From NCBI GenBank assembly GCA_034401795.1, contig CM067365.1:11789797-11853796 (forward strand): 64,000 nt of DNA, in the 5' to 3' direction. Both the position numbers and the translations under genes were made by a program. The notes beneath the pieces are model-generated. The model was not told where the DNA came from. It did not search any database and worked only from the letters and a program-made list of their open reading frames with translations. The stretch's first letter is position 1; each line of letters opens with the position of its first letter. Source of the stretch: Chaetoderma sp. LZ-2023a. Its lineage: Eukaryota > Mollusca > Caudofoveata > Chaetodermatida > Chaetodermatidae. Shown here one piece after another: positions 1 through 64,000 of this stretch.

Positions 1-169
<169 letters not shown>

Positions 170-451
170 TCTCGAACATGCGGATAGACAAACAGATGGA
201 CGGACGGATGGACGCGTGGATTTGCGAAATTATTCCTGAGAATTCCTTTTTGATATCCATGTATAGTATACATTTTTATTTGTTTAGAATACACATGTTC
301 GAGATGCTATACGAAGGGGAGGCAAGCACGTACAACTCGCGCCACAAGAAATCAACATCGCTATTAGACCAAGTATGACTTGTATAATCACGCCTTAGTT
401 GTTAAGATTAAATTATATCCTGGCTAAAGGAACAATAACATAACTAAAACA

Positions 452-702
452 CAACAACGACGACGACGACGACGACAATTACGACAACAATAATGACGAC
501 AGCCGCGATGGCAATACCAACAATAAGAACAACGACTAGAACAACGGAAAGAACAACGACAACGTCATCATCGCCGTTATCGCCGTCATCGGCATCGACA
601 TCATCAGAAAATCACCATTGTCACTGCCACTGCCGCCACCGCAACCACGATTGTCGTCATTGTCGTTAACAACAAAAACGCCATCAACAATCACAAGAAC
701 AC

Positions 703-744
<42 letters not shown>

Positions 745-800
745 CGATGACAACAACAGCGACAACAACAACAGCAACAACAACAATAACAACTGCTGAT
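452..800. repeat. Triplet-rich tract (ACG, ATC, CAA units)
   Basis: An ACG run at about 455-475, mixed degenerate triplets, then a long CAA run at about 703-790. It lies upstream of integrin exon 1 (acceptor at 870). No gene seen in 167-870. Confidence 0.85.
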
Positions 801-870
801 GTTGCTGTTTTGTTAAACAAAAAAATGTGTTTATAGGCCTAATTTTTACGCTGATTGCCCTTCTCTTCAG

Positions 871-1002
871 ACAAGCCAGCGAAGTTTAATGTAACATTCC
901 GCCTGGCCCGTAACTACCCCGTGGACGTGTACTTCCTGATGGACCTCTCTAAGACGATGGAAATACACAGAACCAACACAGCCAAGCTTGGACACGATCT
1001 CG
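871..1002 (+). CDS. Integrin beta exon 1 seen: beta-I domain start with MIDAS
   Basis: Acceptor TTCTCTTCAG ends at 870 and donor GTAAGTAT starts at 1003. The exon begins with two bases finishing a codon and ends with one base. The peptide contains YPVDVYFLMDLSKT, the first beta strand and MIDAS loop of the beta-I domain. The usual DxSxS motif is DLSKT here (last Ser to Thr). The ADMIDAS Asp-Asp that normally follows (DLSxSMxDD) is replaced by Ile-His in MEIHRTN. The first MIDAS Asp and the middle Ser are kept. Confidence 0.93.
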
Positions 1003-1783
1003 GTAAGTATGCGCACACCTGCTCAAGAGAAAGTAGATATAGATACTGCAGCTTACCGGGCTGATGCTGGGCCGATCCCGGGCCGATACGTTCAGTTTTG
1101 GCCCGATATCGGCCGGGCATTGGCCCAGTATGCGGAGTTATCAGGGCCGCTCTTGACCTGTCCTAGAGTCACCCAGCATTGGCGCCAATAGCCACTTGTC
1201 TATAACGTTGAATTGTTTATAGTTTATAAGGCCGTAGAGCAAAGATCAATTGATTGCACGTAATAGGCCGGTACATTGAAAGGAAATATATGGACTATAT
1301 GCGTCATACTACCGTGGCAGGTATACATTCATAGGTTGAAAGAAAACTACAATTAAATGTGTGATTTTGGAGCAGCCTTCAGAACACGAATTTAAATCAG
1401 ACATTTTTAGGTTTTTAACTCGAACCTATGTAAGCCGTTCATGTCTAAGTCGGCCCAAACTGGCCTCTGCAGTGGTCATGGGGAATCTTCATTTGCAAAA
1501 AAAAATAGGACATTTTTTGAAAATGTATTAATTAAATAAATTTGCAAAAATATTGTTCTCGTCCTGCAAATATACATTAAAATAGCAAACATTTTTTATA
1601 TTATTGACCAGTTTTGTCATTGAAGAGATAATTGTGTTACTGAACTGTATCTTAGAAATGGGTTTAATATAGATGTGATGAATATATATGTGTCCCTATA
1701 CTTGAAGTCATGTAGGCCCTAGCCTCTATTATACACATAATGCACAACAAGCACACAAAAACACGCACGCACGCACGCGCACA

Positions 1784-1819
<36 letters not shown>

Positions 1820-1972
1820 CACACGCACGCACACACACACACACAAACGCACGCACGCACACGCACACAACATCTACATGCATTCATTATCGCACACGCA
1901 CATGCACACGCACATGCTATAAGCAGCAACTGGTTCTGTTATTTACACGATACCTGCTACTTTTCACTTCAG
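1003..1972. other. Intron 1 contents
   Basis: Bases 1058-1190 carry repeated near-palindromes around GGCCCGATATCGGCC. A fragment of a foldback repeat (GGCCTCTGCAGTGGTCATG) lies at about 1450-1490. An (ACGC)n/(AC)n microsatellite spans about 1762-1885. No gene seen. Confidence 0.7.
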
Positions 1973-2069
1973 CCAAGAAACTTCTGAATCTCACCAGCGA
2001 TGCACGCTTTGGATTTGGTACATTTGTCGATAAAGTAGCACTGCCCTTCACCAGCACACACCCGGATAA
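1973..2069 (+). CDS. Integrin beta exon 2
   Basis: Acceptor TTTTCACTTCAG, donor GTAAGTGG. Two bases complete the codon started in exon 1, giving Ala-Lys-Lys-Leu-Leu. The peptide includes NLTSDARFGFGTFVDK, matching the conserved R-x-GFG-x-FVDK strand of beta-I domains. NLT is a possible N-glycosylation site. The exon ends with two bases of a codon, so the next exon must start with one base; exon 3 does. Confidence 0.93.
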
Positions 2070-2144
2070 GTAAGTGGCATGGTGATTAACTCATCTGCTC
2101 CAAATTATGCAAAGTTAAAGGAGGAATCCGACCTGTCACTCAAG

Positions 2145-2675
2145 TATATGACGTCATGATCAATTACGTCGCATATAACTGACTCGATCATAATTGACAG
2201 AGAAACTTTGCCATGATGCTAGATTTACACGAATTGTATGGCTTTATTGAGATACTATTTAATAAACATTTTATTGAACATTTTGAAACTAATTTGACTG
2301 AGCGCACACAGATAACTTAGTTTCAATATAGGCCTATCCAACAGCTTACTTGTATAGGTTTCTGGAAATTGCAATTCAGGCAGTGCAGGGATTGATCGAT
2401 CCCAAAATGGACAACGCATGTGTAGAGCTTAGCTAGAAATGGTCGAGGCATAACCAAAACTCGATTCATCCATTTTTGCTTTGTGATCCTAATGTTTCCG
2501 TTCGGATTTAAAATGTGCTGGTATGAACACAAATCCACCAGCTCACCGAATAGTTACCTTAATCATGGGATTTTGGAAGTCAGACTTCAACGTATATAAA
2601 TCGATCATAATACGCCCACAGCGTGGGCGGTGCTTAGCTATAGATTGGCGGGGCGTAGCTAGAAATATATCCTTT
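2145..2675 (-). mobile_element. MITE family A copies (degenerate, minus)
   Basis: 2145-2463 aligns by eye with the family A consensus in reverse: TGACGTCAT, TTTAATAAACATT, TTGAAACTAATTTGACTG, then a GATCGATCCC segment and a TAGCTAGAAATGG segment. A second partial end lies at about 2595-2675. See the family A entry at 53197-53593 for structure. Confidence 0.7.
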
Positions 2676-2829
2676 TAGTCACTGATCATATCTAGAAAGA
2701 TTCAGCATTAACTAACAATTGAGGGATGTGATGTGTCATTCAAGTAGATGGCATTATTATAAAACTAGAAACCTTCAACCATAGCCAGATTAAGGGTTTC
2801 ATATGCACTAGGAACATGTAAATCAATGG

Positions 2830-3115
2830 AGCTTTCCAGTTTATGCTATGCCCGCCCATCTCTATCTAAGCTCTACACACAACTCGTCCATGTTGGGATA
2901 GATCGACCTCTGAACTATGGTAGCAATAGATCCAGTCAAATTAGTTTCGAAATATTCAACAGAATGTGTATTAAATGGTAAAGACATACAATTCGAACAA
3001 CGTATCGGACTATAAAGCGCTAAAGACGGACTATCTCGAGTCAGTCATTACCTCATGATTATGACGTCATCATAAACGTCACGTAGTTGATTATGGCGTC
3101 ATATGACGGGAATTT
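2830..3115 (+). mobile_element. MITE family A copy (plus)
   Basis: Begins GCTTTCCAGTTTATGC, then GCCCGCCCATCTC, GTCAAATTAGTTTCGAAATATTCAACAG (read in two parts), TAAAGACATACAATTCG, and TATGACGTCATC near the right end. The left half of the palindromic core is reduced. Confidence 0.75.
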
Positions 3116-3984
3116 ACAAGGAATTTTTGAAATGTAGATGCTCTTAGAGGCCATTCCCTGCATTTCTGAACATAATTTACATAAATATAATCATTCAGTT
3201 TGGTGTCTGTCGGGTTTGAATATTTAATTGTGTTCAATTTCGTAGGCCCAACTAACTTCCATATGGCACCTAAATTGTGTGGAGCCTAGGCCGCCTAATG
3301 GATGATCCAGCTCTGCCTTCAACATGCTAACAATAAGTCAACCGAATAATAGATGGATCTGACATGTTCTTTAACTATATGCTGTCATTATAAAAAGGCG
3401 TCACTTCTAAGCTGACATCACAATCAAGGACGTTGTATTACGAGTTGGAAAATAAAATATTAAACTGTATATACTAGGCTAATTTATAAGTGAACTGGCA
3501 TGTCTATTGTCACATCTAATCCCCCATCTAACCGTATGGTCAAAATAACGTTGCTCAGATGATCTAAAAGTAGTTACACCTGAGGACACTATGCCATGAT
3601 CAAACCCACTAAAATTACGCTAAGCCTAAGATTATGACATTGATGGTCTAGTCTGTAGATTACAGTGCCACCATAGGTTCCAATTTAAATTTTTTGAATG
3701 GACCACCATGCTATTCAAATCAGAAATGGTGCTTAGGAACCTCGTATTGGAACCCTGAAGATGATGCCTAAGAAATTCAAAATTTCCAGGCATTTTTGGC
3801 TAGGGAGGATAGGGAAATATATATAAACATCCACCATGCCTCACCATTACTATTACTATAGAGTGATCTGATTTGTCACTCACATATCTGTTGTCAGGAT
3901 CAAATTATGCTACAATCAAGTGTTGCATTGGACATCAGACAACAGAACACGACACTAAGACTTTTGTGAATATATAATTTAAAG

Positions 3985-4075
3985 TAAGCGGACTAAATCG
4001 AGTCATTCATGGCGTAATGCTTATGACGGCATCCTACATGTCACTTCATTGATTCTGACGTCATATGCTTGACTG
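3985..4075 (+). mobile_element. MITE family A right-end fragment
   Basis: Contains AAATCGAGTCATTCATGGCG, CATCCTACATGTCAC and CTGACGTCATATG, the right-end signature of family A. Bases 3116-3984 hold no recognised gene. Confidence 0.6.
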
Positions 4076-4229
4076 AGGAAATGGATTCATTAATTTCATC
4101 AGAATATTGATATTGGCGCAGATAGGAGCGAGTTTGAATGCATGAATCCCTACTCTTGTCGATGGCATCTTTTCAATGAAGCTTCTAATAGAGCTGGAAC
4201 ATTCTAGCCAAGCCTCGCTGATACCTTGC

Positions 4230-7200
4230 ATGTCTGTAGTTTCATTTATATACTTTGAGAGGGGGAGAAAGATGGCATCTTAATGCTGGTCTCCTCCGTA
4301 AATACCAACCTCTTTGGGAAACTAAGTCATCAAGGATTGCGGGCGGACATCCGCATAGAGAGGCACTCTGATTATCTTTGACCGTTTTCAAACTATAAAC
4401 TGTGCTCGACATCCTCAGAAGACGCGATCTTCCCAAGAGCTTACCATAGCTACATGGAATGTACGTAGTCTGACTGCAGCATCAAAGGGGAAAAAGTTAG
4501 GTGCACACTATAACCACTATAACATCGATATTACATGCCTTCAAGAGACTTAAATAGCTACTCACTCATAGAGCAAAAAGAGGCCACATACCGAGGTTTA
4601 GGCTTCGTAATCGGGCCAAGGCTCTTGGACCATGCCATTAGTTTTGGATACGTCAGTGATCGCGTTGGATTCATCGACCTGGATATACCAACCATCACTA
4701 AGTGTCAAATAGTCAACACATATGGGTCTAACTACCGAAAAAGCTAAAGAGAATCCAGCATTATTGGATTCCATCTATGCAGAACTGAGCTCCGCCATTA
4801 CGATCCCAGCCAGATGGTAACTGTCCATGTGTTGAGATTTCAACTCCAAGCTAGTAAACTCGGCAATGCGGACATAAATACAGGACTTGGTTTATGCACG
4901 GGATCCTATGGAGAGGGCACACGCAACAGCAATTTAGATGAGCTGGTGGCATTTCTTAGTTCCAATGGCATATTTTCCACAAATACGGATTTCAAACACC
5001 CTTGCAATCACCGGACACCATGGACAGGACACATTGCTGATCGCAAAGCCCCAAACGGCCCGTTGGGATGCTAGTTCCTATGGATGTGCAGATCTCAATT
5101 CTAACCATAAGCTAGTCGTTACACGCCTTCAGATGAACCATCTCTACCTAATGTCCAAACACCATGCCAGATAGAGTCACCTACAAACTACCCAAGCTCA
5201 TCACCAACACTGACACTCAAATGTCATATAGACAGGTCATCAGGGAGCAGATAGCAGGCATCGACGACAGCTCAAATCCAAAGGAAGCACTAACAAAAAT
5301 ACTGAAATGACTCTGAAGTAAAATTAGCAGCAGCCTAGAGAGCATTACGGCTGCCCTTCTATTAAAGTGGCCAAAGTGAAGACTGCACCAAACTACACAG
5401 GGAACGCAATAACATTCTGCGCCCCATCAGCGAAGGCTTAAAGATCTTGCTCTTCAACCAGCAGATAAAATCACTGCCATGGATGACTGTTATAAAATGT
5501 TTCGGACAGCCCGAACACTGAGAGTTACTGACTACTCCCAACCACTCACTGTACATAGTTGTAAAGGACACTTTATCGGGACTGCCCAGGGCAAAGCCCA
5601 GGTAATCCGAAAATGGTTCGAGGAACAGTTCACCGACCCCGATGATGAGACCTTGCACCCGTTCTCAGGAGACCACGGGCCATTACTAACACCAATTAAA
5701 ACAGCAAAAGTTGAGAAGGCACTCAAAGCCCTGAAAATATACGTGCGTCCGAACATAATGGCATGACCAATGAACTATTCAAATACGCAAGTGACATTAT
5801 ATCAAAACCGATTACACACATAATCAATTCAGCTTTTATGCACCTCCTTTCCATCACTGTTGTAGGCCACGGCCCCACCTGCACGCCCCCCCCCCCCCTC
5901 CAGCAAATCGGCAGCCCATTGTGCTTCTCAACAGTGTACGGAAAATCCTATCCAATGTTACTCTATACCGCATGCGAAAAAATATCGATGACTTCACCAT
6001 GAATCGAATCATGTCAAAGTGGCTTTAAATGTGGGCGCAGCTGCACATTCATACTATGGGCTCAACACATGACTGTGTCAGTTGTCATGTCCAAGCACAA
6101 TGCTGTCCACAAAATTGCTATTGACATGTCACGAGCCTTTAACACAATTAAACGCTCACATATCCTAGATGTACTACCCCAGGCCTGTTGCAATGAAGAT
6201 GAGCTACGACTAGTGAGACTACTACTTGCAGACACCACGCTGAGAGTATGAGTCAAGTCAGAGAAGTATGCAGAGTTTGAGACAACAGCCGGTTGCCCGC
6301 ATGGAGATGGTCTAGCGCCTATGCGTGCCACTTTTTGCTTGCTGCATTAAAATCCATGCGGGAAGATTCCACAAGACCAAACCCCGGTGTCCATACGGGG
6401 TATGCTGCTTGAGGTGGAATATGCCGACGATGTGGACTTCATAGACGAGGATTAGAAACCCATTGACGAACTTTTCCCAATAGCTACAAGCAGACTGAAA
6501 ATTTAGAATCTCTTTATGAATGAATCCACAACAGAGTTAACCCATATATACCTATCTACATAGCATGCACTTAAAGAAAATGACGATCCACTTCGTGGCG
6601 GCGAACCATGGAGGAAAAGTAGAATCCTGGGCTTACTGCTTTGCAGTACAGCTGACATTGCTGCACGCTGTATCGTGGGGAACATAGCTTTCCTAACTTC
6701 TGGAAGCAATGGATTCGTAGATCAAAGATGCCATTGATAAAAAGACTACGTTTATGCAATGCAACCTGTCTTCTCCTTGACGATTTATAACTGTACCAGC
6801 TGGGCAGCTCCAAAGGCAGCTCTAGACAAACTCGACGCCTGCCACCGCAACCACCTACTTATCCTTGGACACCGATGCTCAGACAGCATACTCTCCAATG
6901 GTGCAGTATACAGGATATGCAATATACCGCCACTGTCCGTAAAAGTCACCCAGAAAAGATGCTCCATATTTGGCCTTGTGCTAAGGGTGACAGGGGACAC
7001 ACCGGCACAGAGAGCCTTGGAATTATCCCTACTGGGAGCCAGCAAGTACAAATCCAGGAGAGGCCGTCATTGCATGAATCCGTTAAGCGTGTTACGAGGT
7101 GACCTCAAGAAATCAGGACTCGGTACAGTCAAATCAAAATGGACCTGAGGATGCTAAAAAGTCGGCTGAGGACAAGACACGGTAGGCGAAAGAGAAGGAC

Positions 7201-7270
7201 TGATTGCAGCTGTAGGATATTTCTACTGCTACATCCGCAGAATACAGTAATCAGACATACATACTTTTAA
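4230..7270 (+). pseudogene. LINE A: dead non-LTR retrotransposon (endonuclease and RT)
   Basis: Retrotransposon copying itself through RNA, ruined by stops and frameshifts. Bases 4440-4480 encode ATWNVRSLT, the start of an APE-type endonuclease, followed by DITCLQE. Bases about 6110-6250 encode a reverse transcriptase palm segment (DMSRAFNTIKR), and 6420-6440 encode EYADDVDFID, the catalytic YADD box. Coding-like sequence to about 7140 (ACHRNHLLILGHR) resembles the C-terminal region of such elements. The 3' end has AGCTGTAGGATATTTCTACT and a TACA-like tail; the same 3' end occurs inverted at 52196-52385. Clade not assigned. Confidence 0.85.
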
Positions 7271-7284
7271 TGCTGAATTTTCAG

Positions 7285-7520
7285 ATTCCCAATTTCAAGG
7301 TAATTATACAGGTAAGCTATTGAATATTTGAACTAATTTGACTGGCGGCTATTGCTGCCTATGTTCAAGATAATGTTTATTAAATGGTACATCCATCAGA
7401 AACATACAATTCGCACACTTGCCGGACTAGTCTAGCTTCAACACGAACTATTTTCTGTAAATTTGTATTGTGAAATCAGCCTACATGTGTCGAATCTAAT
7501 TATGGCGTCATATACGTCAA
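7285..7520 (+). mobile_element. MITE family A copy (partial)
   Basis: Contains ACAGGTAAGCTATTGAATAT, AACTAATTTGACTGG, GCTATTGCTGCC, GTTTATTAAATGGTA and AAACATACAATTCGCAC. It lies just after the 3' end of LINE A. Confidence 0.65.
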
Positions 7521-7844
7521 TGATAAATCAGATTCTTCATTTACTACTGCATGAAATATTGGGAACAGCCTCGGAATGCATGGTTTCCATTTTGAGAGAG
7601 TGGGCTGGGTAATTATGCATAGCTTCCATATTAGCCAATTTAAGTCATACTTGACTAACATTGTGCTAAAGGGACGTTACTGTGGCTTCTGTTTCAAAAT
7701 GATAATAATAAGGCAGGTTTCCTTGATACATGTGAAGATCTTAGGAATGGTCTTGACAGGTGCGTGTCAATCAATTAAATACCTTGATGTGATCGACATT
7801 TGACTTATAATTCTTAATTTGAGCAACGAAAAATATGGATCTTT

Positions 7845-8390
7845 CCCGTTTTTGCTATGCCTCGCACACCTCTAGCTAATCCCCACCCACACCTCGCCGT
7901 GTTTGGATTGCTTGATCCCCGAATGCCCTAACTATCAATTTCCTGAAAACTCTACAGGTAAGCTGTTGCATATTTTGTAGCTAATTTGACTGGGTCAGCT
8001 ATGGCAGCAACAGCGCCATGTCAAATTAGTTTCAAAATATTCAACACAATAGTTATTAAATAGTAAAGACATACAATTCGTACAACAACGCATAGTCCGT
8101 CTTCAAATATTTCCTGAAAACTCTGCAGGTAAGCTGTTGAATATTTTGTAACTAACTTGACTAGGTGCACCCAGTCAAATTAGTTTCAAAATATTCAACA
8201 TAATATTTATTTATTAAATAATAAAGACATACAATTCGTACAACAACACATAGTCCATCTTCAAATATGTGTTCGTGACGTACTTATCTACGTCATGCAT
8301 AACGTCATAAAAAGTAATTCATTAAATGTCATTATACACGTCACGTAGTTGATTATGGCGTCATATGATGGGTACAGAAAGTGGAAAGAT
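7845..8390 (+). mobile_element. MITE family A copy with internal duplication
   Basis: A full-length copy from GGATCTTTCCCG to AGTGGAAAGATATT. The segment TTTCCTGAAAACTCT to ACATACAATTCGTACAAC occurs twice (about 7930-8090 and 8110-8250). Flanks ATATGGAT and ATATTGCT look like a decayed 8-bp target duplication (6 of 8). Confidence 0.75.
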
Positions 8391-8824
8391 ATTGCTCAAG
8401 GTCTGAAAAGTAGCACACGCGTTGTTATGATTGTGTTTTGATAAATGCGCTAGGTAGTAACAAATGCGGAGATAGTCCTGGCACGGCCAGCCATTGGTAG
8501 TTGCAATAAACATTTAAGTGGTTGAACATCAAGTCACATTATGCTTTGTCAATTTTATCAATGTATGGAAACGCATCAAATGCAATGCACATCGCATCAT
8601 CTATGGTAAGGAAATCTGTGCAAAAGGGTGTCTTTGTCCTTCACTGATACATGTGTATGCTTCGCTTGATATAATTTAACGTCATTAAATCTTGTTACTA
8701 TCGAACCTGCCTTGCCGCTGGCGGTTATACTGTGTTACAGTGCGAACAACTCTAGGGATATTCACATGTATGGTTTGGTCTAGATGTATAAATTTCTGTT
8801 TAATAAGATTTTTTCCTTTTTCAG

Positions 8825-8909
8825 ACTGCTAGCGCCATGTAGAACTTGCGCTTCACCATATGCTTTCAAGCACCACTTGAGCCTCAATGAAGACATTGAA
8901 CAATTTACA
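8825..8909 (+). CDS. Integrin beta exon 3: specificity-determining loop
   Basis: Acceptor TTTTTCCTTTTTCAG, weak donor GTACAA. One base completes exon 2's last codon as Lys. The peptide LLAPCRTCASPYAFKHHLSL matches the region between the second strand and helix 2 of beta-I domains. Only Arg-Thr separates the two loop cysteines; vertebrate beta chains usually have about six residues there. The exon ends in phase 0. Confidence 0.9.
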
Positions 8910-8923
8910 GTACAATTAATAAT

Positions 8924-8931
8924 AATAAACA

Positions 8932-8994
<63 letters not shown>

Positions 8995-8995
8995 T
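8924..8995. repeat. (TAA)n microsatellite
   Basis: TAA units begin within 15 bases of the exon 3 donor. Confidence 0.95.
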
Positions 8996-9214
8996 ACTAG
9001 AACTGATCAAGAACAGTTATGCGGCTTCCAACAGTACCCGGCCCTCACCCGTCATTTATCAGTATTTACTATAGCAATCAACTTCACTTACATTCATCAT
9101 TATTACCTTGAGTGGGTCTACCTGACTGATGAATAGTCGTCCCATATTTCAGATATATGCTAACATTTCTGTGTGTAATACATGTTTGTAATTTATGCCG
9201 CTGCTTAATAATCG

Positions 9215-9535
9215 ATTTTACGTACATTTGAATATCTCTAGAACGGATGAACGGATTTTGAGTCAGTAAATTACGGAATGGAGGTACCGATGAGTGCTAC
9301 AGGCCGATCATAGGATCCTTTAAATCTGACATCGTATAAGCCCAGTATTTGCAGTTAAATCGTTATGTTCCTAATAATAATTATTACATTTGACTATCTC
9401 GAGAACGGATGGATAGATTTTGATTCCGCAAAGTGTGGCAGAGAGACCCGAAGAGCACTGCAGTCGCGTCACATGAGTATTTTAGATCCGACCTCAAATA
9501 AGCTGAGTGTCTGTAGTTGAATTTTAACGTTCATT
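9215..9535. repeat. Tandem pair of about 165 bp
   Basis: Two diverged copies, about 9222-9365 and 9388-9530. Each starts with an AATATCTCTAGAACGGATG-like segment followed by GGATTTTGA, and later has GATCCTTTAAATCTGAC / GTATTTTAGATCCGAC and a GTAGTTGAATTTTAACGTTC-type end. Bases 9560-10300 hold no gene; short AAAATGGCCGCC motifs recur. Confidence 0.65.
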
Positions 9536-10336
9536 TTGCCCACCACAGAAAGGTTTTAAATGCAATTTAATGACGTCTGTGTATAACCCTAGTAAGAATT
9601 CTGATGGCTAAACATGTTCTAAATTTGAAACCAATCATGTCACGTTTTGTGCGAAAAGGACTTTAAAAAGAAAAGAAAAAAAGAAGACACTAAACGGTAC
9701 CCTTGATCATTGACTCCTTGGTTGATGCACAGTGGCAGAACTTTAATTATATATGACGTCATTAAAATGGCCGCCAAACCATTCATCAGACATGTATGAA
9801 AGTACTAAATTTGAGCTTAGGAGTTGAACGATCCTGTAGAAAGACATCAACATCCATCATATAAAAAAGTTCAAAATAGCCGCCCAAACATCGCCATTGA
9901 TTGCTGCGTGGCGGCCAAGTTTTTGAAGCTATGTGGATCATCTCTATAGATTTGTGCGAGCAGCAGTACCTGACGATATTTACTAAATTTCATCAATATT
10001 TGTCTCGCGATTCCACAGAAGTTGATTTGGTGATTTGTGATGCCATCGAGATGGCCGCAGAAGTTCACTGCACAGCAACTCCTAAGATATAAATTCTATT
10101 CGACACTACGTCCAGACAAGGCCTACATACCAAGTTTCAGATTAATGGGGCCCGATGTTTCGGAAGAGGAGTTTGTTGAAACTTTCCAAAATTTCATAAA
10201 AATTCCAAAAGATCAAAGATGGCCACCGGCCCATGTTTAAGATTGATCCTGATCATATTTTTGAAGTTACAGACAGTTAATGAAAAGTGGCGGAATGATT
10301 TGTCTAGTATTCCAGAGCTGAAGCTCTTGGAAGCCT

Positions 10337-10475
<139 letters not shown>

Positions 10476-10568
10476 GTGATTATGTAGTTGAATATTTTAC
10501 AAAAGATAAAAAATTGCGTGGCTGTTTTGGTGTGCACATTACTGCATGTTTTTTGTATTGGACTCTAG

Positions 10569-10655
10569 CAAACTGTAGCAAGTGCTAATACATCCGGTAA
10601 TCTAGACGCACCAGAAGGCGGCCTAGAGGCCATGATGCAGGTCGTAGTCTGTAGG
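10569..10655 (+). CDS. Integrin beta exon 4: metal-site helix segment
   Basis: Acceptor GGACTCTAG, donor GTAAAT. The peptide contains SGNLDAPEGGLEAMMQVVVC, the conserved segment with the Asn, Asp, Pro and Glu of the SyMBS metal site, all kept. A second AG at 10577-10578 would start two bases into a codon and clash with the phase-0 end of exon 3, so 10569 is preferred. Confidence 0.88.
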
Positions 10656-10673
10656 GTAAATACAAATCATCTT

Positions 10674-10727
<54 letters not shown>
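10674..10727. repeat. (CTA)n microsatellite
   Basis: About 18 units of ACT/CTA starting some 20 bases after the exon 4 donor. Confidence 0.95.
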
Positions 10728-10946
10728 TGGCACATTGGGCTCTAGTATTACTTGACATTTATTAAACAATGTTTACTGCACTGAACGTCGTGCTGATTAG
10801 TTTCTGAACAATTCCACTCAATGAATTGGTTCTACAAATTTCTAAAATGTTGCTGATGTTATAAACAGACAACCTCCTTTAATAAATATTTATCCTGAGC
10901 CATTTCACACGCGCCACAAGCAGTGTACAATGGCCATTTCCACGTT

Positions 10947-11321
10947 TACGCATCCATAATATGACCGCATAATCAACTACGTGACGTGTAAGATGACGCC
11001 ATAATCACGACGTCATGAATAACTCGATATAGTCCGTCTTTAACGCTTGATATTCCGACACGTTGTACGAATTTTATGACTTTACTACTTAATACACATT
11101 CTGTTGAATAGTTTGAAACTAACTTGACTGGACGCTATTGCTGCCATAGGCAGCAACAGCGCACAGTCAAATTAGTTTCAAAATATTTAACAACTTACCC
11201 CTATAGTTTTCTGGAAATTGATAGCCATGGAGTTCAGAGATCGATCGATCCCAACATGGCGAACTGTGGGTGGAGCTTACCTAGAGCTTGGCGGGGCATA
11301 GCTAAATCTGGAAAGGGCCAT
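10947..11321 (-). mobile_element. MITE family A copy, full length (minus)
   Basis: Shows the whole family layout in reverse, including the palindromic core whose arms meet at CTGCCATAGGCAG (about 11138-11150). Flanks share GGCCATTT on both sides (left 10931-10938, right just after CTGGAAAG), an apparent 8-bp target duplication. Confidence 0.85.
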
Positions 11322-11534
11322 TTGTGTCAAAGGGCTTTTTAATTGAGTGATCATGGGGCGTAGTCATGAGGAATGCCTAAGTTACGCACGCGCCTAACTG
11401 CCACTATTTAGAAGACCCGACTATGTCTTCCTAACGAAGAGCCAGCTAAATGTTCATCTATTGTAGGTGGATAGTAAGGTGGATAAGGGACATTCATATT
11501 GTTTTCTAATATTTAGTTATTTTTTATACAATTA

Positions 11535-12135
11535 CCACTCGAGTAGAAATATTATGACTCAGTTTACAAATATAACCACTCAATTAGAAATAACACCACT
11601 CAATTAGAAATATGACCACTCAATTAGAAATATGACCACTCAATTAGGAATATGACCACTTGATCATAGATATTAACACTCAATTAGAAATAGTACCACT
11701 CAATTGGAAATATTACCACTCAGTTATAAATAGTACCACTCAGTTAGAAATTGTACCACACAATTAGAAATAGAACCATTCAATTAGAAATACGACAACT
11801 CAATTAGAAATAGTACCACTCTATTGAAACTATTACCTCTCAATTAGAAATATTACCACTCAATTAGTAATATTACCACTCGATTAAAAATACTACCACT
11901 CAATTAGAAACATTACCACTCAATTAAATATATTCCCACTCAATTAGAAATATTACCACTGAATTAGAAATATTACTACTCAATTAGAAATAGTACCACT
12001 CAATTAGAAATACTACCACCCAATTAGAAATATCACTACACAATTAGAAATATTACCACTCGATTTGAAACAGTACCACTCAATTAGAAATAGTACCACT
12101 CAATTAGAAATTGTACCTCTCAGTTAGATCAATTA
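11535..12135. repeat. 20-bp satellite array, forward orientation
   Basis: About 29 tandem copies with consensus CACTCAATTAGAAATATTAC. Copies differ mainly at the CTCAATTAG and TATTAC positions. No spacer-like unique sequence lies between units. Confidence 0.95.
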
Positions 12136-12144
12136 GGGCATTCA

Positions 12145-12395
12145 AATAGTCTCTACTCGAGTGGTAATATTTCTACTCGGGTTGAAATAGTTTCTCCTCG
12201 AGTAGAAATAGTTTCTACACAAGAGATAACATTTCTACTAGAGAGGTAATATGTTGGCTCAAGTTGAAATAGTCTCTACTCGAGTGGTAATATTTCTACT
12301 AGAGTGGTAATATTTCGACTCAAGTTGAAATGGTTTCTACCTGATAGATAATCTTTCTCCTTCAGAGGGAATAGTTTCTACTCGAGTAGAATAGA
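12145..12395. repeat. 20-bp satellite array, inverted orientation
   Basis: The same unit in reverse complement (GGTAATATTTCTACTCGAGT) continues for about 250 bases, mixed with a variant reading GTTGAAATAGTTTCTACTCG. The two blocks form one large inverted array. Confidence 0.85.
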
Positions 12396-12539
12396 GATTT
12401 AGGCTTCTTTTGGACTTACGCCATATTTACACATTTTTCATACTTAAGTACTCTACGTGAATACGGTCCCTGCTCTGTCACTGAAGTAGCTTATGTAGTG
12501 ATCACATAGCAAACAAATGGCTGTAAGCGTCTGTTTTGT

Positions 12540-13000
12540 ATGTCCCTGGTGAAATTACAATTTAATAAGATTATATTGAACGGTTTGAAACTAATTTGAA
12601 TATATGAGTATGGCTGCAGTGGAACCTTAAGATCAATCAGGATATGGCTTTGATGGACTTATTATTTAATAAACATTCTGTCGAGTATTTGGAAACTAAT
12701 TTAACTGGGCGTTGTTGCTGCTATAGGGAGCAACAGCATCCAGTCCAATTAGATTCAAAATATTCAACAGCTCATCTGTATAGTTACCGTGAAATTGTCG
12801 CTTCGTGGATGGAGCCCAACTAGGAATGAGCGGGACATAGCTAGAAATAGATCCCTCTGTTTCTCTGCTGAATCTAGAAATATATTTTGCAAATAACATG
12901 ATTCTCGAACCACCTTTACATTGACTCTTTGAATCAATTTCAAGGTAGCTAATACGCTGTTGAATATGGATGCAGTGGAACCTTAGTATGACTCAGGACA
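12540..13000 (-). mobile_element. MITE family A copies (degenerate)
   Basis: 12650-12895 has TTTAATAAACATTCTGTCGA, GGAAACTAATTTAACTGGGC, a GTTGCTGCTATAGGGAGCAAC hinge (read in two parts) and a GCTAGAAATAGATCC end. Shorter related pieces flank it at 12540-12640 and 12930-13000. Confidence 0.65.
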
Positions 13001-13164
13001 CTATAGTGGAGCCGGCTAGAAATCTGCTAACATTAGCATTGGTCCATGAGTCAGTTTTGTTCTAGTTCTAAACAAAATACTTGCATTGCGTTCCGCGCAC
13101 TAAAGTTGGCATTTTGTTATATTTTATCCACATTATCATGATTTTAAGTGACAATCCTAGTTGT

Positions 13165-13265
13165 TTCCATTGCTGCTGCTGCTGCTGTCGTTGTTGTTGT
13201 TGTTGTTGTTGTTGTTGGTGTTGGTGTTGTTGTTGTTGTTGCTGCTGCTGCTGTTTTGTTTTGTT
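13165..13265. repeat. Triplet tract (GCT)n-(GTT)n
   Basis: GCT units, then GTT, then GCT again; poly-Cys, poly-Val and poly-Ala frames through it are not genes. Confidence 0.93.
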
Positions 13266-13618
13266 TTATTGCTTTTCTCTCATCCATCTTTGTCATCACT
13301 TTTGGCGTCAGCTATGTCGCCAGCAATGTAGTTTCTGTTTCTCAAAGCGAGCGGCACAAGTATTATTATATGAATCACCACATCACATATACACCTCTTG
13401 CCGTCCTAATCAAGAAATTATCTATAACGTTTAAACTTGCCATGTTAATATATTTCACGACGTCATAGGTTCATTAGTAGTCAATGGTGTCTTAGCGTGC
13501 ACAAGCCAGAGATCATATTAACCAAGATACAAATCAAAATCAAAATGTTACCTTATCCATGGCGCCATGGGCTGGAGTTCAATGTAATACTATTAACCAT
13601 GAACTATGCTATTTGCAG

Positions 13619-13702
13619 AATCAGATAGGATGGCGGAAGCAGGCTAGGCGACTTCTTGTGTATTGCTCTGATGCAACCTTCCACTCAGCAGGGGATGGCC
13701 GG
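13619..13702 (+). CDS. Integrin beta exon 5
   Basis: Acceptor TATTTGCAG, donor GTATGTTG, phase 0 at both ends. The peptide has IGWRKQARRLLVYCSDATFHSAGDGR (given here in two known pieces: IGWR, the strand before the MIDAS Asp, and the SDA that supplies that Asp). The fourth MIDAS ligand is therefore kept. Confidence 0.93.
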
Positions 13703-13724
13703 GTATGTTGATATCATGTGCTTA

Positions 13725-14200
13725 ATAGTGGAGAATTAAGTGACAATATCCAATCTCTGGTTGGTGTTAAACAAGGTTGCGTTTTGAGTCCATTATTATT
13801 CAAGCCTTTCATTAGTGACGAAACAGACATATTCCTTTAGTGTGATCCAGTCACCTTACATGTTCCAGGACTCACACAGCGCTGCAAATGGCTCTAAACA
13901 ACACTCATGAATGGGACCTTATTGTGAATTTGTATACAACTAAGGTTATCATCTTTAACAGAATTGCTATGTTGAATTAAAGTCACTACTTTACATATAT
14001 CAATATTTTTGTTGAAAACGTTAAAGCCTGGTAGCATGAAAGGTGCGTGCAAGAAGTTTAGCGACCAAGCTTACAAAGCCCTCTTTAAAATCAAAACGAT
14101 AAATGTTAGCCATAACATTGTCTTGACGTGTAGTTATTCAACAGCTTACCGCGGCCTATTTTAATGTACTGTAGTGACGTTTGGTGTCAGTTGTACATGC
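13725..14200 (+). pseudogene. LINE reverse transcriptase fragment
   Basis: Bases 13755-13815 encode VGVKQGCVLSPLLF, the strongly conserved RT block. Coding-like sequence (TLQMALNNTHEW, then TTKVIIFNR) continues to about 13970, as expected after the YADD box, but the YADD box itself is missing, pointing to an internal deletion. It starts about 25 bases downstream of the exon 5 donor. Bases 14200-14540 have no clear content. Confidence 0.8.
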
Positions 14201-14549
14201 GCAGACCCAATGACAATAATTTTTATGACATCTGCGACAATACGCCTACTGGAAATGCCCTTACTTAAAATTGCTAAGTACATGGTAGGTGTGAGAAAAG
14301 TAAAACTAATGCCCCGGTTACGGTTGATCTAGGTCAATAGTTCATTTTGCCAGCTATTCTCCCGAATGCCATCAAATACTGGCTCTGAATGTTCTCCGTA
14401 GATCCATTTTCTTTAATAAAGACAGCTTATTTTGAGTCATATGAATGGTCAAGAAAGAATTGTTAATTTGTGTACCTGTATAAAATTACTTCTTTCATGT
14501 TAGATTGCGCCGCTTTCCTTGTTAAGAGACGCCTCAAGTGTTCCCCTCA

Positions 14550-14900
14550 GTCAATCACATGATATCATAATCAACTAAGCGACGTGTAGGATGGCATCAT
14601 AATCATTACGTCATGAGTGCTTCGATTTTGGTCGTCTTAAACGCTTAATAGTCCGACACCTTGTACAAATTGTTTGTCTTTACTATTTAATAAACATTCT
14701 ATGAAATATTTTGAAACTGCAAACAGTTGAATTAGTTTCAACATATTCACCAGCTTAACTGTAACGTTTTCTGAAAATGTATGGTCAGGGAGATCATGGA
14801 TCGTCGATGCGAACACGAGCGAGGTGTGGGTGGAGCATAGTTGGTGGAGCATAGCTAGAGATGGGCGAGGAATAGCTAAAGCTGGAAAGGTTCATTAACA
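14550..14900 (-). mobile_element. MITE family A copy (minus)
   Basis: From AATCACATGATATCATAATC to AAAGCTGGAAAGG. The palindromic core is deleted to GAAACTGCAAACAGTTGAATTAG. Confidence 0.75.
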
Positions 14901-15404
14901 CACTACGGGGACACTATCTGACAATGAACAGTTTGAATTCGTAATGCCCTTTTGCAAAGGTGACTGGGATACAGTGAATATTGCTATGAGTTTCGTAAAT
15001 ACTGTCACTCAAAAAGGAAAACGACTGTCACCCTTATTGGCAGACCCCTTAAACGCAACAATGATGTATATATTTGTATAAGTTGTTTTTCTTACGCCAT
15101 TCTATAGTTTTAGTTTATGATAGTCGCATCTATTATTTGGTAATGTGTTGTCTGTATTGGTCCTTGCAATATCCTGATGCTTGGAATAAAGAAACTGAAT
15201 ATGAATATGAAATTCACTACACGCTGAGTCATTTAGAGTCTCACTGAAACACATCCAATGCCCGCATAGCGTCATCGATAGGGTGAACACTAACGATTCT
15301 GTGCGTCAGGGGTGCAGCTAACACGTGCAATATTGCTGTGGTGGTCCCGAAGGGATGTCATCCTACCCAAGTGTGAATTCACCTGTCCAGAGTATCCATC
15401 TATC

Positions 15405-15785
15405 ATCTCACGCCATATGACGTCATAATCGGCTAAGCGGCATGTAGGATGTCGTCATAACCATTACGTCCCAAATGATTCTATGTGGCCCGTCTTTATC
15501 TGTTAATAGTCCGACACGCTGTATGAATAGTATATCTCTACTATTTAATAAACAGCCAGTCGAATATTTTGAAACGTATTTGACTGGGAGATGTTGTTGC
15601 TATTGGCAACGACAGAACCCAGTCATACAAATTTCAAAATATTCAACAGATTACCCGTATCGTGACCTCGATGTTGGGACTTTGCTAATTCATGGTTCAA
15701 AGTATATAAATCACAATGAATAATTATTCATGACGTCGTGATTATGACGTCATCTTAGACATCACGTAAATCTGCACATTTTCAA
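15405..15785 (-). mobile_element. MITE family A copy plus opposed right-end fragment
   Basis: 15412-15690 is a minus copy with core hinge GTTGTTGCTATTGGCAACGAC (two arms). It is followed at 15725-15780 by a plus-strand right-end piece with TATGACGTCATC. Bases 15786-16240 hold no gene. Confidence 0.7.
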
Positions 15786-16455
15786 ATTATGATGTCTCGC
15801 CAATTGTATGCACTGTGCGCTTATATCTGTGAGATTGATTTTGACTGTCTTTCAACTGTTTCATATAAATGTCTCAAAATAATGGTGACATGTAGACTTT
15901 AAGATGTACACCAAGCCATTGCCTTTTAAGTAGTTTTCAAATTAGTTAACTATATAGCATGATTCGTAACCTTAATCTTACGATCCTACATTGAGTGTTG
16001 TTTCTTACTGAGGTGTCAAATCATGACGTCAGTTACCTTGACGTCAGTATGATAATGAACGTATACTTGGCTGGCCGATTGAGCGTTTTGATTGATTGAT
16101 AGATGAAAACATCAACCACTTCCAGTCAAACTGTTGAGAAGATATATTCAACGGCCTGTGTCTGGCTTGAGGCACCTGAAGTGGGCGTTATGATAGGATA
16201 ACGAGGACCACTTTCTAGGTTATAACTACACTATAAGGAGCAGTAGTATCAAGCCGGCCAAAACAGCTTCTACAATTGTCATGAGAAATGGCCATTTACA
16301 GGTCGAGAGAAGATTATTTTTTAAATTTATAATCGGAATGACTGGCTCGCGAATCTTTTTTTGTTCTAAAATATAAAATTGAAATTTTCTTGAACAAATT
16401 TAAGCATTACAGAGTTAAATAAATATATTGATGTTGTGATTGTGTTTATTTTTAG

Positions 16456-16533
16456 ATGGCTGGTATTGTGCTTCCGAATGATGGAGATTGTCATCTGGAT
16501 TCTAGCGGCAGTTATCTAGCTGGCCTAAAACAG
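16456..16533 (+). CDS. Integrin beta exon 6
   Basis: Acceptor TTTATTTTTAG; the best donor is AAACAG|GTACTC at 16534, phase 0 at both ends. The peptide MAGIVLPNDGDCHLDSSG matches the conserved AGIVxPNDGxCH block. The last about nine codons (SYLAGLKQ) overlap the first unit of a minisatellite that continues into the intron. A weaker donor at GGCA|GTTATC would break phase with exon 7. Confidence 0.88.
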
Positions 16534-16960
16534 GTACTCGTGTAAATAACCTAGGAATAGTGCCAATTATCAAGCTAGCCTGGTACCGGTAATCTTGTAA
16601 ATCAAGCAATAGATAACGGCAATTATCAAGTTAACCTAGCACAGATACTCTTATGAACAGGTTATAAATAGTGCCAATTATCAAATTAGTCTAGTACCGA
16701 CACTCTTATGAACAAGCAATACATATTAGATAGCGCCAATAATCAAGCTAGCCTAGAACGCGTACTCTTATTAACAACCTGTAAATAGCGACAATTACCA
16801 AGATAGCCTAGTAGTGGTACTCTCGTAAACAAGCTATAACTTACGGCAATTATCAAGCTGGCCTAGTATAGGTACTCTTATGAACAAGCTATAAATAGCA
16901 ACAATTATCAACCTCGTCTAGTACAGGTCACTTTTTGTAAACAAGCTATACACAAATTAC
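16500..16960. repeat. About 57-bp minisatellite spanning an exon-intron junction
   Basis: Roughly eight diverged units of the form CAATTATCAAGCTAGCCTAG, then TACAGGTACTCTTATGAAC, then AAGCTATAAATAGTGC. The first unit includes the end of exon 6 and its splice donor; most later units keep a donor-like AGGTACTC or a variant. Confidence 0.88.
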
Positions 16961-17173
16961 ATATAATCTTGACAAGTATGACATCATGCAATGCACCCGA
17001 AAGTGAAATAGTTTGCTTTGAATGCCGTCATCACTATATCATTTACGAGGCATAAGCCATCGCCTTGTTATTGCCTCTGTACGTTTTGAAATCATTATCA
17101 TCTTTGTTGCCGAAAATCTCATTGATGCTAGAATTCCAGGTCCGTTTATTTTTTCATATTTGACTTCTAACAG

Positions 17174-17359
17174 GATTATCCTTCCGTGAGTCACACAGCA
17201 CAAAAAATCCATGAAGGAAAGATAAACGTGATCTTCGCTGTAGTGCCAGCAAAGGTGATGCTATATAAACTGTTGAGTAAATGGATTGAAGGATCCGCTG
17301 TCGGGACTCTATCAAAGGAATCAGCAAGTATACTTAACCTCGTCACCAGCAATTATGAG
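17174..17359 (+). CDS. Integrin beta exon 7
   Basis: Acceptor TTCTAACAG, donor GTGAGA, 62 codons, phase 0 at both ends. The peptide begins DYPSVSHTAQKI and contains INVIFAVV, then SAVGTLSKESASILNLV. This matches the last strands and helix of the beta-I domain (DYPS...I-FAV...GTLS-x-S-x-N-V). Confidence 0.95.
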
Positions 17360-17414
17360 GTGAGACTTAGTTATTACATGTGGCCAATTCTAAGACTGGT
17401 ATAGTTTTATGCAA

Positions 17415-17520
17415 CGGAGGAATCCAGTCAATCATGTGATGTCATAATCAACTAAGTCACATGTAGGCTGCCGGTATAATCAATTATGGCGCGAATGATT
17501 TGATATAGTCTGTCATAAAC
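17415..17520 (-). mobile_element. MITE family A end fragment
   Basis: AATCATGTGATGTCATAATC, AACTAAGTCACATGTAGG and TTGATATAGTCTGTC mark the right end of a minus copy. Confidence 0.6.
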
Positions 17521-17524
17521 GCTT

Positions 17525-18545
17525 CCCCGATAACAATACTACGTTGGTCCAATGTATTTTGTAACATTTGCCCAATGTTGGCTGTCTATGCTGGCCCAAT
17601 GTCATTCTGCTCATTGGTCTAACGTTGGCCCAACATGTTGGGCCAACGCATCCTCCCAACATTGGCCCAACGCATCCACCCAACGTTGGCTCAACATACG
17701 TCACATAACATTGGGCAAAGACTGATTGTCTAGATTGGTCTAACATTAATTTTAAAAAATATTAAAAAAATCTTATTAGAATTTATTTTAATATGTGCAA
17801 TATATTTAGCACATTGGCGAAGTGAAGGGAACATTTAAAGAAATGTGCCAAACCTGTTTGCCAGGTACCATGTCGAACCAACGAATTGGTTTTCACCGTA
17901 TTTCATAGTAATACTGTTCATAACAAATTGACATTATTCATAGGAAATTGCCAAATTCCTATGATGGTTGTCACAATACATATTGAAATTATATTACAGG
18001 ATAGGAGTATTTAGAGGGGAGATAATATTTAGACCACTTACTTGCTTTCAGATGAAGGACTGCTTAATAAAGAATAAGCTCCATCGTGTTATTGCTACAT
18101 ACACCTAACGTAATCTATTAAATAATAGGCTATCGAGTTGCTGAGTTATCTTCCTTGAAATGAAGATTTTGTTTAAATGCTATCATCCAAATTAATTAGC
18201 AAATAGGCCTAAACAGACTTACAGATCTTAGTTACAAACAATAGGCCGGTAGCCTAAGGATTGCCCTAATGTGTATACATATTATTATATACAATGACTT
18301 TAAGGTGTTGGCCCAACAACTCCAACCCAACTGTTGTTATATCAAGAGTGGGCCAACGCAAATGTATATCATCATTAAATACATTAGCAACATTTATAAT
18401 ATACGTTGGCTATATGTGGTTGGGCCAACGTTGGTCCAACCACCGTTGCCCAACTGCAATTTTGCCACTGTTATGCCAACGTTGGCGCAACACTTTGTTG
18501 CCAATGGCAACGGTGCCAACCAATTGCCATCGTTGGCCCAATGCC
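17525..18545. mobile_element. Possible DNA transposon with palindrome-rich ends
   Basis: Two blocks, 17525-17735 and 18303-18545, are built of overlapping palindromic motifs such as GTTGGCCCAAC and CCAACGTTGG. They bracket about 560 bases of unrelated AT-rich sequence. The layout suggests one non-autonomous element with repeat-rich ends, but no clean end or target duplication was seen. Frames through the blocks are not genes. Confidence 0.5.
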
Positions 18546-19100
18546 CGCACTTATCTACGTCATTCATGACGTCATCGATTAGGATGTCCTTCTATACGTC
18601 ACGTAATTGATTATGACGTCATATTATGGATGGATAATGTGGAAAGGTGAATTTTGTGTTTTTGCTAATTACTAAGCATTCTGTTGAATATTTTAAAGCT
18701 AATTTGACTGGGTGCTGAACATTGCTGCCATTAGCAGCAACAGCACCCAGTCTTGTTTTAGACGTATTTTATTGTCAATTAACAACAATTGGATTGAGTC
18801 ACATGTCAAACTGACGTAGATTCGACTCTTTCCATAAAATACTATAAAATGTGATATGTTATAATTTTACATAGTAATTTTTACAGTAAAATGCAATTGG
18901 ATATTTACATATATACATTAACATTATTTATGCTACATATTACGAATAGTGAGACTAAATTAGTTTCAAAATATTCAACAGCTAAACTGTATAGTTTTCT
19001 GGAAATTGAGATTCAGGGAGTGCAGGGACTGATCGATCCCAACACGGACAAAGCCTGTTTCGAGTTTATCTAGAGATGGAGGGGGCATAGCTAAAACTGG
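18545..19100. mobile_element. MITE family A copies, one interrupted
   Basis: 18545-18645 is a plus right end finishing TGGATAATGTGGAAAGG. 18675-19095 is a minus copy with core hinge GCTGCCATTAGCAGC, interrupted at about 18755-18950 by some 200 bases of unrelated AT-rich DNA, then resuming at AAATTAGTTTCAAAATATTC. Confidence 0.7.
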
Positions 19101-19194
19101 ATTCCTCCGTATCCTGAATATTGTAAAATTAACAGGCCATGAAAACTTCGGCTTAATCCATCCATGGATAAATGTGTCTATTTTTGAACACTTA

Positions 19195-19345
19195 CCACGG
19201 GAATGACTCTCTCGCTCATCGAGCTACGGAGCCAGTCATTCCAGCGGTAGATTTTCAAGAATTGTCTTCACTTGTCTTGCAAAGAGACATTCCTCAAGAC
19301 CACTGCACAGGCCGGTTTTGGCTGGTATCACCATAAAAGGGTTAA
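19195..19345. repeat. Foldback repeat family B copy
   Basis: Contains GGGAATGACTCTCTCGCTC, AGCCAGTCATTCCAGC, ACATTCCTCAAGACCACTGC and AGGCCGGTTTTGGCTGG. Related copies lie near 1450, 16250-16350, 26710-26830 and 27050-27225. Confidence 0.6.
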
Positions 19346-19654
19346 TAAATTATAATACCGTGCCTATGTGTTTACTTTGAAATTGATATTGCATGCCATG
19401 ATTACGATATTACTATGTTGAACCGGCATACCACGTGATGTACAAAGGCGGGAGTGCGGGCGTAAGATCATGAGTGAGCGTGAACGCGTGGGCAGGAGCA
19501 AGTGAACTGTAACTGATTAGTTTGACAGAGGACCGCTGCGTATCTGTATTTCTCTACTATACGTGTCCAATGGCGATTTTGTTGGACAATTCAACCAGAA
19601 TATTGTTTTATGCTAAGTATTTGAACCCGAAAGACAAAATACGAAAATTCGTTT

Positions 19655-19770
19655 ATTGTTTAATATATATCGTTTTGAATATTCTGAAACTAATTTGACA
19701 GGAAGCTGTTGCTGTCTATGGCAGCAACATGTTCTTGTCAAATGTGTTTCAAAATATTCAACCGTTAACC
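19655..19770. mobile_element. MITE family A palindromic core only
   Basis: TTTTGAATATTCTGAAACTA, TTTGACAGGAAGCTGTTGCT and TATGGCAGCAAC then TTTCAAAATATTCAAC; only the core survives. Confidence 0.7.
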
Positions 19771-19955
19771 TCTCCGTTTGTTGCGAAATTGAGAAACTGG
19801 GACTCTCGAGTTCAAATGGTTAATAAATATGCTGTAGGTATGCCAACATTAGCTAGCAACAGCTTCCAGTACAGTACCTTTACGTCAGACTATTAAAAAG
19901 AGTATTTACTGAATCGTAGTACAATTTGTCTGTATCTTCCTTCATTTTCTCGTAG

Positions 19956-20035
19956 AAAATCTCATCACGAATCGAATTGGGAACTGAGAGTGACGATGAG
20001 GATATTTATGTCTCTTTTCGATCCGAATGTTTAGG
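19956..20035 (+). CDS. Integrin beta exon 8
   Basis: Acceptor TTTTCTCGTAG, donor GTAAGTAG. The peptide begins KISSRIELGTESDDED and ends near RSECLG, matching the KIRS-x-VEL start of the region that leads back into the hybrid domain, with its conserved Cys. The exon ends two bases into a codon. Confidence 0.88.
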
Positions 20036-20127
20036 GTAAGTAGATCATATATGTCCATCATGTGTAGGTTGGTAATACAGTGAAGGTGGCCAAGCAAAGA
20101 TGATCTATGTTTGGTCATGTTCTCTGA

Positions 20128-20260
20128 ATGCCAAAGGGAACACATGCACAGAAGGCATTGCGTTTTTCATCATCATCATCATCGGCATCATCATCATCAT
20201 CATCACCATCATCACCACCACTACCACCATCACCACCAGCACCACCATCATCATCATCAT

Positions 20261-20301
<41 letters not shown>

Positions 20302-20486
20302 CTATAATCATCACCATCATCATCATCACCACCACCACCACCAGCATCATCACCATCATCATCACCACCACCATAACCAATGCCAAAAGGAACACATGCA
20401 CAGAAGGCATTGCGATTTTCATCATAATCATCAACACCATCATCAATATCATTACCACGACTATCACCACCACCAACATCATCATC

Positions 20487-20518
<32 letters not shown>

Positions 20519-20545
20519 AATCATCATCATCATCATCATCACCGG
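20128..20545. repeat. (CAT)n array with duplicated 40-bp insert
   Basis: CAT/CAC triplets interrupted once. A segment with GGAACACATGCACAGAAGGC and flanks precedes the array (about 20130-20165) and recurs at about 20378-20418. Poly-His, poly-Met, poly-Ile and poly-Asp frames are artefacts. A C16-type homopolymer region follows at about 20605-20632. Confidence 0.9.
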
Positions 20546-20689
20546 TGTAGTTCGGATCTAAGCTGGGTACGCGCCGCCCGTCCTGGATTCGTTTCACAAA
20601 CACGCCCCCCCCTCCCCCCCCCCCCCCCCTCACCCCCGGGTAGAGCTATAAGCGTATATGAGCCTATGAGAGAGATCTCGTCGTAAAAA

Positions 20690-22530
20690 CGTCGTAAAAA
20701 CGACTAAATTCGTTAAAACACATTGACAGAGCACGTATGTCACGTCCAAGATAGGATAGCACTTTTAGTGCACCGAGTAGGTACAATGTAATCCTTTATA
20801 ATTGCTTGTTCCCGACCAGTTCGTCAAGACCAGAATTCGACGGGCTTTCCAAATCCGTAAACCATTTCAAAATGGCTGAGTTATCCACGGAAAACACCTT
20901 TGATTATCTTCAAAATATTGACGTCGCGCTAACAGTGACGTATCAATTTCAGTAACACGATAGCCCGTCCTTAAGAATGGCTACCGACTATTCAAGTAAC
21001 TGTACTTAACATCTTTAATTATTCCGTTAATTACAACTTTAATGATTATACTTTATCTTTGTAAATGGTCCCGGTGACTAAGAGGAACCGTAACTGTCTT
21101 AGGACCGCTAGTTATAATTTCTTTATCTGTTTATAGTTATTCTTATTATACTGTAAGGTGTTTTTACTAATCGCACCGTAGTAGGTCCAACAACCTGTAT
21201 TATTCTGATCATTTCACATTGTATTACTTGTACTGTTTAGTTTATATATGGCGAGCAGCCATCCGTTCATACGTTTTGTTTATTTGTAGAAAACGTAGGA
21301 CTGCAGTGCACGTAGGAAACACTATACAGCAACATTTATATATGCATCACTTTCTCCAGCCACCAACAATTTTTCACTGAGATCGCTGTCCGTGCTATAA
21401 CTTTGTTTAGGCCGGCATGCTACCGACTAAGAGCCTGTCTATTTAGCTCAATAGGATAGGTTTAATATAACTAGAGACAATTTCTTCATCAAGAGACACA
21501 TAGTGTACGCCTCTTTTCCGGTAGTTGCGATAATTTAACCCCGCACTCCGGCAAGGTTGTGTAAAATTGGCCAACATACCTATTTGGCCTCATGTTTATA
21601 AGTTATTGGCTCTCTTCATGTTCCACTAAGCAGTATGGCTTCTTAATTGTTTGGATGTCCCTATCCACACCATAGACTGATCCGACCCTGGGAAACTATT
21701 GGGGTTTCCGAGCAGTGATAGCCAGGGTGTGGTGTCACACACACACACACACCACCCGTGTATCTTCTGATACCTAGTAGTTAATTAACCTTGCCAATGT
21801 AGGAAGCACTGTGAAAACATATTATAATTACTAATTTCTTTCTCATCTTTTAGTTGTCTCCCCCGCACCGCAGTGCATAACTGGGCAATTTGCGTTTAAA
21901 CCTAACATCAGGCTAAAAGGTTAGCTCCATAGGACCTGGTGACGGGCGAGATACGCATCCCCACCGAATTCTGTAAGAATGTCTGGTCAAGATGTTAGGA
22001 TCTGCCACGCCCTCACGGGAAGGACATTCACGGTGGGTATTCGTCTCTCTTACCCCACCATAACAATAGATCAGTTGCCTAAACTTGCTTTTGTGAAAAG
22101 TAACCATTGTCCTGTGACGTTTTATGTGGTTGTCACTATGGCTTGTATTTTCGTATGCTCATTTTTATCTAGCAAATTTGACAGTCTGTTTTAGGTAAAT
22201 TAATTGTATAGACTTATTTAGGTTAGGTCACCAATCAAATATTGTAAGTCCATAGATCACGAAATTGCTATGGAGAGGCATACCGGTGACACAAACTCAT
22301 GGGCTGATACTGTTGTGTTTAATGTCCGCGGCGATGGTCGCACGGACCCACCGGTATGATTGAGTTCCACCGGCCTTAGGAGCCGGTCTTTGTTACCCAT
22401 AGGGCAGTGCCGCACGGGATCCGTAACCCCGAGACCGGGAGATAGCCAGCGTCATCACTCGTCGTGTACATGCGATGTGGCGACCCGACACCAGACACCG
22501 GAACGGCCCGACGCTACCCCGCGAGCTACA
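20690..22530. other. Intron 8 segment without recognised genes
   Basis: Ordinary AT-rich sequence with a short (CA)n at about 21735-21755. From 22245 to 22525 it becomes visibly GC-rich, with a small hairpin (GTCCG ... CGGAC, about 22323-22346). No reading frame or RNA gene could be supported there. Confidence 0.5.
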
Positions 22531-22638
22531 CCACCAGCAGCATCATCACCATCATCATCACCCCCACCACCATCATCACCATCATCGTCATCATCATCAT
22601 CATCACAATCACGAACTCCACCAACAGCATCATCCCCG

Positions 22639-22680
<42 letters not shown>

Positions 22681-22960
22681 CCACCACCATCATCACCATC
22701 ATCGTAATCATCATCATCATCACCATCACAAACTCCACCAACAACATCATCATCATCATCATCATCATCATCACCGTCATCATCATCATCATCATCATCA
22801 TCACCATCATCATCATCTTCATCGTCGTCATCATCATCATCACCATCACGAACTCCACCAACAGCACCATCACCGTCATCATCATCATCATCATTATCAA
22901 CATCATCATCACCGTCATCATCAACATCATCATCACCGTCATCATCATCATCACCATTAC

Positions 22961-22994
<34 letters not shown>

Positions 22995-23093
22995 GCCACC
23001 ATCACGACCACCAGCATCATCATCATCATCATCATCATATCATCATCATCATTGTCATCATTATCATCATCATCACCATCATCCCCATCATCA
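22530..23093. repeat. (CAT)n array left of the Penelope-like element
   Basis: About 560 bases of CAT/CAC triplets, with an inner motif (ACGAACTCCACCAACAGCA and variants) recurring about every 120 bases, at 22612, 22728 and 22848. The array ends at TCATCATG, where element sequence starts. Confidence 0.93.
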
Positions 23094-23094
23094 T

Positions 23095-23353
23095 GTTTAG
23101 TACCATGCGTTCAAAATTTCCAAAGGCTAAAGTTCACTTTGCCAAACTAAATTATTCGAAGCACCTGACTACAACCCAGAAACGAAACATACAATTCGTT
23201 AACAGCCGTGTAGAGGCCTTAAGGGCCAAGGTCCCTATCCTGCCCAGCCTCCCCGTGTCTGAATTTCAGGTGGTTGAGGACAACATCCACTGGACTGAGT
23301 GCACTGCAAATAGGATGTATAATAGTTGGTTATCGAACCTTAATTTAAACTAA
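23095..23353 (+). CDS. Penelope-like element N-terminal segment
   Basis: An 86-residue open frame (from MFSTMRSKFPKAKVHF to WLSNLNLN) follows directly on the CAT array, whose poly-His frame is in phase with it. It ends at 23353. The next frame is open from 23344, so the two overlap by about ten bases, in different frames. It is probably the N-terminal part of the element's protein, separated from the RT frame by a one-base shift; a small separate protein is the alternative. Confidence 0.6.
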
Positions 23354-23424
23354 CTACGGGTCAGGGTACTAACCACCCAGAAATTGGCCTAGGTGGTAAT
23401 ATCATTAACCTAACTGGTTCTACA

Positions 23425-25674
23425 TTGTCTGAAGCAGAAAGATCGTTGCTAAATCTTGGTCTAACATATGTACCAACACCACGGCCCAAAGTCGACATAG
23501 ATGCTCTTTTAGATAATGGCTTATGGGAAATTGAAGAATTTTCTCACCGTGTAAAATTAGCAGACTTTTTTCGAAATTCCAAGAAAAACAACTTTCTACC
23601 TTTTGTTGAAAAAACTGGCTGGGCACCTAACTCGAAGTTGGTTGACCCTGCGATCCTTGATAGTATAAAAGCTATCAAGGAGCGTGTTGAAAATTTAGAA
23701 TTTCCTAAAAATCATCAAAATTTGTCATATCAAGAACGTTTAGCCTTAACAGGTTTGCGTAAAAACAATGACATCGTTATAAAGCCTGCTGACAAGGGAT
23801 CTGCTACTGTATTAATGCGTAAGGATAATTATATTCGTGAAGCACATCGGCAACTCAGTAATCTGAAACACTACCACAAATTAGACGAACCACTCTGGCA
23901 AAATAATTGTGATAAATTTAATGGAATCCTTCAAGAAATGGCTGACAAAAAGGCCATAACGAAAAAGCAGTTTAAATACCTTACTGCTAAACGAGATTCA
24001 AATCCACGTACGTTTTACCTTTTGCCAAAAATTCATAAACCTATTGAGTCATGGTCCGACCCTATGATACCACCGGGTCGACCTATTATCTCTGATTGCG
24101 GCTCTGAATCTTATCGAATTAGTGAAATTATTGATTACCACCTACAACCAATTGCGAATAGACATTTCAGCTTTTTGAACAAAACTGAGGATTTCCTATC
24201 CGAGGTCTCCAAAATTTCTGTTCCTCCAAACTCACTCTTGATAACCCTCGACATCGATGCTATGTACACAAACATTGACATCGAAAGGGGTTTGTCTTCT
24301 GTTCGCAGAGCATTTGATAAATATCCCGATAACAATAGGCCCACTAGCGAAATATTAGCTCTCCTGGAGCTGAGTTTAAAGGGCAATGATTTCGAATTCG
24401 CTGGCGAAATCTACCAACAAATCTGTGGATGCGCTATGGGTAAACGTTTTAGTCCTAGTTTTGCCAACATCTATGTAGCTGAGTGGGAAGAAGATGCGCT
24501 TAACAAATGTCCTAAGCAGCCCTTATTTTACCGCCGTTACCTCGATGATATTTTTATGATCTGGAATCATTCGAGGGAAGAGTTTGATGAATTTTTCACT
24601 ATTTTGAACAATCACGATCCTAACATCAAACTTAAAGCCAACATTGACCAGTCGTCCGTAGACTTTTTGGACGTTACTCTCTACAAAGGTGTAAATTATA
24701 ACACGAGTGGGCTTCTTGATTACAAAGTATTCTTTAAGCCCACCGATTCCCATCAACTACTGCATAAGAAATCTTTCCATCCACCTCATACTTTTAAAGG
24801 TATTATCAAATCACAGATTATCCGGTTTCACCGAAATTCTAGTGATAGAAAGAATTTTGAATCTGCGTGTTCCACCTTATTTAAAGCCCTCAAACCGAGG
24901 GGATATTCAACACGATTTTTGCGCAAAATAAAATCCGAAACTTTACATGATTTGGAAACTATTACTGATAAGGCTGCCGATCAAAAGCCTACCAAAATTC
25001 GTCACAATCGTCCGATTATAGGCGTAGGACAATCTCAGAAATGTGGAAAGAAGAGGTGTAAATTAGACCTCTATCTACCTAATCAGACAACATTTGTCAG
25101 TTATCAGAACAAAAGCAAATTCCAACTTCAGTCTAATTTAGATTGCGATTCTAAAAATGTTATCTATTTAATATCTTGCAAATTATGCCAAAAGCAGTAT
25201 GTCGGTGAAACAAAATGCCCTTTCAGATGGCGAGCAACTAGACACCTTTGCGATATTAGACACGACGAGGACACCAACGTAGCTCAACATTTCAATCTTC
25301 CTGGTCATTCTGTCGATAGACACTTTGAAATTATGCCTATTGAGCAACTGCCTCTTTCTGCTACGGCCGAAGAAACTGATAAACAAAGAAAACTTCGAGA
25401 ATCATTTTGGATTAAGCAACTGAAAACAAAATGGCCGAGTGGCATAAACGTGGACCCTGGTCTTGCTGATCAACGTGAAATTATTCCATTCAGTTTAACA
25501 TACAATCGAAAAAATGTTGAAATTTCAGAAATTTTGAAAGATGAATATCATAAATTGCAGGATAAAATGAAAAAACCTCTCAATTTGCGTCCAGTGATAG
25601 CCTTTAAGAAAAACTCCAATCTACGTGACATCTTGGTTAATTCGAAATTAACTCTTCAAAAACCTTCAGAATGA
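23425..25674 (+). CDS. Penelope-like reverse transcriptase with GIY-YIG endonuclease
   Basis: This protein copies the element's RNA into DNA at a nicked site. The frame of about 750 residues is uninterrupted. RT motifs are visible: IKPADKGSATVLM (about residue 115), LPKIHKP and GRPIISDCGSES (about 195-225), TLDIDAMYTNI with the first catalytic Asp (about 270), and YRRYLDDIFMIW with the second catalytic Asp pair (about 370). A C-terminal domain from about residue 575 (VIYLISCKLCQKQYVGET) is a GIY-YIG nuclease, as in endonuclease-bearing Penelope-like elements. The first codon here is TTG; the frame is open back to 23344, so the true start lies upstream or is shared with 23095-23353. It may still be functional. 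Confidence 0.93.
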   Translation: MSEAERSLLNLGLTYVPTPRPKVDIDALLDNGLWEIEEFSHRVKLADFFRNSKKNNFLPFVEKTGWAPNSKLVDPAILDSIKAIKERVENLEFPKNHQNLSYQERLALTGLRKNNDIVIKPADKGSATVLMRKDNYIREAHRQLSNLKHYHKLDEPLWQNNCDKFNGILQEMADKKAITKKQFKYLTAKRDSNPRTFYLLPKIHKPIESWSDPMIPPGRPIISDCGSESYRISEIIDYHLQPIANRHFSFLNKTEDFLSEVSKISVPPNSLLITLDIDAMYTNIDIERGLSSVRRAFDKYPDNNRPTSEILALLELSLKGNDFEFAGEIYQQICGCAMGKRFSPSFANIYVAEWEEDALNKCPKQPLFYRRYLDDIFMIWNHSREEFDEFFTILNNHDPNIKLKANIDQSSVDFLDVTLYKGVNYNTSGLLDYKVFFKPTDSHQLLHKKSFHPPHTFKGIIKSQIIRFHRNSSDRKNFESACSTLFKALKPRGYSTRFLRKIKSETLHDLETITDKAADQKPTKIRHNRPIIGVGQSQKCGKKRCKLDLYLPNQTTFVSYQNKSKFQLQSNLDCDSKNVIYLISCKLCQKQYVGETKCPFRWRATRHLCDIRHDEDTNVAQHFNLPGHSVDRHFEIMPIEQLPLSATAEETDKQRKLRESFWIKQLKTKWPSGINVDPGLADQREIIPFSLTYNRKNVEISEILKDEYHKLQDKMKKPLNLRPVIAFKKNSNLRDILVNSKLTLQKPSE

Positions 25675-25799
25675 ATGATATATATTATTCATATTTTATA
25701 GGCCATACCGCCTCTATCAAACAAACATAACAAATCTCAGACAATAAAATAAATAAAAAATATCTCCCAACTTTGGGAGATCCTGAGCCAGTGCGTTTA

Positions 25800-25941
25800 A
25801 TCATATAACCATCATCACCATCATCACCATCACCATCATAATCATCATCATCAAAATCATCAGCATCATCATCCTGAGCAGCAGCAGCAGCAGCTGCAGC
25901 TGTAGCAGGATCACCATCACCACGACCATCACCACTACCAC

Positions 25942-25973
<32 letters not shown>

Positions 25974-26017
25974 CAACTACCATCACCACGACCACCACCA
26001 CCACCACCATCATTATT

Positions 26018-26057
<40 letters not shown>

Positions 26058-26167
26058 ACATCATCATCATCAGCACCACGAACATCACCACTACTACCAC
26101 CACCACCACCACCACTGCCATCATCATCATCATCATTATCATCATCACCACGACCATCACCACTACC

Positions 26168-26198
<31 letters not shown>

Positions 26199-26232
26199 GC
26201 ATCATCATCAATATCATCATCATCATTAATTG
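25800..26232. repeat. (CAT)n array right of the Penelope-like element
   Basis: CAT, CAC and GCA triplets for about 430 bases, starting where the element's 3' end stops. Confidence 0.93.
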
Positions 26233-27283
26233 ATAGATGTGCTGCCCATGCCAGCGAGTTGCTAAAGGAAGATATTTAAAAACACCTGACCGGCAATGGA
26301 TATTCCTTAGTTGAGGGGTGCAAGGATGGCTTTGGACATTAATAAGGTTACTGGGAAACAGAGGTTGTTTCTTCAATACATCAATGGCCAAATAAGGTAT
26401 CGGAAACCTTTTTAAATGTCTTCTTCGAAATGTAGAGCAACACTTTCCTTTACATTACTTAAATTCTGGTATCCTGGAATCGAAACTTCCCATTTTGTCT
26501 CAATTTATAACCAATCACGTGAAGACGTCGTATCACATCTTTAGTAAAAAATCACAGACGCCCTTAGATTATATATATTTCTATTTGCCGTTAACATAAT
26601 GCTTTCTGTTACTGACAAATGGTATCAGACATATAATATATTATATAATCGAATGATCATGGAATAATTTCTACTGAATAAAACATTTCAATTCCAAACC
26701 GTTAATTACTTTTTAATGCGATAGGCCATGGCAATTGACATTTTGCTCGGTGAAGGTATGTCCATTTGCAGGGCAAGAGAAGACTGAAAATGTATCCCTG
26801 GAATGATTGGTTCGAGAATCAGAATTAGATGTGCTTTGCACTCCACGTGACACCCATGGCTCTCAGCTACCTCGGCATGATGATCCACGAATGGGTGAAA
26901 CTGGTCGCGAAGTTGGTGTGTTACATGACGTGGGCATAATTCTTGAAGAGATATATATTAGTGGCTATCTTTTGGCTCTCCGCGAAATGGTCGATTAAAA
27001 AATATTCTTAACACGTTAATGACCAAATTTTGTCAAAGAATCTAAATATCTCCTTATTGAATGTCCATTTGCATGCCGTGGGAAGACTATTTTTGCATCC
27101 CTAAACTGGTTGGCTAACATATTGATCCACTCATTCCATTGATACATTTTCAAAAATAGTCTTTTCTTGGCATGCACATGAATATTCCTCAAGACCATTG
27201 CAGAGGCCGATTCTGGACGGAATTCTGGTGACAGAATTAAAGCCGTGTTTCGTCGCATTACCCAGGTATCATCTTTATTGCAG
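26233..27283. other. Intron 8 segment with two foldback repeats
   Basis: 26700-26990 and 27040-27230 belong to foldback family B. In the second copy GCATGCCGTGGGAAGACTAT (about 27071) pairs with ATAGTCTTTTCTTGGCATGC (about 27155), giving arms near 30 bases. No gene. Confidence 0.6.
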
Positions 27284-27335
27284 AAATACAACAGAGGAGA
27301 GAAAGCACTGTGATGGACTGAAGATTGGAGAGGAG
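27284..27335 (+). CDS. Integrin beta exon 9 (short hybrid-domain exon)
   Basis: Acceptor TCTTTATTGCAG, donor GTGAGTTA. One base completes the Gly begun in exon 8. The peptide NTTEERKHCDGLKIGEE matches the C-x-x-L/V-x-IGDEV-type segment, and it joins in phase 0 to VTFEVTI in exon 10. NTT is a possible glycosylation site. Confidence 0.85.
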
Positions 27336-27399
27336 GTGAGTTACACATGCAAATGAGCACTGAATTCATTGTGTTTAATAGCATCTACATTTTCACTAC

Positions 27400-28865
27400 T
27401 ATAACGCTCCACCTTCCCCTCCTGCTCCTCCCCTCCTCCTGCTCCCCCCTCCTGCTCCTCCTCCTGCTCCTCCTCCTCCTCCTCATCCCCTCCTCACTCA
27501 CTCCTCCTCGTCATCCCACTCAACCTCATCCTCCTCACTCACTCACTCCTCCTCGTCATTCTCCTCCTCCTCACTCCCTTCTCATCCCTCCTCACTCACT
27601 CCTCCTTGACATCCCACTCAACCTACGTCTCCTCACTCACTCCTTCCTCTTCCTCCTCACCCCCCCCCTCCTCCTCGCTCACACCCTGCTCCTCCTCCTC
27701 CTCCTCACCCCCTCCTCCTTCTGCTCCTCATCCCTCCTCACTCACTCCTGACTCACTCCTTCTGCTCCTCCTCATACTCCTCCCTCCTCATCCTCCTCAC
27801 TCACTCCTCCTCATGCTCACACACGCCTCCACATTCTCACTTCCTCCTCCTCACTCACTCCTCCTGCTGCTGCTCCTCGCCTCCGCTCTCCTCCTCATCT
27901 AGCTCCTCACTCACTCCTCCTCATGCTCACACACGCCTCCACTTTCTCCTCCTCCTCACTTCCTCCTCATCCTCCTCCTCCCCATCCTCCTCCTCAATCA
28001 CTCCTCTTACGCCTTTTCCTCCTCATCCTCCTCCTCACTCACTCCCATCCCCCACTCCCTCCTTCTCCTCACTCCTCCTCCTCCTCCTTGTCCTCACTCC
28101 CTCCTCCTCCTTTCTGACTCATATTCATCATCCTCTCTTCTCCTCCTCCTCCTTTTCCGTCTCTTCGTCCTCGTTCTCATCATCGTCATCCCTCCTCCTC
28201 CTCCTCATCACGCCTGCCTCGTCCTCCTCGTCGTCCTCAATGCCTCCGACGCCTCACACTCCTTCTCCTTCTCACTCCCTCCTCCTCCTCCTCACTCCCT
28301 TCCCCTCCTCGTCCTCACTCCCTCCTCCTCCTCATCCACACTCCCTCCTCCTCATCCTCCCTCCTCCTACTCACTCCCTCCTCTTCCTACTCCCTACTCA
28401 TCCTCACTCACTCCGCGTCCCCACTCCCTCCCCCTCATACGCCCTCATCCTCCTCCTCACTCCCTCGGTCTCCTCCTCACTCCCTCCTCCTTCTCCTCCT
28501 CCTCCTCGCTCTATCCTCCTCCTCATTCTCACACCCTCCTCCCCTCGTCCTCATTCCCTCCTCCTCCTCACGCCCCCACCTCATCCGCCTCCTCCCTCCT
28601 CCTCCCCCTCCTCGTCCTCACTCCCTCCTCCCCATCCTCCTACTCCCTACTTCTCCCCAATCCCTCATTGTCCTTACCCACTCCTCCTACTACTCCTTTT
28701 CGCTCCTTCCTCCTCCTCACTCCCTCCTTCTCCTCCCTCATCCTCCTCCTCACTCCCCCTCCTCCTCCTCCTCCTCATCCACCTCCTCCTCATCCTCCTC
28801 CTCACTCCCTCCTCCTCCTCCTTCCCTCCTGCTCCTTCATCCTCCTCCTCCTCCTCCCTCTACTC
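27400..28865. repeat. CTC/CTCC-rich polypyrimidine tract
   Basis: About 1.45 kb almost wholly C and T on this strand, with short ACTCACTCCTCCTC repeats. Open frames across it (Leu-, Ser- and Pro-rich, up to about 340 residues) reflect composition only. Confidence 0.95.
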
Positions 28866-29256
<391 letters not shown>

Positions 29257-29258
29257 AG

Positions 29259-29414
29259 GTAACGTTTGAAGTAACAATACAAGTGGTTGGTTGTTCTGGC
29301 GACCCGTTATTGAGACAACGTAGTCTGGTCATCTATCCTGTGGGTCTGAACGAGAAGTTGAAGATTAACTTGGACATCATGTGTGACTGTGAGTGTGAGG
29401 ACGGAGGGAATTCG
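29259..29414 (+). CDS. Integrin beta exon 10: hybrid domain end
   Basis: Acceptor CTACTACAG, donor GTAAGC, 52 codons, phase 0 at both ends. The peptide starts VTFEVTIQVVGC, includes YPVGLNEKLKINLD and ends MCDCECEDGGNS. It matches the VxFxI...P-x-GF-x-E...C-x-CxC end of the hybrid domain. The C-x-C-x-C pattern leads into I-EGF1. Confidence 0.94.
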
Positions 29415-29519
29415 GTAAGCTATCCATTAGCCCGTTCTTGCTCTGGTTTATCATCGTAAGTCCAACAATAAGATATAAGCCATTCTAGAATATATTGCAT
29501 GCCGTCAATGTACGGTGGA

Positions 29520-29740
29520 TGATTATATTACTACTCAACTAGAACCTATTTCCACTCGTAAATATATACTCGTAATATAGTACCACTCGAGTTGAAATTG
29601 TTTCAACTCATTTTTTAAATATGAGCTCTCCAGTAAACCTACTTCAACTCTGGTGGAAACTATTTCAACTTGAGCTGAAATATTTTCCAAAGGAATTTTA
29701 ATAATTCTACTCAAGTCATAATATTTCAACCCGATTGGTA
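29520..29740. repeat. Degenerate relative of the 20-bp satellite
   Basis: TACTCAACTAGAACCTATTT, TAGTACCACTCGAGTTGAAA and TTCTACTCAAGTCATAATAT resemble the units at 11535-12395 in both orientations. Confidence 0.6.
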
Positions 29741-30109
29741 ATTAATAAGCAAAATAATTGACTACTATTAAAGGCGCACATTCACATGATAATGTGTGAA
29801 CATACACACAAATTATTATAATTTTTAATCACAAAATTGTATTAGGGACTCATGTCTCTAATTCAATTTCACAACTTAAAAAATTATATTAATTTATGCG
29901 TAAGGAATTCAACATAGGTTATGATTTTAGTTTGTTTCCTTATATCTAGGCCCACAATTTAAGCCTCTAAATCTGAATGGAACGCAACGTTTAAACTGTC
30001 AATGCTGTAGTATCAAAAATTAAGGAGAGGCATAATCCGATCATAAGTATTTTAAATTATTTATGAATGCATAATTGATATTGCGTAACATAAAGAGCCC
30101 ATGATGATC

Positions 30110-30231
30110 AATCAACCTTTCCAGTTTTAGCCATGCCCGGCCCATCTCTAGCTAAGCTCAACCTTCACCTCGATCGTGTTTGGATCGATCGATCCACGAA
30201 TGCATTCACTATCAATTTCTTGAAAAATATA
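30110..30231 (+). mobile_element. MITE family A left half, split by the Polinton
   Basis: CTTTCCAGTTTTAGCCATGC through GGATCGATCGATCC and ACTATCAATTTCTTGAAAA to the Polinton edge at 30231. The matching right half starts at 49975. Confidence 0.88.
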
Positions 30232-30690
30232 AGTAGAGGTGGGGCGAGCTGGTCCCGGATTTTCATACCTTTATCTTTTGTTATGCTAATTAGGTGTCAA
30301 TGACGTCATGATTATTGATTTTGACACGTTTCGTTTCCTTCGCTCTCCACCACGTGTTGAAAAGGTGTGAAAATCCGGGTCTAGCTCTCCGCCATTTTGA
30401 TTGGATGTTAGATGTAGCAGATGTCCATAAGCCCCTCCCCCTCAATAAATCATGTGACTCCTATCATCCAATGAGGTCAGCTCAAGGGTAATTAGTGTAA
30501 TGCTTGACAAGTGTTAATGAGGGTAGTTAAGGACGATTGACAGAGTGCATGTCTGGACTCTTTTCCTGTGAACTCATTCAATCACGAAGTCCTGCCCCCT
30601 CTCGTTAAATCATGGGTATCCTGGCATCTAATGAGGTGAGTTTAAGGGTGATTAGCGTAATGATGCGTGACAAGCATTAATTGATGGGTG
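30232..30690 (+). repeat. Polinton left terminal inverted repeat
   Basis: Matches the reverse complement of the right end over most of its length, including GGGTCTAGCTCTCCGCCAT and ATGTCCATAAGCCCCTCCCC. The left copy has about 45 extra bases (around 30287-30332) containing TGACGTCA. Two subterminal units of about 180 bp follow. Confidence 0.88.
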
Positions 30691-30781
30691 AAATCATATA
30701 AAGGTGGTTTAATAATCTGGGCTGTTAAGCCTGAACATTTTGATTTTTGTTTAAACAGTTTGTTCAACGTTTATTATAATT

Positions 30782-31123
30782 ATGAATATCACATATTTTA
30801 TGGATTGTGACATGCCTATTGTGCTTGGTAACAATATGTACGTACATGTCATGAAATGTAATGACGAATTTGTAGTAGACATACACGAGTTTAGTGTTGG
30901 CAGTGTTTATCCCACCAAGCGAGGTGTGTTTATGTATGTTAATACATTCCGAAAGTTCGCGGTTATGAGTCCTGCATTCGAAGAAACTGTTTGGGGTAGG
31001 TGTTCCAATAGAGTAGAGCAGATTAATTACATATATGAATTGGAACCTCAATTAAAGGTCACTATCAACACTAAATATCCATACGTCAAGCTAACTTTAC
31101 TTTACTTCACCAAGTCAAACTGA
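30782..31123 (+). CDS. PC4-like ssDNA-binding protein (Polinton)
   Basis: A 113-residue intact frame close to the left inverted repeat, starting at ATG. Residues 20-62 (HVMKCNDEFVVDIHEF, then VYPTKRGVFMYVNTFRKF) match the pattern of the PC4/p15 coactivator domain: a beta strand, DIREF-like turn, a basic GxxPTKKGV hairpin, and a hydrophobic helix start. PC4-fold proteins bind single-stranded DNA and act in transcription or replication. A role in element replication or late transcription is inferred from position only. The assignment is by pattern; no search was run. Composition is AT-rich like the PolB region. Confidence 0.6.
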   Translation: MNITYFMDCDMPIVLGNNMYVHVMKCNDEFVVDIHEFSVGSVYPTKRGVFMYVNTFRKFAVMSPAFEETVWGRCSNRVEQINYIYELEPQLKVTINTKYPYVKLTLLYFTKSN

Positions 31124-31232
31124 GATGAAACCATCGTTTAGGAGTGTAACATTCCTAGTGCCTCGTGGAGAATTCTAAAGGAGAACTTGCATCTACGCTC
31201 GTGTAACCATTTTATGCACGAAAACAGCAGTA

Positions 31233-31735
31233 TCAATCAATTTTAATGTGTCTCGGTGGGGGTCATGCAATACTGAGAAAAAACATTTCTACAGCTGATC
31301 GTCAATATCTAGATAAACTCACTATCATTGAAACCATGCTCTCCAAAGATTCCAGAGATCAGTTATTAAGCATTAGATGCACCTTTACTCTCAGGCTGTA
31401 GTGTCAACTTAAAGTTAACGGTTGAGGAAGATGCTTGGTTTGAAATAGTCAGAACCCTACACAGCTGTGTAAACGTTAATTCAAAAGTTAATATAGGATG
31501 GGTTATACATTACTACTATGGTTGAAGAACATAAACTAACTACAGTTTTAGAGGGTGACACTGCAAATACTATGGATTATTTATTCTCGAGAGTCGGCAT
31601 GACTTGATTACTGGGATTAACGTCTAAACAACCAGACCATGTTGGCGATGGAGCCGATTCTGATTATGAAATAGACCAGGCCATTCAGAACCTTATCGAT
31701 CACATATCCCCAGGAGGATCTCGGAGCATTAGATT
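31233..31735 (+). pseudogene. Broken Polinton coding region
   Basis: Coding-like stretches in shifting frames (for example ADRQYLDKLTIIETML near 31290-31345 and LTVEEDAWFEIVRTL near 31418-31460) are separated by stops. Probably one former gene between the PC4-like gene and the next frame. Function unknown. Confidence 0.45.
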
Positions 31736-31960
31736 ATGCTATTAAACATGGATGTAGAAGAAGATATGCCATCGGGATTTGAACCTTTGCCGGATACGCT
31801 GAGTTCTAATGATTTACCTGATTATGAAGGCGCATGTTTTACATCACCCGACTTGCCCAGTGATGTTGTAATTTACGCTCAACCTGCCGCTGCACAGTAT
31901 ACCCCTGACACATTCCATCAAGATATAAATGAACATGAATATCTGAGTTTTGACTCCTAA
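31736..31960 (+). CDS. Small acidic Polinton protein, unknown
   Basis: 74 residues, acidic and proline-rich (EEDMPSGFEPLPDTLSSND), with no recognised domain. It may instead be the last part of the broken gene before it. It starts 27 bases before the next frame's ATG when read from its stop. Confidence 0.45.
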   Translation: MLLNMDVEEDMPSGFEPLPDTLSSNDLPDYEGACFTSPDLPSDVVIYAQPAAAQYTPDTFHQDINEHEYLSFDS

Positions 31961-31986
31961 AACGTTCCCCCAATCTGCCAGAGACA

Positions 31987-32295
31987 ATGCTACGGCTAAT
32001 TCGGGAATGCTATGGTTGTCAACATGACAGACCATCTCAGCATGAACCCCCGTATATGGGTATCTATTATTTCTTAAGACCTATCGACAATGTAGAATTA
32101 CATTACTTAAATGCTTTAGAATGTGTACCTAAGATCGATTTCTTTCTTTCATTGTCTACTGATCCAAATTTATATTGGAATGTATATGAGTTATACAAAG
32201 CCCATAAGACTGAATGGCTAACTGATGTACGATGCACTGTTTATAAGCTGCGCGAATACTATAATTATAACCTAATAGTATTGATAGCCTTATGA
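31987..32295 (+). CDS. Polinton protein with C-x2-C ... H-x-C-like cluster, unknown
   Basis: 102 residues. The N terminus has CYGCQHDRPSQHEPPYM, a compact Cys/His cluster that may bind zinc, followed by a helical stretch with Tyr and Trp. Similar Cys-Gly-Cys...PSQ...H clusters recur, as I recall, in uncharacterised proteins of invertebrate virus-like transposons; not checked. AT-rich like its left neighbours. Confidence 0.5.
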   Translation: MLRLIRECYGCQHDRPSQHEPPYMGIYYFLRPIDNVELHYLNALECVPKIDFFLSLSTDPNLYWNVYELYKAHKTEWLTDVRCTVYKLREYYNYNLIVLIAL

Positions 32296-32299
32296 CCTC

Positions 32300-32598
32300 T
32301 AATTATTGAATTCATTGTTTTTTCTCAATTAAATTTTGCTCGTATTTCTGCTATTAAAATTATATATATATATATATATATATAAGACTCAACCTAAACA
32401 GTATTTCTCTATTCGCTAATGGCCCACCCAGCCCCACCCTGAGCTAGGACTGTTCGATTATGGAAATAAATAATCGATTATGATGTCTAGAAAATAATCA
32501 AATTAATCGAATAGTCGATTATTCAATCCAGGTACTTTGGAAGCAACAACTGCGTAGTGAGGGTGGTGGGTGGGGTGGGGGTGGTGTGGTAAGAGAGT

Positions 32599-32643
<45 letters not shown>

Positions 32644-32664
32644 GCGAGTATAGCTTTCTTAAAA

Positions 32665-32721
<57 letters not shown>

Positions 32722-34430
32722 GATAAATAAATATATAAATAAATAAATAAATAAATTAATTTTTTTTTTTAAATGTCAGGTTTTCTAGAAAAATAACAGA
32801 ATACGCAATTTCGTAAATTGCCTCCAAGTTAGGTTTAGATTATCTCAACTAAGCAGGCCTATGAAAAGACAGCAAGGCGCTCAATAGGACATGCCATATC
32901 AAGCAGTCCTCTGATTGGCTGAACGCGAGCAACAACCCCGCCCAATCAATTTGTAATCCATTGTCAACTCATTCCCATTGGATAATGCTTTTAAGAATTT
33001 GGGGCATATATCCAAATCTTCAAGCCTGTAAAAATGTGACAATTTAATTTTAACATATATTAGCTTTTAATTATCTAGAGCTCGTCCGTAGAGCCTCTCT
33101 ACAATGTTCCCCTACTTTCCAGTATTGGAAAAGCTGAATATTTTGAAAATCCTTTAACTGCAGGTTGTTGCAAGCTTAGGCAACAACAACTTTGGGTCAA
33201 ATTATTGCAAAAAAATCAGCAGAATTTATGAAAATTTGTATCGAAGATTTGTGAATTTACTGCGAAAAATGTAAGCCATATTATTTTAATTTTTATTATG
33301 ATATAGATTTCGGCCATAGTGCCTATCTAGGACGTTTCCCTATTCTCCAGCATTGGAAAAGCCAAATATTTTGAAAATCATTTGACTACAACTGGCAGCA
33401 GTTATCCTCAGGCAGCAACAAACAGCTTTAAGTCAAATTATCCGCAGAATTTGTGAACATTTTCATCGAGATTTTTAAATTTTACTTTGATAAAACAGAA
33501 ATTAATTTTTTGCATTTATTTTGCAAAATGTCCACAAATGCCTCAGCCTATAACCTTCATATTGTTCAATAAAAAGTAGCAATCAAATGTTTCCGATTGC
33601 TGGTGATTAGTTATATGTTAGGAATCCTGGACCACTTCCTTCTGGGGACTACAGCAGAGGTGGCCGCACCTCCCACAGGGTCTTCACAATCCTTGACCAC
33701 TGTCTGCTGAAAGGCCAGCTGGTCTATACCCATAGGGACTACGACAAAGGTGACCTTGCCTCCCACATGAGTTTCAGAAAAATGGATCAATGACGAACTG
33801 GATTATTATAGGGAGTTGTGGACTGTCATGAACCAGAGATCGATTATAATAGGTATGATGACGCCCCTAACGAGTTAGTATACTATAACGTTGCAGCAAG
33901 CAAAGACCTATAAAACTCCCGAGCCACACCTCTCCGGGAGAACCCCCGCATTATCGCTGGCCTCTGGCTGACCTCGTTAAATCACAGGTTCAAATCTCGC
34001 TATGTGTTATTGATGTTGATGAATGATGATTATGTTGATGAATGATTTTGATGAATGATGGTGATGAAAATGTTGATGGATGATGTTAATGTTGATGAAA
34101 ATGTTGATGAATGATGTTAAGGTTGATGAAAATGTTGATGAATGATGATAATGTTGATGAAAATGTTGATGAATGATGTTAAGTTGATGAAAATGTTGAT
34201 GAATGATGTTAATGTTGATGAAAATGTTAATGAATGATGTTAATGTTGATGAAAATGTTGATGAATGATGTTAATGTTGATGAAAATGTTGATGAATGAT
34301 GATGTTAATGTTGATGAAAATGTTGATGAATGATGTTAATGTTGATGAAAATATTCATGAATGATGTTAATGTTGATTGGTGATTCTTGATTGATGATGT
34401 TGATGATTATAGACATAATGCTGGATCACC
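32300..34430. other. Polinton non-coding, repeat-rich segment
   Basis: (TA)n at 32360-32384, a purine (GA)n tract at about 32590-32645, (TAA)n at 32670-32722, a diverged duplicate pair at 33100-33280 and 33305-33490 (each with AATATTTTGAAAATC and GCAACAACA), then a 31-bp minisatellite at about 34010-34390. No recognisable gene, including no integrase on either strand. Confidence 0.7.
34010..34390. repeat. 31-bp minisatellite in the Polinton
   Basis: About 11 units of GTTAATGTTGATGAAAATG plus TTGATGAATGAT, with small length changes. Confidence 0.93.
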
Positions 34431-34511
34431 AACACATGCCACGCCTGTTGTTCCGACTGTCTCCATATCAAACAAACACATTCTCAGATGATCCCGGAAG
34501 GGTTTGTACTG

Positions 34512-35464
34512 TTATATATGTAGGGTTAAACCGAACAAGGTGAACCCCTCGAGAAATATCTGTGTCATATCGAGTCCTGTGTCATCCTCGATGTTGATCT
34601 GCATCCCATCTGGGGCCGGTCTTAGCTGCTTCACTTTACCACCAGCTAGAAGCCGCAACTCTAGCACAAAGGGTATTGTTTGCGGACTTGTGTGAGCCCA
34701 ATATGCTCGAGCAGCTTCACTGAGCCCTTTGTCTTCGAGGAGTGTGACACACCCTCTATCCATAAGACACCATCCTGAATATTGATAGCTTCCTCTGGGT
34801 CATCAAAGGGATGGCAAAGCAGGAGCTTCCTCCAGTGACCCCAATCCTAGGGGCTACTGCAACTAGAGTTGTGCCCTGTCCTATATAGGTCAGAAAATAT
34901 GTCCCCTTGTTATGAAGCTTCTGGACCATGCCATCCATCTTCACAACGGTGGAAAGTGGGGTGACCTCCAGGTCAATAACTGCTGGAGGACTATATAGTG
35001 GCACCCATGCTCGCCACTTACCATCAGGTCCAGCGCGATACCACACCACCTTCTTTTCGAAGACTACCTGCAGGTGTCTTGCCAGGGTCAACACCACACC
35101 ATCATTTGACATCGTTTGGGCATGTTTCACAGTCGGCTCTAAAACTTGAAAGCTGAGGTCAGCGTCAAAATTGTTAACATCCTCAACCTTGTTTTGTGAC
35201 TGTTCTATCAGGGGGTGGAGGATGAACTTCTTCTTCGAGAAGTCATAGCGGAACACTATTTTGTCCCCATCTCTCTCTCGACCCAGACATTCCTTTGAGC
35301 TCTACACTATCGCCACCAATGGGATGGAGGGAGAATGTCTTGGAGTCTGCTCCATTTTGGAGGACGAACGACTTGCCATCGCTTTCCTTAACCTTGACGG
35401 CATCAACGTCATACAAGTCCGCGAGATCAGCTAGACCGGTTGAGTGAGCAAATATGGGCTCCAT
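34512..35464 (-). pseudogene. Minus-strand Polinton gene in three shifted frames
   Basis: Three overlapping frames (35464 or 35515 to 35243, 35256-34756, 34763-34512) follow one another on the minus strand, each ending where the next begins, so one gene of about 310 residues seems broken by two frameshifts. The likely start is ATG at 35464, ten bases after a TATATATA box. Segments such as KSFVLQNGADSKTFSLHPIG and KVVWYRAGPDGKWRAWVPL suggest a beta-rich protein. No domain recognised; a structural or minor capsid role is only a guess from position beside the ATPase-containing block. GC-richer than the left block. Confidence 0.6.
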
Positions 35465-35500
35465 TGTGTATATATAGGGGTTTAAATGGAGTGTATAGCC
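35464..35500. promoter_or_regulatory. Possible divergent promoter of the Polinton middle block
   Basis: TATATATA at 35468-35477 lies between the minus-strand start at 35464 and the plus-strand coding region that follows. It is too close to the minus ATG for a usual animal TATA spacing, so the call is weak. Confidence 0.25.
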
Positions 35501-35580
35501 ATGCCGATTGTCCAATTGCTACTCCAAAATGGGGAGAATGTCATTAGGCCATCTCTAGTTGGTAGACGTGCAGTTCAGTA

Positions 35581-36560
35581 TTGCATAGAATGGGTTCTCT
35601 TCAAGGTAGCTCAGCATTCCACACATATATACATGCCGATGTGTTGCATCCGCCACTGGGAAGTACCTATCACAGGTCACTGACTGAAGTAGGACTAGAC
35701 ATGATAGAATATGTGCCAGGAGCCACCAGCAAACTGTGGAAAGCGATCAGCTCCAACATGTTCACCCACGTAAATCACCTGTTTGACAGCTCCACCATTA
35801 GACTATATGCCAGCATGGATGGGCTATCGGATGCCCAATTAGAGTTTACACTGCTGCTACTTATTGACCTATCCCCATCATGACGATATCATATCAGACA
35901 TTCGCCGAGATGTTGAAAATGGAGATAGAGGAGCCACACCCCTTCCCCCTTGTCAGGCAAATATAGCGGTACAGGAAATGCATTGTCGACAAGAAGGCGA
36001 GCGACTGCAGTGGGTGAGCTGGTATGAACAGAATGCCAGAGAGGCATGGAGACAATGGGACTACAAATCTGTTCAAGAATGGGAGATCCGCATCTGGCAT
36101 GATTTCTTGGATGACGAGTGTGATGAGTCTGTAGAGCATTGGGAAGAGGAGTGGGTGCAGAAGTATAAGTCCAAGAAAGCCCGCAAACGGCAGGCATACT
36201 ATCGGAGTGGCAAGGTGAAGTTCCAGATGTCACGGCTGTGCAAGCTACTGGCCCCTGACATGTCGTTCTGACAGCTGGATGATGTGTGTTTGAGGGAGGT
36301 ATGTCACCGCACCATCAAGCTCACATGCTTCGCCAGGCTCGTCAAGATGAATCCCACAATGACCCATCGACATATCCTACAGGTGATGGCACAAGTTTAA
36401 GACCTTAGGTATATCATCGCTAAATCAGAGTGGCGAAAGTAGCCTCAACTATATCCTGCATTAGCACCGGAGGAGGGTGGTACAGTACAGCAGATTGACA
36501 CCATCAGACAGAATCTTGTTAATGAGACAGAAAAGTACAGCAGAACATGCAGGTGATATA
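35581..36560 (+). pseudogene. Broken plus-strand Polinton gene, unknown
   Basis: A 100-residue frame (35581-35883; includes TYIHADVLHPPLGSTYHRSL) overlaps by 20 bases a 135-residue frame (35864-36271; Trp/Glu/Lys-rich, REAWRQWDYKSVQEWEIRIW). Coding-like sequence continues in the second frame after TGA to about 36395 and in other frames to 36560, with more stops. This looks like one gene of over 300 codons with a frameshift and nonsense mutations. Fold unknown; the second part looks helical. Confidence 0.55.
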
Positions 36561-36586
36561 AAACAGGCTACAACAGTCTAGCATGC

Positions 36587-36997
36587 ATGACCGCAGCTGC
36601 GGGTATGATTGGAGCCAGTGCTGGTGTGGCCGCCATTGCTACCCTCGCTACAGGGATGGGTGCTATCATCGTTATCCCGCTGGGTGGTATGACCCTTGTC
36701 ACTACTGTCCTGGCCACCGGCTTGGCAGTTGGACAGCGTCAGATCACCAGGAAGCTGGAGAAGCATGCCAAGTATGTAACACTAGCACAGAGCAGCCTAC
36801 AGGTTATCGAAGAGTCTGTCAGCAAAGCTCTCGAGGATGGGCAGGTCAGTGATGAAGATTTCCACCATATAATGAAGCTCCAAACCCTGTACCGCACAGC
36901 GAAACCCAAAGTGCGCCTGCAATACCTCAAAGGCTTCAGCGGGCAGGTGGACATGCCAAATAGTATGTTGCACCCGTGGCTGGAACAGCGATTTTAA
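36587..36997 (+). CDS. Glycine-rich membrane protein (Polinton)
   Basis: 136 residues. Residues 1-50 are two hydrophobic, Gly/Ala-rich segments (MIGASAGVAAIATLATGMGA; IPLGGMTLVTTVLATGLAV), likely a membrane hairpin with glycine packing. A charged helical part follows (KLEKHAKYVTLAQ, then VSKALEDGQVSDEDFHHIM), with a helix-loop-helix look. Similar membrane-plus-helix proteins occur, as I recall, in other invertebrate Polinton-like elements, with no proven role. It may be the C-terminal part of the broken gene before it. Intact frame. Confidence 0.55.
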   Translation: MTAAAGMIGASAGVAAIATLATGMGAIIVIPLGGMTLVTTVLATGLAVGQRQITRKLEKHAKYVTLAQSSLQVIEESVSKALEDGQVSDEDFHHIMKLQTLYRTAKPKVRLQYLKGFSGQVDMPNSMLHPWLEQRF

Positions 36998-37011
36998 GAT
37001 GACTACTATAG

Positions 37012-37638
37012 ATGGCCTTCCCAACGAACCTCACGACAATCAACCAGAGCCAACCACCCCTCCTGGGTACACTCTGGACCCGCTCGACAAGTGGTCTCCT
37101 GGATGACATATCGGACCTAACACCTATTTCGATCACAGTCGATGGGCTGTCCTGCATCACATTCTCCACCAATCCACGACCACTGACCAACCTTGCAATC
37201 ACCACCAAGAATGCAAAGAAAGCTCATACCTGGATGGCAGGCCTGAATCTCTCGTTCTGGAACCAACAGCTGAACCTTGCTGTGTGGTGTGCCACAGCAG
37301 GTTGCGGCATTGGCGTGGGTTTGCTGCACTCCTATTCTGGTACCCCCAAAGCAGTGCTCATTGCCAGCTGTTTCACATTTCATGTGTACTACATGGTGAG
37401 GCGAATCCTCCATGAGCTTGGCGCAAGCCTGCCTGATGCAAATGATTTTGATCCACATGCTGCGGGTGTCGGCACTGCGGAAACTGCGAGCTACAGCCTC
37501 TCAGCAGCCAGTAGACTCCAACGAGAGTTCAATGCCCACTCAGAGTATCGTTTCCACAGTGGAGACAACAGCGGTCTAGGCGTTACGTATGGCAACCCGA
37601 GACAAAACTACTCAGGCTTCCCCTATCAAACACCCTGA
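37012..37638 (+). CDS. Candidate Polinton structural protein 1
   Basis: 208 residues, intact, GC-rich. It starts 15 bases after the previous stop. Notable segments are ISITVDGLSCITFSTNPRPL (beta-like), NQQLNLAVWCATAGCGIGVG, and FHVYYMVRRILHELGASLPD. From memory the middle segment resembles a recurrent uncharacterised family of Polinton-like elements in cnidarians and other invertebrates; this was not checked. Position within a virion-type gene block suggests a capsid or virion component. It overlaps the next frame by 50 bases. Confidence 0.5.
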   Translation: MAFPTNLTTINQSQPPLLGTLWTRSTSGLLDDISDLTPISITVDGLSCITFSTNPRPLTNLAITTKNAKKAHTWMAGLNLSFWNQQLNLAVWCATAGCGIGVGLLHSYSGTPKAVLIASCFTFHVYYMVRRILHELGASLPDANDFDPHAAGVGTAETASYSLSAASRLQREFNAHSEYRFHSGDNSGLGVTYGNPRQNYSGFPYQTP

Positions 37639-38260
37639 AAAAGGCCGTCGGAAGACAGCGATGTTCTCCTTTGATCAAGACTCAGAGCCTGGAGCACTGG
37701 TGCAGAATATACATATAATCGGAATTAGGAAGGACCATCCAGAGGCATGGAAATACTTTGTCCCACACACAGCCTCAGGGCTCACACCAGCAGGGATTGT
37801 TCAAATCAACCAATCCTTGGAAGCGTTATGTTATTGTCTCCTGGCAGCCCAGACTAAGCTGTGCCACTCCATAGATGGGGTGAGCGAAATAGATGTGCAG
37901 GCAATGTTCAGCATTCTCGTTGAGGACATGATCATTGTTGCAGATCCAAGTAGCCTCATTGCCAAGTTTCAGCAAGCCTTACAGAAGGCCCGTCGTAAGC
38001 TCGACTTCGCTATATCACCACACCTACGACTTATTCCAAGCAATATGATTGTGAATGTCGAGGATCTGAAGATTAGGGGGTACAATACCATGATAGTCGA
38101 GGCGAATTCCCCAGGTGTGCACTTTGGGTTTAACACTGACATCAAGTCGGCCACGCATGTTGTTCCAGTGACACCTAGGTCCCCGTGGTCTCCTACGACA
38201 GCTGGAACAGCAATTCTGACCACTGGAACAGCAGACGACAAACAGCGACCGCCGTTCTGA
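37589..38260 (+). CDS. Candidate Polinton structural protein 2
   Basis: 223 residues from the first ATG; an internal ATG at 37661 would remove the overlap with the upstream gene and start at MFSFDQDSEPGALVQ. Content is mixed helix and strand (DVQAMFSILVEDMIIVADPS; ISPHLRLIPSNMIVNVEDLK) with a Thr/Pro-rich tail. No family recognised. The coding overlap is compact, virus-like organisation. A virion role is inferred only from neighbours. Confidence 0.5.
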   Translation: MATRDKTTQASPIKHPEKGRRKTAMFSFDQDSEPGALVQNIHIIGIRKDHPEAWKYFVPHTASGLTPAGIVQINQSLEALCYCLLAAQTKLCHSIDGVSEIDVQAMFSILVEDMIIVADPSSLIAKFQQALQKARRKLDFAISPHLRLIPSNMIVNVEDLKIRGYNTMIVEANSPGVHFGFNTDIKSATHVVPVTPRSPWSPTTAGTAILTTGTADDKQRPPF

Positions 38261-38330
38261 CTGCTGACACCCACAACCCCGCCCAGAACTGCTAGCAGGA
38301 CGATAGCCCTACGAGTGGTGTCACGTCTGG

Positions 38331-38770
38331 CTATTGCTGTGCTCGCCACCAGTGTGCTCGGCTGTGGTTCCCACTAGCAACAACTCTTTTGCCTGTTCCA
38401 GAGGAACAATGGGAGTCATGGTTGAGATTGGCTGAACTAGCTTGGCCTGCTCGACAGCCCCCCAAACACACTGGCAGCATACACACCCAAGGACTGTATG
38501 GTTCGGTGATACAGCCTTTTTCCAGCTTGTAGTAGTGCAGAGCCTTATTCAACTCATAGTCGGGGGATGCCATGGATGCCTGCAACTGCTGGAACATGTT
38601 CGACAGATACTCCCAATCCTTGTAGAATCCCTTAGTATGCAGGAGCAGCTCTACGATACTGCCTCCCATAATAAGGTATTCGATGAAGCATATCTGCCCC
38701 TTACCAAATCCTAGGTAGAGTTTCACAGCTGTCAGCTCCTCTGCTACTTCAGCGTAGAAAGTGCACGTTT
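38331..38770 (-). CDS. Minus-strand Polinton frame, unknown
   Basis: An open frame of about 145 codons running from a stop near 38770; no ATG near the start, so the beginning is uncertain. GFGKGQICFIEYLIMGG and YELNKALHYYKLEKG look protein-like. It lies between plus-strand genes and may be an independent gene or a remnant. The C-terminal part (after about 38440) reads less convincingly. Confidence 0.4.
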
Positions 38771-38819
38771 AAACGCATTGTATACTTGTCTTTATAGAGA
38801 TAGATTAAACAATGACGTT

Positions 38820-39167
38820 GGTATAGATTGTAAAGTAAATCTTGGAGAGCCAGGCGAGACTCCAGAAGGTGGAGAAGCTGCTCTAAAGCAAGACCCAGAA
38901 GCTACTGACACAGGCTAAGCCCTGCCCATTCATGTCGCCAGTAACGTGGCCGCGAATGTGGCTGTGGTGAAGATGACAGGTGGTAATGAGGCTATTCCTG
39001 CCGCTGGAGCCACTGTCCTCGCCACTGTAATGAGTACGGTTGTCGACCACTGTCTAGGAATAACACATCCCATCCCAAAGATCGCAATCGGTGTCGCCTC
39101 CTATACTGTTGCTGCCAAGATCATAGGCGAACGCATCCCTCTAATGAAAGCCGCGGTTCTAGGCTAG
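38820..39167 (+). pseudogene. Small Polinton membrane protein with nonsense codon
   Basis: One frame contains ETPEGGEAALKQDPEATDTG, a TAA stop at about 38918, and then, still in frame, a 73-codon open part with two hydrophobic segments (IPAAGATVLATVMSTVV; IAIGVASYTVAAKIIG). There is no ATG at the start of the open part, so a former single gene with a stop is likely. Function unknown. Confidence 0.45.
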
Positions 39168-39235
39168 TGATGAGTGCTATGGCCGAAATCATCGTGGCCT
39201 ATGTCTAGGTTTAAGCTGCCATTAATAGCAATATA

Positions 39236-39709
39236 TTGGACACCACAACAATGTCTCTGTCACTCACAAACCTAGAGAGCAAAGAGCTAGGTGATCTCCC
39301 TCACTTTGGTGAGGCATGCCTTGGTTCAGAAGACACTGTTGCCCCTATCTCCTTCCTAGACTTCGATGAGAAGGGAGAACCTCGAGAGATCCGACGTACC
39401 ATCCCAGCCAGAGATCTCATCGGAAACACTGACACGGTAGGACAATCAGCCATCAAGAAGGCCAAGACTGTATACAAGGGGATGGGCATCAAAGACAGGG
39501 CAGTGATGCGAGGTATGCTCGGAGTCGGCGAGGCTGGTGCCATCAAGGTTATGGCAGAGTCCTATGCACAGGTCCTGGTTAAGGATCTCCTGAAACCACG
39601 GAGCGCATTCCAACATGATGGGGAGAATCTCACGGTAGGCATCATCGGCCTAAGCCATATCATGTTGAATGGCCAAGCGAATGCAATAGCAAAGCTCCAA
39701 CTACCATAG
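39236..39709 (+). CDS. Polinton protein upstream of the ATPase, unknown
   Basis: 157 residues, intact, starting MDTTTMSLSL (a second Met at residue 6). Acidic N-terminal half, then a helical basic half (AIKKAKTVYKGMGIKDRAVM). No domain recognised. It lies just before the ATPase region and is similar in composition to the structural-type genes. Confidence 0.5.
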   Translation: MDTTTMSLSLTNLESKELGDLPHFGEACLGSEDTVAPISFLDFDEKGEPREIRRTIPARDLIGNTDTVGQSAIKKAKTVYKGMGIKDRAVMRGMLGVGEAGAIKVMAESYAQVLVKDLLKPRSAFQHDGENLTVGIIGLSHIMLNGQANAIAKLQLP

Positions 39710-39764
39710 GTGAAGAAGTCGGGATTCATTGGCCTACCATTTAAGCCCACATAATAGCATGGCT

Positions 39765-40600
39765 GCTCGAGCTTGCATCATATGGATACTCGAGGTGTTA
39801 GCCCTCTGCGTTACCTTCTCAGCTGTTGGTGCGATTCTATGCTTGATGCCTCTATCGCATCCTTCATATCCGTCGGCGGTACAACGCTACCCACACAGCA
39901 GGCAAAAAAGCTGGTACAGGAAGTACTGCCATTTAATCTCCCAGATATAGATGAGGCTATGGCTGAAGATCTGTTAACAATCCTTCATGCGCACATGCAA
40001 CATGTCAGTGCCATACAGTAGTAGACCAAATGATGCCGGTCAGGTGGTGCTGATTATTGCCCCATCAGGACATGGGAAAACATTTTGCTGCAGGCCCTGC
40101 TTGCCGAACATCTGCAATCTTGATACATCCTCCTGGTGTCCGACTCTGCCGCTGAGGCAGTCGCCAATAATGATCAGTGGTATAACGGTCCAATCACCAA
40201 GATGCACAACCTGCTGAACCCCTTGTTCTAGTTATCGACGACCCCTCAATGGACCAGAAGACAGTCACATACCTCAGCAACATCACCAGATGCATTCGGC
40301 ACACCAAGATCACTGTCTTCATCCTCTTTCAGAAGTACTATTGCCAGATATCCGGCACAATGCGAGGCTCCTGTACTTTAGCTCGAAGAGTGGTCGTGCC
40401 CTACTTGAGATGATTATATGACCGCCTGACCCTCAAGGAGACCAAGCAAGACTTCATCGCAGGCATGCAGAAGGTCGCAGATCTATACCTCTTTATCGTC
40501 AGCAACAAGGAGACAGGGGAGCTGGCACACTTCAAGCCCTCGCTGGAGAAGGCTCAGAACTTCAGCTACAAGTTGAATTCAGCCAGGAAGCTCACATGTC
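39765..40600 (+). pseudogene. Packaging-type ATPase (FtsK-HerA/A32-like), broken
   Basis: Polinton ATPases are thought to drive DNA into virus-like capsids. Bases 40045-40083 encode VVLIIAPSGHGKT, a Walker A loop. Bases 40226-40245 encode LVIDDPS, a Walker B strand with its acidic pair, and ITVFILFQ near 40308-40330 matches the sensor strand expected next. Upstream (39773-40020) is an 82-residue frame that may be its N terminus. At least two frame changes and stops separate these parts, so no full-length protein can be made. Best-supported morphogenesis gene of the element. Confidence 0.82.
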
Positions 40601-40985
40601 AGTCAGGTCGTCCGCGGTCTCCGCTGCTTCGTCCATAGACTCTGCTGCCTGAGGATCAGATATTTGTTTCTGAAACTCCATCCACTGAGGATCTGATGCC
40701 CCAACTCTTTCTTTCTGAAACTTCTCGTGGAAGGTCCACTTCGCCCATGTCTTCTTAGCATTTCTCTTGGGGTAAGTTTTGATGAGGTAGTCCTGGTAGT
40801 TCTTGGGGAAGTTTAGAAATTCCTTCAGATTACTCTCTATCTGCTCGTGTCCTCTTTCATTGAAGATGTGCTCAATGGCCTCCTCTCAACCTTCGATATG
40901 GCCCTCGGCCAAGCCAGTGGCATGCCCAGCCTCATGGCTTTCAGTCACATGTGTACTGATGTCCTCTCGAAAGTAATCTACTCTG
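40594..40985 (-). pseudogene. Minus-strand Polinton gene with nonsense codon
   Basis: Reading minus from about 40985, a frame with ESHEAGHATGLAEGHIEG meets a TGA at about 40888 and continues in frame for about 97 codons (KEFLNFPKNYQDYLIK, KKTWAKWTFHEKF) to a stop at 40594. Charged, helical; no domain recognised. It converges on the ATPase region. Confidence 0.55.
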
Positions 40986-40999
40986 TATAGAGTAATCGA

Positions 41000-41723
41000 G
41001 TTTACTCTAGATTCACTAGTGAATTTAGGTAGAATATTAGTTATACTAAGAATGTGTGAAATTCTATTAGAAGCTTATAAATCAACTTATTCCCTCAGGC
41101 TTGTGCTTTGATCCTTAGGTAATTAATTTTTGAAAATTGGCGGAAGCTCGTTATCATACTAATCATGCAGCTGTGTCTCAATATTAGGGAAGCTTACTGT
41201 TTATTCCAAAAATCTCATGAACATGTGAACTCATTAACATTGAATAAATGAGCCACGTACACAGAGGCTGAGTCTAAAGATACTGTCAATGTCTCCACAG
41301 TAAAGGCTTAAAAATATTAAAAATCGTTAAATTTTTTGCTAACAATGGACAATCTTATTTTGTGTTTTTTATTTTATCTTGTGTTTTAAAAATGGGTCTA
41401 TCAGAATAGTATATTGATCTTGGCACTTAGCACATGTTCGATGACATGCACAAATCTTGAAGTTTACTGAATCATACGTCAGAACTTCCCACTTGGGTTT
41501 GATTTTTCCTGTAACAGACATTTTTCCCCATATGTAAGAGCCACGAATTGAAGTGACAATCTTTCGAACTCTTGCGTTTAAAAAATCTACACAGTAATAG
41601 CTATAGCAATATGTTGGAAGTTGAAGCTATCGTGTCACAGTGGGAGTTAACGTCTTCGTTACTTACGGAGTTATCCCGGAGTATCCGATAGAGATAGAAG
41701 ACTCGCCAGTAAACGTGGAGGTA

Positions 41724-41760
<37 letters not shown>

Positions 41761-42700
41761 GTATTAGTTTGCTAGTTTTTTTCTAATTTAAGCAAGCCTT
41801 GACACGCGTTGGGCACAATTACTTAAATAAAATAAAAAAACTCAGAATAATAATAAAAACTATCGCTAGACGTGTATCGTCGTTGTTACCTAACGAATAT
41901 GCGTCACTGCGTGTTAATATTGTGTACTGTGTAAGTTAAGGAGCGGTATGCACATAATTACTCGGAGATTAGTTAGAAGTAGCAATAACTTAAGCAAACG
42001 CGCTAGCCAGGGCAGGTAGCAAACAATAACTGTAAGATAGGTGCCATGGAAACCAAGATAAGAATTTGTTCATACTGCATCTGCTCCATAATCGTAAATT
42101 GTATATTTCATTCTATTTCAAATTCACAAATTCACAAATTTAAAATATATATTAATTTATATTGTATGAAGCGTGCCAAGCATTGTTGTAGTACCTGAAT
42201 GTCAAATTGAAAAACCAAAATATCAAAATTAACCTGAAACACTTCTGGTTACGTTCGCACAGCTTTTAACATCTAAACGTGTGTGGTTTGGGGTGGGGGT
42301 GGGTGGGTGGGGGGTGGGGTGGTTAAAACAAGCGCGGAAGGCTTTAGCATGTGTGTGTTTGTGGTCTGCAGAGTTGGCACTGGTGGTCTATTGAGTTAGC
42401 GTCTTATTCAGAATGGGTTTGAAAGATAGAAATAAAACGTTTTGATTAACTATTAATGTATATTAAACTCTAAGCTGAACCTTTAGACATTAATAGCTGA
42501 ACGAACGTAACTCGAAGTTATTATACCATTTAGATCTAGTATAATGTTAGTTTAAGTTGAAAATTTAGACATTTGCTAAAAATTACAGCGCGATCATAGA
42601 AAAGGCTAGTTACCTCCCTTGAAATAATGCATTATATCACACGCTCGGAACAACGTAGTTCCCTCCCTTGACATAATATACTATATTTATTATTATTATT
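41000..42700. other. Polinton spacer between GC-rich and PolB blocks
   Basis: AT-rich. (ATT)n at about 41723-41760. A short frame at 41611-41694 (MLEVEAIVSQWELTSSLL) is followed by GTAATTA and could be an exon, not proven. A G-rich run at 42287-42322 (GGGGTGGGGGTGGGTGGGTG) could form a quadruplex. Confidence 0.55.
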
Positions 42701-42709
42701 TTTAACCAT

Positions 42710-43301
42710 TTGTCGTTTTGTTTTAAATCTTCAGCTGATTCCTGCGAGTGTCGACGGTGCCCGTACACTGTCGACGGTGCCCGTACACGTTCAGCAGACT
42801 GCAACTCGATTGCGGCTAGCTGCAAGAGGCATCTGACATATGATGAAGAACCTGAAGCGTGTACATCAGACGTGCACCATGTCGGTGATGATGTCAATGA
42901 CGACGACCTGATGGATATCGAGACGCTTGCACTCATGGGATATTCCACACACGGATCGATAGAGTACACCCCACCCACCAACAGCCCACCCCCTCCCCGC
43001 ACCCACACCCCCCACCCACTTGGCTATTCTGGAGGATGTGTTAAATGATGTCAGCCGTAGCGTCATCGATCCCTCCAGGTTTAGCCAAGCGGTAACCATC
43101 AAACAAGAGTTTATGGTGGCACCATTAACTCATCTGGAGTACATATTAAACTTTCACGACATCCGCGCAGATGATCTTCCAACCTACGTGCTGAACAACC
43201 CAAATAGACTGCAAGACAAAAGCAGGCGTGAAATGACTGGTCAGGATTACGAGTACAACGATCTTGTAGAAATGTTTAGAAGTCAACCTGAATGTAAGTG
43301 A
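42710..43301 (+). pseudogene. Polinton gene before PolB, frameshifted
   Basis: Frames 42710-43048 and 43020-43301 overlap. The first has DVNDDDLMDIETLALMG and a proline tract; the second has DLPTYVLNNPNRLQDKSR. A 20-bp tandem duplication at 42749-42788 shifts the frame near the start. AG before 42735 and GTAAGTG at 43294 could be splice sites. Function unknown. Confidence 0.45.
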
Positions 43302-43325
43302 ATATAGACTTTTTTATTTTGTTTG

Positions 43326-43575
43326 CGTTGGGTGGGTTGGTGGGTGGGTGGGTGGGGGTGTTGTGTAGGTTCAGGTGTTGAGCGGCCAATGGACTCGGTT
43401 TAGGGTTAGCATTAGAGTTAGGATTAGGGTTAGGTTTAGGGTAGGGTAGGCTGAGGGGTATGGCTAGGTTAGGGTTATGTTAGGGTTAGGGTTGGGGTTA
43501 TGATTAGTATTAGGGTTGGGGTGAGGTGGGTGAGAGGTGTGGGTTTGGAGGGTTTATTGGTTTGATAGGGTTTGG
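43326..43575. repeat. G-rich and telomere-like tract in the Polinton
   Basis: (GGGT)n-type run at 43326-43365, then degenerate TTAGGG/GGGTTA units (for example TTAGGATTAGGGTTAGG) at about 43398-43530. Confidence 0.85.
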
Positions 43576-43900
43576 ATGGTTTGGCGTGTAGGGAGCTGGA
43601 TAGCTGTGAAAAAAAATCTCGTCTGGAAGTATAAAATTTAATCTGTTTTTATCTATGAGGTCAGCGATGGCAGTTGGAGTGACATCAGCTCCATCATCGC
43701 TGCCACCGCTTCCGTCGACGACAATGGCTACATCGATGAGGGCTTCAGGGCTATCGAACTCGGGAGCCTCTTTAACCTAGAGGAGTGACACATCTAAGTC
43801 TGCGCAGGGTCCAGAGACTTCGAAGTTAAATGATAATGCAGGGCAGGATTCATTTGAGGTATTACACGAACATGATTTAAATACTTTAACATCTTTGGAA

Positions 43901-43959
43901 ATCTTGGGAGATATTTATAAAATTTTTATAGCTTTAAAAAACAAAATATCTCCCAAGAT
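43901..43959. repeat. Perfect 16-bp inverted repeat before PolB
   Basis: ATCTTGGGAGATATTT at 43901-43916 is the exact reverse complement of 43944-43959, with a 27-base loop. It could act as a transcription or replication hairpin. Confidence 0.85.
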
Positions 43960-44654
43960 CTTCACACCGGTTCTAATTCTGAAGACGATACATTGCAATG
44001 TAATATAAATATTTGAATGCATGGTCTGATCGATACTGACCTCTTACCCACAGCTCACCAATATTAACCAGTAACCTCCCTCATTACACCCCCAGAGACT
44101 CAACCCCTAAATTCCCTGCCAACATCTAAATGCACAAATGCTACTGTACAATTTTGGAGACTGTTTGAGTTCCCAAGCTCTAACCATGTTAATGCTACCT
44201 ATTCCCAGCCCACCCTAGCTATCTCAAACACACCCACCCCACCAAGACTAACCCACCCTCAGCCGCAACCAACCCCCACCCCACCTCTAACAACTCTGTC
44301 AGCCCACTCTATACACACGTTAAGAAAACTATTAAAAATAATTACAACAATTGCAAAAATAAATCGACTCTAGCCCGCAGTGTTAATTTATTTGAAATTA
44401 ATGATATGGATATGGAAACTAATATGATCGGGGGAGGGTTTAACAATGTAGTGGATGGGGATTCTTCGGGAGATGGGGTGACAGACATTCAGATGCCGTT
44501 GTAACCATTATGCATAGACTCGGCATGCCTGACATCGCTGGTATGTACAATATAACTCTCACTTGCACCTTTCAGTCCAACGTTTTAATATTGCTCTGTC
44601 AACTTTAATCACGACGCCATTATAACCGATAATTTGGTTGAAGTTTCATAGCGC

Positions 44655-47600
44655 GTGTACTCTACGTTCGAAAGAATATTAGAGAGATTTTACTCTGGCA
44701 TGAATGCATCACCTCTAGATTACAGCAGGGTCACAATAAATCACTCCACACTAAACACCCCAATCCATGTGGACTTTGCCCAAGTCCGAGATCTGACAGC
44801 TACAGAAATAATGAATGCACTTTCTGTAGTAAGACAATCTCAAAGAGATGTATGTCTCGCTGGTGACATTTCTATGGAGATTTTTCATGTAGAAATGCCT
44901 AGAGGATCAGAGTGGAATAATAAGCTTGCCAAATTATATCTCGATGATGAAGTCGAAGCCACGTTGAAAAAAAGCTGTATCACTGTTAGGAATCTAGATA
45001 ATACGTGTATGGCCCGATGTTTAGTGATTGTGCTATGTTATCTAGATTCGTCAGCGTCGAAGGCTGAGCATAAGCAGATTAGAAAACACCCTGCACATCT
45101 AGTTAGGTGGGGGTTGGGTCTTAGGTAATAATCAGCAGCAATGGATGAAAGCTCGAGAACTGCACACTCAGGCAGGTATGTCTACTAACATAGCTTGTGG
45201 GCCCGATACTTGGAATGCATTCCAAGACATTTTGGCACTGCTTGGTATTTCTCTATGAGTGTAGAGGAAGGCAGAGAATAAACACCGCATATACAAGGAT
45301 GCAGATAATTGCATTCAAATTCTGCCCTTTATTTGTATAATAATAATTAGCAGCATTAAGGCCTTGAAAGGTTGCAGAAATTACTGCAATGATTGCCCCA
45401 TAGCTTACATGAACCACGATCAACACTCTTGCATAAAACGCTGTCATTTATGTCAAGCGGCTCCACCCTGCAAGCAGATCGCTAATCGCTATTGCGAAGC
45501 TTGTAGCAGATGGTTTAAGAGCAACGGTTGCTATAACAATCATGTTAACTCTGGGATGTGCACCACATCTTGCGGGGACTGTGGCAAACTTCTAGATGTT
45601 GATTCTCGTTCTAAACATCATTGCGGGCAGGGGAAATGTCCTAGTTGCAAGACTGAATTTACGGGACCGCGTTTGTTATATGAAGCATTATAACGAAGAA
45701 CATATGAGCTTTTCCGCGAAACATAAATAAGGACTTATCGTCCATCCCTCAACATTTCATCTTTTATGATTTTGAAATGAATCAAATGACAAAGCATCAT
45801 GAGATTATTTATGTTGTTACTCAGATAGCTTTCTCCATATGAATTAGCAAACCTTGTGACAAGCATTGTGTGGAATGCGATGAACGTTGAAGACAGGTTA
45901 TCTTCGAAGGTGCTAATGCTCTAACTGCTTTCATGCAATGGTTGTTAGTTACGAAATCTGAATGGTAAGCATAAGTCTAATGTTCTAAAGTTTTGTGACT
46001 ACATCGCTATAGCTCATAACAGTCGTGGTTTTGACTTGCATTTAGTAATGGAGATGCTCTTTAGAAACACAGAGCGTAAACCGTCCAACGTAATAATGAA
46101 TGGTAATAACGTGGTGTATTTAAATGTTGGCGACATATATTTTAAGAACAGGCTAGCATTTCTTCCATTTCAACTACATCAACTATCAGCAATATTCAGT
46201 CTACCTAGCAACACAAGGATTTTTTCCATATCTCCTAGACAGTAACGTATACTTTGATTACATGTGGTGGAGTGTACCCAGCGATTGATGCTTAGGGTGC
46301 AGACAGTATGTCGGTGTCAGCACATGAGGGATTTGACACGTGTTATGATGCTGTGAAAGATGGAGTTTTCAATTTCTGGGATGCCATGAGACTTTACTGC
46401 AGGTCTGACATAGATATTCTACGGATGGTTTGCGGTAAATTTCATGATGTGTTCATCCGTGAAACTGGGATACTGCCTTTTGTGTCATCTATGACTTCAG
46501 CGTCATTATGTAATAAGGTATTTAGGGCTAACTAAATGATCATAAGCTAGTAGCTCCACCTGTTATGGGGTACGTTAACCTATGTAACTAGAAACGTTAC
46601 TCCATAGAAGCATGTAAGTGGCTAGATTACCTGGCTCATTCTAAGAACGTCTTCATTAAACACGCTCTAACGGGTGGCGAACACAAAGTGTTTACCTGAT
46701 CGCTGGATGGTTATTGCCCAGACATGGACGAGTACTTTGAGTATTATGGCTGCTACGTACATACGCATCCGAAATTGCTGATATAACAATGTATCAGAAG
46801 ACGCTTTCTAAATCTAGTGAGTTTAGACGTGTGTGTTTGTGTTTGAAGGTAGTTGAAATGTGGGGTTGAGATCTTAAGGCCCATAGGCTTAAGGACCCTA
46901 GCATTAATGCTTTTCTGAATGCTAGAACATATCATGAACTGCTTGTCATGCACGATGCCCTCTATGGTGGCCGCACCAGTGCCATACATTTCCATTAACA
47001 GGCCACAGCATATGTGTATATAGTGTACTTGGATATCACTTCACTATATCCTTATGTTTGTAAGACCCACGAGTACCCTCTAGGTGAACCGGAAGTAATC
47101 ATTACAGATTTTAAGCCGGTAGAGGAGTTAGTGCTTACTTCGGTCTGATAAAATGTGTCTGTTTGCCTCCTAAAGATTTATTCTTTCCTGTCTTCCCCTA
47201 CAAATGTAACAAACATTTTTTCTTTCCATTGTGCACCAAATGGGCTTATGATTTGCAGAGTACTGAATGTACTCACAGTGATAGTGAGCATGCTTTACAT
47301 GGTGTATGGACGTCTGTGGAGTTGATGGAGGTGGTACATAGTGGGTACTGTATTTAGAGTTTATCAAGATATGGCACTATGAAGAGCATACTGATACACT
47401 TTTCAATGGATGCATCGATAACTTTTTGAAAATTAAGCAAGAAGCATCATGGTATCCCAAAGATGTGGTCACCGATTCGCAGAAAGACATGTATGTTCTG
47501 GAATATTTTGAACATGAGGGGAGTAAATTATATAAATCTATGATAATTCAAAATAAGGGCCTTAGAACCATGACAAAACAGGTACTGAATTCTTTGTGGG

Positions 47601-48281
47601 GTTATCCTTTGCTTAACCCCTACCAAAGCATGAATATGTCAATTCAGATAGCACCATGTTGAAGTTGGTTATGGATAGAATGATTTCTGTCAATAGCTAT
47701 CTATGTATGTAACAACAGCACTCTCTTAATGCACTATCGTGAGTTTAACCAATTCGTATCCTCAGCTAGTCATACCAATGTTGTGATCGCTGCGTTTGTC
47801 ATGAGTTACACCAGGGTTCATTGATACAAAGTATAATAGCTGTAGGCTCGAGTTGTATCTATCATGATACAGATTCTATCATGTATGTTAAGAAATGTGA
47901 TAAACCTCACCTAATGCCCGTTTTCCACGACATACTCCTGCAGTGAAATAACTGAGATTGTTAGTACTGGCCAGAAGAGTTATGCATACATACAGTTAGA
48001 TGAACAGACAAGGGATATCAAGAATGTCTGCAAGTTTAAGGGCTTATCTTTAAATTACAGGAGTAAGGGATTGGGGTTTGAGACTCTGTTAGCCATCTTC
48101 AAAGATAATAATCTCGAAACATTTGCTCAGTATCCTAATACTATCATTAGAAGTAAAGATCATAGACTTTTGATGCTGAGGATGCTGAGAAACGTTTCGG
48201 ATTTACTTACAAAAAAAGGATAATTTTTAATAACTATTATACTAAACCATATGGCTTTCAGGATATCCCTAGGATCTAATT
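44655..48281 (+). pseudogene. pPolB: Protein-primed family B DNA polymerase (Polinton PolB), broken
   Basis: PolB copies the element from protein-primed ends. Four parts remain in order. The N-terminal region (44655-45128, 157 codons; TLNTPIHVDFAQ, CITVRNLDNTCMARCL) is typical of Polinton PolB. A Cys/His-rich region (45364-45693) has repeated C-x2-C pairs. The 3'-5' exonuclease region has FYDFEMNQ near 45762, HNSRGFDLHLVMEML near 46017 and YCRSDIDILR near 46399. The polymerase region has LDITSLYPYV at about 47028, NSLWGYP at about 47588 and YHDTDSI at about 47860. Many stops and shifts separate them; none gives a complete enzyme. Confidence 0.9.
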
Positions 48282-49330
48282 TTATGATAGTGGGTGTGTG
48301 TGGGAAAGTTGAGAGGTGTTTTTGGTTTGGGGTAGGTTGGGGGTGTCAAACATAAATTTTGTACACTGTATAACGTGCTAACATGTAACGTAGAAGAATA
48401 CTAGCATACCCCTCATCGAGAATGAGTAAGTAATCTTATGCTTTATTATTATTGGCATAATGTGCTAACCCGTAACATGGAAGATTACTAGCATACCCTT
48501 CATCGAGGGGGGGGGGGTTAATTAATCTTATACTTTATTATTATCGGGTAGGAATGTGTGGAGATCGATACCAGGTTATAGGGTTGTGGGGTGGGGAAGG
48601 GTCAGACTCCAGTAAATTATGTTATATTCACACGTTGAGCTGGTTTTAAAACATTATTTAAAACCTATTTAAAGTATACCCTGCACACCCTCCCACACAT
48701 TGAAAATTAATTTCTCTCCAAACCATACCTTTGTAAAAAAAATCCCTGCCTTATCTTTACACCCAACCTGTTATGGGTTCAGTATCACTTAGATTATTTT
48801 CAAATTTAATTACTAGCTCTAAAATCAGTTTCGCGTAATACCTCGGTTGAATCATTCATTTCATCTATCGCTTAACCTTACAGGTCATTGGATCCCGCTC
48901 GAAAACATTTGTATATTTTATATTATAATTAAATTATTGTTTGTATTTGTTTTACACATAATTCGTTTTTATATTTTCCCTTTTAATTGAAAAAACTGAA
49001 AGAATCATCGCCTATAACCCGTCCAAACCCTGAGTCAACATAGATTGGAATTGTGTCCTAATATTGTGTGGCCACTCGAACCACGTTCAAAATGTAATAG
49101 GTTGTTGTTATTAATCTAAATCGATTGAAAATTGATTCACTGAATGTTGTACGACTCTGGTGAGCATTAGAAGTAGTCAGAGCTGGTTTAAATCTCAACT
49201 AATAATAACTAACTGCCTGTCCTTACGTGATACATAGACTCTTGTACATTGTCACGGCTAAAAAGTGCAGAGGTTCAGGTAATTAATAATCAATTTATTC
49301 GACTAACAGAGTCGGCTTCCACAATCACAC
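48282..49330. other. Polinton region after PolB
   Basis: A G-rich stretch (48288-48350), then a tandem pair of about 90-110 bp (48370-48453 and 48462-48545; TACTAGCATACCC and CTTTATTATTAT shared). The rest is AT-rich, with no gene. Confidence 0.6.
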
Positions 49331-49974
49331 GACAATTGTCCCTACGAAATAGACTGACCATTTAGAATTACAATCATCCTTATGCAATTGCACTCATTAA
49401 CCCTTGTCAATCAGCATTGCGCTAATTACTTTTATGCTCACCTCATTAAATGCCAGGAGACACGTGATTTAATGGGAAGGTGGGTCTTCGCAATTGAATG
49501 AGTTCTCCAAATCAGGAGAAGACGAGTCCATACATGTAACCTGTCAATTATACTTACGTAATGCATTAACCCTTGTCAATCAGCATTATGCTAATTACCC
49601 TTAAGCTCACCTCATCAGATGCCAGGAGACGTGTGACTTAACGAGGTGGCAGGGCTTCGTGATTGAATGAGTTCTCAGAGTCAGGAAAAGACGAATCTAG
49701 ACATGTAACCTGTCGATCATTCTTAATTACCCCTATTAACCCTTGTCAATCATTACGCTAATTATCCCAATTATCCTCATTGGATGGCAGGAGTCACGTG
49801 ATTTAATGAAGGGGAGGGGCTTATGGACATCCTTTACATCTAACAGCCAGTCAGAATGGCGGAGAGCTAGACCCTGATTTTCACACCTTTACAAAAGGTG
49901 GTGGAGATCAAAGGAAAAGCATAACAAAAGAAAAAAGCTGTAAAAATCCGGGGCCAGCTCGCCCAACCTCTACT
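49330..49974 (-). repeat. Polinton right terminal inverted repeat
   Basis: The outer part mirrors the left end. Inside it are three subterminal units (about 49385-49545, 49560-49725, 49740-49830) sharing CATTAACCCTTGTCAATCA, GCTCACCTCAT and CCAGGAGACACGTG-like segments; the left end has two. Confidence 0.88.
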
Positions 49975-50262
49975 ACTATACTTGTCAGAAGTTGGATATT
50001 TTGTAACTAATTTGACTGGGTGCTGTTGCTGCGTATGGCCTAAGTATTCAACCGAATATTTATTAAATAGTCAAGACATACAATTCGTACAACAACGCAT
50101 AGTCCGTCTATGCATAGTCCGTCATGCGTTCATGACGTACTTATCTACGCCATTCATGGCATCATAATGATTTCATTCATTATGATGTCGTTCTACACGT
50201 CACGTAGTTGATTATGACGTCATATGATGGATGGATGGATAAAGTGGAAAGGTTCATTGACA
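49975..50262 (+). mobile_element. MITE family A right half, split by the Polinton
   Basis: Resumes at ACTATAC, then GGATATTTTGTAACTAATTT, GACTGGGTGCTGTTGCTGC, GTCAAGACATACAATTCG, TATGACGTCATATG and ends AAAGTGGAAAGG. Confidence 0.88.
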
Positions 50263-50332
50263 TACATAGGCTGCCGCTGGCACGTCTGAAGAATAAAAGT
50301 ACTGCTAATATTTGATTTGTCGCATAATCTAG

Positions 50333-50475
50333 GAGCCCTCTAGTCCTATGTGTAATGGTAACGGTACATTAGCGTGCGGCGTATGCATCTGCAACCCAGG
50401 CCGTGGTGGAAAACAGTGTGAATGCGACAAGACTGCCGGTACTGTAGACTTTGCGGAAACAGGCAGCTGCAAGGC
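50333..50475 (+). CDS. Integrin beta exon 11: I-EGF1
   Basis: Acceptor CGCATAATCTAG, donor GTAAGT. It joins exon 10 in phase 0. The peptide contains [20 protein letters not shown] and [10 protein letters not shown], the I-EGF1 pattern C-x-GxGT-x-xCGxCxCxPGxxGxxCEC. It ends two bases into a codon. This is the last integrin exon seen; intron 10 before it is 20.9 kb. Confidence 0.94.
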
Positions 50476-50514
50476 GTAAGTTCGATGATGTTTCGCAAGA
50501 TTTACGCCAGAGAA

Positions 50515-50680
50515 GAGAGAGGGTGTGGCACGAGAGAATGAGAGGGTCAGAGGGAGAGGGGAGAGAGCGGAGGTGGGGACAAGGGTGTGTGGTGTGGTGA
50601 GTGGTGGGTGGGGAGGGGGAGAGGGAGAGTGAGAGCAGGAGGGGAAGGGGTTAGGGTGGAATGGAAATAGGAATAGATGC
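50515..50680. repeat. GA-rich purine tract
   Basis: GAGAGAGGGTG, GGGAGAGGGGAGAGAG and similar low-complexity units. No gene. Confidence 0.85.
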
Positions 50681-52195
50681 TGAGATGGAAAAACAAAAGC
50701 GTGAGGTATCGCTGGGTACAGACATAATAGTTAGTGGCCCTTAAAATAGCCATTAAGCAGATGCTTAAACTATACAATAGAAGAATACAATTTAACCTAA
50801 CACAATTTGGTATCATATGCTTAACTGAATCGAAACTTAGTGTATATGACGTAATTAATGTACATGGCTATACGCACGCCATGGTTAACATGGCAACATG
50901 CAAAGGCCGCTCAGGTGGGTGTATCCCTACTATATAAAAACAGACTTTCACAATATATAAGAATAATTAACACAGTTTTGATTTAAAATTACCAAGGAAA
51001 TCTTGGGCCGGGACATACTATGTGAGATTTTATATGTCCCTCTCGAAATCTCAGACTACTTGGCTATTACACGTTTTGACACCCTTTAATTGAAGATGGT
51101 GGCACACTTGTAATCCTTATGGGGGATTCCAATGCCCGTATGAGACACCAAGAAGATTGCCTAGAGGTAGGCGACGAAAGCCTAGAAGTGAAAATCATGG
51201 GAGATGTCTTCGCACCAGAATCTGCAAGCCCTGAAGTAACATTGCCCACGATAGGCATACCACTAGATCGATACAGCATTCATAACCAAACAAACAATTA
51301 TGGACACAGGCTAATTGAAATGTGTAAAAATTTAAACATAAATATAATAAACGGCAGTGTAGGAGCAGATACAAAGATTGGACAGCTAACATGCAAATAC
51401 ACAAGCGGTGTTGACTATCGCATAGCGTCTTCCTCACTCTTTCTAGTCTGACATAATTTAGAAAGACTGGATTTTCATGAATTGCTGTCGGACATCCACA
51501 ATCCCATAAATATGTCCATAACACCAACAGAGAATTCGACAATAGATAATAACTGGAACAACAAATCGGCGAACAATATGTCTCATCCAAAAATAAAATG
51601 GCAAGCAGATAGCATTACTGAGTTCCAAAATGACTTAGATTTAAGTCTTAAAGTCCAAAACATTTTGCATCAACTAGCCACGTTAGGAGAAAGCCAAGAA
51701 ACATTTGAGAAACCATATATAGTGTATAAGCAAATTCGAGGGCGATTGGCCGGATGAATAAAGGAGCGCAGTAAAAAGAAATGGCCATGCAAACACAGAC
51801 AATCCATGGTTCAAGGAAGCCCGTAAGAAAAAAAAGATAAGACTTCTACAAACTTAAATGGCAATATTTAAATATTAACATGATGATAGTAAGGAGCAAT
51901 TGCAAACTGCAAGCAAAGCATGAAAAGAATTGCATAAACAATATATACATTGTACTTTAAAAAGTTTACACATAAATTACTAAACATGAAAGGCTGCGAG
52001 CCTAAGTCTTTTTGGAAATTGATACATGGAAAGGGGAAACATATACAGAGCATGCAGAGATCCCAGAAGAGATACATTTACACTACTCCCGAATGCTAAA
52101 CGAGGCCACAGAGGCAATCGATCAAAATGACTTCGGCTATGCTGCAACTGTAAGTTCAAACGATGCTCTAAATTACCGTCTTCAGTGGATAAAGT

Positions 52196-52385
52196 AATGT
52201 ATGATTACTGTATTCTGCGGCTGTAGTAGACACAACCTACAGCTGCAATCAGTCCTTCTACACCTTTGGCCACTGTGTCTTAACCTCAGCCGAAATCTTT
52301 AGCTTCCTCAAGTCCATCCTTGACTTGAGTGTACCGAGTCCTGCTAGCTTGAGGTCACCTCGTAGGACGTTTAGCAGATTTATGT
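52196..52385 (-). mobile_element. 5'-truncated LINE A insertion inside LINE B
   Basis: Reverse complement of LINE A's 3' end (about 7080-7265): GATTACTGTATTCTGCGG, CTACAGCTGCAATCAGTCCT and TTGAGGTCACCTCGTA are shared. GTAATG and ATGTAATTATG flank it, perhaps a short decayed target duplication. Confidence 0.88.
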
Positions 52386-53196
52386 AATTATGTCCTCTTC
52401 TCGCTTTGTATTTGCAGAAGTAATCGCTGCAATCAACAAACTACAAAACAATAAGGCATGTGACACCAATCAAATAATTAACAAGTTGCTAAAACATTTA
52501 AACCATGCTCTAATAGTGGTATGCACCAAACTGTTTAAAACAATCTTAGAGTCTGGACCCATACCAAAACAATGAGCCACTGGGTCATAGGTCGGCCTGA
52601 TAATTATGGGGGCGTCACTTTACTCAGCTGCATTGGCAAGCTCTTTGATGCTGTGGCCAACACTACAATAGACTGACAAAATATACAGAAAGTATAGAAC
52701 TCATTGGGGAGGAACAAGCAGGCTTCCGAGCTGGCGACTCCACACACGACCATAATTTTGCCCTAAAATCTTAAATATATATATACCTACCAAAACATAA
52801 AAGACTATACTGCACTTTCCAGGACCACAAGAAAGTACCTGTGGATGAAATTATTTTAAAATAATATAAAAGATAAAATCTTTTATTGATTTTTAACTTG
52901 CGTTAAGAGTTTTTTCCATGCAGTATTGGCGTCCGACAGGGTGATAATCTACCACCCCACCCCTTAATATTCGCAATAATTCTAAACGATCCTGCACAGA
53001 CGATCTCCACATCATACAATGGCCTCTCTGAAATTAAAAATGCCACAGAGCGCATGCGTTTAAATGCTAACTTGCAACTGTTTTTTTAAACTATTTATTC
53101 TTTTATACGCGGACGATACAATAATAATGGCCGAGTCCCCACAAGAGATGCAAAAAGCAGTAAACACATTAAATGATTACTGCCAAACATGGGAAT

Positions 53197-53593
53197 GGAC
53201 TTTTCCATTTCTAGCTATGCCCCGCCCATCACTAGCTAAGCTCCACCCACACCTCGCCATGTTGGGAATGATCGATCCCAGAATGCCCTAGCTATCAATT
53301 TACTGAAAACTATACAGGGAAGCTGCTGAATATTTTGTAACTAATTTGACTGGGTGTTGTTGCTGCCTATGGCAGCAACAGCGCCAAGTCAAATTAGTTT
53401 CAAAATATTCAACAGAATATTTATTAAATAGTAAAAGCAAACAATTTGTGCAACAAGGCATAGACAGTCTTCAAATATGCGTTCGTGACGTAGTTATCGG
53501 CATCATTCATGACGTCATTCATTATGATGTCATTGTACACATCGCGCAGTTCATTATGACGCCATATGATCGGTGGGTACTCTGGAAAGGTGA
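53197..53593 (+). mobile_element. MITE family A, best-preserved copy, inside LINE B
   Basis: About 397 bases, from TTTTCCATTTCTAGC to CTCTGGAAAGGT. Ends are short inverted repeats around CTTTCCA/TGGAAAG. The core is a near-perfect palindrome with about 45-base arms: TTGAATATTTTGTAACTAAT through GCTGCC-TAT-GGCAGC back to AAATATTCAACAG. Flanks GAATGGAC and GAATGTAC look like an 8-bp target duplication (7 of 8), which would fit hAT-type elements. No coding capacity. It splits the LINE B reverse transcriptase. Confidence 0.88.
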
Positions 53594-55271
53594 ATGTACG
53601 TAAATGCACCAAAAACAAAAGCCATAGTTTTCTCTTGAGGGAAAGTCCGAGAGCTGCACATCTTTAAACTAGGCGACAAAAAGTGGCGATTGTGGAAGAC
53701 CTTTGCTATTTAGGAGTTAAATTTACATGCAACGGGCGATTTTCTAGTGCTATAAAACACATGCATGCCAAAGCCAGTAGATCCATGTTCTGCCTAATAT
53801 GAAGGGAAGGGGCCCTTCCCCTGGCCAATGATGGCCAGTTATATCTTCTCGAAACAATGTTGCTGCCAATTCTGCTATATGGATGTGAAATATGTGGAGT
53901 CAAACAGGTGGCAGAACAATTACACACACGATTCTTTAAAATAATACTAGGGGTTAAAAACACAGCACATTCCGCGATGATTTATGGGTTTATTTAAATC
54001 TAAAGATGGCCTGCTTCTGGAGAAAACTGGTTAATGGCAAAGCATCCGAAATATTCGCCAAGTTATACAAATTACTTCTCCATCTATGTAGAGAAAATGA
54101 GTTCGGACGGCCCCGGATTCTACATTAAAAAAACCTCTAGATGAGGCTGGCTTATCGAACCTATGGCTAAGTCGACACCGCTGCAATATAGAATGGCTAA
54201 AGACTACCGTAAAGCAAAGATTGTATGATCAATATCTTCAAACTTGTAGGGGGTGGGTACGATTTTCGAGAGTAGCCTTTGCATTCCATATAGAATTTTC
54301 AAGTACGATAAAAAACTAGAACATTATCTTACCTTTCTCCCTGTGACATAATTGAGCTTCTGTGTACATTTAAAATTAGTAACTATAAATTACCAACAGA
54401 GCCGGGAACAAGTGGCGATATCCTTCCGATTCATGCACAACTCTATACAATATGCAAGGAAAACAGTATGGGTGATGAGTTCCATTACCTGTTTGAATGT
54501 CCGGCCTTAAACACTGAGAGGAAACTACCTTGACAAATACTTGAGAGTATGCCCAAATACAATTAAAATGAACCAGCTATTTAACAAGCAGAGACAGAAA
54601 AATCTAATAGCATTATTTAAATGTGTGGACGCCATAATGTAACGATTCACAGAAGAAAGAAATGAACACGAAATGGTGATGCTACGTGAGGCCTGCATGC
54701 TAGTGACCGCCTGGGAGAACTTGCGATGCAACGAAAAAAGAGCCTAAGATACGAGCTCCAATTACCTTCTAGAAAACACTGACCTATACACAGCAAGTAC
54801 CCCCCCCCCACACTTAACGTGTGGGACTGCAGGCATGGACACAAACAAAGTGTGACATACCCCCAACCAATGCATTAAGCAGCTTCATATATACCCTCAA
54901 GTGACAGGCCCAAATCATGAACTAAACGTAATATGATGAAACGCTTCATTAACACAGTAACTGTGGCTGCAGCCAGTGCTACAGAGTTTACTGCAAATAC
55001 TACTACTACTATTTTTTTTTTTTTTGAAAAACCGACGCTGACGCAGTCGGACACACTTCACGGAGGAACTCCTTTAAAAAGGCTTGCAAACCCCCAGAAA
55101 AAAACTGGTGAACTAGTAAGACTGATCAATATTACACCAAAACAAATGATAAATAATGAGCATTAATACAATCTATAAATACATATGGCTTAAATAGTAT
55201 AGATACAAATCTAATAGGCTGATAAAGATCCGATAGCAAAACAAAACTTAACAAAGGCATTAATATTCAAC

Positions 55272-55735
55272 ACAGGTGTAGGAGTAGACCCGTGTGGCGA
55301 GTGCAACTATCCAACAAATGAAAAGTGCCTCGTCAATCAATGACAAATAAGTCAATCATTGAAGCCAGTGGGCTGATTCTTTAAAGATCAGCGGGTGTAG
55401 TAGCATTTGGGTGGTATAATACATATAGTCGGCAGAAAAATTACAGAAAAATAGATGGCGCTCTTGTTTACATTTTCAATTTACTTTATTGTAAGGTTTT
55501 GTAAATTACCATTCAATCCATGTGTGGTAGTAGGCCCGTGTGGCAAGTGCAACTATTCAACAAATGAAAAGTGACTCGTCAATCAATGACAAATAAGCCA
55601 ATCATTGACGCCAGTGGGCTGATTTGGGTAGCATAACATATATAGTCAGCAGGAAAATTACAGAAAAACAGATGGAAATAGATGGCGCTCTTGTTTACAT
55701 TTTTTTTACTTTGTTGTAAGGTTTTGTAAATTACA
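55272..55735. repeat. Tandem duplication of about 215-240 bp
   Basis: Copies 55272-55508 and 55525-55733 share CCCGTGTGGCGAGTGCAACT, CGTCAATCAATGACAAATAA, GATGGCGCTCTTGTTTACAT and GTAAGGTTTTGTAAATTAC. The second lacks about 30 bases around the GATCAGCGGG segment. No gene; 55736-55960 has none either. Confidence 0.88.
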
Positions 55736-55964
55736 CGGGAACAAAAAAGCCTATAAAACCCTGTGCAAGTTTCTAAAATTACCTGTGACGATTTTATAAT
55801 TCAATGGCAACTTACTTTATCCATTGATTATTAAATTACTCCAGTCTGTTTATTTGTTAACATGAATTATTAAACACAACACTATCAAAGTGCAGACTAA
55901 AATGAATAACAGGAAACAGATTAATTAAAAGACACAGATAAATCAGCTGTAGTAATTAAATGAT

Positions 55965-58900
55965 CTAAGCTAGTGCAGGCTCATTTATTTTTACAGTTCC
56001 CAACTCTATTGAACCTATGTTTGTTTTGCACCATATGTCCTTGAATACATTTTCTTTACCATGCTGCTTTAATCTAAAATATTGGCAAGGAATATGATTC
56101 AGCAGCAATGAACGAGACTTTATTGCTCTATTGTGATTGCCCATAGATGGATTTTTCGCCTGTTCACACCGATGTTTCCAAATGGCCCAAACACCTATGG
56201 TTAGCATTGTTATTAAAATAGTCCTTTCAGACTTTATGATATTTACACCGCTTGATACAAATCCTCTAAATAAGACTACATGCGTTTCTAGAACAATGGG
56301 CTTCGCTCCAAATTGTGCCAAGATTTGTGTGATATAGTCACAAAATTGTGACGATATTGGACATTCTGCAAATAAATGCTCGATTGTTTCCTCGTCTGTT
56401 TGACATAAGTAACACCTATCAGAAGTCGTAATATTGAACGTGTATGTCAAGTGTCCCACCCATAAATCACGAGCCATATTTGGTATGTATAGAGAATGTA
56501 AGATTTTCCATACATTTTTCCGACTGGATGGTTTATAGCTTGAGTCATCCCATCTCCTAATTGCTATGGGAGGTGTTACTTGTTTTCGTCTCATAATGTG
56601 GTACCATTCCTTGGATCTCATCTTGTATTTTAACATCTCATCATCAAGAACTAATGCAGGTTGTGTAGTCAAACTATTATTATTTACATTTGGCAGACGA
56701 AACCATTCAATTGGTACAGCATGTTTTATTTTATTTAGCAACCGCTGGACATCTATATGCCTCATATGTGTTTTTCTAGCTACTTCTTGCATTGAAATCC
56801 ATCTACGTGTTTGAGGGTGTATCATATCAGATAAATGTTGAATGCCATATTTTGCAAAGGACGGTAGATAAAGTACTGCATTGTTATAACATATATTACT
56901 ATTGCCCCACAATTGCTGTTCTAGTACTTCCTTCCAGCACGTAGGTGGAGGCATGTATCTGTCAAATATTTCTAACTCCTTAACTTGATCTTTAAATACA
57001 TCTGGTATCATTTGGCTATTCGGAGGTGGCGTCTTTGAGGTAAAAACATGCTCCGCAAGAAATGGTTCTACAATTCTCTCCATGAGAGCTCGTGAAACAC
57101 ATGCTCACGTCTCATCTGATGTAATAAGTTCATTAAAAAATTGTAACCTTAAAGAAACACATTTCACTTTAATACCAATTAAATCAAGTCCTCCTTCTAA
57201 CTTAGCATTATTGAGAACACGATGGGAAACTAAATGATTCTTTTCTTCCCATATTAATGACAATATCAACTCATTAACCTCCTTTTCTACATGTTTTGGC
57301 GTGTGTACAACAGATGCTGTATACCATAGCCCAGATAATACCAAGTTATTGACAACAAACACTCTACCAAAAATTGAAAGACGACGACGCTTCCAATTTG
57401 CTAATATTCTCTTAAGCTTAGATACTCGTTCATTCCAATTTTGTGTTGTATTCGATTTCCTGCTAAAATAGATGCCTAAAATCTTAATGGTATCATTAGA
57501 CCAATTGATTTCAAGTGGCTGGTCATTCCGCTCTTTCCATGGCCCCAAAAATAATCCTTTGGATTTTCCTTTATTGATTTTCAAACCAGATGCATTTTGG
57601 AACATTTCGAGTACATGGTTTAAAATTGCAAAATCACTGTTTGAACTAGCAAACACAGTTGTGTCATCAGAATATTGTGACAGCTTAAGTGGTCTTTCTA
57701 TGCCACGAATACTTAGCCTTGAAAGTTATTATTTTGCCTCAATGCTATGCCAAGAGATTCCATCACAATAACAAATAATAATGGCGATAGGGAACACCCC
57801 TGTCTAACACCACGTTCTAAGACAATTTCTCTGGATAATTGATTGTTCATTAAATAGCTACTCTTGATATCCGTATATATAATCTTAACCCATTTAATAA
57901 AGTTTGAGCCTAACCCAAACGAGTGCATTAAGGCTTAAAAGAATTTAAGAATTAAAAAGAAAATCTCATTCCACACGGTCAAATGCCTTTTCGTTGTCCA
58001 AAGCAATCACAGCTGAAGGGATGCTATCCTTCTCAACGAATTGTATAAGGTCTCTTATTAACATGGTATTGGTTAAAATTGTCCTCCTAGATACAGCACA
58101 TGTCTGCTCTGTTCCAATGATTTCTCCTAAAACACTACCTAGTTTCAATGTTAGTGCTCTGGATATTATTTTGTAGTCTACACATAGTAGAGAAATTGGT
58201 CTGTAATTCTGAATTAGACGTCTGTCATTTCGTTTATATATTAGCCTTATGTATGCCCTAGCCATAGTTGGTGGTAAATGGCCGTTCTAAACAATTTCAG
58301 TAGCTAATTCTTCCATTATTGGACCTACAAGGTGCCAACACGTTTGGTAAAATTCAACTGGAAGGACATCACACCCCAGTGATTTTTCTAGTTTCATACC
58401 GTTAAGGGATTTAGTTAAATCTTCTAGTGTTAAGGGTTGATCACAAAATTCACTGCCTGTGTTTGACACCTTTTTGTCTATATTTGCTAACAAATCCAAT
58501 TTTGCATCTTCATCAATTCCCTCTGACTTGTACAATGACTCATAGTAATTGCATACAATAGTACTCATTTCATTGTTGGTAAAGAGGGTTGAACCATCCG
58601 GCATGTTTAATGAGCACATCACCTTATCTATTGCCCGTGCTTTTTCTAATGTGGACAAATATCAGGTTGGCTTTTCCCCTTCTGCGTGCATCTGGGCTCT
58701 TGCTCTAATTTTTGCACCCTCAAACTCATATTGTTCTATATCTCTTATTTTACTTTTAATTTTAACCAGTAATTCATATTAATTATCTTCACCATTATTT
58801 ACTTTAGCATTAAGTTTCATCAGTGATTGATGAAGTGTTTTCTTGTGTTTGCGTATTTCCCGTGCTTTTCTAATAGCATACTTTCGGGAAACATACTTTA

Positions 58901-59760
58901 AATCCAGTTTTACATCCTCCCACCATTGCAATGCGCTCTTATATGATGCTTTCCTATTAATCCAATGTTGCCAACAGCTCTCTATATTATTTTTATAAAA
59001 TTCTCCTCCCATCAGTGTTGTGTTTAATTTCCAAAACCCAACCCCTTTTGTGACCCAATCAGCATTGGCAAAGGTTACACAAACCATGTTATGATCTGAG
59101 AATGCGACTGGCTTAATATTAACATCTCTCCAGTACCCAGTCAACAATCTATTCACATAAATTCTGTCGATCCTTGAACCAACTTTACCATCTGCCGAAA
59201 AACATGTAAGATCTTTACCATGAGGTTTTGATATTGTATAGGTGTCAACTAAATTTTCATTATCACATATTTCTTTTAAGAGTCTATGTGATGTATCAGT
59301 ATAAGTTGAAGTTGCATTCCTGTCATTTTCTTTGTCTACGACTCAATTAAAATCACCACCCATTACTAAGTTTTCAGTGATGTTATCTGGTGCTGTTGTA
59401 GACATCTCAGTAAAAGAATTACGACGTAGTTGATGAGATGCAGGTGCATATATACACAGCAACGTGAAACGTGTTTGTTGTATATCTAGCGTGACTCTCA
59501 CCCAGCAACCATTTGCACCTGATGCTGAAGAGATTATACTTACATAGGCTGAACAACGAGGGAGTATAACAATTGCTACGCCTGCACTATTATCTTGAGA
59601 TAATGAATAGAATATTCTGGATCCAGAAATCTTTTCTAAATTATCGTATGATTCTGACTTCTGAATTTTTGTTTCCTGTATCAAAACAATGTCAATCTGC
59701 TAATTTTTCAGAGTCTCTAGTAAGTTACGTTGTTTTATGTCACTATTTAAGCCCCTACAA
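55965..59760 (-). pseudogene. LINE C ORF2: endonuclease, reverse transcriptase, zinc motif
   Basis: From right to left: LNCRGLNSDIKQRNLLETLK (about 59750-59705), IQETKIQ and VMGGDFN (59690-59343) of an APE endonuclease; a middle region to 58779; RT fingers and palm at 58265-57966, with ALDNEKAFDRVE as the first catalytic box; GVRQGCSLSPLLFVIVME at about 57830; then KINKGKSKGLFLG and ILGIYFSRK at 57656-57105. The last 372-codon frame (57083-55965) ends with CYLCQTDEETIEHLFAECP, a CCHC-type zinc motif. The catalytic YxDD region between 57713 and 57656 spans a break. At least six frames, so not active. Confidence 0.88.
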
Positions 59761-61096
59761 TTGAGTGTGCAAATTAGCATAAAAAGTAATATAATGATGT
59801 GTATAACCACCATTATTAAGCTAACTAGATTTAGTTTTTTTCGACCCTTAGACCATTTACCTATTTTACTCGCAAATGCTGGACTACATAGCTCAACTTT
59901 TTCCAAATGCTTATGTTTTAACATAACTGAATCATGACGCAGATGCCTATATTTAACCCCTTTTGCCGTCACATATGGAACTAACACCTCTCCTGCCTCT
60001 GACCTGTAAATGACCATTTCATCGGGTGATTTAGAACTCAGTGTTTGAATGGATATATCGGATTCAGTGACTGACATATTATCGTCTTCTATATCACTTT
60101 CCTCTATTTCTGATTCAGAACTCTCTCCATCTTTCTGTCGCTTTGTTCCACTCAATCGATCCGAGACACCAATTACTTTCTCTATATTATTTAAATCGTC
60201 TAGATTGAGTGTACTCAGTGGAATATCAAAGTTAGTTTCAGTATCTTGCGACCTGGATTTGACTTGTCCTAAATTAAAACTCTCTTCCAGAGGGTATTGA
60301 TCATCATCTTCAACTTGTGTGGAATTAGCCTCTCTGACATCAGACTTGGATTGACTTGTTACTGGAGTAAGACCTAGCCCCTCATCTAGAACCTCTATTT
60401 CATTGCCTGCAACTACAGCGGATGGATTCTTAGTTTTTTCACCATGCTTCTCATTAACATGGACTTCAGCTACAATCTCAGCAACTACTGTTTCGATGAC
60501 ATTTTCTTTAGCAACGTGCTTCCCATTAACATGGATTTCAGCTACAATCTCAGCAGCTACCGGTTCTATGACATTATCTTTAGAGACAACTTGCTCTGCA
60601 CTTTTATCAGCACCCTTTTTGACGTATTTGTTCTGCGGGCATCGCCTCTTAAAATGATCAGATGTTCCACAAACTAGACATTTGTTTAGGTTAGGGCAAT
60701 CTGTTGCAAGATGTTCTGTGCTTAAGCAGATTCTACACTCTTTGATTTGGCAAGATTTGGCAAGATAAATCGACCATCTATCGTCACCTTACTTGGGAGA
60801 GGTTGTTCTACCTTTTCGAACCAAATTCTTCTGATGCCATTTTCTAAGGTTCGATCAAATGGATAGGTCCCGTGTTCTACTTTGTCCACTTTTCCATACT
60901 TGATCAATTCATTGATAACCCATTCATCTGGGATCTCTAATGGAACCTTCATCTTGACTAACAGACGATCAGAATCTATTTCCTCCACATTACACACCTC
61001 ACCCTTCACGACAAGGACCTCGTCGAGCAACTTTTCCTTCACACTTTCATTAACTACGGTGACATTCCATACAGATTTGGAAACATACGCTAGGTG
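59761..61096 (-). pseudogene. LINE C ORF1: zinc-knuckle nucleic-acid-binding protein, truncated
   Basis: ORF1 proteins of this group coat the element's RNA. Reading from 61096, the frame holds VWNVTVVNESVKEKLLDEVL, an acidic middle, then Cys knuckles near 60725-60630 (CLVCGTSDHFKRRCPQ is one). Next comes a doubled segment of about 24 residues (ENVIETVVAEIVAEVHVNEK and its partner, about 60600-60440), and a Ser/Glu/Asp-rich tail at 60155-60040. The frame passes from 60155 to 59700 without a stop, straight into ORF2's first residues. The N terminus is cut off at the junction with LINE D; a frame change lies near 60722. Confidence 0.75.
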
Positions 61097-62850
61097 TATT
61101 CTTGGATCTTTCCAAAGCCTTCGATACAATTGATCATACAATGTTACTGCAAAAGCTTGCATACTATGGAATAAGATGTACTGCATTGAACTGGATACAG
61201 AGTTACCTGTCAAACAGGGAACAGTGTGTACAATTCAATGGGGCTATCAGTGAATACAAAAATATAGTTTTGGTGTTCCCCAAGGTTCAGTTCTTGGGCC
61301 CCTGCTCTTTCTCCTATATATGAATGACATACCCAAAGTCTGCAAACATCTCTCACTAATACTTTTTGCAGACGACACAAATGCTTTCTGCAGCCACAAG
61401 GATATAGAAATTCTATACAAAAATGTCAATAATGAAATGGCGAAATTAAGAGACTGGTTTAAAGTAAACAAATTATCCTTAAATATATCAAAAACTAATT
61501 ATATACTATTCACAAAATCTAAGAAACTAAAAGAAATAGCTCTCCCAAACCTCTATATCGACAACCAGATAATTCAAGAAGCACAATATGCTAAGTTTTT
61601 AGGCGTATATCTGGACAAAAATTTAACATGGGAGAAGCATATTGAAATTATTACTACCAGGGTAGCAAAAAGCATTGGCATCATTCGCAGACTGAAACCC
61701 TATCTAACACCTAATATTATTAAAAACCTGTATTGCACAATGATACTTCCTCACATCACCTACTGCAATGCTATCTGGACTAATACATCTCAAGCTAGAC
61801 TAAAAAATCCTAAAATCTCTGCACAAGCAATCTATTAAACTATTTTCACAAACAGCAGGTGGCCAGGATATCTTTAAATCAGAAAAGGTCTTAAAACTTG
61901 AGGACATAGGAGGGCTCCAACTATACACAATCTTATGGGACTTCCACAATGGCAACTTACCCTCATCCTTATCTAACATTTTTATGCTCAATGCACAATT
62001 GCATCCTCACAACACAAGAACAAGAAATAACCTCCATTCAACGCACCACCAAACAAAAGCAGCACAGCAAAAACCCTCATACAAAGCAATTCAGTTATGG
62101 AATAATACAGACACAAGCACACGCACAGACATCATAAAGCTACAGTACTTTAAGCAGAATATCAAAAAGAAGATTATAGAACCCTACTAGACTCTGGAAA
62201 ACACTCACCATCATGGCATGCTATTCTCATACTTGCACCCAGTCACCAGAACAAATAATAATAATAATATTAATAATAATAATAAGAATAAGAATATCTG
62301 TCATAATGGTAACTACCAAACAACTACCTCTACCATCACAGCCTAAAAAAAAAAAAAAAAAAAATTAATACTTTGTCATTGATAATATAGTAATATAGAA
62401 TTATTAACTTAAGCAAGATAAGCACACATCCCTCTGTCATGTCTTTCCCTGTAAAAATATAAATTGTCATTCGTCTATTAACTGTTGGACTGCTGGAAGC
62501 GGACAATAACTCCAATTGGCAATGACTCTGGATTGGCTGAGTATTTTAGAAAAAATTTGACTGAAAGTTGTTTGTGGCTTAGAGGTACTCAGCATACCCT
62601 GAGTTAGGCTCTATGGAAAATGTAGACTGCAGAGGCTTGGCAGCGAGACAGTTAACTATATGTATATATAGGACTATAACATGTTAACCTTATGTGTTCA
62701 GTATTCTCATTTCCTATATTGTTGTTATATGTTATATGTAGGGGTCCACCGCCACATAGGCTCTGCCTTTGGTGGACTACCTGTTGTGAAACTGTAAATG
62801 TATATTCTATATCAAAATAAATAATCTTGGACTTGAACTTGAACTTGAAA
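61096..62850 (+). mobile_element. LINE D: CR1/Jockey-like retrotransposon, 5'-truncated
   Basis: Begins inside the RT at FLDLSKAFDTIDH. Coding runs to about 62190. A 3' region holds an A20 run at 62345-62364 and ends ATAAATAATCTTGGACTTGA with ACTTGA repeats (62815-62848), a short-repeat tail as in many CR1-like elements. Confidence 0.88.
61102..62190 (+). pseudogene. LINE D reverse transcriptase C-terminal part
   Basis: Frame 61102-61323 carries DLSKAFDTIDHTMLLQKL and SYLSNREQCVQFNG. A frameshift near 61260, at the point where a GVPQGSVLGP-type block is expected, changes frame. Frame 61320-61838 has SLILFADDTNAFCS, the catalytic box, and KFLGVYLDKNLTWEKHI. A further frame to 62190 has the C terminus (LHPHNTRTRNN). 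Short life since insertion is suggested by the small number of lesions. Confidence 0.88.
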
Positions 62851-63242
62851 CGTTAATGAGACCTTGAAGGACCCGTGGCCCTGCCCCAACTACATCCTTC
62901 AACCCATGATACACCTCAATTGCCGAAACCCCCAAGCCTTTGCCGTGATTTTAAGACTCAGGGTACGCTTATAGGAGGTTGCCATGGTGTTTTAATAAAA
63001 GAGGAAACCCATACCACTACAATATACAAGGGGTAATACAAATATATAATACCAAGACGTCAGGGAAAGAGCTAAACACTAAATAAATAGTGTCCCCTTT
63101 TGAAACCCTGACACCTACCAACAAATATACGAATAGATAGTACAGTCGTATACTTGTTAGTTTGAATCACTTTCTAAGTGGTTCACTAACACCTAACCGA
63201 TTAAAGTGGTTTCCTAATGCATACTAACATATTACAGTCATA
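62851..63242. other. Sequence between LINE D and the Tc1 element
   Basis: No gene or repeat recognised. A TTTAATAAA signal-like site occurs near 62989. Confidence 0.4.
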
Positions 63243-64000
63243 TATACACCTGTGCAAAAGTTAAGCACCACCCTATTTTTACGCACATGCGAGGGTATAT
63301 TCATGTGCTATGAAGAAAGCAATAGCATAAACATTTATGTACCCATCCATCTTAGTGCAAGAGGTAATAATGCAACTAGAGGAATGCTGATTATGATGGT
63401 GGGGAAACACTGTATGTTTTTGTTTGAACTTGAAAACGAGGCCTGAATATGGTTACGTTGACACAACTGACAACTATTGCCCTACAGTTGACACACGTGG
63501 CTAGATTGTCATTAATGGTGTCTGAAAACGAAGTTTAACATCTGTGCACGAGTTTGAGACTGTCATTATTAATACCGGGTATATCCACCTTGTGCCTGGA
63601 TGACGGCCTGGACACGACGTCTCATGCTGGTCACCAACCGACTGATACGCCATTGTGGTATTCGTTGCCATTCAAGATGGAGTGCGTCTGTTAATTCCTG
63701 TAGGTTCTGCACAGGAGGATCCCTCCTTCTCACCATGTTTCCCAGAATGTCCCAGATATGCTCAATAGGGTTCATGCCAGGGCTCCTTGCTGGCCATGGT
63801 AGGGTTTCGATGGCATTCTGGCGGAGGTATTCATGCACAGCTCTAGCACGATGTGGTCGGGCGTTGTCATCCATGAATATAGGGTGGGTTCCAGGTGCAT
63901 GATTTACAAAATGAGGGACCACAACTCTATCCAGTATGGAATCTTGATATCTTTGTCCATTTAGTGTTCCAGGTACAGTCAACAGATCCAGCTTACAATC
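63243..64000 (-). mobile_element. Tc1-type transposon, partial at window end
   Basis: Inverted-repeat end TACACCTGTGCAAAAGTTAA at about 63245 next to TATA, a 300-base non-coding stretch, then the transposase C terminus on the minus strand. The other end lies outside the window. The same end sequence appears inverted at bases 49-73. Confidence 0.9.
63569..64000 (-). CDS. Tc1-type transposase, C-terminal part
   Basis: Cuts and pastes the element at TA sites. The visible 137+ residues are open and run off the window. IFMDDNARPHRA holds the second catalytic Asp, and SPGMNPIEHIWD holds the catalytic Glu. Thirty-four residues separate them, the DD34E spacing of Tc1. The C-terminal end is AQGGYTRY. 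The first catalytic Asp and the DNA-binding domain lie outside. The visible part has no lesion, so a recent insertion is likely. Confidence 0.93.
   Translation of the reverse strand, partial: DCKLDLLTVPGTLNGQRYQDSILDRVVVPHFVNHAPGTHPIFMDDNARPHRARAVHEYLRQNAIETLPWPARSPGMNPIEHIWDILGNMVRRRDPPVQNLQELTDALHLEWQRIPQWRISRLVTSMRRRVQAVIQAQGGYTRY

What the first reader, a model, noticed from the sequence alone, without database searches (positions are those of the whole stretch)
34430..41000. GC-richer morphogenesis block between two AT-rich replication blocks in the Polinton
The left genes (30.8-32.3 kb) and PolB (44.6-48.3 kb) are plainly AT-rich. The middle genes, including the ATPase, are much richer in G and C, and repeat-filled spacers separate the blocks (32.3-34.4 and 41.0-42.7 kb). 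The element may be a recombinant of two lineages. The block has about nine genes on both strands, most of unknown family, and is the strongest candidate here for an undescribed virion-type module.
Basis: partly seen in the sequence, partly recalled or inferred. Interest (0 to 1): 0.78.

Follow-up and report, generated by a model that had tools for sequence, protein, structure and literature searches.

The report
Half a Polinton inside another Polinton
The GC-rich block is the broken-off left half of one virus-like jumping element lying inside a different, AT-rich one; the mixture looks like an accident of genome decay, but the GC-rich family keeps a set of conserved genes of unknown kind where capsid genes would be expected.

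Summary
The GC contrast is real: 34,430-40,980 is 49.7% GC against 36-39% in the rest of the element. The block is not a module of that element. The host genome (2.44 Gb) holds at least 25 other loci with it. In 10 of 10 fetched loci the AT-rich genes are absent and the sequence continues into a GC-rich right half; copies tested there encode an integrase and PolB. One copy with both ends is 15.8 kb, with inverted terminal repeats and a 6-bp target duplication. The AT-rich element is a separate Polinton family whose own protease and hexon-like genes are missing from the window. The window is therefore a composite: AT-rich Polinton, an unrelated 1.16-kb repeat, the left half of a GC-rich Polinton, then AT-rich Polinton again.

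The GC-rich family is the interesting part. It has a packaging-type ATPase and at least eight other genes under purifying selection (dN/dS 0.06-0.35), yet no hexon, penton or protease was recognised by the sequence methods used. Structure prediction failed, so a new virion module is possible but not shown.

The parts
30232..49974 (.). AT-rich Polinton (outer element), decayed, its capsid region missing and foreign DNA in its place; target duplication AATATA / ACTATA (5 of 6) at 30226-30231 and 49975-49980
   Evidence: Inverted terminal repeats of roughly 400-450 bp, 81% identical over the 357-column main part (exact ends and duplication read by eye from that alignment); repeat family in own genome
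30782..32295 (+). Left genes of the AT-rich Polinton (ORFs 30782-31123, weakly PC4-like; 31736-31960; 31987-32295)
   Evidence: ORFs; PC4 E 2.8e-4, below Pfam's cut-off; region shared with AT-rich copy L031
32445..33604 (.). Unrelated dispersed repeat of about 1.16 kb in the AT-rich element
   Evidence: 40 loci scored, the window included, out of 2012 candidates; alignment with L033 covers 32444-33609; AT-rich homology stops at 32439 in L031 and at about 32445
33606..40980 (+). Left half of a GC-rich Polinton-like element, from its left terminal repeat to a break inside gene g9
   Evidence: 25 other loci (grouped by hand, capped); left end shared with 6 of 10 fetched loci and inverted at the right end of 2; homology ends at 40980 in 8 of 10 fetched loci, and earlier, near 39950, in the other 2
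34013..34397 (.). 31-bp minisatellite of the GC-rich family (more than 5 kb long in copy L017)
34512..35464 (-). g1: unknown protein, about 305 aa in other copies; in three frames here
   Evidence: alignment A4; dN/dS 0.08-0.13 against the distant subfamily
35486..36400 (+). g2: unknown protein, about 300 aa in copy L021; broken here
   Evidence: dN/dS 0.30-0.35
36557..36997 (+). g3: small protein with a long hydrophobic stretch
   Evidence: weak RTX N-terminal hit E 1.1e-3, below cut-off; selection not tested
37012..38260 (+). g4: unknown protein of about 400 aa or more; split over two frames here, one 350-aa ORF in copy L011
   Evidence: dN/dS 0.06-0.22
38331..38768 (-). g5: unknown protein, 157-172 aa ORFs in other copies; shorter here
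   Evidence: dN/dS 0.16-0.23
38973..39167 (+). g6: small hydrophobic protein
   Evidence: dN/dS 0.20
39251..39709 (+). g7: unknown protein, 152 aa here
   Evidence: dN/dS 0.25-0.26
39759..40620 (+). g8: packaging-type ATPase with an upstream ORF (same gene or not unknown), broken here
   Evidence: tblastn of the family's ATPase hits 39978-40620 in several frames; family protein: PHROG 2666 'terminase large subunit' E 1.5e-7, AAA_33 E 1.4e-3; dN/dS 0.20
40592..40980 (-). g9: unknown protein, cut off by the junction (131-283 aa ORFs in other copies)
   Evidence: dN/dS 0.23-0.35
40981..40990 (.). Junction: GC-rich homology ends at 40980; then CTC, then the word TGTATAG (40984-40990), present in both families there, from which AT-rich homology runs on
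   Evidence: Window compared with L030 (AT-rich) and L018, L016 (GC-rich, where 11 other bases precede the word)
44652..48223 (+). Broken PolB of the AT-rich Polinton, with a zinc-finger-like stretch
   Evidence: DNA_pol_B_2 in two separate pieces, E 0.019 and 0.020, below cut-off; no family in pieces 47342-47659 and 47915-48220; zinc fingers; family copies

Best explanation
The window holds a composite of dead elements. An AT-rich Polinton was there first. A 1.16-kb dispersed repeat and a GC-rich Polinton-like element came to lie in its middle. A deletion, perhaps guided by a shared 7-bp word, then removed the right half of the GC-rich element together with the middle of the AT-rich one, including its protease and hexon-like genes, and fused g9 of the GC-rich element to the AT-rich element at 40,981-40,990. 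The GC contrast is the difference between two families. The GC-rich family once moved on its own: a viral-type PolB to copy its DNA, an rve integrase to insert it with a 6-bp duplication, a packaging-type ATPase, and at least eight further genes kept by selection, which I infer include its virion genes. Shown: two separate families, the boundaries, the gene content, selection between subfamilies. Inferred: order of events, deletion mechanism, virion function.
For: Block without AT-rich genes in 10 of 10 fetched loci. All 10 share at least part of a further right half, GC-rich in the two read out, with rve integrase E 1.5e-4 in L020 and 7.6e-4 in L014, DNA_pol_B_2 E 6.1e-5 in L014 and 5.6e-4 in L010. 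Terminal repeat of the GC-rich family at 33,606, inside the outer terminal repeats. One copy with both ends, 15.8 kb, duplication CGGCCC. AT-rich pieces without the block, 3 of 3; L031 spans the place with its own protease (Peptidase_C5 E 0.0058) and a hexon-like ORF, which tblastn does not find in the window. Third unrelated repeat between the two. Junction. No second composite among the listed loci. Mismatch rates within the GC-rich family nearly flat over codon positions (0.087, 0.095, 0.106; intergenic 0.092), as expected of mostly dead copies.
Against: No complete GC-rich element inside an AT-rich one was seen, so the order of events is inferred. The target duplication of this GC-rich copy cannot be checked because its right end is gone. 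The microhomology is imperfect: GC-rich homology ends 3 bases before the shared word. Locus lists are lower bounds (27 of 10,772 and 23 of 3,454 candidates scored), so another composite could exist. An assembly error at the junctions is not excluded.
Confidence: 0.91

Rival explanations
1. A true recombinant virus: the AT-rich lineage exchanged its virion module for that of the GC-rich lineage and the chimera then inserted here as a unit.
For: The foreign piece lies where the AT-rich family's own protease and hexon-like genes should be; outer terminal repeats and a 5-of-6 duplication surround the whole; virion genes of other kinds in polinton-like animal viruses are reported (PMC11071296, section 16 read).
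Against: The block begins with the GC-rich element's own terminal repeat, follows an unrelated repeat, ends inside a gene and is half an element; no second composite found among what was examined.
Confidence: 0.05
2. Assembly chimera: the two families were wrongly joined at short shared sequence.
For: A 7-bp word is shared at one junction; both families are repeats.
Against: Both ends of the AT-rich element with a near-matching duplication are present around the whole; 7 bp is short for a misassembly of long reads (assembly method not known).
Confidence: 0.04
3. One Polinton with uneven composition, as first described.
For: The GC change is sharp and lies between outer terminal repeats.
Against: The parts are independent repeat families.
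Confidence: 0.005

Closest known systems
Polinton (Maverick) elements
   Same: GC-rich family: viral-type PolB, rve integrase, packaging-type ATPase, inverted terminal repeats, 6-bp target duplication, 15.8 kb.
   Different: No hexon, penton or adenovirus-type protease recognised. PMC4028283 (passages read) reports ATPase and protease identifiable in 83% and 74% of Polintons, and nine elements without a capsid protein that also lacked ATPase and protease; this family keeps the ATPase.
Adintoviruses
   Same: The AT-rich family resembles them: adenovirus-type protease and an ORF with a hexon-like motif (the motif is recalled, not a database hit).
   Different: PMC11071296 section 16 (read) defines them by a PolB with an OTU-like domain and a hexon recognisable by BLASTp. 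No relative of the AT-rich hexon-like ORFs was found in the GC-rich family; the OTU domain was not tested.
Meldviruses with virion genes of another kind (e.g. Meld23486)
   Same: Adintovirus-like PolB and integrase combined with virion genes of another kind (PMC11071296, section 16 and a passage of the Figure 7 legend).
   Different: Whether the GC-rich family's unknown genes resemble those virion proteins could not be tested: no sequences or usable models at hand.

Membership tests
Polinton/Maverick (GC-rich family) | Family B DNA polymerase of the viral (protein-primed) type | tested here: met
   DNA_pol_B_2 E 6.1e-5 (L014) and 5.6e-4 (L010), 22.5 and 19.4 bits against a cut-off of 25.8; none in pieces of L026 and L028; weak in L020 (E 0.025 and 0.21); PHROG DNA polymerase E 6.9e-5. 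Terminal-protein domain not tested
Polinton/Maverick (GC-rich family) | Retrovirus-like (rve) integrase | tested here: met
   rve E 1.5e-4 (L020) and 7.6e-4 (L014), below Pfam's cut-off; dN/dS 0.14-0.16
Polinton/Maverick (GC-rich family) | Inverted terminal repeats and 6-bp target duplication | tested here: met
   Inverted repeat found at the right end in 2 of 10 fetched loci; duplication CGGCCC in the one locus where both ends were in hand (read by eye)
Polinton/Maverick (GC-rich family) | Genome-packaging ATPase | tested here: met
   PHROG 2666 E 1.5e-7; no convincing match among solved structures; Walker motifs recognised from recall
Polinton/Maverick (GC-rich family) | Double jelly-roll major capsid protein and penton (present in many, not all, Polintons) | tested here: inconclusive
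   No convincing hit in Pfam, PHROGs or PDB sequences; hhalign of 14 gene sets against 6 AT-rich proteins at most 1.7%; two single-sequence structure predictions failed, mean pLDDT 31.1 and 32.4
Polinton/Maverick (GC-rich family) | Adenovirus-type cysteine protease (common, not universal) | tested here: not met
   Motif G[TSNAC]HW: none in an open frame of 20 GC-rich pieces (one match, in L012, runs across stops), found in the AT-rich copy L031; no Pfam hit. The copies are decayed and the motif narrow, so a divergent protease is possible
Adintovirus (GC-rich family) | Hexon recognisable by BLASTp | tested here: inconclusive
   tblastn of AT-rich hexon-like ORFs against 20 GC-rich pieces: no hit at E 0.01; adintovirus reference sequences themselves were not available
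Adintovirus (GC-rich family) | OTU-like domain at the PolB N terminus; integrase with C-terminal chromodomain | not tested
   No model or profile used
Polinton/Maverick (AT-rich family) | PolB, protease, terminal repeats, 6-bp duplication | tested here: met
   DNA_pol_B_2 in two pieces E about 0.02, Peptidase_C5 E 0.0058, all below cut-off; terminal repeats and a duplication matching at 5 of 6. Integrase and ATPase of this family: the GC-rich family's own find none in 3 AT-rich pieces; not sought otherwise

The most novel reading that the evidence does not exclude
The GC-rich family is a polinton-like animal virus with an undescribed virion module: it keeps PolB, integrase and packaging ATPase, but its capsid, vertex and maturation proteins (among g1-g7, g9, g10) are unrelated in sequence, and perhaps in fold, to hexon, penton and adenain.
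Probability: 0.25. Interest if true: 0.75.

Novelty: new variant of a known kind. Interest (0 to 1): 0.45.

Why it matters
The composite is ordinary, and warns that a GC step inside a Polinton can mark a second Polinton, so one window must not be read as one virus. The GC-rich family matters more. Krupovic and co-workers found nine elements without a capsid protein that also lacked ATPase and protease (PMC4028283, passages read). A family that keeps the ATPase and at least eight other conserved genes, with no recognisable capsid protein, has either a strongly diverged capsid or a replaced one, and folding its proteins with alignments of existing copies could decide.

Tried and rejected
Structure prediction on two window ORFs (g4 second half, g1 middle) without an alignment gave mean pLDDT 31.1 and 32.4: unusable, so no fold search was made.

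Relatives in IMG/VR: seven scans (ATPase; PolB three times; g4; g10; integrase) found none. I take this collection to be poor in animal viruses, so it says little.

PDB sequence searches: only chance-like hits; the PolB profile hit designed repeat proteins. Neither family's PolB was confirmed by a solved structure.

Recombination into a viable chimera was considered and set aside because of the inner terminal repeat and the third repeat. A crude helix/strand propensity count (recalled Chou-Fasman values) did not separate capsid candidates: g10 0.40 and g1 0.38 strand-leaning, g3 and g5 also 0.40, against 0.54 for the AT-rich hexon-like piece. By eye g10 (347 aa, L032) is my first candidate for a capsid protein; that is a guess.

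Not done: trees of ATPase and PolB, identification of the host species, selection on g3, a complete copy count. Only 10 of 25 other GC-rich loci and 3 of 22 other AT-rich PolB loci were fetched, and of the 3 only L031 spans from the left genes to the right part.

Literature: six library searches. PMC4028283 and PMC11071308 were seen in passages, PMC11071296 in outline with abstract, passages and section 16; the adintovirus paper PMC8502044 is not held. No report of this family was noticed in those listings; that is not proof of absence.
Full report
OBSERVATION. Windowed GC rises sharply at 34.4 kb and falls at 41.0 kb. The best-fitting segment is 34,420-40,940, 49.8% GC against 38.5% around it; no other 6.55-kb stretch of the window passes 44.5% (887 overlapping stretches); third-position GC differs too. 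The block holds about nine genes on both strands, several of them broken. None of the block ORFs tried reaches a Pfam cut-off.

THE BLOCK IS A SEPARATE FAMILY. A search of the host's own genome (2.44 Gb, 2753 contigs, species not named) with the block gave 101 matches, which I grouped by hand into 26 loci, the window included. Only 27 of 10,772 candidates were scored, so this is a lower bound; two pairs of loci lie within 100 kb of each other and may be duplicates of one insertion. I fetched 10 of the 25 other loci, about 19.5 kb each. All 10 match the window between about 33.6 and at most 40.98 kb, with gaps; 8 of 10 stop at 40,980 and 2 near 39,950. None matches the window's left genes or PolB region; the remaining matches are short repeats at or beyond the ends of the AT-rich element or to the dispersed repeat. 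All 10 share at least part of a further right half, GC-rich in the two read out (0.41-0.54 per 500 bp in L022, mostly near 0.50). Copies carry there an rve integrase on the plus strand (E 1.5e-4 in L020; 7.6e-4 in L014) and a DNA_pol_B_2 polymerase on the minus strand (E 6.1e-5 in L014, 5.6e-4 in L010), with an Endonuclease_7-like stretch (E 1.6e-4 in L028). These scores lie below Pfam's cut-offs, and some other PolB pieces (L026, L028) gave no polymerase hit, as one may expect of decayed copies.

ENDS. The window sequence from 33,605 matches the left end of other loci (4 of 10 well, 2 more weakly) and recurs inverted at the right end of two (L018, L010). In the locus on C13, where both ends were in hand, the element is 15.8 kb long and flanked by CGGCCC on both sides (read by eye). 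The window copy has the left end and lacks the right half.

THE AT-RICH ELEMENT. The outer terminal repeats are roughly 400-450 bp long (30,232 and 49,974 as ends; 81% identical over the main part), with a 6-bp duplication matching at 5 of 6 positions (read by eye). Its PolB half is a family of at least 23 loci; its left genes give many more candidates (40 of 5,090 scored). Three AT-rich pieces of 10 kb were fetched: none contains the GC-rich block. In L031 the left genes (window up to 32,439) are followed by 3.4 kb that the window lacks, then by sequence matching window 41,025 onwards. That 3.4 kb encodes an adenovirus-type protease (Peptidase_C5 E 0.0058, below cut-off) and an ORF whose motif I recognise from recall as polinton hexon, with a relative in L029 (60% over 113 aa). 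tblastn finds neither in the window. In L030 the sequence left of the 40,984 equivalent is other AT-rich sequence with ORFs, not the block. L029 and L030 do not reach matched left genes. So the AT-rich family looks like an ordinary Polinton, and the window copy has lost its capsid region.

JUNCTIONS. Left: AT-rich homology ends at about 32,445. A different dispersed repeat fills 32,445-33,604 (40 loci scored of 2,012 candidates; L033), and the GC-rich terminal repeat follows at once. Right: GC-rich homology ends at 40,980 inside gene g9 (same point in 7 of 7 pieces shown). After CTC comes TGTATAG (40,984-40,990), which both families have there, and from it AT-rich homology runs on. In the GC-rich copies 11 other bases precede that word, so the microhomology is suggestive, not clean. 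Among the listed loci no GC-rich and AT-rich PolB pair on one contig lies closer than 2.5 Mb (25 against 22). The simplest history is arrival of the small repeat and of a GC-rich element in the middle of the AT-rich one, followed by a deletion. The order is inferred.

WHAT THE GC-RICH FAMILY ENCODES. Besides ATPase, integrase and PolB, I see g1 (about 305 aa, minus strand), g2 (about 300 aa), g3 (hydrophobic), g4 (about 400 aa or more), g5 (minus strand), g6 (hydrophobic), g7, g9 (minus strand) and g10 (347 aa in L032), plus smaller ORFs. The ATPase matches PHROG 2666 (terminase large subunit) at E 1.5e-7. A second, distant subfamily lies next to one copy on C9 (L016, L032; about 68-84% nucleotide identity). 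Against it, dN/dS is 0.08-0.13 for g1 and 0.30-0.35 for g2, 0.06-0.22 for g4, 0.16-0.23 for g5, 0.20 for g6, 0.25-0.26 for g7, 0.23-0.35 for g9, 0.11-0.21 for g10, 0.20 for the ATPase and 0.14-0.16 for the integrase. Within the main family mismatches are nearly even over codon positions (where the excess at third positions, though small, is significant and owes much to the distant copy in L016); pairwise dN/dS is 0.36-1.09 in 16 comparisons, mostly below 1, so part of that divergence also arose under selection before the copies died. The unknown genes are therefore real and were kept by selection while the element was replicating. Caveats: one distant copy only, synonymous sites partly saturated, aligned stretches with under 40% local identity dropped before counting, g3 not tested.

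NO RECOGNISABLE CAPSID GENES. Pfam, PHROGs and PDB sequences give nothing convincing for the unknown genes. Profile comparison of 14 GC-rich gene sets with 6 AT-rich proteins gave at most 1.7% probability (the AT-rich sets were single sequences, so sensitivity is low). A protease motif scan found no match in an open frame of the 20 GC-rich pieces. Krupovic et al. (PMC4028283, passages read) report that nine Polintons without a capsid protein also lacked ATPase and protease. A family that keeps the ATPase under selection is therefore, I infer, more likely to have a capsid protein that these methods miss than to be capsid-free. Buck et al. (PMC11071296, section 16 read) report polinton-like genomes with virion genes of other kinds, so a replaced module would not be without precedent.

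VERDICT. GC contrast: real. One recombinant element: not supported.

Noticed in passing
L016 and L032 (G000:C9:129294600-129311999): A second GC-rich element of a distant subfamily (about 68-84% identical) lies close beside a main-family copy; several of its genes have long open frames.
   Followed up: partly
L017 (G000:C1:45568000-45577999): The 31-bp minisatellite near the GC-rich element's left end has grown to more than 5 kb in this copy (about 0.4 kb in the window).
   Followed up: no
window 32445-33604: High-copy dispersed repeat of about 1.16 kb with two internal diverged copies of a unit, spaced 228 bp; kind not determined.
   Followed up: partly
L026, about 6.8-9.6 kb of the reverse complement: Two long ORFs (664 and 757 aa) that look like the reverse transcriptase and tyrosine recombinase of a DIRS-like retrotransposon (from recall, not searched).
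   Followed up: no
L030:6329-7285 (minus): A 319-aa ORF that looks like a Tc1/mariner transposase (from recall) inside an AT-rich Polinton copy.
   Followed up: no
window 30782-31123: AT-rich Polinton's left ORF is weakly similar to the single-strand DNA-binding coactivator PC4 (E 2.8e-4, below cut-off).
   Followed up: no
window 49975-50234 and 53309-53576: Diverged direct copies (about 84%) of a sequence just outside the AT-rich element's right end, 3.3 kb apart.
   Followed up: no
window 27000-29300: Long CT-rich array with extreme GC skew (to -0.89), GC-richer than the block at the 1-kb scale.
   Followed up: no
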